From Ypsolopha sequella (lineage: Eukaryota; Arthropoda; Insecta; Lepidoptera; Ypsolophidae): DNA of 64,000 nucleotides. Position numbers and translations under genes: made by a program. The notes under the pieces are model-generated. The model did not search any database, had not been told where the DNA came from, and worked only from the letters and a program-made list of their open reading frames with translations. Numbering within the stretch: position 1 is the first letter of the stretch; each line of letters begins with the position of its first letter. Positions 1 to 64,000 of the stretch are shown one piece after another. The DNA lies in NCBI GenBank assembly GCA_934047225.1, contig OW204012.1, forward strand, positions 5,084,001 through 5,148,000. The letters are read 5' to 3'.

Positions 1-8785
<8,785 letters not shown>

Positions 8786-8827
8786 AGGGCCGGCAATTCA
8801 CAAGTTTTCATTTCATGTTAGGTAAGA

Positions 8828-9252
8828 TAAAAAAAATTGGAAAGATCACTAAAATCCCAGAAAACCTAATTTGGCGTTGCAAACAGAAGAAGAAAAAATT
8901 TCTTTGTAACCAATAGATTTCTTTTTAATTTTTTTTTTCATAAAGTGGTTAGTGCCTTATTCATGTAGTATTTTAAAATGTTTTTCCTTTTGTTATTTAA
9001 AAAGAAATATAAAAACATTCAAATTCCTTTGGCGTAATTGTTCTGTACAGGAAAAGTGTAGAATGATTGAGTAGTTCTTTTAAAATAACGAAAGGAAATA
9101 AAAAAATATAAAAATCTGTAAAAGGTACTTTCATTTCCTTACTCTATAAAAAAAATATTATTTTGTAGTTAGATCAGTAGACTGATCATACTAGTTCCAA
9201 AGCCAAATTACGTTTTCCGTGATTTTAGTGATCTTTCCGATTTTTTTTCTCG
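8828..9252. repeat. Foldback element
   Basis: GGAAAGATCACTAAAATC and AACCTAATTTGGC on the left recur inverted at about 9199-9247. The arms are about 45 bp with a few mismatches. The spacer is AT-rich and non-coding. No clear TSD was identified. Confidence 0.55.
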
Positions 9253-9382
9253 ATTGTGATACTTGTGTCAAATTTGAAAAATTGTGATGAAGTTCAACTT
9301 CTTAACTACTAACACAAATTTTATTCGTTGAAAATATTTCGTTTTAATATTCTAAATTGTCCGATTGTAACAATTCTAACAG

Positions 9383-9722
9383 GTGGTAGAGCTGATGTAG
9401 GGCTCGACTGTGGAGGTACCACCATCTTACTTAGAGACCCCCTCGAAGTAATTCGGGGGAGAGTAAGAGGACAGCTCACAGGCAAAAAACCAGGAGGCCC
9501 ACCATGCCTGGGACCGATGGATGGCGGTATATCCATCCCTAATAGCCGGGCCTTATATGGAACAGACTGGTGATGGGCAGCGGCGTCACTAGTGCGAGGG
9601 TTCCGGCACCGCGCTCACCAACCCGCGCCTGCCCATTCTTCCAGGATGACCGCCGGGAGTGGCAAAGTCCTGGAAAAGCTTATGTCCAGCAGTGGACGAA
9701 CTAGGCTGATGGATGGATGGCT
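9383..9722 (+). repeat. GTAGAGCTGATG/YVQQWTN-tail repeat, copy 1
   Basis: This family of about 340 bp runs from GTGGTAGAGCTGATG to GTCCAGCAGTGGACGAACTA and ends in a GATG run. The last part encodes [12 protein letters not shown] text, the C-terminus of RTE-like LINEs, so it is probably a LINE-derived non-autonomous element. Other copies are at 42353 (-), 46683 (+), 56505 (-), with fragments at 9810 (-) and 23975 (+). Confidence 0.65.
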
Positions 9723-9809
9723 GATGCTAAATTGTCCAAACGCGAGAGCATGTATGGCGCTAGCGACCCTTTATGTTTGAAATATTGTGCATTGGAGATG
9801 AATATATAC

Positions 9810-9912
9810 TGCCATAAATCGGTCCCAGGCATGGTGGGCCACCGGGTTGTGCTTGTTTGAGAGCTACCTCCCCCGAATTTGCTAATAAGATGGTGGTACG
9901 TCCACAGGTGAG
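9810..9912 (-). repeat. YVQQWTN-tail repeat, 5' fragment
   Basis: An inverted fragment containing ATCGGTCCCAGGCATGGTGG and AAGATGGTGGTACGTCCAC. It matches the 5' half of the copy at 9383. Confidence 0.55.
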
Positions 9913-10340
9913 CCGGGAATCGTTTTATAATAGGTCTTTACATATAAAATTGCCGAAATTTTCTTACTGATTCATGAGTTCATAATTTCTGTATTTAAAT
10001 TGCTATTTCAATTATTTGTTTTTTGTTTCAAAGTTGATTTCAAGGTTTTACATTTCAGTTTGAGTTTGATTGTAAAAATTAAATCTTCAAAAACAGTTCG
10101 TCCTAAATGCCATCCATTTCTATGATAAGATTCGTAATAATTGTTTACAGCTGACACTTTTCAGAAATTAAATTAATGTTGCTGTTAGCTTTATGTTTTA
10201 TTTGTCATTCCTAAAAAAAAATGCAAAAATGTTAGTACTGAAAATTGAGTTTCGTTCAAATTCTCTATAGAAAACAACAATTGCATATGTAAAGACCTAA
10301 TATTATGTTTATTTTGCGAAATCCATCGCTATGAATACTC
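9913..10340. other. AT-rich sequence, nothing recognised
   Basis: No exon or repeat terminus was recognised in this stretch. ACCTAATATTATG near 10292-10305 resembles flanking text near 10547 and may belong to the neighbouring foldback insertion. Confidence 0.3.
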
Positions 10341-10545
10341 TAAATATTATTAGAGTGCATTACAAACTAGAAAATATCAATTAGAAACAAATACAAAGAC
10401 AAGAATTTGAAAAAATTCCCCGGGCCAGGATTCGAACCTGCGACCTCTTGTTATCCTGGCCCGGGGAATTTTTTCAAATTCTTGTCTTTGTATTTGTTTC
10501 TGATTGATATTTTCTAGTTTCTAATGCACTCTAATAATATTTAAA
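10341..10545. repeat. Foldback with perfect B box, copy 2
   Basis: A near-perfect hairpin with arms of about 95 bp, from ATTATTAGAGTGCATTAC to its inverse, with a loop of about 10 bp. Each arm has GGCCAGGATTCGAACCTGCG or the start of it. The minus strand contains GGTTCGAATCC at 10428-10438, an exact Pol III B-box consensus. Terminal sequence is shared with the right end of the copy at 6617. Confidence 0.75.
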
Positions 10546-10807
10546 GACCTAATATTGATTAAAAATGAAATATAATGTATTCATTTTGTATTTTACAGAA
10601 ATCAACCACACATCGCCACAGAGTGCTGAACAAATACAGAGAAACTAATAAATATGTATGTAACTCAAACTTCACGATTACCTCCAACATTGAACTATAT
10701 GCGTCTTTGATATTCATATTATGTAAGTTTCGTGTTTTGTGGAAAAACTTTTGTTCATAAAAAAACAATATTTAACTGTGGCTTAAGTTGCAGGTTGCCA
10801 AAAAAAA

Positions 10808-11336
10808 CTGTGCCTCCGGTGAATAACGACTTAACTAAAAAAACATCACAGGAGAGCCGAAAAACGATTTTTTTTTCACAAAAAAGAATAGTTCTCGCAA
10901 ACTAGTACACATTTTGTACAAAAAATCAAAGTTTCATGTAGATAACATGAAAAACTATTGCTATGTATCGGTTTAGCTTCTAGAAAACTAAATTATTTAA
11001 CTAAACTATTTATTATTGAATTAAACCATTTGGCACCAAAAAAATTATACATTGTTAAACATGCAATTTACTATATGTAGATAAAAGAGTATGTAGTAAA
11101 TGTGTAAAATACAACAAATAAAGAAATCTAATTTTATAAAATAGTATCCTATAAACTCTATTTAAACAATTGTGTACCGCAAAAAAAAAATACTTTTATT
11201 ATTTCATACATCTATCCCTGGTGTTATACAAAATATTGAAATTCCAATCTGACCATTTATCACAGAAAAAAAGTGATAAAAAAATCTCATTTTGGACTTA
11301 AGTCGAGTTAAACCCTTATTCACCGGAGGCACAGAA
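10808..11336. repeat. Foldback element with CTGTGCCTCCGGTGAATAA ends
   Basis: CTGTGCCTCCGGTGAATAA at the left (from about 10810) recurs inverted at 11316-11334. The interior is AT-rich and non-coding. It lies in the region that may hold the Smad 3'UTR. Confidence 0.6.
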
Positions 11337-11645
11337 ATATATTTTAGCATTAAAGTAAAATTTAAATATTCTGGTAATTCCTGTACCAGCGTTTTTCCAC
11401 ACAACAGAAACTTTTATCTACGTAGAACCACCACGTAATATTGACGCAAGTAAAAATCCATAATTATCTTGTTTTTCATAAACAAATAGAAAACAAGAGT
11501 CTAGTCTTTAACAATCGCAAATGTCGATGAAATGCAATATTTCAAAGTACACAAACATAATGTATTACCACGAAAATATAAAGCAAATTAAAGTACAACA
11601 TATGTGTTATTTGACACAAGGAGTTTGACTTGAAAATGAGAAATT

Positions 11646-12428
11646 AAGGTGGATGGTCCAAGGCAATTTTCATGCAAATTTGTGGTAACCAATAACGACG
11701 ACAAAAGTATTATAATTTTGTTCTGTTACTTTTTTCTACACGATATATTAATTTTATACTCGCGAATAATAAGTTTTTTTCACAAACAGATTGTTTACAA
11801 TCTAATTTTGCTACTTGCAACCAAAGATTTCAAAAGTTTAGATGAGCCCTGGCACCTAAAATCTATTGCATTGTTTTTGAATGTGTGCGTTAACATAATG
11901 CCGACGCGCGCACACTTATAAGTGCGTTATCTGTCTACCTACGGTCAACAAACTGATCAGACTACTAAAGTTGGTAAAGGGTCGTTTTGAGAAAGGGACA
12001 ATTTTTGTCGAAGGGACATTTTGCGAACGGGACATTGTCCGCCTAAATGGTTAAAATGATTAACTTTAAGTGCACTTAAGGCGTCCAACTATCACTGTGT
12101 TCAGATGAGCACTGATTCCAAACGTGTGAGCGTCACACATTCAAAGGTGGAAACATATTGGTGCTGTCATAGTACGGTAAGGGATTATCTTATCTTTACT
12201 TTTGAAATCTTTGCTTGCAACTTGCAACTTTCGTAATCCAATGTATGAATGTTTTAAAATGCAAAATTAGACTGTTAAACATTTTGTTTGTAACAAAACT
12301 GATTATTCGCTAGTATAAATTAATTCAACTTGTAGAAAAAAGTAACAAGTAAGAAATTACAATACTTTCGTCGTTGTTATTGATTCCCACAAGTTTGTAT
12401 GAAAATTGCTTTGGACCATTCACCTTAA
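11646..12428. repeat. Long-arm foldback element, about 780 bp
   Basis: The outer ends TTAAGGTGGATGGTCCAAGG and its inverse (TTGGACCATTCACCTTAA) lie at about 11645 and 12428. Inverted similarity continues inward for roughly 200 bp, with blocks such as CTAATTTTGC and GCAACCAAAGATTTCAAAAG. The central part has GGGACA-type short repeats (11980-12045). No ORF explains it. Confidence 0.65.
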
Positions 12429-12959
12429 TCCAGAGAAAATCAATGGAGTTCTTGACGTTTAAAACGCTAAAAGGACAATTTAATCCTTAAATGCATCTTT
12501 GGTCGAAAACGGCACAAAGGATTTTATATTTATTATTTACATGTTAAAAAGTATAATTATTATGATTGTATGAGCTAAAAATATGTTTTGCAACAGATTC
12601 TATTTTTTTTTTATTTAAAATTCATTCATTTACTTTTCTTTGTTTTTTTTTTTGTTTTTTCTCGCATTTTGACGGGATATTTGCGGGAGCTTTTGGAAAA
12701 AGAAATCTAATAAATATTCTGCTTGCATATATTTTTATAGCCTTTTGATATTTATGTCAAAAAGAGTTCAGCTTTACAAGAATCTAATAGACAAAAAGAA
12801 AAATAAAAAAAATGAAATTTTTATAGCAAATTTTTATATACAAAAATAAAATCTCATGCATTTAAGGGTTAAAGTAGAAGTTCTGTATTACGTAATTTAG
12901 TCATCATCAAAGATTTACAGTTACTTAGAAAGGGGTGACTATCTATTAAGGGGTGAAAA
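12429..12959. other. AT-rich sequence, nothing recognised
   Basis: No gene or TIR was found. The sequence contains long T and A runs (12603-12660, 12790-12815). Confidence 0.3.
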
Positions 12960-13479
12960 CATAGACAATACAGCCCAGAAAGACGTCTATTGTTCAACAT
13001 CTTGCGTACAAATAATTCTGTCAACAATCGAAACGGGATACTGCAATCCTATTGGCTCTTCCAATCTTACGTATAGCGTCACAAACTTATCCTTCCCGAA
13101 GACGAAGACTCTAACTTAATCAATATAGAAGCCATTTTGGTTTGGCCTACCGAAACATATAATTTTGGAGTGGCGAATTGTATCTGCTGGTTCAGTCAGG
13201 TGTGTTGACAGAAATCGGTCACCTGTTATGAGAAGTCTGTATATAGCACAAAATAACCACTTACAGAATGTTTACTAAGCATAACTAGCGAAAACGCGCA
13301 CGCACACATAGAAGTGTACGTACGACGATCTCGGAGATACTCGGGTGAATGCCAATACGAAATTCTGCCGAGATCATCATACGTACGCGTCTATGCATGT
13401 GTGCGTCTGTTTTCGCTCCGTCGTCGAGTCGGCCTTCTGATAGTATCTATTTTGTGTCTGTAGGCTGTATTCGTCTATG
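12960..13479 (+). repeat. MITE family B (CATAGACAATA), copy 1 with nested hairpin
   Basis: The left end is CATAGACAATACAGCC and the right end GGCTGTATTCGTCTATG. The core matches the copy at 44853 (for example GACGTCTATTGTT and GGAGTGGCGAATTGTATCTG). An extra block at about 13246-13440 contains its own inverted repeat, AGCGAAAACGCGCACGCACA against 13368-13419, so a second foldback inserted here. Confidence 0.75.
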
Positions 13480-14659
13480 TGTTGAAATTGATAAATCGCT
13501 ATGTTTTCACTGTATTTTTATACATAATCTATCAGTACAAGTAGTAAATGTATATAAAAATAGAATAAAAATATTTTCGTGGTAATATAGATAGAGTAAA
13601 CAAGCGAGTTGAGCTTTTTTTTTATTGAATTATAAACTTTTTGTACATGTTTTAAAAGTAGGTTGTAAGTGTAACATTACAAAATATTTATCAATAGTTA
13701 TACTGAATCATTTTTTTACAAAATCCGTACGGAATAGTCCTCTTGAGATTATTTTTTTAAGTTTTCACGTCTCATACGCACCCTGTTTTAATACGTTTTT
13801 ACAAAACCATACGCCATGTTGAAGCATTTAATTTTTAACCGAAACCAAGTGGAAATGTTATCGCGTTTAAAAAATATCATATATTTTATTCAGTTTGAAT
13901 TATTTTAGGTATGCCTTAAGTGTAGATCTCGCTGGTTAAAAATGTTTTTACATTAATAGTATGCAGATCTGTGACAGATAGAATTCACATAGAAATCTTC
14001 GGCAGCTTCCGTGTTCTCGAAATTAACCGAATCATAAATTGTGAGAGCCAAACTGGCATGTGCAAGCAATTCGCACAGATTTAATTATGTTAAGGTGTGT
14101 TAATTCGAAAACCATTTCGAGATTTTGGTTTAATAAGACGTATTTTAGAAATTGTGGTCTAAAAACCTCATGATGATGAATATTTTGACGAAAAAGCTGC
14201 AATTTCTATTTGCACGTCACTTTTTTTGTGACGTCACTTGAGAAATGGCTGTTTAGAAATGTGTCCTTTGCTATCAAGGTAAATTTATAATAATTTGCTT
14301 CAGACTGATTTGACAGCTGGATGACAGATGAGTAGACAGACAGAGACAGACCACTTTTTTATAAGCAATCACACATCACAATCAGTATAATGTCTAAAAC
14401 TCTCAAGTGACGTCATATCCGACTATTCTTTAAAAAATTATAAATTAAATAAAGGTGTATTTATATACCAAAACAATAAAAACCAAGTCCAAATTAAAAA
14501 TGGCGTGCATTTTCTTAAAAAAAAAAAAAATTTAGAAGTTACGTTACGGGAATTCGTAAACCGTTCCGATGAATAGCTTTCCTTAACCGTTTCTAGTACA
14601 CAGATATTAAAACAAGCGTGCATATCCTTTATTAAATGAAAAAAGTATTGTCTTCCATT
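13480..14659. other. Intergenic AT-rich sequence
   Basis: No gene was recognised. TGACGTCA palindromes occur at 14229-14236 and 14407-14414 in two similar inverted contexts (GTGACGTCACTTGAGA and CTCAAGTGACGTCA). These suggest a decayed foldback spanning about 14210-14420. Confidence 0.35.
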
Positions 14660-14885
14660 TGATACTCAGTGACGTCATCAGCACACATTTTAAAACGAAA
14701 AAAAAAATCTTGAACGCATCCTAAGGTCTGACTAAGGATTCGACCATTCAACCTAATATGATTACGTCACTTCCTGTAAATACGAAAATACTTGGAAAAT
14801 AAGTATTTTTATACTTCAAGATGCGTTCAAGATTTTTTTTTTTTCGTTTTATAATGTGTGCTGATGACGTCACTGAGTATCAAAA
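14660..14885. repeat. Foldback carrying CRE-like TGACGTCA in both arms
   Basis: The arms read GATACTCAGTGACGTCATCA then GCACACATTTTA, and the inverse ends near 14884. The arms are about 60 bp and include a long A or T run. The palindrome TGACGTCA, a CREB/ATF-type site, lies at 14671-14678 and 14865-14872. A relic of the interior, CCATTCAACCTAA, also occurs at 60225-60250. Confidence 0.65.
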
Positions 14886-14980
14886 AGTGCTTTTGCACGA
14901 AAAAAGGTATTATTGAAATTACATACGTAAATCGATCTGTTTATTCCAAAAAGCAGACAAAACTTTAAATTGAAGTTTAA

Positions 14981-15260
14981 AAACCGGCCAAGTGCGAGTC
15001 GGACTCGCGCACGAAGGGTACCCTACTTAATTATTATCTATAAAAACGGCAAAAAAACAACCCTTCGTGCGCGAGTCCGACTCGCACTTGGCCGGTTTCT
15101 TAGTATTTGTTGTTAAAGCGGCAACAGAAATACATCATCTGTGAAATTTTCAACTGTCTAACTATCACGGTTCATGAGATACATCCTGGTGACAGACGGA
15201 CAGCGGAGTCTTAATAATAGGGTCCCGTTGGTTACCCTTTGGTTACGGAACCCTAAAAAC
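14981..15260 (+). repeat. CCGGCCAAGTGCGAGTC-family repeat, second hairpin copy
   Basis: Nearly identical to 2203-2480, including the inverted CCGGCCAAGTGCGAGTCGGA arms and the right end TTTGGTTACGGAACCCTAAA. The shared downstream segment continues to 15395 and resumes at 15958. Confidence 0.75.
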
Positions 15261-15395
15261 GACCGAATTGGAACTGGAAGCAGCCGAAAGTGTCGTCTTA
15301 ATTGTCTGTACAGTGCTACAAGGATCTGATGACGCGTGGATAACAGTGACAGGGGGACGCGGCTGTGAAACAAGGAGTATGGTAGCGGCGTTAAA

Positions 15396-15957
15396 GTAGG
15401 GCCACTGAGTGATGGCACTTATGACAGCTGCATTTAGTGATGAGTTACATTTCAAATTTCGGTTAAAAATAAAAATCAAGTGTGAGTTTACTCAACATTA
15501 GACACGTCATTCAATGTTACAAAAGGAAAATGTGCCAAAACCAGTGGCGTAGCTATCGGAGGGCTATGCGGTGTAGTGCCCCGGAGCCCCCAAGAGATGT
15601 TTAAATATCTAAATCGAAAAAAGTATTTTACTATCATTTATTTTCGTTTAGTTTAACTTCGTCATTGTTTTGTTTTTAATTAAATATTATTGCGTAACTT
15701 GGCGACCTCAAACACGACCTATAAAAAATGCGAAACTTTAAAAAAAAAAAAACTTTGTTTCTATACGAATTCTATTACACAATAAAGCAACATTCAAATC
15801 GAAAAATAATAACTGAAACAAGTAGTACATCACTATCAACAATGAAGTATTACATTTTTTTATTCATTTTATTAAACTTGCTTATAAATAATTACGATAC
15901 TTTGTAGGCATTTAAACGTCATAGCATAGGCGCCATCACTCAGTGGCTCTACTGTAG
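15396..15957. repeat. Foldback inserted in a repeat
   Basis: The ends AGTAGGGCCACTGAGTGATG and its inverse (CATCACTCAGTGGCTCTACT) are about 560 bp apart. Uninterrupted host sequence is visible at 2600-2660 (GGCGTTAGTTGCGCTTTTGG). Here it is split between GGCGTTA and GTTACGATTTTGG, so the insertion site is GTTA. Confidence 0.65.
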
Positions 15958-16429
15958 TTACGATTTTGGACACAACCATTGCACGCGCTATAAGGTTCTT
16001 GTAGTACTGCAGACGACTCGAAGTGCACGATCCGTCATGGATTGTCTGGAAAGCGTTCGGAAATACAACCTTTGCAAAAGAGTGTTGCTGATTTATCATA
16101 CCAAATGAAAAAATGCATCAAAAATGTTTTTATCCAGTGAAATCTATGAGTTACCTATAGTTAATATTTAAGTTTTATTTGTATTCGACATTTGAACGTT
16201 GAGAGTTTGTTTTTGAGTTGTATTTTATGAAATACAGTTTAGATTTGTAAATATAATCATTTTTGTGTTTTCTATTGTATAATGTTGTACTTTAATGAGT
16301 TAGAAGTCACATAACAGCCTCAAAACAATGGCTACTTCTCTTAAAATAACGAGATGTGCTAATGCTACATTGGAAACAAGAACAATTTTTTTTATATTCA
16401 TGATTATAATTTAATTATTGTTAGACTTG

Positions 16430-16830
16430 AAATCAATTAGAAACAAATTTAAAAGCACAAATATTTTGAAAAAAAATCCTTTGTCCAAGATTTGAACCTG
16501 CGACCTTCTGTTTTCATGACAGGCGCGCTACTGAGGTTCATATCTGGAACGACGAATCCTTCCACCATACCTGTACACCGAATTTTTTGTAACTACTTGA
16601 TATACCAGCTTGTAATACACATACCGAACGCTCACAAAGGCGTTATGTGATTTCACGTCTTGCTCATCCTGAACAGAAGGCGCTGTTGTCAATTAAGAAA
16701 TACATAGTTCTCATTTACTAAGCATGTAAGCAGGAGGTCGCAGGTTCAAATCCTGGCACGAGGAATTTTTCAAAATATTTGTCATTTTAAATTTGTTTAT
16801 GATTCTAATAATAATTAGAGTATTCAAAGC
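16430..16830. repeat. Foldback with tRNA T-arm, copy 3, interrupted
   Basis: The left arm is CTTGAAATCAATTAGAAACA followed by ATTTGAACCTGCGACCT. The right arm is AGGTCGCAGGTTCAAATCCT (from about 16735) and on. The loop is enlarged by roughly 190 bp of unrelated sequence (16532-16722). The B box GGTTCAAATCC is kept in the right arm. Confidence 0.6.
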
Positions 16831-17635
16831 GATGGATTTCGCAATAAAAACATAATTTTATGATTATAATGTTTCTCGGCTTCCAAATTTGTCTTGAAAA
16901 GAGTTGGAAATTTTTTCTTTTCTTATGTGATTGATCTCATTATGACATTACCTCCATTATGTAATATGTACCTTGTGTAAGTGTGCTACGGTATTGTCTA
17001 CAACAGTTGGGGTACGAGGCAATAAGTAGATGTGACTTTTCCACGAAAAAAAGGTAAACTTATTGGTAATACAAGTAAATACCTAGCACTTATATTATCT
17101 ATTTTACCAACTTATTTTTTGACTTTAACCGCAAGGCTTGCTGACCGGACATGCACTATCTGGCATAGATTGTACAGAAAGCGGTCGGGAAACGACCTTA
17201 GCCGAAGATTGGCGAAGATTCCTGCAGGTAGCGGCACGGTTTATGACGTCTGACCTTGACAGCGTTAGTCATTTCCTCTCTATTGCACTTCAGTAATTTT
17301 GTGCGCGAATGAACACATGCGCTAGTCCCCCACCACTTTCGCCGAGCGGTCAAAAATCGTGCCGCCACCGAGTTGGCCCGAAAATATTTGTTTTAAAACT
17401 AAACTTTTAAAAATAGACCATAAACCTTTTCTTGTTGCATGTAAGTTGGTAAAGTGGATATCTAGAATTAAAATTAGGCACTAAAAAGTACCGAACTATT
17501 GAAAAAAATAAAGGAATATTTTGGAATATTTAAGGAATGTATAAAGAAAGAAATTAAACAAAAATTATAATTCGGAGTTGTTGTGTATTGAATAAGGAAA
17601 TGGGCGAGCTGTTGACAGAAACATCTATGTTCTAC
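16831..17635. other. Intergenic sequence, no gene seen
   Basis: 17130-17260 resembles 15990-16075 (CTATCTGGCATAGATTGTAC and AAGCGGTCGGGAAACGACC). It is therefore old repeat material. Otherwise nothing was recognised. Confidence 0.35.
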
Positions 17636-18059
17636 CATAGACTAAGTATTACTACATATAGACCGACAACTCCCATACATTAAGGCGTAGCAAATTTTTT
17701 ACGCGCCCTTACAACACTAGGTGTCGCTAAGTGTTGCAAATAAGCATAATTTGTTTAATTGGCCGCAAGTAAACTCTCATGGTTACCAAGTAAACATGTG
17801 GCTGTAAAAACTAGATGGCGCTAAGTTGGCAACACTAACAGTGAATATTTCAGCGCTATCTATTATCGAAGTGGGAATTATTTTCATGTTACGTGACATC
17901 GCTGTGCCACTAGCGTCACCAATCGGTCTTTTTTAGTATCGTGCTCGTTAGAGGATTTAGCAACGCCATCTAGATTTCGCTAGAATTTTACGCCTTTTTT
18001 GTTGCTACAAACTGATGTATGGGAACTGGTAGTCTATACGTAGTAAAACTTAGTCTATG
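17636..18059 (+). repeat. MITE family A, complete copy with 7-bp TSD
   Basis: It is 424 bp with CATAGACTAAGTATTACTAC at the left end and its near-perfect inverse at the right. The 7-bp direct repeat GTTCTAC lies at 17629-17635 and 18060-18066. This copy defines the family's termini together with the one at 4286. Confidence 0.88.
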
Positions 18060-18066
18060 GTTCTAC

Positions 18067-19069
18067 TAAATAAACTTATCAAGGTATAAATCGTTAAAAA
18101 CGCAACTTCTTTGAAGAATCTGAACATTTTAAATGGGAATATCAAAGGTATGGTGCTAAAAGTGTTAAAAGGATTGGTATTTGTATGAAAAAGTTGATTT
18201 TGTGAGATCGTTACAGCGTTTTTATCTTTAGTGTGCGTGTCTTCGGCGTGCTCACAGAAAGTACAAAGATTTTTACTTAAGTGTGCGTTCGTCCAGCGTA
18301 CTCACAAGAACGTGTACAAATAACACAGACGTTTCGCCGTTTTTTTTGTATATAAAAACATAAAAGCCTAAAATTTACCAAATAATGAGCCTTTTTCCAA
18401 GCTAGCTTCCATAAATATCTCATAGATGGCGCTGTCTAACGACTTACTTAAAGTTTAAGTCTCTTGTGTATAAACCGCGCCTAAGGTCTCTTTCTAAAGC
18501 ATGAATTGCATTACAATGCGCTTTAACAAGCAAGATTTTTGAAAAGCTGAAAGGTATAGAATAAAAATCCAGGCAGTATAATTATTGCGCAAATTAATTA
18601 TAACACGCAAATGTTTTTTTATAAAAAAGAACATGAATCTGAAGCGAAATTTACTCACGATACTTTCACCTTTTAATTGAATTTGAAGTTGTTTGTGATT
18701 TACCTCAATTCGCAATTAAAGGGATCATTCAGTCAGTGAGTTTTCTAAACAAACGCACACTTACATACGTTCAAGTTTAACAGCGAAAATATGTAAACTC
18801 TGTTATTATTTTTATATGAAAATAAATTTGTTTTAATGTTGATTTGTGAAGCTCTTAGCGATCTTACATTGTCAAAGTGAGTCAAGTTGTGTATAAAATA
18901 ATTATGAAACTACCTACAATAAATTTGTGTGGTTTTTAATATATGATTTTGTTGTTTATTTTTTACCTAAATACCCAAAACATATTAACTAGCTTGTGGA
19001 GACTGATGTAAAAGATGATATTCGAAGTGACACTTGGGAAAATTAGTTAAGACTTAGTAAAAATCTTAT
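18067..19069. other. Intergenic sequence, no gene seen
   Basis: A short direct duplication, AGTGTGCGT followed by GCGT-CTCACA (18229-18256 and 18279-18307), is the only structure noted. Nothing else was recognised. Confidence 0.35.
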
Positions 19070-19550
19070 AACAAAAAAATTGTAACCGACTTCAAATGCA
19101 AGGGTGGATCCAGCCTGCGAGCCAGGGGGGGTCACAGGCTCCGAATTAGTCCAAATATATAATTAAATTTTGTGCAATTTTAGGTAAATTTAGCGTGTCT
19201 GTATAGAAAAAAAAGTTGAACTAGGCCCAGGCCCCCTGGAGCCGCCGTTGTTCAAATGTAACAGCAGTCATTTACTAAAAAGTTAAAAATAATTATATAA
19301 TGTAATGACCGATTGTACCGAAACAATACTTTTGCAGACTTCTTTTTTCCTGAAACATGTTCTCTAGAAGTCTGCGCCCTCATATTGGTTTTTATGTTGC
19401 TATATCGTAGGGAATGCGCCGACTTCTAGATAACATAATGTTTCAGGAAGAAAGAAGTCGGTAAAGGTGTTTCGGTGCCATCGGTCATTAATCATTATAC
19501 AATTATTTTTAACTTTTTAGCGAAGCACTGCTGTTTCATTTGACATCAGT
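19070..19550. repeat. AACCGACTTC foldback, copy 1
   Basis: Inverted segments centre on GACTTCTTTTTTCCTGAAAC and GTTTCAGGAAGAAAGAAGTC, with CTAGAAGTC cores. The outer part has AACAGCAGTCATTTACTAAA against TTTAGCGAAGCACTGCTGTT. A related copy is at 54815-55130. Confidence 0.6.
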
Positions 19551-20389
19551 TACTATTTTTTTGTAAAAAGTTCATTTCAATGTTTTATTGTTGAAGGGTT
19601 AAATTGTGAAATATGGGTAGGTAGTTCTTGCAAACGCGCTATTGATTTGAAACGAAGTTCAAGTGAGTATTTATTTATTTACTACATTAGACTATCTTAA
19701 CAGCTAAGCCAATGCAATAGTGCAATAAACATCAGCAATCCCCGCGTTCCGAAATAGAATTATTTCGCTAAAATCGATTACGAATGAATGAGGTGAATGG
19801 CTAATAATCCATGAGTGAAGCAAATGCGTTCATTCATTCGTATGACTTTCATGGCTCATGCGACGGAGGTGAGGCGATGTGAGCGTTGAACGGAATGGAA
19901 TGTCAAAAATTGTTGTCGCTCCATTATTTCAGCAGTTCAGAACAGACAAACCATAGTATATGTTTTATTCGGCCATGAGAGAAACAAATAAAAAGTCGTG
20001 TGGAACTTTTCGTCGAAAAGGAAGAATTTATATGTATATATATTTTTTCGTCGCTATCTGAGTCTACGTTAAAGAACAGTGCTACAAACTCTTCTTGTTC
20101 CATCACGAATCACGGCACTTTGACGAAATGAAATCAAATAATCGTATTGTATTCTGTGATAAGAGGTTATGGTTAAGATGTATCTTTTTTAATGCGGTCC
20201 GAATCATAAGCTATCTTTCACATCGTTTGCTAGCTCACAAATTACGGACCAGTCATCGCTCACACTTTAATTCATTCATAGCTTTTATCTATGTAATTCT
20301 ATTACGGACCGCAGGGAATATAATATTATACACATAAATAACAGTACAATGAAAAATATAAGTATTTAGAATTTTACACAAAACGATAA
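19551..20389. other. Intergenic sequence, no gene seen
   Basis: An imperfect palindrome is visible at 19768-19845 (ATTCATTCG against CGAATGAATGA). ACGGACC occurs twice near 20240-20310. No gene was recognised. Confidence 0.35.
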
Positions 20390-20762
20390 TCAAGTAACAT
20401 TTTTATCTATAACAAACAAGGCTGTTCTTGTGAACTCACCCAGAGAGCAGAAAAATAGGTCTGTGTGATCGTGGATCTTGTTGAGCAGTTGTAGGGCTCG
20501 TGTCAGGGGAGCCTTCTGGTGAAGATTTGTCCTGCTGCTTCCTATGGCGAACAGCCGGCCACTTCGCACCCTAAGGGAGTCCTTGGGCACCCTTAGCTTA
20601 AATTCCATCTGCAAAACCAAATTGAATTGAACTCCACGCCATATTTTGAAGAGGTATGATGTCAAAGTAAGCTTCCGTCGAACCTCCAACTTGTAGCTAA
20701 TCCCTTGTAGGGTTTTTAGTGTTTTATAAAAACAAGATTTTATTTTAGATACTTAGTTTTTA

Positions 20763-20987
20763 ATGAGAGAAATTGCACACGCACAGTACCTAAGTTTTAT
20801 TTTAGGAGAACAACAATCACCAATTATAGAGGGATATTACGTACAACAATCATTGGAAGATGGAACCAGAGAGATCCAGGACCATAGACAAATATACTTT
20901 TTAAATAAAGGTACAAACACACATAGCATAGTAGATTATTTTAACAGTAGCCAACCATACCCAAAACAAATAATGTCAGATACGTAA
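20763..20987 (+). other. Unidentified 74-aa ORF inside the LINE relic
   Basis: The open frame MREIAHAQYLSFILGEQQSP continues through YYVQQSLEDGTREIQDHRQI to YPKQIMSDT. Its composition looks protein-like, and the segment interrupts a LINE relic in the opposite orientation. It may be a fragment of another element or a captured exon. I do not recognise the family, and no splice or promoter evidence supports expression. Confidence 0.25.
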
Positions 20988-21036
20988 GTGGTTATTTAGG
21001 ATACACCCCATGAAGCTTCATATAGAGATATCGTAT

Positions 21037-21150
21037 GAACTTATTTTGAATACTTTGCTTCATGGGGAGCCCAGACAACTGCGTTGCACTCTTAACTTAT
21101 TTTGAATACTTTGCTTCATGGGGAGCCCAGACAACTGCGTTGCACTCTTA
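21037..21150. repeat. Tandem duplication of about 57 bp
   Basis: ACTTATTTTGAATACTTTGC through TTGCACTCTTA occurs twice back to back with no visible differences. The minus strand of each unit encodes AVVWAPHEAKYSK of the LINE relic, so a small piece of ORF2 was recently duplicated. Confidence 0.75.
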
Positions 21151-22165
21151 ACTTGAAGCGTTGTACAAATTTGTCATAGCTGTGATGCAAGTAAAGACAT
21201 TAGCTGTCCTGCGAACAAACCCCAGTGTTCTAAACGCCTTCTTGCAAACATGAATAATATGTACGCGAAACATTAGGTATGTAGTTAGCCGCACGCCCAA
21301 GTCGCGTACTGATGTCACGCGTCCCATCTCGCTGCCCTCAATCGAGTACTTGTGGAGGCTTGGGGAGTAACTGCGGCTGAACGATATGACGTTGCAATTG
21401 GAGACGTTAAACTGGAGCCTGTTCTCATGACTCCACGCTACAACATTTTCTACATCGCACTGTAGGCGGTTATGATCTTCCTCGCAAGGAACTTTAACAT
21501 AAAGTTTCAAATCATCCGCAAAAAGTAAACCCCTAGCATATTCAACCACTCTGGGTAGATCGTTGATCATGATGATGAACTCCAGTGGCCCAAGATTGCT
21601 ACCCTGGCTGACTCCAGAGAATGTACAGTAGACTTCCGATATGCTGTTGCCGTACTGGACATATTTTTTCCTGTCTTTCATGTAGCTCGCGAAGAATTTC
21701 AAAGTTTTCGTTGTACAACCTGCTCCAGCTAACCTCACAAGGAGCACGTCGTTATCCACGGTGTCAAAAGCCTTCCTGAAATCAAAGTATAACTTGGTCA
21801 ACATGTGGTATTATGGATGTCGTGAAATTCAAAAGGTTACTGGTGCCGTGACCTGATCTAAACCCATGTTGTGCATCCAGCAATTCCGCCTCAACGTCAT
21901 TGTAAAAAACGTTGTACAAGGCCGACTCAAATACTTTGGCATACGTACACAACACTGCCACCGGCCAATAATCCCTCACATCGGACCCACCCGCTCCTTT
22001 AGGAACAGGCATGACTCGAGTAGTTTTCCAGTTTTCCAGAAATGTAGAACTCTCGAGGCACAGGTTGAACAAATGCGTGAGATGCCCAGCTAGCACCGTC
22101 CTACAATCCCGTGCCAGGATGTCCGACCCTACAGAGCGCTTGGGCGGGAGGGCGGCGAGCGCGCG

Positions 22166-22710
22166 AAGTATTCTTTATTCTTTATTGCACATGAAACATA
22201 AAATAAAATAAAAACCTTACAAAGGCGAGCTTATTTCAGTCAACCTGTAGGTGTGGTGAAATACAAAAATATGAAAAGGTAGTCAAAGTGTACAACAAAA
22301 TAACATGAAATTTTTTAAGGAATAATTAAATAGATAAATTTTACAACAAGATAAATTAAACTATATACTAAATTTCTAAATGAATATTATAATATATAAT
22401 TATATAAAAATACACATAACTATAAAGAGAAAAAAATATATATTTAAAGTTATAATAGATACAAATATATTTATATATATACACACATACAACAAATTAC
22501 ATAAAATAAAGGTATATAAAATTAAACAGATAACCCAAAAATGCATAAATAAAAAAATATTGAAAAATTAAAGAACAGAAAGGAAGTGCTCTTTCAGTTT
22601 CTTTTTAAACGTAAACACAGAAGGACAATCTCTAATATGTTTTGGCAACTTATTCCACATACTTGCAGCACGGGCCGTGAAGGAGTTATAATAATAGTCA
22701 GTTTTAAGTC
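22166..22710 (-). mobile_element. 5'-truncated LINE tail inserted beside the RT relic
   Basis: The minus strand at about 22700-22570 encodes YYYNSFTARAASMWNKLPKH and then IRDCPSVFTFKKKLKEHFLS ending in a TAA. This is a classic LINE ORF2 C-terminus. The AT-rich 3'UTR follows, and the element ends in a TTCTTTA-type repeat at 22171-22185. It appears to have landed in the RT relic. Confidence 0.7.
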
Positions 22711-22978
22711 AAGTACCTGGGCCGGTTCGAACGCCGCGAGGTATAATGACTACTCAGCATCGTAACACAAAGTGATTGCCGCAATCTTGGGTTATTGGGT
22801 TGAAACTCTATGGTAATGAAGCCAGGATCGAAGGTCAGGTAGTAACACTGGCAGTTTTCATGCAATGCCTGCAATCAAGCACCCTAAAAAACTGATTGCC
22901 GCAATCTAAAGTTATGTGCTGTCATCCGTTGAGGAGTTCTATGGTGATGAAGGCACCTGGAAGCACACTCTTTCAAAC

Positions 22979-23452
22979 AAAAAAACCGGCCAAGTGCGAG
23001 TCAGACTCGCGTATTGTGGTTAATAAATTTAATTGTGTCATATTTTTCGTAAATTTCCTGTTTTCTTTTCGTAAATAGATAAGGGGGGGGACATACATTT
23101 TCTTATGATTTTTCAAGGATTTCTCGAAATAGATGCAATTAAATATGACTATATATTTTACAATCAGCTTTTTAATATCTACAATTTGATACATATTGTA
23201 GTTTTAGGATAATATTTTTATTTTTCTCTATTTTGTTTTGGAAATATTTTGAACAATTTCAAATTTTTCATATATTTTTTGACACTTTGAAATGTAGACA
23301 AGTTAATTCTATTTTTATGCCAAATTTCATGTCTTTATCTTTAACGGTGCTAAAGTTATTAGGCTGTGACATACGGACGGACGGACAACGAAGTCTCACC
23401 ATAAAGGTTCCTTTTGTACCTTTTATGTACTACAGAACCCTAAAATTACGAA
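22979..23452 (+). repeat. CCGGCCAAGTGCGAGTC-family repeat
   Basis: The left end is AAAACCGGCCAAGTGCGAGT and the right end CGGACGGACAACGAAGTC, then a terminus CAGAACCCTAAAAT. The interior is AT-rich and unlike the copy at 2203, so this belongs to a subfamily also seen at 56885-57133. Confidence 0.65.
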
Positions 23453-25065
23453 AAATCATAAAGCAAGTTTAAACCCACTTTTCGGAGTTGAGGTCATACA
23501 TTACTCACACCTGTTTCCTAGAGGGGTAGGCAGAGACTACAGATTTTTATCTGCTACGATCCTGACACACCTCTTTCGTTGAGGTCCTCCAAACATATCA
23601 AATCCTAGTAGCTGATCAGTTTAATTATTATTGTAGGTTAAATTCTTTGACTAATCACAGCGATAAAAGTTAAATGTTTTATCAAAACCAATTATCGAAA
23701 GTAATTGATAACGTATCAAAGATAAAATTAAAATCTTATGACCAGTGTTTCGAGCAGCAAAGAGGTTCTGTTTGTAAAATAAAAACTGCTAGTATTTACT
23801 GACAACTGATCATTTAAACCAGGGTCTTATTGTATCTTAGCCATTAAGTAAATAAAACTGGCTCCACCAAGATCCAGATTTTTTCATTACACCCACATGG
23901 ATCTACGGAGAAAAAAAGTCTGTAGATCCACTGGATCTTATTTTATGGATCTACTCAGAATTATCATCCTGAAAGAATCACAAAGTCCTGGAAAGGCTTA
24001 TGTCCAGCAGTGGACGAACTAGGCCGATGGATGGGATAATGGATGGATAATTAAAATGAAATTAAATCCAGCAGTGTGTTGTTTTGGGCTGAGAATGATG
24101 ATAATAAATAAAAAACTCTAAAGGGCATATAAAGAAATAAACACAATTCATTTAATTGTGTTTTTCGACGGGCAATTTATTTTTGAATATATAAAGTCAA
24201 AAAGCAATATAAATTAAAAGATAGGTAACGATTGATTATGAAAGGCACCCAAAGCTTGCGCGCCGCCCCTTGCAGCCTGCCGCCCCGGGCCATGGCTCTT
24301 TTGGCCCTAGGGTAAATACGCCACTGAATTTGGCATAAAACACATAGAATTTGGCATTTTGTTGTGTAAAAGCAGACCATGTCGGCAGTGGCGGCGTTAG
24401 GGTAGGGCGTGGTTGGGCGACCGCCCAGGGAGCCAGACATCAAGGGGCGCAGCGCCCCCTCGTCAGTATGGATCACGGGATGGCGCGGTAAAATTTTGTT
24501 AAATTATGTTAAAATAATTGGTCATGATTGAAGATTGAAATAATCTTTCCCATGTTTTTTTTTTTTACTTTTTTGCACATGAATAATTTAGGAAACAGAT
24601 AGGGGGCGCCGTAGAATTCTCGCCCAGGGTGCCGTTAATGCTAAAACCGGCACTGCATGTAGGGCCCCTAGGAGAGTATGTCATTTTATTAAAAGGGTCT
24701 ATTTACAATCAGTGCATAGTAGTTTTAGCTAATGCTAATGTTTTATTTAGGTAAAATCTATATTTTTATACAGATATAGATTTATTAAAATATTTTGGTT
24801 TCGTGAATTTTCTTGGTTGTCAACAGAATGAAGAAAAAGTTAAATTATACAACTAAGCGTTTTTCTCACAAGCAAATAAAGTTTGAATGGTTTGTATATT
24901 CGGTTTCATTAGCCCAATGCAACCCTAAAAACATAATCCTCTAATCTCATATCCACTGTGATTTCATATTGACATTGGAAATAACTAGCATGTCGCCAAT
25001 CAATTACATTCGTCGAATAAAATAACAAAAGTACCTAAATTGTTTTCATATAAAAGTGCAGAAAA
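23453..25065. other. Intergenic region upstream of the Galpha gene
   Basis: It holds a 3' fragment of the YVQQWTN-tail repeat at 23975-24040 (GGCTTATGTCCAGCAGTGGA). GC-rich old repeat pieces lie at 24243-24320 and 24385-24475, similar in type to 45409-45770. No convincing promoter was found. A TATAAAAG at 25049-25056 is only 10 bp before the ATG and is probably not the Galpha TATA box. Confidence 0.4.
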
Positions 25066-25164
25066 ATGGGTTTATTCAATTGCATGCATCCAGAAGATGA
25101 AGACTCCGGAAATTCCAAACAAATTGATAGAGAGATCAAGCAATGGATCAGATCTTACAATGAC
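25066..25164 (+). CDS. Galphaf: Galpha exon 1
   Basis: The ATG sits in GAAAAATGG. The exon encodes [20 protein letters not shown] and then [13 protein letters not shown] (33 codons), followed by GTAAGT. The acidic N-terminus lacks the long basic helix of Gs. Gly2 and Cys6 are possible myristoylation and palmitoylation sites. Confidence 0.82.
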
Positions 25165-28100
25165 GTAAGTACCAATACATTTTGTGATTTTTGACAGCGA
25201 AAAATTTCACAATGTTCAGCTGAGGCACAGCGCAATATTTTGATCATGAGCCTAGAGCATGAACAACGCCAGACTTTCGAGGATTCATTTGAAGAAATTC
25301 GGACTCTTGTTGTATTGAAAAAATATATTTGATAAATTGATCCTTTATCTAGAGATTCTACTCATAAACAATGTATTAAGATTTATACTTGTGTCAAAAA
25401 CAAATGTTTCCACCCTCTTTTTTTTTGTTTTCAAATGTTCGTTTCAAGAACGCGGTTAAGAGATCAATTTGTTTTTTGTTTTCATAAAATGGGTAATAAT
25501 AGAAACATGCAGGGATTCTACTTAAATCCAACATTTTTTCCCTACAAATATTTTAGTATTAGCTAAAACCACACCAATTTGTTGTTTCGCTGCGTGATCA
25601 TTAGTAGGTATTACGCGTCAAAGAAAAAGAGGCCAATGAACCAATATATCATCGCCTATCAAAAGCAAATAACGTCTTTGCCATTGGACTTATTCTGCTG
25701 GACGGGTAATAAAAAAAGTTGCTAGAGTAGGCCATACTCTTAATGCTTTTGACAACACTCGTCGATACTTCTCTCTAGACCAGAGCAGTGGCTGTTTTTT
25801 AGAGAAACAAGTCTCAGAGATGGCAAAAAGCACTTGCATTCGCAGGCGCAGCCCAAGGCTAGTTGTGATGACACGAAAATTCTATGGATATGACAACTGA
25901 CTAGTGAAAGGGATTTTCTTAGATTGTGTATTATCAAAATATAAAAATAACTAAATGATAAGATTAAGCTGCCTTTTGCATTTAGTTTTGACATATGACA
26001 TCATTGTCTCTTGTCTTGTATTTTTTATCTCCTTATTCAATTAAAGTATAGGCTTACTTTTTACTTTTAGTTGTTGTAACTACCTAACTAATATTATGAA
26101 AAAAAAGACCTGATCTTGCTAAGTTTCATGCCTTTCTTCTTAGCAAGTCTAATCGAATAGGCGGAGTTAGGCATATATAAGTGTATTTTTTTATTAAATT
26201 TAACTAAACCTAACCTTTATTATTTCCCTGTGTATTTCCCTATATTATTATTTACTCGTATTACATAAAACTATTACCTATAGGCATAGATTATTTAATA
26301 GGGGAGATGACAGGGTAAACAAAATATTATTCTATTTAGTCATTTAGATTATCAAAAAATATTGGACACGTATTTTTTTCTTTTGTCAATCAAACTAAAG
26401 CGCGTCAAAATTTGGAAGTGGGGGCTGGTGATGTCACACCTAGGTAAAAAGTGTACTTAGGCGTGACGTCACGCGGAACTTTAGCGGGCTATATCTTCAT
26501 CATTTTTTGTTTAATTGACAAAAGAAAAAATACGTGTCCAATATTTTCTGATAATCTAACTGACGGACTAATTAGAATTTTTTAGGCATCATGCCTGTTA
26601 TGTTACATTAAAACCGACCTGTAATAAATGTATCTGATATACCTACATTAAATAAATATGTTTCAATTCATTTCATTAGATCACTTGTACTTTTTAGAAC
26701 AATATATTCGCTGAAACTGCTTTTTTTTCAGGCGATAAAACTGTTACTCCTGGGCACCGGAGAAAGTGGCAAAACAACCATTATAAAGCAAATGAAAATT
26801 CTTCATGTACAAGGATTCTCTGCCAGGTAACTATTTACAATACTATACCTGTAACCGCTGGCTACAGGAATGCAGGGCTGATGGGATTTGACACGGGAGA
26901 ATTGTGGAAAACAATGTGGGTGCACTGACCTGGTTGGAATGTTGATGGGCGAGCCGACGAATGCGCTGACAATGTGCCGCGTGGTGTACTCCTTGTCGGG
27001 CTGATGATGACAGGGCTGATCTTGGACAGGGATGTACAGAATGTCTTGGAGTAATACACAGCACTGATATGATCACAAGATACGGTAGATACGCGAGATT
27101 GGTTGTGGCGTCGCGAATGTGTGCACACACGTATTGTTCGGTCGACGGTTGCGGCGAAACAGAGTGAGACCAGCGCCCGCGCGCGCCTCGACCGGCGCGC
27201 GGCGGGGGGGGGGGTGGTCGTCAGCGCATGCGCGCGCGAATCACGCGTCACGCTGTAGCGTGAACATCCTGGGGGGGCCGGGGCTGCGACTCCTCTTGAG
27301 CTGAATCCAACGGCAGCCTGGCTATCTTGAACACAGGTCGTCGCAGATTTCCATGAGCTGTGTCCAGATCCACAACTCGGATCACTCCATCCTTGCCAGG
27401 TATCGTGCGGAGAATTCTCCCCAACTTCCATTGGAGCGGAGGCAGGTCATCCTCTTTGATGAGGACCAGTTCACCCACTTGAGGAGGGGAAGAAGGGGAG
27501 AGCCATTTGGAGCGGGTTTGCAGGGTATGGAGGTAGGATCTGGACCAGAGAGTCCAAAAGCGCTGAGAGAGCGCTTGAATGAGTTGAAACCGTTTAAGAG
27601 CAGATATGGGTCTGTCGTCAAAAGACTGCTCAGGTAGAGCGGTGAGCGGACGACCAATAATGAAATGTCCGGCCGTGAGAGGTTCAAAGTCCGTAGGGTC
27701 GGATGAAATTGGGCAGAGGGGTCTTGAGTTGAGTACAGCCTCAATTCGAGCCAAAAGGGTAGAAAATTCCTCAAAAGTGAGGTGCTGTTCACCTATCACG
27801 CGATAAAGTAGTTGCTTGGTGGATTTTACGTTTATTTCGTGCAGGGCGCCGAACCAAGGCCCTTTAGGCGGGTTCAGTAACCAAGTTATGTGCTGATTCG
27901 CGAGCTTGTGAGTGATTCAATTCAATTCAATTCAATTCAATTCAATTTATTTATTGCGATAAATTACAGTTTCATTGGTGTTTCTAAAAATAGACAGTAC
28001 AAGTGTAATTTTACCAATAGCGGCATAGCAATATTATAATAATAGCAATTATTATTATAAACTTAATTAAAATATACATAATTCTAATCCTACACATTAA

Positions 28101-31100
28101 AAATGAAAAACAAAATATATTTTTTTTTAATAATTAAAAGATGTCGATAAAACTTAAAAAACCCAATAAATCATAATTAAAAGATAATAATAACCTATTC
28201 ACAATTTTGATAGAACTCATTTAGAGAATATGGACACATAAGCAACAAATATTGTTTTAAAGACTTTAGAAACCGATCACCCGAGAGACGTTTAATGTGA
28301 AAAGGTAACTTATTATAAACGCAAATTGCCATTTGACTAGTGTTTCTACTGTAAGACGTGGTTCTACATGACTTTTTTTGGATGTCATACTTAAAACGTT
28401 CTTTTAGTCTACTGCACTTCCGCTCCGAGCTAATCGGAAACTTCTCTGGAAAACGCTGTACTAATTTGCAAAGTTCAATTATAAAGAGCGCTGTAACTGT
28501 ATGGATTTTCAGTTTGACAAATAAATCCCGACAAGATACTCTGTTAGATTTCACTCCATTTAAAATACGGACGCATCTTTTCTGTAGCACGAAAATTTTT
28601 TGTATGTCTACACTACCTCCCCACAGTGCCAAGCCATAGAGAAGTCGTGAGTGGAAGAAGGCGTAGTAAGCCTGAAGTGCCGCATGTATGGTGGTAATCT
28701 TTGATAAGCACCGTAACGCATAACAAAAACTACTGAGCTTACCTGCAAGGGCCTCTATATGCATCTTCCAGTTCATATACTCGTCAGCAAAAATACCCAG
28801 AAACTTGGCCTGGTCAACTAGTGCGATACTTGTATTTTCTACTGTAACATCTAATTCAACTCTTGGTGTGTTATAGTTTCTGAAATGTACCATTTTAGTT
28901 TTATCCGCGTTTGTTTTTAGTCCTATGACCTGCAACCACTTAACAACGGTATTTATAGTGTGGGTGATCTCATCAGATAGATTTTCAGTATTTTTCCTTT
29001 CGAATTCAAAAAACACCGAGACATCATCCGCGAATACCGTAATTTTGTTTTTGATGATTTCGGGTAAGTGATTTATGTACAGTATGAACAATAAAGGACC
29101 CAATACACTACCTTGAGGTACTCCTTGCATTGTTTCCGCAGTTAAGGATTCTGCGCTTGACAGTGTTTTATTCTTGGAATCAATAGTAGGAAGAATTACA
29201 CTTTGCCTACGGTTGGTCAGATAAGATTTTAACCAATTCAAACAATTTCCTCTAATACCGTACCGATTGAGAATGCATTCTAGGACTTGATGATCAACAT
29301 AATCAAATGCTTTGGATAAGTCCAATAAAACTGTTAATACATTTGATTTGCCATTTAAAGAGTCCGCCACAAAGTCCATCATGTCAAAGACTGCATCTAC
29401 TGTTGACTTGCACTTTTGAAACCCGAATTGATTATTGGATAAAATGTCATATTTAAGTAAAAAGTTTGTCAGACGATTTGAATAAAATTTTTCGTAAATT
29501 TTTGATAATGTCGGCAATAGTGCAATAGGGCGATAGTTACGAATGTCCAGTCTACTCCCACCTTTGTGTAAAGGTATGATGTGGGCTTTTTTGAGTCTTT
29601 CAGGAAAGCTCCCTGTGACTATTGACAGGTTTATCAGATGGACAAGAGTATCGGCAATAACTTCGATAATGTCTTTGATTATAGTAATCGGTAAACCATC
29701 ATAACCGCAAGATCTTTTATTATTAAGATTTGATACAAGTTTGATGAGTTCAGGTTTAGTTATGGGAGTGATGAACATAGAGTTTTTTTGGTATCTGGGC
29801 AGTTCAATTGTGTTTAACTCGTTTTCACCCCTACTTGATTTTTTTGTAGTTAAATAATCGTTAAATAAATCGGGAGCCTCCAAGTCATTTTTAATGGTTT
29901 TGACGCCATCCGAAAGTCCAATAAAACTTTCGACTTTTTGACATTTTTGTCCTTTGACCGTCCTATTCACTATATTCCATGTAGTTTTAATTTTATTATT
30001 TGATTTTAGGATAAGACCTTCGTTCTCCTTCTTTTTTGCATATGCTACTACTTGGTGCAAAATTGAACAGTACCTTTTATAATTCTGAGTAAGAACAGTT
30101 TTATTCGCTGAATGCTTAAGCTCAATAAAAAGTTCACGTTTCGTTTCGCAAGATTTTTTTATACCCGGTGTGATCCATTTTGGTTTAGAATATGCTTTAT
30201 CAACCTGTACTGTTTTCAGCGGGCAGAACCTGTCGAATGCACTCAGCAGCATGTCATGAAATATATTAAATGACTGATTCGAATCAAGATTTTTGTAAAC
30301 TGGATCCCAATTTACGCTGCTTAAAAATGTTTTTAACTCATCTGAATTTGATTTATTTATGTCCCTCACTTGTTTGTAAGTTCTACCAGAGTTGGGTTTT
30401 AATTTGATGTCTAGTGTAGCATACTGAAGGCTGTGATCGGACAACCCTAGCTCTATTACTTTGATGTTGCGCAAATTTGTATTAGAAATAATATTATCGA
30501 TGCAAGTACTGCTATGCTCTGTAATGCGCGTGGGTTCATTTACAAAAGGTTTAGCATCAAACGATTTTAAGAGGCATTGAAACTCATTGGTTTCCCGTCC
30601 CTTGACCAATAAATTTACATTGAAATCTCCACATAGCAAAAAGTTTCGGTTTAATTTGTTGCTTATTATGTGATTTAAAATGTTCTCTACATTGTCAATA
30701 AAATTGTCATTTTTAATTGTCTTTGGCCTGTATGCACAAATTATGTAGTCACCAGATACATTAATACCACAAACTTCAAAAATGTTTGAAATTGAAAATT
30801 TTTTTATAGACGGAATTTCATCAAATTGTAAGCTTTTGTGAACATAAATGCATACTCCACCTCTGCTATTTCTATTTTTACGACAAAAAGACGAAGCTAG
30901 ACTAAAACCCCTAAATGACATTCTTTCAAGATCACATTTCAATCGATGATGTTCGGTTAGGCATAAAACTTTTATACTACGCCCCTCATCTGAATGAAGC
31001 CATGTCTCAAGCAAAGCTTGCTTCCTATCATTTAAGCTTTGGATGTTTATATGTGCTACTGTTATGCCCGCCTGCAATGAAATTCTTTTTTGATTAGGCT

Positions 31101-34100
31101 TACGAGTATTTTTAGTCACGAAAAAAAACGTTCATTTTAGGAATTGCACCAGTTGCCTTTGTTGTGGCGGTTTTTTCTCTAAAATAATACGGAATAGTTC
31201 CTACTTTAGGGTCTTTGGAAGAAATTTCCACAAACTTTTCTTTAAGTTTTTGTTCCTGACGGTGGAAAAAATATGGTATTGTACCTACTTTGAGAATACC
31301 GGGCGTTTGTTGTGCAGTTTGGTTTCTGATTAGTTTACCAAAATTTGTAATGAATTCTTCTTTGTAGCGAAGATAATCAATCTCTATGTTTAGTTTGCTA
31401 GCAAGATTCAACTCACTTTTCAATTCTACCAGGCGATTTTGTTGGTACTTGTAAATAGTTGAGTTGAACTCCTTGCTGAATTCTTTGGTTTCACATAGAA
31501 ATACTACATTTTGTACGTCCCTATTTTGCAAGATTGACTGTACCTCGTATTTAAGATTTGATGGACTATTGTTAGAGCCTAAAATTAGAATTATTATGTC
31601 ATCTTCCCCAACCCGAGTGATCAGTTCCTTAAAGTCCTTAAGAATCTCCAATGGCATAGCGTACGGCTTGATGAAAGCAGACACTGTATAGTTATTATTC
31701 CAGTTGTTGTTTCTTAAGTCCCATAGTTTACCAGCAGTTCCACGTGCACCTTGATCTCCTAGAACATGGATAAGAGGTTTGTTCTTCCTAGAGATTGGAG
31801 GGTGTTTCCTCTTGGACTTCTGTAACAGTGATCCAGATTTGTCATGTGATGGAAGTACAGGTGCATCAATTTTCTTTTCCTCAATTTCGGAAGTGTTTAC
31901 ACTGTGATCAGGGGTTAAGACTATGCTATCATTTACATCTGCATTGTGGATTTTCCTTTTTGGAATGGCACTTGGTTTTGGGGTGGACTCTGATTTCTCA
32001 AACATGATTCTCTTCTTAGACTTTAAGTGTGCAGAGCTAGAGTTCAAGGCGATCTGCTGTTTTGGTGTAGACGTAGTAATGCTTGTGTTTATTTTCATTA
32101 ACAAAGTGATTTTCTTATTTAATTCCTGAACATCTAGTTTCAAAATATTGTTTTCTTCATTTAGATTGGTGATTTCTTGATGTGCGCTGTTCAAGTCCAT
32201 GGTTAGAGAAAAAATTTGTTCTTTTAAATTTTGAACTAAAGAGTCATTCATTTGTATTAGATTTGGAAGGCTTCTTGCAGTTGAATCCAGAAAACTAGAA
32301 CTCCTATCCAAAGCATAAGCTGAAAGATCTTCCATCGAATTATATCTCCGCTGAGGGCTAGGTTGGTCATCGTAAATCTTTTCTGTTTCTATCGATTCTG
32401 TGGCTGTCAGTGTTCGGTCACTACTTGAAGTTGCTTTACCCGCGCTACACGGGACGCCTCTTGTTTGGGTATTCTTCTTCAAGTTTCCGCGGCTTTTACA
32501 GACGTTTGCGCATGATTCACATTTCCATTGTTTTTTAGTCGGATATAAAGCGGAATATTTGGCAGAAGCAATGTTTAAGCATTGGTAATGGAACAGTTTT
32601 TTGCATGCAGTGCATTTAAGTAGATCACTAAGTGCTATTGTTTTGCGGCACACGTGGCAGTCCATTTTGAGAGTCGTTCAGTATTAAAAAATAGAGTTAA
32701 AATCTTTAAGCTCCTCCCCCAAGCTCTACATTCTATCTCGAGTTGACTCTACACGAGTTATGTTTAGATTTCGGAATTGCTCTACATGAAAGTGCAGTTG
32801 TCTCTACATTTTATTGCGCCATCTGGTGTCCAGTAGCCAAAAACTTCGTAAGAGAGTAACTAGTGCGCCATCTGGTGTGTAGTAGCCAAACTTCGTGTGA
32901 ATGTATGGTGTTGCTTTTATGGAATAGTTCCTTATATCACTAATAGATGGCAGGATTTTGTTTACTTTGCGATGGTGTTGGGATGAAATATTGGGATATT
33001 TTCCTGGAGCTACCAGAATTTATGCACTTATGACCAACCGGACCCACTTGAGCTTATTCAGTTTATGTATGTTTATTTATTATCATTTTTGCACTGTTTA
33101 TTATCAATTTAGCACTATTTTAGCAGCCATTATGACTGTTAGGAAAATGGTTATCTATGTAGGATTTTGGTAAAAACAGTAATGTACAAGTCTCCAGACA
33201 AATACAGCACGGTAATTGCATCATTGTTTGACCTGAGGAAGTTCTGAACTTCAATGAGTTGATTCCTAGCACCTACATAGTTTGTGCCGCAGTCTGAGCG
33301 AATGAGAATCGGAGTACCGCGACGTGAGATAAAAAGTTGCAATGCCGCAAAGAACGCTTCCGTTGAGAGTGCAGAGACTGGTTCCAAATGAACCGCCTTT
33401 GTTGCGAGGCAAACGAAAATACAAAAGTACGCTTTTATGAGTTTCGCGTTCCGCAACGTGCTGGATTTAACGAAGAAGTGGCCAGCAAAGTCCGTCGTGA
33501 CGTGACTAAAAACTGGCTGAGGAGTAACTCTGTCTACTGGGAGATCAGCCATGAGCGGAGCCTTAGGCTGAGCGCGACACCGGAAACATCTAATACATTT
33601 AAACACGCGGTGTCTAATAATACGACGAGCGGACAGAATCCAGTACTGCTGGCGTAATATGGCGTGTAATGTGTCAGCTCCAGGGTGGCAGTGTATTGTG
33701 TGATAGTGATCTATAATGAGATCTACGAGCGGACTTGAGCTGGGTAGAATGAGTGGGTGTTGAGCGTCATACCTAATTGACGCGTGAGAGAGACGACCAC
33801 CGACTCTCAAGAGGCCGTCCTTTATGAAGGGCGAGAGACGCTGGAGCCGAACGGGACAAACCTTATCAGTCTGGATACGATTAATGTCTTCAGCAAACTC
33901 ATTGTGCTGAACAGAGCGGACCCAGTGCAACAGAGCGTCCCTGCGTTCACTAGCTGTCAACGGACCAGAGCGCCGTGCATCTGGGCTGTGCCGACAATTG
34001 AATATGAACCTTTTAATACAAGCCGTCACTCCGACGAGCTTGTCAAGTGAGCTGTAGCGAGTGAGCAAGTCCAGATCGATATCTGGGACTGCTATGTGTG

Positions 34101-37100
34101 CTGGTACCTTTTTGGGCTTAAGGCCTGGGAGAGCATGATGGCCTAGAGCGGGTGGCATCTTGGGCCAAGTGCAGGTAGGTTCTTTGAGCCAACTGGGTGA
34201 CCACCAAAGGTCATGAAGTGAGAGAGACTGGGCAGACATGCCTCTGCTTGCACAGTCAGCAGGGTTGAGGTTCGTGGGCACATGCCTCCACGTATGGCTA
34301 GTTGAAGTAGCTGTGATCTTAGCCACTCGATTGGCCTCGAAAGTCTGTAATCGGTGAGGTGGGGTATTGAGCCATGCCAACACTATTGTGCTATCTGACC
34401 AGCATGTGTGTGTTTGAATGGCTATATGAGCTGACAGTTGGGCTGACACTCGAGTCATGAGCTGAGATAAAAGAGTCGCGGCTGACAACTCCAATTTCGG
34501 GATTGAGAGACGAGTCTTTATGGGTGCGACCTTGGACTTGCCAATGATTAGGTGTACATTGACATGTCCAGTGGTATTGCGCTCATGAAGGTAGATAACG
34601 GCACCAAAGCCAGCCTCTGATGCGTCCGCGAACCCGTGAAGTGAGTAAGTAGACGTGGGCTTATACTTACAAATGTGCCGAGGTAAACGGAGGTTTGAGA
34701 GCTGAGGAAGATCCTCTGAGATGTGTTGCCACTCTGTGTGGACTTCTTCAGAGATAGGCTCATCCCATCCTATTTTCAGAAGCCAAAGCTTCTGGAGAAG
34801 AATCTTTGCGCGGAAGATGACTGGAGTGACCCAGCCATTGGGGTCATAAAGAGACGCTACTGTACTGAGAATGGAGCGCTTTGTGACTTGAGCATGAGTG
34901 GGCAGAGAAATGCGATAAGTGAACTCATCAGTTTGAGGAATCCACTGTATTCCCAGAACCTTAATGGAATTAGAGTCGGGACTGAAGTCAAAGTCCTTGG
35001 GCATGTCGCACTGGTCATCTGGGAACCGTTCAAGGAGCTGAGGCGAGTTGGAGGTCCATTTACTGAGCTGGAAGCCACCTAGGGCGAGTAACTCGATCAG
35101 GTCGCTTTGGAGCGACTGAGCGGATTCCACAGAATCTGCACCTGAGAGAATGTCGTCCACAAATATTGATTTGCGGAGGATCTGAGCAGCGTGGGGGTAA
35201 CGATGACCTTCGTCATCAGCCAATTGGAGTAAAGTGCGGATGGCATGGTATGGGCTGGACCTTAATCCATATGTGACGGTATTAAGGGCATACGTGAGCA
35301 GGGGCTGGTCGGGTGAAGACCGCCAGAGAATGAGTTGAAAAGGTCTTTGCTCTGGGTGAATGAGTATATTTCTGAACATCATTCGGATGTCTGTGCTGAA
35401 AACTTGTGAGTGGATCCTGAAGGACATGATAATGTCAACAATATCTTGTTGAAGAGCTGGACCTGTATGGAGACAATCATTTAAATTGACGCCGTTTGAG
35501 CTTTTACAACTTCCGTCAAACACGCAGCGTAACTTTTCTGACCCTAGCTTGAATATGCCATGATGTGGGATATAGAAATGGGATTTATGAGCAAAGTTAT
35601 TGGGGTGACACGGCGACATATGTCCCAATTTTATGTAATCTGACATAAACTCTACGTATTTCGAGCGGAAGGGCGGGTTCGCTAGCAGCTTCTTCTCCAA
35701 ATTGAGAAACCTGCGTAACGCAATAGCGTGAGTGGAACCTAATGTCGGCGTGTTGTGCAGAAAGGGCAATGTAACCACATATTGACCTGATGGTTCACGA
35801 GTAGTTGTGGTGCGGAAAATGTCCTCACACTGATCCTCTAATGGGCTGGTATGCTTGTAGGTTTGGGGTTCCTCGGATTCCCAAAACCTCTCAAGACTTT
35901 TGTGAATGTCATGAGTGGAATGCTCTGAGTCCGTGTGAGAGCCGACAATGTGAACTGAGTTGACCTGATTCGTGGGTGAAGTATGTAAACTTTCGAAAGG
36001 TCCAATCAATGTAAAATCAAATATCGTGCCGAAGGCTATAGGCTTGCCAGGGCCGAGCGAAACCTTGGTTCCGTCTAACACTTGACCAAGAACGTCAGAT
36101 CCTAGTATTAGATCAACCGGAGCTGGTGTGTGATATTCTCGATCAGCAAGAGGAATCGGTGGGTGACCTGTTAACTGAGCGAGATCTGGAACCTTTTCCA
36201 ACGGTAGGTACCCAGTTACGTTCTTCAATATATGGGCTGTGGCCGTGATCATAGGTGTGTCACGGTGAGTAGGTCGGCATACAATTGTGATTGATGCCTT
36301 TGAGTCTTGTGTGTGCTGATTTCCAACTCCTGCGATTTTTAGAGATGTATGTTTTAATGGTAAATTTAAAATTGTGGCCATGCGCTGAGAACAAAGAGTC
36401 AGCATACTTCCACAGTCTAACAAGGCTCGTGCTGAGTGAAATTGACCATTTACGTCTGCTATTTTAAGTGAGACGGTTGGCAACAAAATTGGCGTGTTGG
36501 TGACGTTCACTACACGTTGTGCGGAGTTACAGTAATTTTCTGTTGGAGTTGAAGTCATTGAGTGACAATGAGCTGAGTGTGTATGTGATGAGTGAATGTG
36601 TGATGAGTGTGCTGAGTGTGCTGAGTGCTGGTCGTCCTCGCCTTCATAGTGCTCTGTTATTGTAGGTAGTCACTGTTGACTACCTACCCGAGACCTACTT
36701 GGCGATCGCGATTGAGTGGGCGAGTTGGGATGGGACGTATATGCCTGTGCAGCATGTGCCGAATGGTATTGAGGCTCATGCGCTGAGCGCTGTCTGGGCT
36801 GCTCACGTAGAGACGGAGGCAGCAAATGAGCAGATGATCGTGTCGGAGACATGGCCCCATGGCGATGCAGTGAAGTGTGGTGGTCAGACCGCCCACACTC
36901 CTTGCATGCACGTGTAGACCTGCACTCGTTCTCATAATGAGGACCCAAACAGCGTCGGCACCGGTTGCGTGAGTTCACAAAGTCCCACCGACCTTGAACC
37001 GGTTGGTTATTAAATCCTGGGCATGCGATGAGTTTGTGTCCCCTATTCCTGCAGTATGGGCATGGCATACCACCAGTAGGGGAAGAAGGTTGAGCCGAAT

Positions 37101-40100
37101 AATTCTGTCGGCGAGTGGGTGATGGGGATGATCGGGCCGAGTAAACTGGCGCTGTCTCAAATGCCATAAATGGTTGACGAATAGGACGGGGGGAGCGATT
37201 GTCCTGCCGAGGAGCTATGGGGCGGAACTCTTGATGAGCCTGGTAGGGCTGACGTGGAGTACCTCGAGTGGGCTGAAGCAGCTTATTGAGCTGAGCGAGC
37301 CTTTCTGACGGGCCGAGCCGTGATGAAGAAGGAGCCTCCTGTGACGCAAGGAACGATGACTCATTCTCCTTGCAGCGTGCGTGCTCTTCCAAAAACTCAA
37401 TGAGGTTCTTGAGCGTGGGCAGAGTTGCACGAGATCCGTACTTCCGCTCAAAAAGAGTGCGGAGCTCGCCTTGTAGTTTTCGCACCACCATGGACACGAA
37501 AACATAGTCAGAATCCTTCATGGGCAGATCCAGATTGCGGAGAGCGCTTTGCGCTGAGATAAGCGGAATTAAGAACGATGTGCGGATATCCGAGCGCATG
37601 TGGATGTGCGGAAGGTTCATTATAATGTCCACAAATCGGTCAATGAGTACGCGACGATTGTCGTAACGCTTGGTGAGAATTTCCATGGCTATGGGATAAT
37701 TCTCGTTAGTAGGGTAGAGGTGTTTCACCATATCATGTGCCTCACCCTTTAGGGCGCCTAACAAATAATGCAGTTTGACAGCATCCGAGACTGTAGCCAT
37801 CTCACTGACGAGGCTCCTAAAAACGGCAATAAATGAGGGCCATTCTTCAACGTTCGAATGAAACTCCGGTATGGGTATTTTTGGTAAAACACCAACGGGT
37901 GTACCTGAGCTGAGGGGTTGCGTCTTGTCCGGAAGAGCTGATTTTTCATTTAATTTTTCAAATGCCACTAGGATAGCATCATAGTTGCTAAGTGCCGACT
38001 GAAATTTTTTTGTGTAGGTTGCCTCAGTTTCGTCGGACAAATCCTCATCGTCAAGGATCTCATAATATACGTCCTCTAACTTAGTTTTAACGCTTTGTAT
38101 GTTTGCGTAACGAGCGGTGAAGTCCGCCACAGAATAAGTTTTTCTGTCGCCTGCCTCGACCGCCGCACCGATCTCCTTTAACAGAACTATCGCCTTTACG
38201 GCCTCACGAAACATCGCGGCTTGTGATTTCGAAGGCATCTTAATCTTGTTAAACTAGGTGGTTGATTACTAAGATAAAATACGCAACGAGTTTGAGCTGA
38301 ACTATAAGAGCAAACGTACAACTAAAATAATTGATGAGATAGATGAATAGAGCTGAGATACTTGCGCGGATGAAGTAACAATGACTATGTTCAAACGGAA
38401 CACGGAAATAAACACGACAGAGAAAGAGAAAAAAAAAAAAAAAATTTTTTTTTTTTAAACAACCTGTATATGAGCTGATACACCAACTTGGAACAACCTA
38501 TATGTGTACCACAAACAACAAGAACAGAGATGAGTTGAAAAAACAAATTGTTTACTATATTTGTGCTATATATATATACCCGGGTAAAAAAAGCAGACAA
38601 TAACACAAATAAACGGTCCGGCAATATATTACTGTAACACAAGATTACCGTAACATAAAATATCGGAAAGGGCTGAACTTGTTCACTAATTTAAACAACA
38701 CTTGTAAAAATACAAACAGCTATGTATGCACTGTTCACTTTTATGTTATTTGCCTTGAAATCATGTGCCGACAATACGCGTTGGTTCGTCGTCAAAAATT
38801 CTATTTATAGAATAAAATACCTACCTACTGCTTTGAGAGCGTAAACAAACAAAGAATGTATTTACCTAGCCGAAATCGGATCTAAATGAGCGGACAATCC
38901 AATGATGCTAATCAAGCTTTAATCAACGTAATAATACGTAACCGTAATAACGTGTGTACTTATGTACTCAACACACGTAACTTACGTATATATGTGACGT
39001 ATATAAGTGCACGAAATAAAGCAAATTTATACTCGCACCAAAAAATATCTCGCAAGATACCTACGAAAACTATCTTTGACAATGGGCAGATGTACACCTC
39101 TCCGCGGGCAAAAATTGGGTAGAAATAGGTAAATTGGGTCGGGTCGGGTCGGGTCGAGGGGTTTTAATAAAGAAATATAGTGGACTGTAATAAACAATTG
39201 GGCTGAATGGATGGGCCGGTTCTATACCGATAAATGGAATGTTCTAGGCGGCGGTTCTAATTACCTACCCGCAATAGGTATTCGAGACCACAAAATATTT
39301 TTTGCCGGGAAAGGGTGCAAAATATGTAACCGGGTGAAAATGGACTGTAGTAAATCGACGGGGGCTGGTTCAAACAAAGTTACGGGCCGGCGGATTTTGA
39401 AATTTTCTTGGATTGAAAATGGACTGTAATAAATCGACGGGGGCTGGTTCAGTAACGGTTCGAAGGGCCAAAATGTAACCGCTGGCTACAGGAATGCAGG
39501 GCTGATGGGATTTGACACGGGAGAATTGTGGAAAACAATGTGGGTGCACTGACCTGGTTGGAATGTTGATGGGCGAGCCGACGAATGCGCTGACAATGTG
39601 CCGCGTGGTGTACTCCTTGTCGGGCTGATGATGACAGGGCTGATCTTGGACAGGGATGTGCAGAATGTCTTGGAGTAATACACAGCACTGATATGATCAC
39701 AAGATACGGTAAATACGCGAGATTGGTTGTGGCGTCGCGAATGTGTGCACACACGTATTGTTCGGTCGACGGTTGCGGCGAAACAGAGTGAGACCAGCGC
39801 CCGCGCGCGCCTCGACCGGCGCGCGGCGGGGGGGGGGTGGTCGTCCGCGCATGCGCGCGCGAATCACGCGTCACGCTGTAGCGTGAACAATACCTAACTT
39901 TGTATAGTGCATGCGTTAGTGGAGAAAGTTTGAGGATTGAAAGTTGAGGTCCGTAACATACAAAGTGAAAAGAAATGGTCCTAGATGAGAGCCTTGGGGT
40001 ACGCTTACAGGGAGAAAAGAAGCATGTCTGCATATGCACTGACGTCGAAGGGTCGGTTATAAAAATCGCGATAATTCCAAAACTAAGCTGCGTTGCGTAA

Positions 40101-43100
40101 AGAACTTCAGTGAAAAGAGGGTGCACGAGCGTTGACTGTTCCAGTAACACTACACTCGAAAACACCCCTGATATCCCCTTGGGAATGTATGTTGTGACCA
40201 TATGATTCTAAACGTCAAAAACGAGCCATTCTTTACCATACAAAACCAACTAAAACTAATATCCAGTACCTAACATTGCAGCGAACGAGCGGAGAAGATG
40301 AAGTACATCCGACACAACATCCACGAGTCGATATTCGACATCGTCCGTCACATGGGCCCGCTCAGCATCGCACTGCAGAACCCTAAGAATGTCCAAGCCC
40401 AGCAATACATACTCAAGTGTGGGCCCGACGGACCGCCGGACTATTCTGAGGTGACATTTTTTTAACATTGGCAAGGCCCAGAGACAGAGACAACCTAAAT
40501 AATTGCGGCGTGTGCTTGAACAACGCTGTATGTTATATTATGGCGAAAGTTATCTAATGATGGAACAATGCAAATCTTTGTACCATACATCGTTGTTTAA
40601 CTGTATGCCAACGTTTGACTGCTGCTAAACTTAATTACTAGACTATTATGATTATAAAACAAAACTCAGTTGCAAAAAATGCCGGTGTTGACGGACAGCA
40701 TTTTTCCATCATTAGATAACTTTCGCCAAAATGTTACATACAGAGTTGTCCGAGCACACGCCTCAATTGTACAAGGTCTAAGAAGGTGTGTCATTTGTCC
40801 TAACATTCTCTTCTATGGCTGAAGCAATAATAACTGTAATGGTGCCCTCCAACACACACTATAACCCCGTTAAATGTTGATTGCGCTATGAATGACGCAA
40901 TAAACGACAAAAAAATTTTTTTTTATATAAATTAAGGCGTCATTTTTCTATTGTACTTTTTTTGTCTTCAGCATTGTAAATTTTGTATACACAACGTAAT
41001 TATTTGTTGTAAATGACAGGATTACTTCGACCACGTCAGATCATTGTGGCGCGACGGCGGCGTCAAGGAATGCTTCAGGAGAAACAACGAGTATCAACTG
41101 ATTGACAGTGCTGAATAGTAAGCTTTTCATTTTATATCTTCACTAGTGTTTTGCGTGGTGCGCGGGCTGCAGCAGCCCGCGCAAGTTGTAATTGTTCTGG
41201 GTTGTACTTATTTGTTGTTGTTTGTTGTACAGTTGATTAAACTTTTTCGTTTACGTGACAGGACTGAGGAGGACTCGAATTTAAAACACGTTTAGAAGCT
41301 GTTTTTTTTTTAATCTTATTTATTTTATAAGCCATACATCTTAAGAATAGAAGCTGAAATTGATTTGAAACAAATTATCAAACGACATTCAAGTAATGGG
41401 CAGAAGTCAATTGTATCACGAAATGTCATCGGTCATGATCGGGTGGGAAAAAAAGTCATCGGTCATGATCTGTTTTCAAAATTGTCATCGTCGTAACCGT
41501 AATACGTGTGGTAACTTTGATTCAATTGAAATGGACTAATTTTGCTATTGTTTCATTTTATATCTTCACTAGACTGCTGCCCGTATATAGCCCCCCACGG
41601 TCGGGGATCATATTTTGATGACGTACAAAAAGAATTGTCGTTTCAGTTGTACGCTCATGCATAAAATCGAATAAAAATTAAAATTACTTTATCTATCGCC
41701 CAACCTATGCTTTATAAATATTGATATATATATAGTGGTTTTTTGTAAATTTTAGAGATTAATTAATATAAGCAAGATATATTTCGAGTTCTTTTGGACT
41801 CGGCATCAGTTGCATTGACAATAGACATGACATTATAAATATAAAAGACATTTTTTTTAAGGTGTGGTAATGTTGTTTGTTAAGGCCTGGTCCAACCTAT
41901 ACTTCCTTTCCGTATTGAAATTTTGGTTAGTCAACATGTTTCAAAAATACAACAAATTACTCAGAAATCTTGTATTTTGTGCTCCAAAACATCTCATTTC
42001 CACACAGATTTTTCTCAAAAAACAACTCTTTTTTAAGAAATTGAATACATATTGACCCCGTGGTAGTTTATAAATATTTTAAAAATGCAGTGGTTTAGTA
42101 TGTAGGCTAAATAGGATAGCAATAAAACGTTAAGAGCTAGGACACGAAATCGCGGTAAAAAGTTACCGTCTAGCCTTAAGAAAACACAGGGAAATAAGGG
42201 TTGGGTTTACTTAAATTCCATAAAAAAATACACTTGAATAAAATAAAAATATAGGAATAAGGAATATAGGTCTTTGGCCCGCGGGTCGTAGTTTGGAGAC
42301 CCCTGACCTATTGCGAGGATCATGAATGTATTATTTGTAAGTTATTTTCTTCATCCATCCATCCATCAGCCTAGTTCGTCCACTGCTGGACATAAGCCTT
42401 TCCAGGACTTTGCCACTCCCGGCGGTCATCCTGGAAGAATTGCCCATACTCACACACGCTGGGCAGGCGGGTTGGTGAGCGCGGTGCCGGAACCCTCTCA
42501 CTAGTGACGCCGTTGCCCGTCACCAGTCTGTTCATATAAGGCCCGGCTATTAGGGATGGATATACCGCCATCCATCGGTCCCAGGCATGGTGGGCCTCCT
42601 GGTTTTTTGCCTGTGAGCTGTCCTCTTCCCCACCTTATTACTTCGAGGGGGTCTCCTAAAATGGCGTATAAACTCTGAAAAAAAATTGAAATTATGCTAT
42701 GGGAATTCTACAAAGCACACGACCTTACATTTCAGTTTCCTGGACAGAGTAGACCTCATAGAGAAGGCGGACTACGTCCCCTCGGACGCGGAAGTGCTGA
42801 GGTGCCGACAGAAGACCACCGGCATTCAGAAGATTGAGTTTAAAGTGAAGGTACGTTATGTACATAATAGGTCCGATTCAGAGTTTTGTCACTACAACAT
42901 CGAAATAATTTTCGATGCACTACAATCAAACTTCATTCACAATTAATTTGAATGAAAGACTGATCTCAATAACTTAAATATTATATTAAACTTCTTCCTT
43001 CAAACATTAACTTTGTTTTCCTATTTTGCTAAATTCTATTTCTACGAGTGGCCTGAATCATAGACCGATATTGCTTACATGATTACTCTTAAAAGATCCT

Positions 43101-46100
43101 TCGTCAAATATTGTATATGTCGTAAGAAGAGATCCCTTGTCAAACAAAATTAAAATTAAATAAACGTCAAATTTAAAAACAAAAATAGTTCACATACGAA
43201 GAGAAATATGCAAAGTGTTGAATTTCTTTCTATTTTCAATGTTGTCTAAAGATTTTGCAAAACTAACTATCTAAATCATATCATATCAATAAATGAAGCG
43301 TGTTTTTCTAGATATTAGAGTAAAAAAACTATATTTTTTTTAAATAAATATTGGTTGCAGAGGTGATGAAAATTTGCACATTATTGTCTAAGCTCGTCAT
43401 TCTGCGTATTAAAAACAGAAAACTGTTAGTCCCCCGGCCGCATGCTTAAGGGGCTCCACAATGCTAAACATCAGTTTTGTATTTAATGGATTCAGTTCCG
43501 TCAATGTAGATGGTAAAAATTTGAAAAAAATATGGCATGTGTTTTGACTCAAGACTAATTACAAGATTAATTACACTTTATAAATAAACATACTTTCAAT
43601 CTTCTATTACTCATATTACTTTTAAAAAAACATGAATTTCACGAAAAAAGCGATTCAGTTTCCGTGTTTCAAAACCGATTGAAATGAAACTAACACACGC
43701 AGATACTAAGGAATAAAAACCATCTTTATTACATAAAGAAATTATGGTTACTGCCATAATGTAGCCACGATTTCAAAATAACTGAAGTTTTGCGTGCGCG
43801 GCATCTGATTAGAGCAGGATAGAGAGCTAAAAAATAAACGCGTTTGAGCAGGACTGAATTTTAGCATAGTGCAGCCCCTTAAATAGGAATTTTGAAAAAA
43901 ATCATTTTGCCATCCCGGCCCCTTAGGCTCAGTCCGACGCTCGCTGTATGGTACTATCAGAGAATATAAAGTATTGGTACTGTCCACTGTACCTACCCTG
44001 AGTTCTGCACTCAATACACCCTAATGTAATATATGTCGTAATATATAACGTAATATAATAAAATATGTCAAATTGGACACTCTGATTCCTCACGTAAACC
44101 GCTAGGGACGCTGTGAACTTTCTCTTATAAATATTTTATGCAGACGTTAACGTGTGTCGAGTGCAAAACTCAGGTAACCCTAAAGTCGGCGGCGCTCACA
44201 CTTCGTTAGCTCATGCATAACTGTCAGTGATGCAAGCCAGAATCGGACCGCTCGTCTAACTAAGAAGGCGGCTGTAAATATAGCCACAGATCAGCGTTGA
44301 CGTTGAGTGGGGGAGGAGTGACAACTAACCTACTTCACGTCCGCCATCTACTTTTCCATTTTCCATGAATCATGAATAACTGATTAATGTTTCACGATTT
44401 CAGCTTTGGTTCGATAGTTCTACACCATTGACTGAATCATCTCTTCAAGTGACCGCACATTTTTGTTGCACGTAATACATTGTCTATGGTTTGTCCCTAG
44501 GTACCCAAGTCGATGCAGGGCGGGGTGCAAGAGTTCTGGATGTTCGACGTGGGGGGTCAGAGGGGGGAGAGGAAGAAGTGGATACAGGTATGTCGCTCTT
44601 ATCTCTTGTGGATACGGGTTATTGTTGAGCGACTTGAGAAAATTACTTAGTTTTTAATTTTTTTTATACTATAGTCTGTAAAATATTGCTTGAGCCTTGT
44701 GACAGCAGGACAGTGCTATACAATTTGTATTTCTAACTCTCTTTCTCATGTTCAAATATGTATAGCGCTGACAGCTGTCAAAGGGCTCAAGCTATATTAT
44801 ACGGACTATAGTATAGTTCGCCCCGGACTGTAAACTCGCGGTGTACCTCCTACATAGACAATAAAGCCTAGATTGACGTCTATTGTTGAACATCTTGCGT
44901 ACAAATAATTCTGTCAACAATCGAAACGGGATACTGCATTCCTATTGGCTCTTACAATCTTACGTATAGCGCCACAAACTTATCTTTCCCGAAGACGAAG
45001 ACTCTAACGTAATGAATATAGAAGCCATTTTGGTTTGGCCTACCGAAACATATAATTTTGGAGTGGCGAATTGTATCTGCTGGTTCAGTCAGATGTGTTG
45101 ACAGAAATCGGTCGCCTATTATGAGGAGTCTGTAGGCTGTATTCGTCTATGACCTCCTACAACTCTATATCTCGCCAACCCTTTTTCCGATTTGGCTCAT
45201 GTTCGAACTTTAAAATAATTTTTGTCTTATTTAAATACTCGCCTACCAAATTTCATGACGTTCCGATCAACGATACTCGAGTTATCGTCGGACAAACAAA
45301 CATACATACATATACATACATGCATACAAACAAACGCCGGATTGTTCAAGTAGACTCTAAGAACTTCGCTCGCTTTTTCAACTAGTATTCTAAACAAGTA
45401 AAATTCACTGGCCTATTTACCCTAGGGCACAAATGGCCATGGCCTGGGGCGGCAGGCTGCGAGAGGCGGCACAAGCTATTGAGAATTAGCTATTCTTAAT
45501 ATCTACCTATAGAATCTGTCTTGGCAAAATCCGTTAATCATGACAGTGTCATTGAAGAAATTTGTAACTAATTTGGCCATCAGAAAAAAATGATAATATT
45601 GAATAAAGTGTTTGCATGGCCTTTTTAGTTTTTTTCATTCATTATCACCATTCTTAGCCCACATCAACACTGTTGGATTTCACTTAATTTTATAGTTAAT
45701 TGAAATATTTTTGCTTTTTTCTCGTTATTTTATGGGGCGGCAAACCTAACAGGCCCAGGGTGCTAAATCTTAAAATAGGTTCATTTTGACGTCCTCAGTT
45801 TGTCTTTACAATCGAAATTCCCTGCGTTCCGATTCACGACATAATCGATTATATCGCGTCTGACACTTTGTTTCGCAAAATGATACTGGCCACAAATAAA
45901 AGCCGCTGGCCTGAAGCCTGAAAAGCCTTGCACTTTTAATAATTGTAATTTTTAATATTTCCTGTAATAAATTTCTTCTTATATAATTTATACTTGTTTT
46001 GTTATTTAAATACATAATATCAGGTAGTAGAAAACGAATCGTTCGCAACGAGAAAAAATGGGTTTTCTTACCCTCGGAATGTAAGCTTTCGACGTTCGCC

Positions 46101-49100
46101 TTCGGCTCACGTCGAAACTAGCTTCATTCCTCGGGTAAGAAAATCCGCCATTCTATACTCGTCACGAAATATACTATTGTTTTTATGGAGGGGGTAACCT
46201 CTGTAACAACTGAACCGATTTGGGAAATTGTATAATCCAGGTGTTCGAGGGCATCCACGCGATCTGGTTCATGGTGGCGTGCAGCGACTTCGACCAGACT
46301 CTCAGAGAGGACACTTCGCAGAACAGACTGCAGGAGGCGCTCGACTTGTTCGAGGATGTCTGGCAGAGCAGGTACTTGTGTGGGTCCTAGCTCACCACCG
46401 TCCACGTACCCCGAGGGTTCGAGGGCATCCACGCGATCTAGTTCCTGGTGGCGTGCGGCGATTGCGACCAGACTCTCAGAGAGGACACCTCGTAGAACAG
46501 ACTACAGGAGCCGCTTAAAAATTATTTTGTCTTATTTACTCGCCTATCAAACTTCATGACGTTCCGATCAACGATACTCAAGTTATCGTCGAACAAACAT
46601 TCATACATACATATAAACGCCGAATTGTTCAAGTAGACTCGGAGAACTTCGCTTGCTCGTTCAATTAGTTTAATGTTTTCTAAAGGTGGTAGAGCTGATG
46701 CTGGGCTCGACTGTGGAGGTACCACCATCTTTCTTGGAGACCACCTCGAAGTAATTCGGGGGAGTGTAAGAGGACAGCTCACAGGCAAAATACCAGGAGG
46801 CTCACCATGCCTGGGACCGATGGATGGCGGTATATCCATCTCTAATAGCCGGGCCTTATATGGAACAGACTGGTGACGGGCAGCGGCGTACACTGGTGCG
46901 AGGGTTCCGGCACCGCGCTCACCAACCCGCCTGCCCAGCGTGTGTGAGTATGTGCAATTCTTCCAGGATGACCGCCGGGAGTGGCAAAATCCTGGAAAGG
47001 CTTAATTATGTCCAGCAGTGGACGTACTAGGCTTGTGGATGGAATAGACCATTACCATTGTTTCCTTAATTGACGTAACCCATTGTCCCACAGATTTCTG
47101 CTAGAAGCCGGCCTCATTGTGTTCTTGAACAAGCAAGACCTTCTGCAACAAAAGCTGTCGCAAGGGAAGAGCATCGAGCGGTACTTCCCGCAGTACCAGC
47201 AGTGTACCATACAGGGGGACGAGTACACGCGCACCAAGATGTTCATTAGAACCATGTTCGCTGTAAGTAGCGGAATATACAGGAGCATCGAGCGGTACTT
47301 CCCGCAGTACCAGCAGTGTACCATACAGGGGGACGAGTACACGCGCACCAAGATGTTCATAAGAACCATGTTCCCTGTAAGTAGTGGAGTATATAGGAGC
47401 ATCGGGCGGTACTTCCCGCAGTACCAGCAGTGTACCATACAGGGGGACGAGTACACGCGCACCAAGATGTTCATAAGAACCATGTTCCCTGTAAGTAGTG
47501 GAGTATATAGGAGCATCGGGCGGTACTTCCCGCAGTACCAGCAGTGTACCATACAGGGGGACGAGTACACGCGCACCAAGATGTTCATTAGAACCATGTT
47601 CGCTGTAAGTAGTGGAGTATACAGGAGCATCGAGCGGTACTTCCCGCAGTACCAGCAGTGTACCATACAGGGGGACGAGTACACGCGCACCAAGATGTTC
47701 ATTAGAACCATGTTCGCTGTAAGTAGCGGAGTATACAGGAGCATCGAGCGGTACTTCCCGCAGTACCAGCAGTGTACCATACAGGGGGACGAGTACACGC
47801 GCACCAAGATGTTCATTAGAACCATGTTCGCTGTAAGTAGTGGAGTATACAGGAGCATCGGGCGATACTTCCCGCAGTACTAGCAGTGTACCATACAGGG
47901 GGACGAGTACACGCGCACCAAGATGTTCATTAGAACCATGTTCGCTGTAAGTAGCGGAGTATACAGGAGCATCGAGCGGTACTTCCCGCAGTACTAGCAG
48001 TGTACCATACAGGGGGACGAGTACACGCGCACCAAGATGTTCATTAGAACCATGTTCGCTGTAAGTAGCGGAGTATACAGGAGCATCGAGCGGTACTTCC
48101 CGCAGTACCAGCAGTGTACCATACAGGGGGACGAGTACACGCGCACCAAGATGTTCATTAGAACCATGTTCGCTGTAAGTAGCGGAGTATACAGGAGCAT
48201 CGAGCGGTACTTCCCGCAGTACCAGCAGTGTACCATACAGGGGGACGAGTACACGCGCACCAAGATGTTCATTAGAACCATGTTCGCTGTAAGTAGCGGA
48301 GTATACAGGAGCATCGAGCGGTACTTCCCGCAGTACTAGCAGTGTACCATACATACAGGGGGACGAGTAAACGCGCAACAAGATGTTCATTAGAACCATG
48401 TTCGCTGTAAGTAGCGGAGTATACAGGAGCATCGAGCGGTACTTCCCGCAGTACTAGCAGTGTACCATACAGGGGGACGAGTACACGCGCACCAAGATGT
48501 TCATTAGAACCATGTTCGCTGTAAGTAGCGGAGTATACAGGAGCATCGAGCGGTACTTCCCGCAGTACTAGCAGTGTACCATACATACAGGGGGACGAGT
48601 AAACGCGCAACAAGATGTTCATTAGAACCATGTTCGCTGTAAGTAGCGGAGTATACAGGAGCATCGAGCGGTACTTCCCGCAGTACTAGCAGTGTACCAT
48701 ACAGGGGGACGAGTACACGCGCACCAAGATGTTCATTAGAACCATGTTCGCTGTAAGTAGCGGAGTATACAGGAGCATCGAGCGGTACTTCCCGCAGTAC
48801 CAGCAGTGTACCATACAGGGGGACGAGTACACGCGCACCAAGATGTTCATTAGAACCATGTTCGCTGTAAGTAGCGGAGTATACAGGAGCATCGAGCGGT
48901 ACTTCCCGCAGTACTAGCAGTGTACCATACAGGGGGACGAGTACACGCGCACCAAGATGTTCATTAGAACCATGTTCGCTGTAAGTAGCGGAGTATACAG
49001 GAGCATCGAGCGGTACTTCCCGCAGTACCAGCAGTGTACCATACAGGGGGACGAGTACACGCGCACCAAGATGTTCATTAGAACCATGTTCGCTGTAAGT

Positions 49101-50773
49101 AGCGGAGTATACAGGAGCATCGAGCGGTACTTCCCGCAGTACCAGCAGTGTACCATACAGGGGGACGAGTACACGCGCACCAAGATGTTCATTAGAACCA
49201 TGTTCGCTGTAAGTAGTGGAGTATACAGGAGCATCGAGCGGTACTTCCCGCAGTACCAGCAGTGTACCATACAGGGGGACGAGTACACGCGCACCAAGAT
49301 GTTTATTAGAACCATGTTCGCTGTAAGTAGTGGAGTATACAGGAGCATCGAGCGGTACTTCCCGCAGTACCAGCAGTGTACCATACAGGGGGACGAGTAC
49401 ACGCGCACCAAGATGTTTATTAGAACCATGTTCGCTGTAAGTAGCGGAGTATACAGGAGCATCGAGCGGTACTTCCCGCAGTACCAGCAGTGTACCATAC
49501 AGGGGGACGAGTACACGCGCACCAAGATGTTCATTAGAACCATGTTCGCTGTAAGTAGTGGAGTATACAGGAGCATCGAGCGGTACTTCCCGCAGTACCA
49601 GCAGTGTACCATACAGGGGGACGAGTACACGCGCACCAAGATGTTTATTAGAACCATGTTCGCTGTAAGTAGTGGAGTATACAGGAGCATCGAGCGGTAC
49701 TTCCCGCAGTACCAGCAGTGTACCATACAGGGGGACGAGTACACGCGCACCAAGATGTTTATTAGAACCATGTTCGCTGTAAGTAGCGGAGTATACAGGA
49801 GCATCGAGCGGTACTTCCCGCAGTACCAGCAGTGTACTATACAGGGGGGCGAGTAAAAGCGCACCAAGATGTTTATTAGAACCACAGAAGAAAAGGAGCA
49901 TCGAGCGGTCATTTTCCGTAGCCGAAGGGTGCAAACGGGACCCTATTACTAAGCCTCCGCTGTCTGTTTGCCTGTCTCTCCGTCAGTCTGTCACAAGGTC
50001 TACACTACAGCTTCAGCCGTTATAGGTAGCCAGTTGGAATTTTCACAGAATACGTTTTACTATGTGCCTAAAAAATTAAAAAAAAAATTGAAAGCTAAGG
50101 GGGTATACAAAAAGCCTTGAAAAACCTTCGAAAAACTAGCTTTTTTTAACGTTTTGTAATTTACCATGTTTTAGGGTTCCGTGCCCGTATTGTGTGGTGG
50201 TACGGAGTCCGACTTGCAATTGGCCAAATTATTTCTAGTTTCATTACTTCTTGTAAAAAAATATATATATACTAAAATCACATTGTCCAAGGACTGAGTA
50301 TGGAAAAAGAAATTTACTATATGGTGGAGTGCAACTTTATAATAAATTACCAAATAACATAAAAGAATGTGAATTGATATCTACTTTTAAAACTAAGCTC
50401 AAAACTTACATTGCAACAAACGTGTTTTAAAGTAAAATATTACCTACCAACATATATGTACACTGTCGACAAATCATAGAATTCACTAAATGTTATCTAA
50501 GCAAAATCTCATTTTAAGTGAACTATGTTCTTATGAGAATAAAGATCATTAACCAACTTGTACAATCTCCCCCAGGACGTAACAACAAAGAAACGCGAGC
50601 GCAAAAAGCTGTCGACGTCAGCGGAGAAGTTCATAGTGATGGAAGGGTTCAAGCCTCGCGAGTGCTTCTTCCACTTCACAACCGCCACTGACACCGACAA
50701 CGTGAGGACTGTCTTCCGGGACGTGCACAAGATTATACTGACGCACATCCTTAGCCAAGTCGGTCTCTACTGA
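25066..50773 (+). CDS. Galphaf: G-protein alpha subunit, Gs-like, probably Galpha-f
   Basis: Heterotrimeric G-protein alpha subunit, a GTP switch on the inner plasma membrane. Nine exons (25066-25164, 26732-26826, 40282-40450, 41020-41117, 42736-42850, 44501-44587, 46241-46371, 47094-47262, 50576-50773) join in phase to 386 codons. The N-terminus MGLFNC allows lipidation. P-loop GTGESGKTT is at 41-49, switch [10 protein letters not shown] at 176-184, switch [14 protein letters not shown] near 208-219, NKQD at 277-280, and TTATDTDN in the last exon. The C-terminus LSQVGLY differs from Gs, Gi, Gq and G12. The ADSAEY-like block [20 protein letters not shown] is Gs-like. The divergent sequence and length fit the insect-specific Galpha-f. 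Family membership is certain and the subtype inferred. Introns hold a 13-kb retroelement and an exon-derived tandem array. Confidence 0.85.
25165..26346. other. Galpha intron 1, mostly unremarkable
   Basis: AT-rich intron with no gene or clear element recognised before the foldback at 26347. Confidence 0.4.
26347..26559. repeat. Foldback element in Galpha intron 1
   Basis: AGATTATCAAAAAATATTGG then ACACGTATTTTTT, and the inverse ending GATAATCT. The arms are about 50 bp. The centre carries GTGATGTCAC and GTGACGTCACG. Confidence 0.7.
26732..26826 (+). CDS. Galphaf: Galpha exon 2 (P-loop)
   Basis: It follows a T-rich tract and CAG. It encodes [20 protein letters not shown] and then [11 protein letters not shown]. 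The donor GTAACT is used, and a BEL LTR starts only 23 nt into the intron (26850). Confidence 0.88.
26850..27266 (-). repeat. BEL 3' LTR
   Basis: It starts TGTAACCGCTGGCTACAGG and ends GCGTGAACA on the plus strand. It is GC-rich near 27175-27245, with an 11-G run. It is nearly identical to 39474-39889. Confidence 0.92.
27248..27913 (-). pseudogene. pol: BEL/Pao integrase C-terminal part
   Basis: It resumes on the minus strand with [20 protein letters not shown], then GALHE with the third catalytic Glu. It continues through [31 protein letters not shown] and [15 protein letters not shown] to [20 protein letters not shown]. This is the typical end of Pao integrases. It stops inside the 3' LTR at 27248. 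The 5.3-kb LINE separates it from the rest of Pol. Confidence 0.88.
27916..27950 (-). repeat. LINE 3'-terminal TTGAA pentamer run
   Basis: About seven units of ATTCA on the plus strand (TTGAA-type on the element's strand). This marks the LINE 3' end, where target-primed reverse transcription began. Confidence 0.8.
28195..31119 (-). CDS. LINE ORF2, endonuclease and reverse transcriptase
   Basis: About 974 aa. The N-terminal APE endonuclease has [32 protein letters not shown] and [11 protein letters not shown]. The central RT has [56 protein letters not shown] and the catalytic FADDVSVF. The C-terminus has [10 protein letters not shown] and [20 protein letters not shown]. The frame has no ATG at its start: it opens at a GTG that overlaps the ORF1 stop (GTGACTAA). 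Start by reinitiation or frameshift is therefore likely. Confidence 0.9.
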   Translation of the reverse strand: MTKNTRKPNQKRISLQAGITVAHINIQSLNDRKQALLETWLHSDEGRSIKVLCLTEHHRLKCDLERMSFRGFSLASSFCRKNRNSRGGVCIYVHKSLQFDEIPSIKKFSISNIFEVCGINVSGDYIICAYRPKTIKNDNFIDNVENILNHIISNKLNRNFLLCGDFNVNLLVKGRETNEFQCLLKSFDAKPFVNEPTRITEHSSTCIDNIISNTNLRNIKVIELGLSDHSLQYATLDIKLKPNSGRTYKQVRDINKSNSDELKTFLSSVNWDPVYKNLDSNQSFNIFHDMLLSAFDRFCPLKTVQVDKAYSKPKWITPGIKKSCETKRELFIELKHSANKTVLTQNYKRYCSILHQVVAYAKKKENEGLILKSNNKIKTTWNIVNRTVKGQKCQKVESFIGLSDGVKTIKNDLEAPDLFNDYLTTKKSSRGENELNTIELPRYQKNSMFITPITKPELIKLVSNLNNKRSCGYDGLPITIIKDIIEVIADTLVHLINLSIVTGSFPERLKKAHIIPLHKGGSRLDIRNYRPIALLPTLSKIYEKFYSNRLTNFLLKYDILSNNQFGFQKCKSTVDAVFDMMDFVADSLNGKSNVLTVLLDLSKAFDYVDHQVLECILNRYGIRGNCLNWLKSYLTNRRQSVILPTIDSKNKTLSSAESLTAETMQGVPQGSVLGPLLFILYINHLPEIIKNKITVFADDVSVFFEFERKNTENLSDEITHTINTVVKWLQVIGLKTNADKTKMVHFRNYNTPRVELDVTVENTSIALVDQAKFLGIFADEYMNWKMHIEALAGKLSSFCYALRCLSKITTIHAALQAYYAFFHSRLLYGLALWGGSVDIQKIFVLQKRCVRILNGVKSNRVSCRDLFVKLKIHTVTALFIIELCKLVQRFPEKFPISSERKCSRLKERFKYDIQKKSCRTTSYSRNTSQMAICVYNKLPFHIKRLSGDRFLKSLKQYLLLMCPYSLNEFYQNCE
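31112..32665 (-). CDS. LINE ORF1, PHD finger plus coiled coil
   Basis: 517 aa. An N-terminal zinc finger of PHD type ([20 protein letters not shown], then HYQC, then WKCESC) occupies residues about 3-52. A coiled coil lies near 135-195 ([20 protein letters not shown]). The C-terminal domain has [17 protein letters not shown] and [11 protein letters not shown], resembling the esterase-like domain of some CR1-group ORF1 proteins. Its likely role is RNA binding for retrotransposition. It ends NVFFRD* in an 8-T run overlapping ORF2. Confidence 0.85.
   Translation of the reverse strand: MDCHVCRKTIALSDLLKCTACKKLFHYQCLNIASAKYSALYPTKKQWKCESCANVCKSRGNLKKNTQTRGVPCSAGKATSSSDRTLTATESIETEKIYDDQPSPQRRYNSMEDLSAYALDRSSSFLDSTARSLPNLIQMNDSLVQNLKEQIFSLTMDLNSAHQEITNLNEENNILKLDVQELNKKITLLMKINTSITTSTPKQQIALNSSSAHLKSKKRIMFEKSESTPKPSAIPKRKIHNADVNDSIVLTPDHSVNTSEIEEKKIDAPVLPSHDKSGSLLQKSKRKHPPISRKNKPLIHVLGDQGARGTAGKLWDLRNNNWNNNYTVSAFIKPYAMPLEILKDFKELITRVGEDDIIILILGSNNSPSNLKYEVQSILQNRDVQNVVFLCETKEFSKEFNSTIYKYQQNRLVELKSELNLASKLNIEIDYLRYKEEFITNFGKLIRNQTAQQTPGILKVGTIPYFFHRQEQKLKEKFVEISSKDPKVGTIPYYFREKTATTKATGAIPKMNVFFRD
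33151..36558 (-). pseudogene. pol: BEL/Pao Pol, truncated by a LINE within integrase
   Basis: Protease with LLDCGSM (about 46-52, Cys in place of the usual Ser/Thr). RT with [15 protein letters not shown] and the catalytic FVDDIL. RNase H with [17 protein letters not shown] and [11 protein letters not shown]. Integrase with a zinc motif ([15 protein letters not shown] and CIRCFRC) and the first two catalytic acids ([20 protein letters not shown]). Genuine Pol sequence ends at 33212 after NNDAIT. The last residues to the stop at 33151 come from the LINE. The frame also extends 37 codons upstream of the first Met to the Gag stop. The missing integrase end lies at 27248-27913. Confidence 0.9.
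36670..38238 (-). CDS. gag: BEL/Pao Gag protein
   Basis: 522 aa. The N-terminal half is helical ([20 protein letters not shown]) and leads into the Pao-type gag domain ([20 protein letters not shown], then [12 protein letters not shown], then [15 protein letters not shown]). A basic Pro/Ser/Arg stretch precedes Cys/His clusters ([44 protein letters not shown]) that should bind nucleic acid. The stop is UGA followed by CUA. The downstream pol frame continues in the same register, so readthrough could link Gag and Pol. Confidence 0.88.
   Translation of the reverse strand: MPSKSQAAMFREAVKAIVLLKEIGAAVEAGDRKTYSVADFTARYANIQSVKTKLEDVYYEILDDEDLSDETEATYTKKFQSALSNYDAILVAFEKLNEKSALPDKTQPLSSGTPVGVLPKIPIPEFHSNVEEWPSFIAVFRSLVSEMATVSDAVKLHYLLGALKGEAHDMVKHLYPTNENYPIAMEILTKRYDNRRVLIDRFVDIIMNLPHIHMRSDIRTSFLIPLISAQSALRNLDLPMKDSDYVFVSMVVRKLQGELRTLFERKYGSRATLPTLKNLIEFLEEHARCKENESSFLASQEAPSSSRLGPSERLAQLNKLLQPTRGTPRQPYQAHQEFRPIAPRQDNRSPRPIRQPFMAFETAPVYSARSSPSPTRRQNYSAQPSSPTGGMPCPYCRNRGHKLIACPGFNNQPVQGRWDFVNSRNRCRRCLGPHYENECRSTRACKECGRSDHHTSLHRHGAMSPTRSSAHLLPPSLREQPRQRSAHEPQYHSAHAAQAYTSHPNSPTQSRSPSRSRVGSQQ
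38239..39455 (-). other. BEL 5' leader between PBS and gag
   Basis: About 1.2 kb of untranslated leader. It contains a GGGTC pentamer run (39137-39156) and two related stretches with GGACTGTAATAAA and ATCGACGGGGGCTGGTTC (39351-39375, 39420-39450). No ORF with recognisable similarity. Confidence 0.6.
39456..39470 (-). other. Candidate primer binding site of the BEL element
   Basis: Three bases inside the 5' LTR, the minus strand reads TGGCCCTTCGAACCG. It starts with TGG, as expected for pairing with a tRNA 3' CCA end. The tRNA species was not determined. Confidence 0.45.
39474..39889 (-). repeat. BEL 5' LTR
   Basis: It is the partner of 26850-27266. On the element's strand it begins TGTTCACGCTACAGCGTGA and ends GGTTACA. 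It should contain the element's promoter. Confidence 0.92.
39895..40200 (-). pseudogene. LINE RT fragment in Galpha intron 2
   Basis: The minus strand near 40015-39945 encodes [20 protein letters not shown], a LINE RT motif block. The surrounding frame is broken. The BEL element inserted at its edge. Confidence 0.6.
40282..40450 (+). CDS. Galphaf: Galpha exon 3 (helical domain)
   Basis: The acceptor is CATTGCAG and the donor GTGACA. It encodes [20 protein letters not shown] through [20 protein letters not shown] to [11 protein letters not shown], the alpha-helical domain. It joins exon 2 across a phase-2 boundary. Confidence 0.88.
40497..40778. repeat. Foldback in Galpha intron 3
   Basis: GCGGCGTGTGCTTGAACAAC then GGCGAAAGTTATCTAATGAT, and the inverse (ATCATTAGATAACTTTCGCC) ending GCACACGCCTC. 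The arms are about 65 bp. Confidence 0.7.
41020..41117 (+). CDS. Galphaf: Galpha exon 4
   Basis: The acceptor is ATGACAG and the donor GTAAGC. It encodes [20 protein letters not shown] and then [13 protein letters not shown] (Tyr completed by exon 5). [11 protein letters not shown] matches the Gs/Gq consensus. Confidence 0.88.
41118..42352. other. Galpha intron 4, first part
   Basis: A short direct repeat GTCATCGGTCATGATC occurs at 41425 and 41455. No exon or known element was recognised. Confidence 0.35.
42353..42660 (-). repeat. YVQQWTN-tail repeat, copy 2
   Basis: Inverted copy with a CATC run at its left edge (the GATG tail) and TTCGTCCACTGCTGGACATA, extending to TCGAGGGGGTCTCC. Same family as 9383. 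Confidence 0.7.
42736..42850 (+). CDS. Galphaf: Galpha exon 5 (switch I)
   Basis: The acceptor is ATTTCAG and the donor GTACGT. It encodes [20 protein letters not shown] and then [18 protein letters not shown]. It includes the switch-I arginine, which is the cholera-toxin target position in Gs, and the Mg-binding threonine. Confidence 0.9.
42851..43445. other. Galpha intron 5, first part
   Basis: AT-rich, with no exon, TIR or retroelement motif recognised. Confidence 0.35.
43446..43882 (+). repeat. TTAA-flanked MITE, complete copy
   Basis: TTAA (43446-43449) then GGGGCTCCACAATGCTAAAC, and at the right TTTAGCATAGTGCAGCCCC then TTAA (43879-43882). TIRs are about 23 bp with mismatches. The TTAA target fits piggyBac-like or Kolobok-like mobilisation. 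A second copy is at 59712-60124. Confidence 0.8.
44501..44587 (+). CDS. Galphaf: Galpha exon 6 (switch II)
   Basis: The acceptor is TCCCTAG and the donor GTATGT. It encodes [20 protein letters not shown] and then RGERKKWIQ. The catalytic Gln of DVGGQ is kept. Gly replaces the usual Asp or Ser after GQR. Confidence 0.9.
44666..44816. repeat. Short foldback element in Galpha intron 6
   Basis: TATACTATAGTCTGT then GCTTGAGCC and GACAGC, mirrored as GCTGTC, GGGCTCAAGC and ACGGACTATAGTATA. The arms are about 40 bp. Confidence 0.7.
44853..45151 (+). repeat. MITE family B (CATAGACAATA), complete copy with 8-bp TSD
   Basis: The left end is CATAGACAATAAAGCC and the right end GGCTGTATTCGTCTATG. The 8-bp TSD ACCTCCTA lies at 44845-44852 and 45152-45159, a hAT-like length. 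It inserted into an older repeat (45152-45385) related to 46515-46670. Confidence 0.82.
45152..45385 (+). repeat. Dispersed repeat with CATACATACATA run, copy 1
   Basis: Shares TTCATGACGTTCCGATCAAC and GTTCAAGTAGACTC with 46515-46670 in the same order. Includes a tetranucleotide CATA run. Class unknown. Confidence 0.6.
45409..45770. repeat. Old GC-rich-ended repeat
   Basis: GCCTGGGGCGGCAGGCTGCG at one side and TGGGGCGGCAAACCTAACAG at the other, with an AT-rich middle. Similar phrases occur at 24243-24320. Low-confidence family assignment. Confidence 0.4.
46241..46371 (+). CDS. Galphaf: Galpha exon 7
   Basis: The acceptor is AATCCAG and the donor GTACTT. It encodes [20 protein letters not shown] and then [20 protein letters not shown] ending WQSR. 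A decayed duplicate lies 44 bp downstream. Confidence 0.9.
46415..46515 (+). pseudogene. Decayed duplicate of Galpha exon 7
   Basis: It closely matches 46244-46344 (GTTCGAGGGCATCCACGCGA, GACCAGACTCTCAGAGAGGA). TGG became TAG at 46439-46441, and a second CAG became TAG in TCGTAGAAC. It has no 3' end and no donor. It lies 44 bp after the true exon and cannot be used productively. Confidence 0.85.
46515..46670 (+). repeat. Dispersed repeat with CATACATACATA run, copy 2
   Basis: Parallel to 45200-45385 (ACTCGCCTATCAAACTTCAT, TTCAAGTAGACTCGGAGAAC), shorter and diverged. Confidence 0.6.
46683..47045 (+). repeat. YVQQWTN-tail repeat, copy 3
   Basis: Runs from AAGGTGGTAGAGCTGATGCT to TCCAGCAGTGGACGTACTAG. 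Ends 48 bp before the exon 8 acceptor of the Galpha gene. Confidence 0.7.
47094..47262 (+). CDS. Galphaf: Galpha exon 8 (NKQD), parent of the tandem array
   Basis: The acceptor is CCCACAG and the donor GTAAGTAG at 47263. It encodes [20 protein letters not shown] through [20 protein letters not shown] to [15 protein letters not shown] gives guanine specificity. Its last 94 bp plus 20 bp of intron are the unit amplified to 49909. Confidence 0.9.
47169..49909 (+). repeat. Exon-intron tandem array, 24 units of 114 bp
   Basis: Each unit contains the last 94 bp of Galpha exon 8 (from GAGCATCGAGCGG to TTCGCT) plus 20 bp of intron (GTAAGTAGCGGAGTATACAG). Starts are at 47169, 47283, 47397 and so on to 49799, with a partial 25th at 49896. 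Two units (48309, 48541) are 118 bp through an extra ACAT. The 114-bp period is 38 codons, so the plus frame reads through until a CAG-to-TAG change in the unit at 47853. Seven units carry that TAG. 23 units keep the GTAAGTAG donor; the last has lost it. Units differ by a few point changes each (for example GGGCGG, TTCCCTGTAAG, TTTATTAG). Confidence 0.97.
49910..50232 (-). repeat. CCGGCCAAGTGCGAGTC-family repeat, inverted copy
   Basis: CCGAAGGGTGCAAACGGGAC at the left and TTTAGGGTTCCGTGCCCG, then GTCCGACTTGCAATTGGCC, at the right. It borders the exon array directly. Confidence 0.65.
50285..50520 (+). mobile_element. 5'-truncated LINE tail
   Basis: Encodes [20 protein letters not shown] and then [11 protein letters not shown] with a TAA at about 50430. 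This is a LINE ORF2 C-terminus, with a short AT-rich 3' part. Located just before Galpha exon 9. Confidence 0.65.
50576..50773 (+). CDS. Galphaf: Galpha exon 9 (C-terminus)
   Basis: The acceptor is CCCCCAG. It encodes [20 protein letters not shown] through [20 protein letters not shown] to [15 protein letters not shown] and TGA. TTATD is the guanine-contact G5 motif. The C-terminal tail is the receptor-selectivity region, and no Cys at -4 is present, so it is not a pertussis-toxin substrate type. A basic insert KKRERKK follows the junction. Confidence 0.9.
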   Translation, partial: DVTTKKRERKKLSTSAEKFIVMEGFKPRECFFHFTTATDTDNVRTVFRDVHKIILTHILSQVGLY

Positions 50774-50854
50774 ACGTGCTCTCTCCGGCTGCCACGAGTA
50801 ATGTTAGGTTAACTTGTAAATGTATGAAAATCTTAAAGCATGAGTGTAGTTGGA

Positions 50855-50860
50855 AATAAA
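50855..50860 (+). terminator. Galphaf: Polyadenylation signal of the Galpha gene
   Basis: AATAAA lies 82 bp after the stop codon, followed by an A-rich run. It is the first canonical signal downstream. Confidence 0.6.
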
Positions 50861-51186
50861 AAAAAAAACATACGCATGTTTCATCTTTTATTCTCTAAAA
50901 TGAATGACCCGAATTTGCTGTCAAACCTATTTGACAGCTCTAAACAAAATGAAAGAACTATTTTCACAAAAATGCTTTTTTTCATTTTTTTACTGATAAC
51001 GAATTCTTTCAGTAAAGAATGTATTATTTTGATAAAATAGTTATTTTTAGAATATTTTTCTAAAACAGAAACGCGATTGGAGAAATTCGGCTCTATAGAA
51101 ATATTTATTGAAATGAGGTCTTTTTCGACACCAATTCTCTTTGTTTGACAATTTGGAATAACATATGGACTGCATTTATATTTTAT

Positions 51187-51579
51187 TTCAATGCATGTGC
51201 TCGTAAAGGCCCACTTTTTATGCATCAAAATCGAACAGAAAGTCGATTATTTTGCCCTAGGGCTTTATTATTTTTTTTTTTTTAGTTTGTTTTCAATGGT
51301 TGGCTAACTTGCAGCCTTTCCTGTGTACCATAGATGTTATACTTTTTTTTCCACTGTTTAACGGCTCTGGATACAATCCTTTTGAGCCAATCATAATTGG
51401 AAGTTCACAAGATTATATTTGTTTTCATTTCCTCACACTATGCATTGAAAAACGTAGTATGATACACGGGCGTAAAAGCAATAAATTTCTCGGTTACGTT
51501 TAAAACACTCGCTACGCTCGTGTTTTAAATCGTCCTCGTAATTTATTCCTTTTCGCCCTAGTAGCATAAACTACTATTA
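51187..51579 (-). repeat. Interspersed repeat R390, copy 3
   Basis: TTCAATGCATGTGCTCGTAA to TAGCATAAACTACTATT. Contains an internal AACACTCGCTACGCTCGTGT palindromic segment. Confidence 0.75.
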
Positions 51580-51710
51580 GATGGGTTTTAGGACCTGATT
51601 AATAATAAATCGACTTTTTGCTACTTTTCCACGAATCCGTCCCTCTCGCACTGAGGGTTTATTCGCATATGGAGTAACATGGACGATAAAACTTTTCATA
51701 TAGCCTTAAC

Positions 51711-51986
51711 TTTGTTTTTTAAGAAGTTAAAACTGAAAAAGATATTGGTATGTGGCAATTCACGCCAATAGTTTAGTATAAATTAGGTTTATAAATCAAA
51801 AGCTTATTTTAAATTTGTTTCGACAAATTCATGGCTTTAATTTAATTACTTAATTAAATTTTAAATATCACGTATTAATTCATAAACCTAACATATACTG
51901 AACTATTGGAGTGAATTGCCACAGAGCAATATCTTTTTCACTTTTAACTTCTTAATAAGAAAAACAAAGTTAAGTTGTGCACTTTG
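51711..51986. repeat. Long-arm foldback (AACTTTGTTTTT ends)
   Basis: AACTTTGTTTTTTAAGAAGT, AAAAAGATATTGG and TGGCAATTCAC, mirrored at the right as GTGAATTGCCA, CCAATATCTTTTTC-like text and AAAACAAAGTT. The arms are about 100 bp. A related split copy covers 60632-60860 plus 61483-61577. Confidence 0.65.
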
Positions 51987-52506
51987 TACCGAGCGACTGA
52001 TGAATGAAAAAAAAAATGAAAATTTCTTTATTTCAAAATAAGTTACCTTAATTATTAAAACTCTAGTTCCCACAGAAAGTTTCCTTGTGTAGTGGAAACT
52101 AGGCTATATTTAAACATAAAGAAATTAAGACGTTAATTTACAGTCTAATAAGCTTAATAGGTAGGTATATCATATTTATATAATAAAACAATATAAAACC
52201 TACTTATTTACATGAGTATGGCATAAAGACATAAAGATACTTATTGTTAATAAAGTACGACTTTGTGTTGTATTAGAGATGAATGATGTTAAAATATTTG
52301 GACATACACAAACTTCATAAAAATTAAACACCAAACAAAATATTCAAACAAAAAAGTTGTTGTATTGAGGTAAATTTATTATACTCATGTAGCACCATAG
52401 GGATTAGAATGTATTATCCGTCTGCAGCTTCACATGATTTAATAGATTTCTCATCAACCACCATGTAATATGATTTTAAATCGAGTTAAGTATTGCTTGC
52501 TTCAAC
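51987..52506. other. Intergenic region upstream of SIFamide
   Basis: AT-rich, with no gene or element recognised. It is the likely upstream regulatory region of the SIFamide gene. Confidence 0.4.
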
Positions 52507-52536
52507 TATAAAAGTTGCAGGCGTTCAGGGCTCAGT
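52507..52536 (+). promoter_or_regulatory. SIFa: SIFamide core promoter (TATA and Inr)
   Basis: TATAAAAG at 52507-52514 and the arthropod initiator TCAGT at 52532-52536. This puts the likely start at A52534, 27 nt from the first T of the TATA box. A 5'UTR exon with a donor follows at the right distance. Inferred from spacing and consensus. Confidence 0.6.
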
Positions 52537-52585
52537 GTCAGTACACCAACTGCTTTCAGCATCACATTGTGAAAAAGGAAAACAG
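52534..52585 (+). other. SIFa: SIFamide 5'UTR exon
   Basis: 52 bp of non-coding exon ending AAACAG before the donor GTAAAA. It pairs with the acceptor CTCCAG at 53331-53336, 8 bp upstream of the ATG. A leader intron of this kind is common in insect neuropeptide genes. Confidence 0.55.
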
Positions 52586-53344
52586 GTAAAATATTTTATT
52601 TTTTGTTCCTTCATTTTCAATTTTATTGCCATATTATTCTCAATTTATTATTTACGTTTTGCCTAAACTTTTAGGCCGTGAAACACTCTATAACGCTTAA
52701 TTCTTAAATGTTTTTATCACTAGGTAAAAAGCCACACTTAAATTCAAAATTCACTCAATAGTTATTCAACAAAACCTTACCTATGTACTTACTGTGTATC
52801 TGCCATCGAAGTTTAAATTCGTTTCTGTAAATTAGATTTTCAAAACTTTTTAAATTAAATTTTTTTTAAGTTTTTGTTTACAGAAACCAATGGAAACTTT
52901 GCGATGGTAACATACACAATAGGTACATAGGTAATAAGGTTTTGTTGAATAAATATTGAGTGAATTATGAATTTAAGCGTTGTTTCCATTAATTACAAAA
53001 AGGCGGGTTTTCACAATCCGGCTGCGAAACCGCTCTTAATTGTGTAAAAGTGCACACGAATCGAATCGAAAATTCGAGGCAAATGTATGAAATTATTTGC
53101 CAATTATCCACTAATGTTTATTTTTGATAACGTAATCAATTCAAAGTTTAATGCTTATTGATCGAAATAATAAAAAAATTGTATATTGAAATGATCTCGT
53201 AAGCAAATGCGTCACCATTGATTTCTTCCTCTGTGATTAAGCAAAGAGGGCATAAAAAGTATCCACTTGAATAATTTACGGTTGTATCTCTAATATAATC
53301 CACTGCTTTTTTTGTAATTTTGTTCTTTTTCTCCAGCGATCAAA

Positions 53345-53477
53345 ATGCGTTCTCCCCTGGTAGTGGTGTGCTGCGTGGTCGTCACCATCATGGCCTGTCT
53401 GGCGCGGCTCAGTGCTGCCACCTACCGGAAGACTCCATTCAATGGTTCCATTTTCGGGAAGAGAGGCGTTACTGTTG
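53345..53477 (+). CDS. SIFa: SIFamide exon 2 (signal peptide and mature peptide)
   Basis: ATG at 53345. Codes the signal peptide, TYRKTPFNGSIFGKR and GVTV. The donor GTAGTG follows 53477, and the last G starts a Glu codon completed by the next exon. Confidence 0.92.
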
Positions 53478-55422
53478 GTAGTGTATCATTGTCAATCAGC
53501 CTTCACAGACCGAGAACTGCAAGAAATTTGTTAAGGCTAAGTGCGCTGCCGCCGCCAGGTGTTCCACTACCTGAGCTTGCAAGTGGGTGCTGACTCATGT
53601 ACACCTTTATACTACAGCATTTTAGAAGTTTACATAGTTCAAAGTTGCCATTTTTGTTACGGGGTCTATCTCAAAGGCCAAAGCAGTTAGGAATTTGAGA
53701 TTTCTGTATATTATGTACAATATGCTGTATTTAAACAGCAAATACTAAAAACGCTGATTTATAGTGTAGTTTAGGGTTACGTCCCCGAATACTCAACCAA
53801 CTTAATTTTGCAGTTTTTATATCAGACAGAATTAGAGCATTACCTAAAATTTAATAATTATCCAGTTTGAAATAATTGGTCAAATGTACGGAACCCTAAA
53901 AGATCGAGGCCCGACTCACACTTGGGCGGTTTTTTATTATTTTATGAAAAAACGCTCACGCTCCCATAGTACTGAGGTACTATCAGTTATATCTTGGAAC
54001 TTATCGAATACTAATATTGCACTTCCATGGTCAGGGCCGTCTTAGGCCATGCAGGGGCCCTGGGGCACACTGAGTTTGATGGGCCCTTTTGATGAAAACA
54101 TCATTGTGGGATGTTTTTGTTGGATATATTTAATGAAAGTATAAGCTATGTGTAAATTTAAAATATTGATGGAACTGTAAATAATATGAGCTTAAATTGT
54201 GCAAATATAAAGAAAGACAAATTGTTGCAAAGCCATCCGAACGAAAACATAAAATTGGTATGGCTATTTATCGATGTATTTGTGCATATATATTGTTATA
54301 TCTAACTTATTTTGTGTAAATATAGGAAAATTATAATTTTAAAATGTTGAAACTCTGGGGCCCCGGGCTAGTGCCACCACCACTTGTTATATGCTCTGTG
54401 GTGCCCACCGTCATAGATAAATTTATTTACCTATGCCACCGTGCACTAATGAAAAAGACGGAACTATCCATGATTGTGTGTCTCCCAGAGGGGTACGGAG
54501 TAACTACAGATTTTTATCTGCTGCGATGATGACACATCTCTTTACTGGCGTAGTCAGGGTTTAGTGGGGAGGACAAGGATAGGTATCAGCCTGAAACAAA
54601 ATTGGTTTTGTTCAAAATTATGGTTTATTAAAAAGGAAGTAGCCGTAGCCGCCCTCGTGCTCGCTGGACTGACGGTCTGAAGGACGTTGCGGGTGGCGGC
54701 TGGATGAGGACGACTGAGGACCGCCAAGAGTGGCGTAATATGGGAGAGGCATATGTCCAGCAGTGGACGAATACGGGCTGATGGATGGATGAGTAAAATG
54801 AACTTTTAACAAAAAAAAATAGCAACCGACTTCAATAGTAACAGCAGTCATTCACTAAAAAGTTAATAATATTTCTATAAAGACCGATGGTACCGAAGCA
54901 ACACTTTTGCTGACTTCTTTCTTCCTGAAACAATATGTTATCTAGAAGTCGGCGTATTTCCTACGATATAGCAACATAAACACCAATATAAGAACGCCGA
55001 CTTCTAGTTCCACTGCCTAAAAAAAGAAATGTTCAAATCGGTTCAGAAATGACGGAGTTATGGAGAAACAACGCCAAAAAAAAAAAAACATACAGTCGAA
55101 TTGAGAACCGCCTCCTTTTTGAAGTCGGTTAAAAAGGAATTTCCATACGAATCCTTTAATTACGCTTATGCTTGTTTTGTTGAAACATAAATATGTTTGA
55201 TCGATTTTACCGGCGAGGGCATGCAAACCCCTGCCCCTACCTGGGTACGCCAATGCATCTCTTTCGCTTTTTCGACATCCATCAATCTAGTCATTTGACT
55301 TCTGATTAAAACATTTTTTGCATATTTCAGAGTCGGAGACGGCCGGTAAGGGAGTGTGGGCGTTGTGTGAAATAGCCTCCGAGGCCTGCCAGGCCTGGTA
55401 CCTAGCTCAGGAGAACCAGTGA
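53345..55422 (+). CDS. SIFa: SIFamide neuropeptide precursor
   Basis: Secreted prepropeptide. The signal peptide MRSPLVVVCCVVVTIMACLA ends at SAA. The peptide TYRKTPFNGSIF follows at once, with the amidation Gly and dibasic KR. After the intron the conserved C-terminal peptide ALCEIASEACQAWYLAQENQ carries the two Cys typical of SIFamide precursors. Exons 53345-53477 and 55331-55422 join to 74 codons plus stop. Receptor-mediated roles in feeding, courtship and sleep are known for the family. Residue 5 of the mature peptide is Thr (ACT), where insects normally have Pro (KPPF). Confidence 0.93.
53478..54614. other. SIFamide intron with repeat fragments
   Basis: 53888-53937 is an inverted end of the CCGGCCAAGTGCGAGTC family (GGAACCCTAAAAGATCGAGG). 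54030-54400 has a repeat bounded by GCCGTCTTAGGCCATGCAGG and TGGGGCCCCGGGCTAGTGC. No exon was recognised. Confidence 0.45.
54630..54795 (+). mobile_element. RTE-like LINE 3' end
   Basis: Encodes RARWTDGLKDVAGGGWMRTT and then [20 protein letters not shown] ending G* at 54780. This is the typical RTE-group ORF C-terminus in Lepidoptera, followed by a GATG-type tail. 5'-truncated, in the SIFamide intron. Confidence 0.72.
54815..55130. repeat. AACCGACTTC foldback, copy 2
   Basis: Left end AGCAACCGACTTCAATAGTA, right end TTGAAGTCGGTTAAAAA. Inner inverted CTAGAAGTCGGCG and CGCCGACTTCTAG flank GCAACATAAACACCAATAT. Related to 19070-19550. Confidence 0.7.
55331..55422 (+). CDS. SIFa: SIFamide exon 3 (C-terminal peptide)
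   Basis: The acceptor is ATTTCAG. Codes SETAGKGVWALCEIASEACQ and then AWYLAQENQ and TGA. Too short to appear as a long ORF, but it matches the conserved SIFamide precursor C-terminus. Confidence 0.9.
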
Positions 55423-56016
55423 ATTTCAGAATAATCCTTGTCAGTGTCATATTTTTTACTGTCCGTGATTTTTACCGATTATAAATAACTAGCGACCCGC
55501 CCCGGCTTCGCACGGGTGCAATGCTGATACTAAATATACTAAAGTATTTAAGGTACTTAATTGGATAAAGATTAATGCTGTATTGCTTAAAATCGCTTAG
55601 TAAATAAGCTATTATTTCTCGTAAAAAGTAAAGGATAAAAATTGGTTATTGTGAGTTATCCCTAAGAGATAGACATATACCATCGCGATTTTTTCGTAGA
55701 CCTTTTTGAGGTGTACAATACTGTAGTACATTATTTTGATCTATCTCGTAGGGTTCAGCCAGAGTTTGCAATGTAAGCGCAAAAAAATGTGTTTATTTAC
55801 GACATCACATTAGAAACCTCTAAAATTATCAGTGTTTCTCTACTATATTATGCATGTATTATATTATACATATAAACCTTCCTCTTTAATCATTCTATCT
55901 ATTAAAAAAACCGCATCAAAATTCGTTGCGTAGTTTTAAAGATCTAAGCATACATAGGGACATACAGACAGCGGGAAGCGACTTTGTTTTATAAGAGTAG
56001 GTACCTACTATGTAAA
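55423..56016. other. SIFamide 3' flank
   Basis: Probable 3'UTR followed by intergenic sequence. The segment from CTAGCGACCCGCCCCGGCTT to GCGGGAAGCGACTTTGTTTT (55490-55995) looks like a dispersed repeat, because both ends have phrases seen in lepidopteran repeats. A clear AATAAA was not found close to the stop. Confidence 0.35.
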
Positions 56017-56280
56017 TATACAAGGTGAATTTGTGAACATCGTCCAAATTCATACTTGAGCCTGTGATCAGCATCATGAACCAATAACAATTTTTGTAAA
56101 ATTCATATAATGAAATTTCGACTCCCCATAATGATTCACTCAGGACTGGGAGTGAATTACTATGGGAAGTCGAAATTTCAATTTACGAATTTCACACAAA
56201 TTGTTATTGATTCATGATGCTGATCACTTACCAAGCCTCCAGTATGAATTTGGACGATGATCAAAAAGTCACCTTGTATA
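56017..56280. repeat. Long-TIR foldback (TATACAAGGTGA), copy 2
   Basis: Left end TATACAAGGTGAATTTGTGA and right end AAAAGTCACCTTGTATA. Matches 5717-5986 over most of its length. Confidence 0.78.
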
Positions 56281-56504
56281 AAATATATATGTAAATATAC
56301 ATATCTACCAGTAACATAAAATGTTTTTAATTTTTCATTATTTCTAACTCATTTAAAGCTTCCGAGGTTGAGAAATAATAATTAAGGGAAATTTAAAACT
56401 AACACATGACAACACTTAAGAGATAAAAATTTAACATATAAATAAAAAGCGTCATCACGCGCAAACCTCCATACAAACGCTGTCTACAAATTGTGGGGTG
56501 TCTC

Positions 56505-56850
56505 ATCCATCATCCTAGTTCGTCCACTGCTGGACATAAGCCTTTCCAGGAAGTTGCCACTCCCGGCGGTCATCCTGGAAGAATTGCCCATACTCACACA
56601 CGCTGGGCAGGCGGGTTGGTGAGCGCGGTGCCGAAACCCTCGCACCAGTGACGCCGCTGCCCGTCACCAGTCTGTTCCATATAAGGCCCGGCTATTAGGG
56701 ATGGATATACCGCCATCCATCGGTCCCAGGCATGGTGGGACTCCTGGTTTTTTGCCCGTGAGCTGTCCTCTTACTCCTCCCCCGAATTACTTCGAAGGGG
56801 TCTCCAAGTAAGATGGTGGTACCTCCACAGTCGAGCCCGGCATCAGCCCA
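56505..56850 (-). repeat. YVQQWTN-tail repeat, copy 4
   Basis: CATCATCC tail at the left, TTCGTCCACTGCTGGACATA, and the 5' end at AGCCCGGCATCAGC. A 40-bp palindrome, GCCCACATATCACGGTAT and its inverse (56846-56884), follows immediately. Confidence 0.72.
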
Positions 56851-56884
56851 CATATCACGGTATTTTTATACCGTGATATGTGGG

Positions 56885-57133
56885 CAAATTAATGCTTTTT
56901 TTGTGGAAAATTTCATGTCTTTATATTTTTTTAATTTATTTATTTATTACTTATTTTGGAAAACTAGCGACTATTTTAAAAACTTAAATTAACTCTAGCT
57001 AGTCATTTAAAGTTTCCGCAGATAGCAAACGGTGCTAAGGTTATGAGGTAGTGACATACGGTCGGACGGACGGACGGACAACGGAGTCTCACCATAAAGG
57101 CTCCTTTTGCACCTTTTCAGCACGGAACCCTAA
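56885..57133 (+). repeat. CCGGCCAAGTGCGAGTC-family right half
   Basis: GTGACATACGGTCGGACGGA, CAACGGAGTCTCACCATAAA and the end CACGGAACCCTAAAAAT. Same subfamily as 22979-23452; the left end is missing. Confidence 0.6.
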
Positions 57134-57170
57134 AAATTACGACGTTATTGGCAATTATTAGTACCACAGA

Positions 57171-57293
57171 TAATAAAGCCGATTCTGAAGGCTTCAATTT
57201 TAGTTTTAGTTCCGTCAAAATGGAAGCTACCTTGGATACATTTAAGTTTTGACAGCACTAAAACTAAAATTAAAGCCTTCAGAATCGGCTTTA
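57171..57293. repeat. GCCGATTCTGAAGG foldback, copy 1
   Basis: AAAGCCGATTCTGAAGGCTT then AATTTTAGTTTTAGT, and the near-perfect inverse ending CAGAATCGGCTTT. 123 bp in total, almost all hairpin. Confidence 0.8.
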
Positions 57294-57428
57294 ACCCGCC
57301 ACTGGTGACGTTGTCTGTGAAACCGGGTAGTTCGAAAAAATCTAATATTATTTTCACCGTTCATCAAATTACATTGCGATTTTGAGTAGCTGCCTCATTC
57401 CACGCCCCCTACCGCTCTCTGGCCATAA

Positions 57429-57821
57429 TAGTAGTTTATGCTACAAGGGCGCAAAGGAATAAATTACGAGGACGATTTAAAACACGAGCGTAGAGAGTGT
57501 TTTAAACGTAACCGAGTAATTTATTGCTTTTACGCCCGTGTATCATACTACGTTTTTCAATGCATAGTGTAAGGAAATGAAAACAAATATAATCTCGTGA
57601 ACTTTAAATTATAATTGGCTCAAAAGGACTGTATCCAGAGCCGTTAAACAGTGGAAAAAAAAAGTATAACATCTATGATACACAGGAAAGTCTTCAGGTT
57701 AGCCAACCATTGTAAATAAATTAAAAAAAATAATAGTAATAAAGCCCTAGGGCAAAATAATCGACTTTTTGTTCGGTTTTGATGCATAAAAAGTGGGCCT
57801 TTACGAGCACATGCATTGAAA
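57429..57821 (+). repeat. Interspersed repeat R390, copy 4
   Basis: TAGTAGTTTATGCTACAAGG to GCACATGCATTGAAA. The best-preserved plus-strand copy of the family. Confidence 0.75.
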
Positions 57822-58071
57822 ATGTAATAAATATGTATGCCTTGAGCACGTAGTACCTACTTGATCGAGTTATTTGGCTGTTGAAGATGAGTGATTTTTT
57901 ATTTATTTTTCATTTGGTAGAAGTTTCACCATTTATGTGTTTTTATGTTTCCTATGTCATAAGACTGACTTAGTCTGATTTTATCGTTAAATATTTAAGA
58001 TTGTTGCGCATCTTTTAGTTTAAAAAAATATTGTTAAAATACCTTATAATTTGAATGTATCCAAAGATAAT

Positions 58072-58240
58072 GTAGCCGATTCTGAAGGCTTTAACTTTAG
58101 TTTTAGTGCTGTCAAAATTAAATTTTCATCGTTGCAAAATAGTTCATAAGTGTGAAGAACAGAAGCTTTTACTTTGGAAAAATTTAAGTCTTGACAGCAC
58201 TAAAACTAAAGTTAAAGCTTTCAGAATCGGCTTTATTGTC
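58072..58240. repeat. GCCGATTCTGAAGG foldback, copy 2
   Basis: GCCGATTCTGAAGGCTTTAA at the left and the inverse ending CAGAATCGGCTTTA at the right. Longer loop than the copy at 57171. Confidence 0.8.
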
Positions 58241-59711
58241 TAATGTTATGTTTTATTAACAAAAAAATATCTTAACCTTTCCAATGAAAAGTACCATGAA
58301 CAGTAAATCATAGAAAAACTCAGTCATAAACCCCGGTGCGTGAGACCGGGGTCACTAAAGGTATAAGTCAAATACTCGTCACCAGTGGCGGGTTAATCTA
58401 CACAGCTGCAGTGGTATCAATCTTTGGATTAAGGAATTTCAAGACAGGAGTAAAAAAAAAATTGCTTGTTTTAACATATTTATAAATTTATTGACTAAGT
58501 TCTACAATTGTACACTACATACACCTAGACACTACAATATCTTATAATTGGTATAAAATATTACAAAATATATTTATTTTAATACTCCATAATGCAACTT
58601 GCGCTTTTCTAACATTGAAGGACATGTTTGTATACTTCACTAATATATACTTAGGCACAATAAAGGCACATAACTCCAACACTGCGGGTAAATATTTTTG
58701 TATTTTCAATACATTTTAATTTAAAAAATAATTTCATTCAACCAGTTGTTACATTATTTGGGCTATCTTAAAAATAAACAACTCAATTATATATTTTTTA
58801 CAGCTTTAGCTGCCAAACCAAATTTCACGACAGGTATTTTATACCAAAACAAACATTTTATGTTTATAATTACAGCTTTATAGAGCAAATCGTCTAAATT
58901 GAGACACATAGTCAGTGTTGCCATTTTAGCTACTCTGTAGCTAGATCTAGCAACTTTTAGGGTCATTTAGCTACTAAAATTGTTGAAAGTTTCATACATT
59001 TGGCTACTTTTGGTGTCAAAATCAACCAATCCAGCAACTTTTTGAGCTACATTTAGCTACAAACGCTTGGCCGTAGATGGCAACACTGCACATAGTTTTA
59101 CCACTCTACAAACATTTGCACATACCCTTAACACAAATGAGTGATTAATATAAAGTTTAAATACAGAGCTAACATTAACTGAAACCACGGAAGCTACTAA
59201 TCGCAATACACAACTTTTGCAAAGAACAAGGACTTTTTGCTTACAATGGCATTTTCGACAACATTAACGCTTCAAAAACCGTTTTGAGGATTATTGCCTG
59301 AACTTTTTGATGTGATATGCGAAAGAAATACGGTTGTTTCTTTTCTGTGTATTTCATGAAATACACGGAAAATTTTAATAAATTTCTGGTATATGCATTT
59401 TGACTATATAATATAGGGTTTTGAAATTGGAAAACATGTTTGGATACATTTTCCTCGATAGAAATAATTGTGGAAATGAGGTCTTCAAAGACACTTTTTC
59501 TCCTCGTTTGACGAATAGGAACTATATACAGAATTCAAACATATTTCAACAATATCTAGAGATTTGATATTGCAAATTTTGCTAGCTATTTTAGTTTTTT
59601 TAATAAAAATATAAAACCAACTTTTTTCCCTTTTGCCCTGAATTCACCCATCTCGCACAGCGCGATTTTTCGCTTGGAGTGACAGTGACAAAATAAAATT
59701 CGCATAGCCTC
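58241..59711. other. Intergenic sequence with one small foldback
   Basis: 58914-59088 has inverted ends CAGTGTTGCCAT and ATGGCAACACTG, with several GCTACTTTT-like internal repeats. 59450-59540 resembles 51085-51170 (AATGAGGTCTT). Otherwise AT-rich and non-coding. Confidence 0.45.
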
Positions 59712-60124
59712 TTAAGGGACTTCACAATGCTAAAGCTCAGTCCTGCTTTCACTGTCTATCCTGCTCTAATTAGATTCCGCGCACTCAAAACTTCAGTTAT
59801 TTTGAACTCGCAGTTACATTAGGACACTAACTATAATTTCTTTATGTAATAAAGATTTTTTTTTCTAGTTAGTATCTGCGTGTGTTGGTTTCGTTTCAAT
59901 CGGTTTTGAAATATCGAAACTGAATCGCTTTTTTCGTGAAATTCATGCTTTTTTAAAAGTATTATAATTGAAAGAATATTGAAAGTATGTTTATTTATAA
60001 AGTGTAATTGATAAATTTTCTTGAGTCAAAATACACGGCATTATTTTTTTCAAATTTTCACCGTCTACATTGACGAAACTGAATCCAATGGAAAACTGAT
60101 ATTTAGCATTGTAGAGCCCCTTAA
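59712..60124 (-). repeat. TTAA-flanked MITE, second complete copy
   Basis: TTAA (59712-59715) then GGGACTTCACAATGCTAAAG, and at the right TTTAGCATTGTAGAGCCCC then TTAA (60121-60124). Inverted relative to 43446, judged from internal blocks such as TCAAAATACACGGCAT. Confidence 0.8.
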
Positions 60125-61577
60125 TAGACAGATTTTAAAATGAGCGTACACATCTTTATTCAAGAGTAAAGCAATGTCTTTCATTTGACCTTTTTCAGGC
60201 ACATCTAATTTTTCTTGAAGGATCCGCCCATTCAACCTAACATGATGACGTCACTTTTTGTAAATACGCAAACGCACACTCAAAATAAAAATTTTAACGA
60301 GTTTAGAAACCATGCGTTTAGTTTTTTTTTATCAACTCTCGCCGAACAGACTTTAAGGGGGGTTACAGTAAATGTAAGCTGAATATTTACATCCGGTTAC
60401 TATTTCAACTTATAAATAAAAAACAACATTTAATTCTAATACTAGAAAACGCACGAAGATTCAACACCAACATTTTTACATGCTTTACCTTTTTTTTTGT
60501 TGTATAAATAACAATCATGTCCACAAAAAAAAACAATCCAAGATCTCAACGTCAGGCAAATCACCAACACATATTACCTTACTTATTACTTACAACAAGT
60601 AGATACTAAGGTTAAACGTCAGTTGTTCTGTACAAATTGCACAACTTAACTTTGTTTTTTTTGTTTTGAAGTTAAAAGTTAGTAGGTATTTGTTAGGTTA
60701 ATAAATCAACAGTTTGAAATAAAACTCACAATTAGTCGCGATTTTGTCCAAACAAGCTTAAAATGCTGTTTTAAGTTTGTTTTGACAAAATCATGGCTAA
60801 TTGTGCGTTAAATTTCAAGCTGTTGATTCGTAAAAATCTAGCTTATACCACACCCTCGACACTCCAGTGATTGCTCAAGATATTTACCTACTCTCACGCG
60901 CGCACAGGCTTGTCCGCACACGCTTGTGTGTGTGCGTGAGCTAGTCTAGGGCTGGCAGCAAGCGTGTGAGCGTCGTCGATAGAGAGGGACAACATTTATA
61001 GTCTGCAACTTATATGATTCTCTTCCTAAATTTTAGCGTGGTTAATCCCTAGGTCCTAGTTCTGGTTCCCCATGGATTTTGTAACGGTGGCACGCGCGAA
61101 TTTATATGAGTAAAATTTAAACATCGTCACGTCACGACACAAATCCTTTCAGAGGAGTCAAAGGTGTTTTTTACGTACATAAAAGAAAATGACTTGGTTC
61201 ACCGGAAGGAAGGAAATTTGAAAAATGTCCGTTCTTTATTGGTTGCTCCGTTTTCTAGGCATCCATAAATACCACAATAAGGAACCATATTTATTAAAAA
61301 TCAGTATCGAATAAAACAAAACAAAATACGCGCGCAGGGAACGAGCGGTACTCGAGCTCTGCCTGCCTCCAGATTTGCCACTAACTTGCGGGGGCCGCGG
61401 TGGACGATAATCTCGCGCGGGGAGGTGAGTGTCGCTTCTTTACGTAGTAATACTTTATATTCTCTGCTATTACTAAACAATTGACGTGAATTGCCACGGA
61501 CCAATATCTTTTTCACTTTTAACTTTTTACCAAGAAAAACAAAGCTGAGTTGTACACTCTGTACCTAACAACTGATG
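60125..61577. other. Intergenic: split foldback and GC-rich patches
   Basis: 60632-60860 and 61483-61577 are the two arms of a foldback related to 51711. They are separated by a block of about 600 bp. That block includes a GC-rich stretch (61330-61425) ending GGGGAG at a good donor, GTGAGT. This could be a non-coding first exon on + but is unsupported otherwise. Confidence 0.35.
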
Positions 61578-61799
61578 ATTAATCTAAATGACAATTTCGC
61601 AATCTCCAAAAATATTGTAAATAATTATGAAATTGTGTTTTATGAAGATTGCAAAATGGTTCCGACAACTTAGACATTAATTTAAAGTAATGTACACTAT
61701 AATATTATTAAAACTCGCGTGAGCTGACATACTAAATTATTATTACATACGCCAACCGTTAACCGCCCCCAATAACAAACAATTGGAACAATTAAAAGA

Positions 61800-61965
61800 A
61801 TCAAGTGCATCCACCATCCCACCTCCCTCGACGACGCAGCCAACGCTCAGCGCAAGAGCAACGCGTGCAGCTCGCCGATCGGCGGTTGCCAGTGCCCGTT
61901 TGACAACGACGGTCAACGCCGCGTCGTCATCCTAAAAACGACACTCGCCTTGATAATGCCGAAAT
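61800..61965. other. CpG-rich patch, possible promoter or exon
   Basis: About 165 bp rich in CG dinucleotides (CGACGACGCAGCCAACGC, GCCGCGTCGTCATC) in AT-rich surroundings. No convincing ORF. In such a genome this composition usually marks an exon or promoter, but I cannot assign it. Confidence 0.3.
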
Positions 61966-62238
61966 TGTATCGGTGAAACGGTTCGCATATAGCCAACAAC
62001 AATCACACGTGAGTGTTCAAGCCGTATGTAATAATAATTTAATGTACACTAGTGAAATAACTGATATAACATACAAATATTTATTTAATACAGGACATAG
62101 GTACTGCTTATCTACAGAAATAACATACTCTAATGTTCAAAACAAACAAGTACAAATGAAAAAAAAGTGGAATTCGCAGTAGTTGATAAAAAAGTTGTCG
62201 AGTACAATCATTATATCATGTGGTTTGAGTAGATACCA

Positions 62239-62400
62239 GTAGCCTAAGCATGAAAACATCTCCGTATAGTTGCGTTTCAAACTACATCAAAATCTGGGAA
62301 ACCGCTCCAAGCGGACAGTAGCGGAACTAACAGCTACGTATGGCAACCTAAGTTTAGTTTCAAACGCAACTATACGGAGATGTTTTCATGCTTAGGCTAC
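62239..62400. repeat. Near-perfect 162-bp foldback
   Basis: The arms GTAGCCTAAGCATGAAAACA then TCTCCGTATAGTTGCGTTTC are mirrored almost without mismatch over about 45 bp. High arm identity suggests recent insertion. Confidence 0.85.
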
Positions 62401-62789
62401 AGTAGTCTATCTTATATACTGTATATATTCTTTTGTTAGTAAATGTCTAATGAGATGATTGTTAGTAGAAAAAAAATCAGGTAGCGTTCCAATACGACTG
62501 GTTAAATGTAAAGTTTACTTCGTGATATAATAACCGTTTCGGAACGGCCACTTTGTAAAGGCAGTTTATTAACGTTTCAAAAGATATTTTTTGTTTATGT
62601 ATCATTGTTACGGTAATAAAATGGCTTTTCAAGTCATCCAAAGAATTCTAAAACTGAGAAAACAAAAATGGTGCATAAAGTGGTTTATAAACGACTTCGA
62701 GAATTGTTCGGAGCTGTTCGTTTTCACTCGGGTGGTTGTGGATCGGGTGACGGTTAAATTTTATATTTACCCCGGCGTTTAGGAACGCA

Positions 62790-63270
62790 ACCATAGTTTG
62801 TATTTCACATCCGTTGGTTGTCTTTATGTATTCTACAGAAAAGAAGACTAAATTAAAAACTCTTTTTGAGAATAAATACTTATCCAATGTTTTGGTCATA
62901 CTTTTTAGGTTTTACAAGATTGTGCCATGATAAGTCCAAAATTGGAAATATTGACGCCTGGCAATGTTGAAAAAAGGCAAACTGACAACATACATAAAAT
63001 AGGGATGTGAAATACAAACTATACAAATCTTTAAAAATCTTTAAAAACCTAAAATGTATGGCCAAATAATTGGATACTTATTCTCATAGAAAAAAACCAT
63101 ATAGTTTGTATTTCACATCCGTATTCTATGTATGTTGTCATTATAAACATCCCTTTTTTTTTATTTCCAATTTTGGACTAATCATGACACAATCTTGAAA
63201 ATCCTAAAAAATTGTGGTCAAATAATTGGGTACTTACTTATTCCCAATAAGAGTTTTTAACTTGATCTTC
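62790..63270. repeat. Large diverged inverted repeat
   Basis: TTGTATTTCACATCCGT (62796) and the segments CTTTTTGAGAATAA, CAATGTTTTGGTCATA and AAGTCCAAAATTGGAAATA recur inverted between 63104 and 63260. The motif TTTGTATTTCACATCC is present three times, one of them inverted. Arms of about 190 bp. Confidence 0.6.
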
Positions 63271-63384
63271 TTTTCAATTAAAGTGTAATATCAGATTGAC
63301 AGCAAAATAAACCAGCAAGTCGATTTTTTTTAATGTTTTTTTTTCTAGCTGTATTTAGTCCTTGTTTTATATCTTAACCTCTCC

Positions 63385-63690
63385 GGTGTTGCATAGCCGG
63401 CAGCCGGCCTGCCAAACGGTTTTCAAGGTTGCTGCATAGCCGGCCGCCGGCACACCAAATGAATTCCCGCCCGCCGCTTGCATTTAGAGCGGCGTCCCTT
63501 TTTGTTGTATATGTTTTTAATTGCGAGTAAAAACGACAGCCGATTCACAGGCAGTTGCAGAAAGGGTTTTTAAGTTTAACGAACCTTTAAAGTTGATGCC
63601 ATCCCTTACATTGTTCTTGACGAAGAAAGTTACAGCATTCATTTTAAAGTTTCATTAAACTTAAAAACCCTTTCTGTAACTGGCCGTCAG
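63385..63690. repeat. CCGGC duplication and a foldback
   Basis: GCATAGCCGGCAGCCGGC and GCATAGCCGGCCGCCGGC are about 42 bp apart in direct orientation (63391, 63433). 63548-63690 is a foldback, with CAGAAAGGGTTTTTAAGTTT mirrored as AAACTTAAAAACCCTTTCTG. Confidence 0.6.
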
Positions 63691-63853
63691 TCCATTTGGA
63701 TCTTCTAGAAACTGCTAACAGTTTTAAACACGGTGCACGGCACAGGACCCTAGAAGCGTGTTTTGAGCTCGAACCACCGCAAGGGTTATACATTAAAAGG
63801 TCATTTTAAGGTTATTTCCCACATACGAGCCACTCGTCACGAGATGGCGCCAC

Positions 63854-64000
63854 CTACTGGCTAGTAGAGCACAGGAGCAGGCAGTCATCGAGCCTGTCCA
63901 CTCGGTAGGTGGAATTGTCCGGCAGATGTCGGACTAGCTCGTCCGTCAGCCGTATCCGGGTGCCATTCGGGCCCGACACGAGCACCGTCTCGCATTCCTG
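63854..64000 (-). CDS. Last coding exon of an unidentified gene (partial)
   Basis: The minus strand is open from the window edge to a TAG at 63854-63856. It encodes QECETVLVSGPNGTRIRLTD, then ELVRHLPDNSTYRVDRLDDC and LLLCSTSQ. GC content is far above the surroundings, codon use looks coding, and the frame stays open to the edge. I do not recognise the protein. The upstream exon or acceptor lies beyond 64000. It would be convergent with the SIFamide gene. Confidence 0.6.
   Translation of the reverse strand, partial: QECETVLVSGPNGTRIRLTDELVRHLPDNSTYRVDRLDDCLLLCSTSQ

What the first reader, a model, noticed from the sequence alone, without database searches (positions are those of the whole stretch)
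47169..49909. Massive tandem amplification of a coding exon end with its splice donor inside a Galpha gene
The last 94 bp of the NKQD exon plus 20 bp of intron recur 24 times in one intron. The period is 114 bp, exactly 38 codons. 23 copies keep an intact GTAAGTAG donor. A spliceosome therefore meets a long ladder of identical donors before the single true acceptor at 50575. Correct protein needs the first donor. Use of a later donor without a stop would insert n x 38 residues in the Ras-like domain. From the seventh unit on, a CAG-to-TAG change would truncate. Sequence seen directly: unit, donors, stops. Inference: possible splice regulation, a mis-splicing hazard or a U1 sink. I know of no such arrangement in this family.
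Basis: partly seen in the sequence, partly recalled or inferred. Interest (0 to 1): 0.88.

Follow-up and report, generated by a model that had tools for sequence, protein, structure and literature searches.

The report
Exon-end minisatellite with 23 splice donors
In a moth or butterfly G-protein gene, the end of one exon together with its splice signal has been copied head-to-tail into a ladder of 23 identical splice donors, most likely a recent repeat expansion that the gene tolerates and a natural test of how cells choose between identical splice sites.

Summary
Window 47169-49895 holds 23 full copies plus one truncated copy of a 114-bp unit (94 bp of exon end, 20 bp of intron), followed by a 16-bp stub. 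The 23 full copies all keep GTAAGTAG; unit 1 is the genuine exon end. The host is an intact 9-exon lepidopteran G-alpha-f gene (25066-50773, 386 aa). Donors 1-6 read in frame (386-576 aa); donors 7-23 all stop after residue 527.

I found no sign that the copies are maintained for function. Their exon parts carry stops and a 4-bp insertion, and donor invariance is what chance gives (P = 0.43). Neighbouring units resemble each other, as expected of minisatellite turnover. Best reading: a young exon-end minisatellite, tolerated because exon definition favours donor 1 (inferred). RNA folding predicts leakage, if any, into donors 2 and 3, whose donor hairpin is weakest.

A precedent exists: the human IFI6 (6-16) minisatellite supplies repeated donors, and two downstream ones are reported to be used. 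This is a new variant of a known kind. Splicing itself could not be tested.

The parts
25066..50773 (+). G-alpha-f gene, 9 coding exons: 25066-25164, 26732-26826, 40282-40450, 41020-41117, 42736-42850, 44501-44587, 46241-46371, 47094-47262, 50576-50773; 386 aa, no internal stop
   Evidence: orthologue tblastn, splice-site joining and translation, Pfam G-alpha 9.1e-104, homologues
47094..47262 (+). exon 8 (NKQD exon), 169 bp; its last 94 bp are the coding part of array unit 1
47169..49798 (+). 23 full tandem units of 114 bp (two of 118 bp); each is 94 bp of exon end plus 20 bp of intron start
47263..47270 (+). genuine splice donor of exon 8 (GTAAGTAG), donor 1
47377..47498 (+). span from donor 2 to donor 3 (donors at 47377 and 47491); the two with the weakest predicted donor hairpin (-2.5 against -3.8 or -5.7 kcal/mol)
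47881..47883 (+). first in-frame TAG (unit 7); ends every product from donors 7-23 and intron retention after residue 527
48309..48658 (+). units 11-13; units 11 and 13 carry a 4-bp insertion and shift the frame
49779..49786 (+). last intact donor (donor 23)
49799..49909 (+). truncated unit 24 (97 bp, donor lost) and 16-bp stub of a further copy
49914..49970 (+). copy of a dispersed repeat close to the 3' end of the array; other copies at 15193-15250 and 2413-2470
50576..50773 (+). exon 9, preceded by the acceptor of intron 8 (pyrimidines 11 of 16)

Best explanation
This is a young minisatellite made from an exon-intron boundary. One duplication joined intron position +20 back to a point 94 bp inside exon 8, and repeated unequal exchange or slippage then expanded the 114-bp unit to about 24 copies inside intron 8 of a G-alpha-f gene (array and its anatomy shown; route inferred). 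The gene most likely still works because the spliceosome mainly uses donor 1: exon 8 has its own good acceptor, both flanking introns are long (722 and 3313 bp), donor 1 gives a normal 169-nt exon and is transcribed first, so exon definition favours it (inferred). Later donors are mostly passive. Occasional use should fall on donors 2 and 3, adding 38 or 76 residues in frame at the end of helix alpha-4 (prediction). Use of donor 7 or later gives a truncated product or decay.
For: Array structure. Intact 386-aa gene with a conserved junction: 20 of 22 homologues that I chose for alignment have no insert or loss there, and none of the 22 has a repeated segment. Among 8 variable exon-part columns, 3 are synonymous, 3 missense and 2 nonsense, plus a 4-bp insertion, so the copies are not held as protein. 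Donor columns: 0 of 8 variable, P = 0.43 by chance. Adjacent units resemble each other more than in shuffled order (5 of 5000 shuffles reach the observed lag-1 value, 180 lag 2, 33 lag 3), the mark of multi-unit exchange. In human IFI6 a citing paper states that two downstream repeat units are used as donors, giving three mRNAs. The donor hairpin (-5.7 kcal/mol) is stronger than at any of 29 other GTRAGT sites on this strand of the window; it is -5.7 in 15 units, -3.8 in 6 and -2.5 only in units 2 and 3, whose donors rank first and second in predicted accessibility in all five folding settings.
Against: No RNA data were available, so donor-1 use is not shown. Classic work on duplicated splice sites (Reed and Maniatis 1986, title seen in a reference list; content recalled) found that the site nearest the partner tends to win, which here would favour donor 23 and kill the protein. 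Donor 1 itself sits in the full hairpin and its predicted accessibility ranks 23, 21, 3, 23 and 10 of 23 under the five settings, so folding favours donors 2 and 3 over it. 3 of 8 exon-part changes are synonymous against 52 of 279 expected from random changes of the consensus, a slight excess that could hint at constraint, too few to judge. The array may be too young for the gene to have decayed even if splicing is broken.
Confidence: 0.7

Rival explanations
1. The ladder is a working splice switch: use of donors 1-6 makes length-variant G-alpha-f proteins (+0 to +190 residues after alpha-4), use of later donors feeds decay, and copy number tunes the output.
For: Donors 1-6 all keep the frame into exon 9 and donors 7-23 all meet a stop. 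In IFI6, two downstream donors of a comparable array are reported to be used. Donors 2 and 3 have the weakest hairpin and rank first and second in predicted accessibility.
Against: A 38-codon period is expected 1 in 3 by chance. Two units are 118 bp and break the frame. No clear constraint on exon parts or donors. No hit covering more than 42% of a query made of the exon and its first units, among 43 hits (7994 candidates scored).
Confidence: 0.1
2. The array disrupts the gene: splicing goes mainly to late donors or fails, so this allele is a partial or full loss of function.
For: 22 competing donors of identical sequence lie nearer the acceptor, and 17 of 23 donors give a stop after residue 527.
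Against: The rest of the coding sequence is intact and aligns with orthologues throughout. The coding part of unit 1 has no difference from the unit consensus, though this also fits mere youth.
Confidence: 0.1
3. Assembly artefact: the copies were created or multiplied by mis-assembly.
For: Cannot be excluded without reads; the 23 full copies are 97.8% identical on average.
Against: Ordered unit variants (2-3, 11/13, 18-23), two 118-bp units and a degenerate terminal unit are typical of real arrays and not of a duplicated read path.
Confidence: 0.06
4. U1 sink or U1 cover: the repeated GTAAGTA sites bind U1 and either titrate it or protect intronic polyadenylation-like motifs (AATAAA at 50341 and 50538, ATTAAA at 50075) from premature cleavage.
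For: 23 sites of 7-nt U1 match (U1 sequence recalled); the last is 562 and 759 nt before the two AATAAA motifs.
Against: U1 is far more abundant than one transcript's sites (recalled); donor 1 alone would lie similarly near those motifs without the array; no conservation evidence.
Confidence: 0.03

Closest known systems
[quoted passage not shown] title seen in reference lists; use of two downstream repeat units read as a passage of PMC4526556; paper itself not held)
   Same: Tandem repeat at an exon-intron boundary in which units carry a splice donor; several donors can serve one acceptor.
   Different: IFI6 unit is 12 bp with about 26 copies (recalled); here the unit is 114 bp and duplicates 94 bp of coding exon with the donor. 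Insect gene, 23 donors, and stops make all products past donor 6 truncated.
Reed and Maniatis 1986 duplicated splice-site constructs (reference seen; content recalled)
   Same: Identical splice sites with identical exon sequence placed in competition for one partner.
   Different: Man-made pairs; here a natural 23-fold series in a conserved gene.
Intragenic minisatellites and VNTRs in introns (recalled kind)
   Same: Period, copy number, likeness of neighbouring units and degenerate edge units.
   Different: The unit is exon-derived and carries a splice donor in register.
Intron gain by tandem duplication of exon segments (recalled)
   Same: Tandem duplication within a gene multiplies splice signals.
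   Different: Donors are multiplied without good acceptors; the unit-boundary acceptor (TATACAG) has a poor pyrimidine tract, 5 of 16 against 6-11 of 16 for the gene's eight real acceptors, so new introns are unlikely.

Membership tests
Minisatellite providing multiple splice donors (IFI6 type) | tandem array starting at an exon-intron boundary with a donor in each unit | tested here: met
   23 of 23 full units carry GTAAGTAG; unit 1 is the exon end
Minisatellite providing multiple splice donors (IFI6 type) | more than one donor actually used in transcripts | not testable with these tools
   no RNA for this species; no hit covering more than 42% of the exon-plus-units query among 43
Minisatellite providing multiple splice donors (IFI6 type) | donor steps keep the reading frame (IFI6: recalled) | tested here: inconclusive
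   true for donors 1-6; later donors meet a TAG and two 118-bp units shift frame
Minisatellite providing multiple splice donors (IFI6 type) | short unit (12 bp in IFI6, recalled) | tested here: not met
   unit 114 bp; hence filed as a variant, not a copy, of that kind
G-alpha-f (G(f) alpha subunit) | G-alpha family match and nearest relatives named G(f) | tested here: met
   Pfam PF00503 9.1e-104; nearest named hits are lepidopteran G(f) alpha subunits, best 81% identity
Protein-coding tandem repeat | units under constraint as protein | tested here: not met
   2 nonsense columns and a 4-bp insertion among 8 variable exon-part columns; 7 of 23 units carry TAG
Array of cassette (poison) exons | usable acceptor before each unit | tested here: inconclusive
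   AG present but pyrimidine content 5 of 16; one 94-nt cassette (unit 2 tried) would shift frame and stop after residue 352

The most novel reading that the evidence does not exclude
A copy-number-variable donor ladder that acts as a splicing rheostat: donors 1-3 (up to 6) make G-alpha-f proteins lengthened in 38-residue steps at the alpha-4/beta-6 region, later donors divert transcripts to decay, and the weakened donor hairpin in units 2-3 sets the leak.
Probability: 0.08. Interest if true: 0.85.

Novelty: new variant of a known kind. Interest (0 to 1): 0.5.

Why it matters
Splice-site choice between identical donors has, as far as I recall, mostly been studied with man-made duplications. 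Here a natural series of 23 identical donors, each with nearly the same 94 nt of exon upstream, competes for one acceptor in a conserved signalling gene. Counting junctions per donor would measure directly how distance, order of transcription and exon length weigh in vivo. It also shows how an exon end can become a minisatellite without the coding sequence being lost, and that gene annotation across such arrays needs care.

Tried and rejected
U1-sink and telescripting readings: no support beyond motif counting. Cassette-exon reading: unit-boundary AG has a weak pyrimidine tract. 'Donor 1 is uniquely open' was suggested by one folding setting and dropped: rank 23, 21, 3, 23 and 10 of 23 in five settings, that one included. 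Selection on donors: 0 of 8 columns variable but P = 0.43. A first unit comparison was wrong because the 4-bp insertion was not removed; one search replaces it, and only one search's count of possible changes in the consensus (212 missense, 52 synonymous, 15 nonsense) is used. A viral-contig scan for the junction sequence gave 0 matches. Hyposmocoma P0052 (421 aa) was checked for an extra unit: its extra length is elsewhere.

Paper searches: ten in all (one search was rejected for a character). None of them named G-alpha, so I cannot say from them that such an array in a G-alpha gene is unpublished; they looked for minisatellites, tandem duplications or duplicated splice sites with splice donors, and for IFI6. 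One search's wording (without prime marks) could hardly match and found nothing. Most subscription journals are not in the library. Turri 1995 was not held.

Full report
What is there. The window carries a complete G-alpha-f gene of a lepidopteran. Orthologue tblastn and splice-site joining give nine coding exons from 25066 to 50773 and a 386-aa protein with no internal stop. Pfam scores it as G-alpha at 9.1e-104. The best hits are lepidopteran G(f) alpha subunits, led by Pectinophora at 81%. The window species itself was not identified: no hit among the 120 listed (of 1681) is above 81%.

The array. From 47169 the last 94 bp of exon 8 plus the first 20 bp of intron 8 repeat head to tail. There are 23 full units, then a 97-bp unit that lost its donor, then a 16-bp stub at 49894-49909. 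A dispersed repeat begins at 49914. Unit 1 is the exon end itself, so 22 donors are extra. All 23 are GTAAGTAG. The junction probe finds 23 matches, all in the array, and none in 100 shuffled windows. Mean pairwise identity of the 23 units is 97.8% after removing a 4-bp insertion from units 11 and 13. 20 of 22 donor intervals are 114 bp and two are 118 bp.

Consequences for the protein. Joining each donor to the acceptor at 50575/50576 gives 386, 424, 462, 500, 538 and 576 aa for donors 1-6; donors 7-23 all stop after residue 527, as does intron retention. The exon 8/exon 9 junction falls after MFA, aligned with the end of helix alpha-4 of G-alpha-olf (alignment; helix naming recalled). I aligned 22 homologues of the 120 listed with the window protein: 19 with lepidopteran names, two from unnamed sources (P0011, P0029) and the caddisfly Arctopsyche. 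Identity to the window protein is 70-81% for the first 21 and 52% for the caddisfly. 20 of 22 cross this junction without an insert or loss. Choristoneura P0001 has an extra stretch and Manduca P0005 a diverged end; both begin as if the annotated gene model read into the intron (V-S and V-I after the junction; inference). Two further proteins seen but not aligned, P0003 (Euphydryas) and P0017 (Choristoneura), also have an altered stretch there. None of these shows the repeated segment. A search with exon 8 plus the first units gave 43 proteins among 7994 scored candidates, and the longest coverage was 42% of the query, so no protein with the repeated units appeared. Introns of relatives could not be examined.

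Is it maintained? Eleven columns vary among 23 units. In the exon part, 8 columns vary: 3 synonymous, 3 missense and 2 nonsense, plus the 4-bp insertion; 7 of 23 units carry the TAG. Random changes of the consensus would be 52 of 279 synonymous and 15 of 279 nonsense, so there is a slight excess of both; the numbers are too small for more. The eight donor columns do not vary, but with 11 variable columns that happens by chance 43% of the time. Units next to each other are more alike than in shuffled order (5 of 5000 shuffles at lag 1, 180 of 5000 at lag 2, 33 of 5000 at lag 3), which fits exchange of small blocks of units. The variants therefore look like neutral minisatellite turnover. The coding part of unit 1 is identical to the consensus; its single difference is intronic. 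So either the array is young or the exon and the array exchange sequence. If they exchange, the TAG units threaten the gene.

Splicing. Donor 1 has a middling U1 match for this gene: -7.0 kcal/mol, fifth of eight donors, range -4.5 to -8.3 (U1 sequence recalled). A feature I did not expect: the donor lies in a hairpin, CGCT-GTAAGT-AGCG. The 18-nt window folds at -5.7 kcal/mol. The gene's seven other donors give 0 to -1.0; 0 of 29 other GTRAGT sites on this strand of the window reach it, and 32 of 3595 GT sites do. This was found after the fact and is a prediction only. The hairpin is -5.7 in 15 of 23 units, -3.8 in 6 (C103T) and -2.5 in units 2 and 3 (G92C with C103T). The donors of units 2 and 3 rank first and second of 23 in predicted accessibility in all five folding settings (0.016-0.028; the best of donors 4-23 reaches 0.005-0.017). 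Donor 1 ranks 23, 21, 3, 23 and 10, so folding alone does not favour it. If leakage occurs, donors 2 and 3 are the candidates, and both are in frame.

Mechanism. Two rules pull apart. Exon definition and order of transcription favour donor 1: exon 8 would be 169 nt, against 283, 397 and so on, with long introns on both sides. Proximity to the acceptor favours donor 23 (rules recalled from the splicing literature). Because the gene is intact throughout, I judge donor 1 dominant. This is inference; no RNA was available.

What is known. The human interferon-induced gene IFI6 (6-16) has a minisatellite that provides multiple splice donors (Turri et al. 1995; I saw the title in reference lists, and the paper is not held). 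PMC4526556 states that two downstream repeat units are used as donors, giving three mRNAs (passage read). The unit length of 12 bp and 26 copies there are recalled. The present array is the same idea with a roughly tenfold longer, exon-containing unit in an insect gene. Hence: new variant of a known kind.

Limits. No reads, RNA or related genomes could be consulted; the genome search for the own assembly was unanswered seven times. The searched literature excludes most subscription journals, and no search named G-alpha.

Noticed in passing
46417-46515: A decayed partial copy of exon 7 (91% identical to 46243-46341) lies in intron 7, with two stops (TGG to TAG, CAG to TAG). It directly abuts a repeat shared with 45208-45386. 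A second exon of the same gene was thus also copied into its own downstream intron.
   Followed up: partly
46678-47043: Dispersed repeat with copies at 56504-56847, 9374-9717 and 42358-42656 (88-93% identity).
   Followed up: no
28195-32677, minus strand: Two long ORFs (978 and 521 aa) that look by eye like a LINE with reverse transcriptase, inside intron 2 of the gene.
   Followed up: no
33151-38253, minus strand: Two long ORFs (1172 and 527 aa) that look by eye like a BEL/Pao-type retroelement, also in intron 2 (13.5 kb).
   Followed up: no
47101-49982, minus strand: Antisense open frames of 450, 492 and 342 aa across the array; expected from a period divisible by three and not evidence of genes.
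   Followed up: partly
21038-21154: Perfect tandem duplication of a 56-bp unit (2.1 copies, 100% matches), probably very recent.
   Followed up: no
47257-47274 and the same place in each unit: The exon 8 donor lies in a stable predicted hairpin (-5.7 kcal/mol), unlike the gene's other donors (0 to -1.0).
   Followed up: yes
P0041 (Spodoptera, protein database): An annotated protein that by eye joins the G-alpha-f C-terminal part to several histones, probably a faulty gene model.
   Followed up: no
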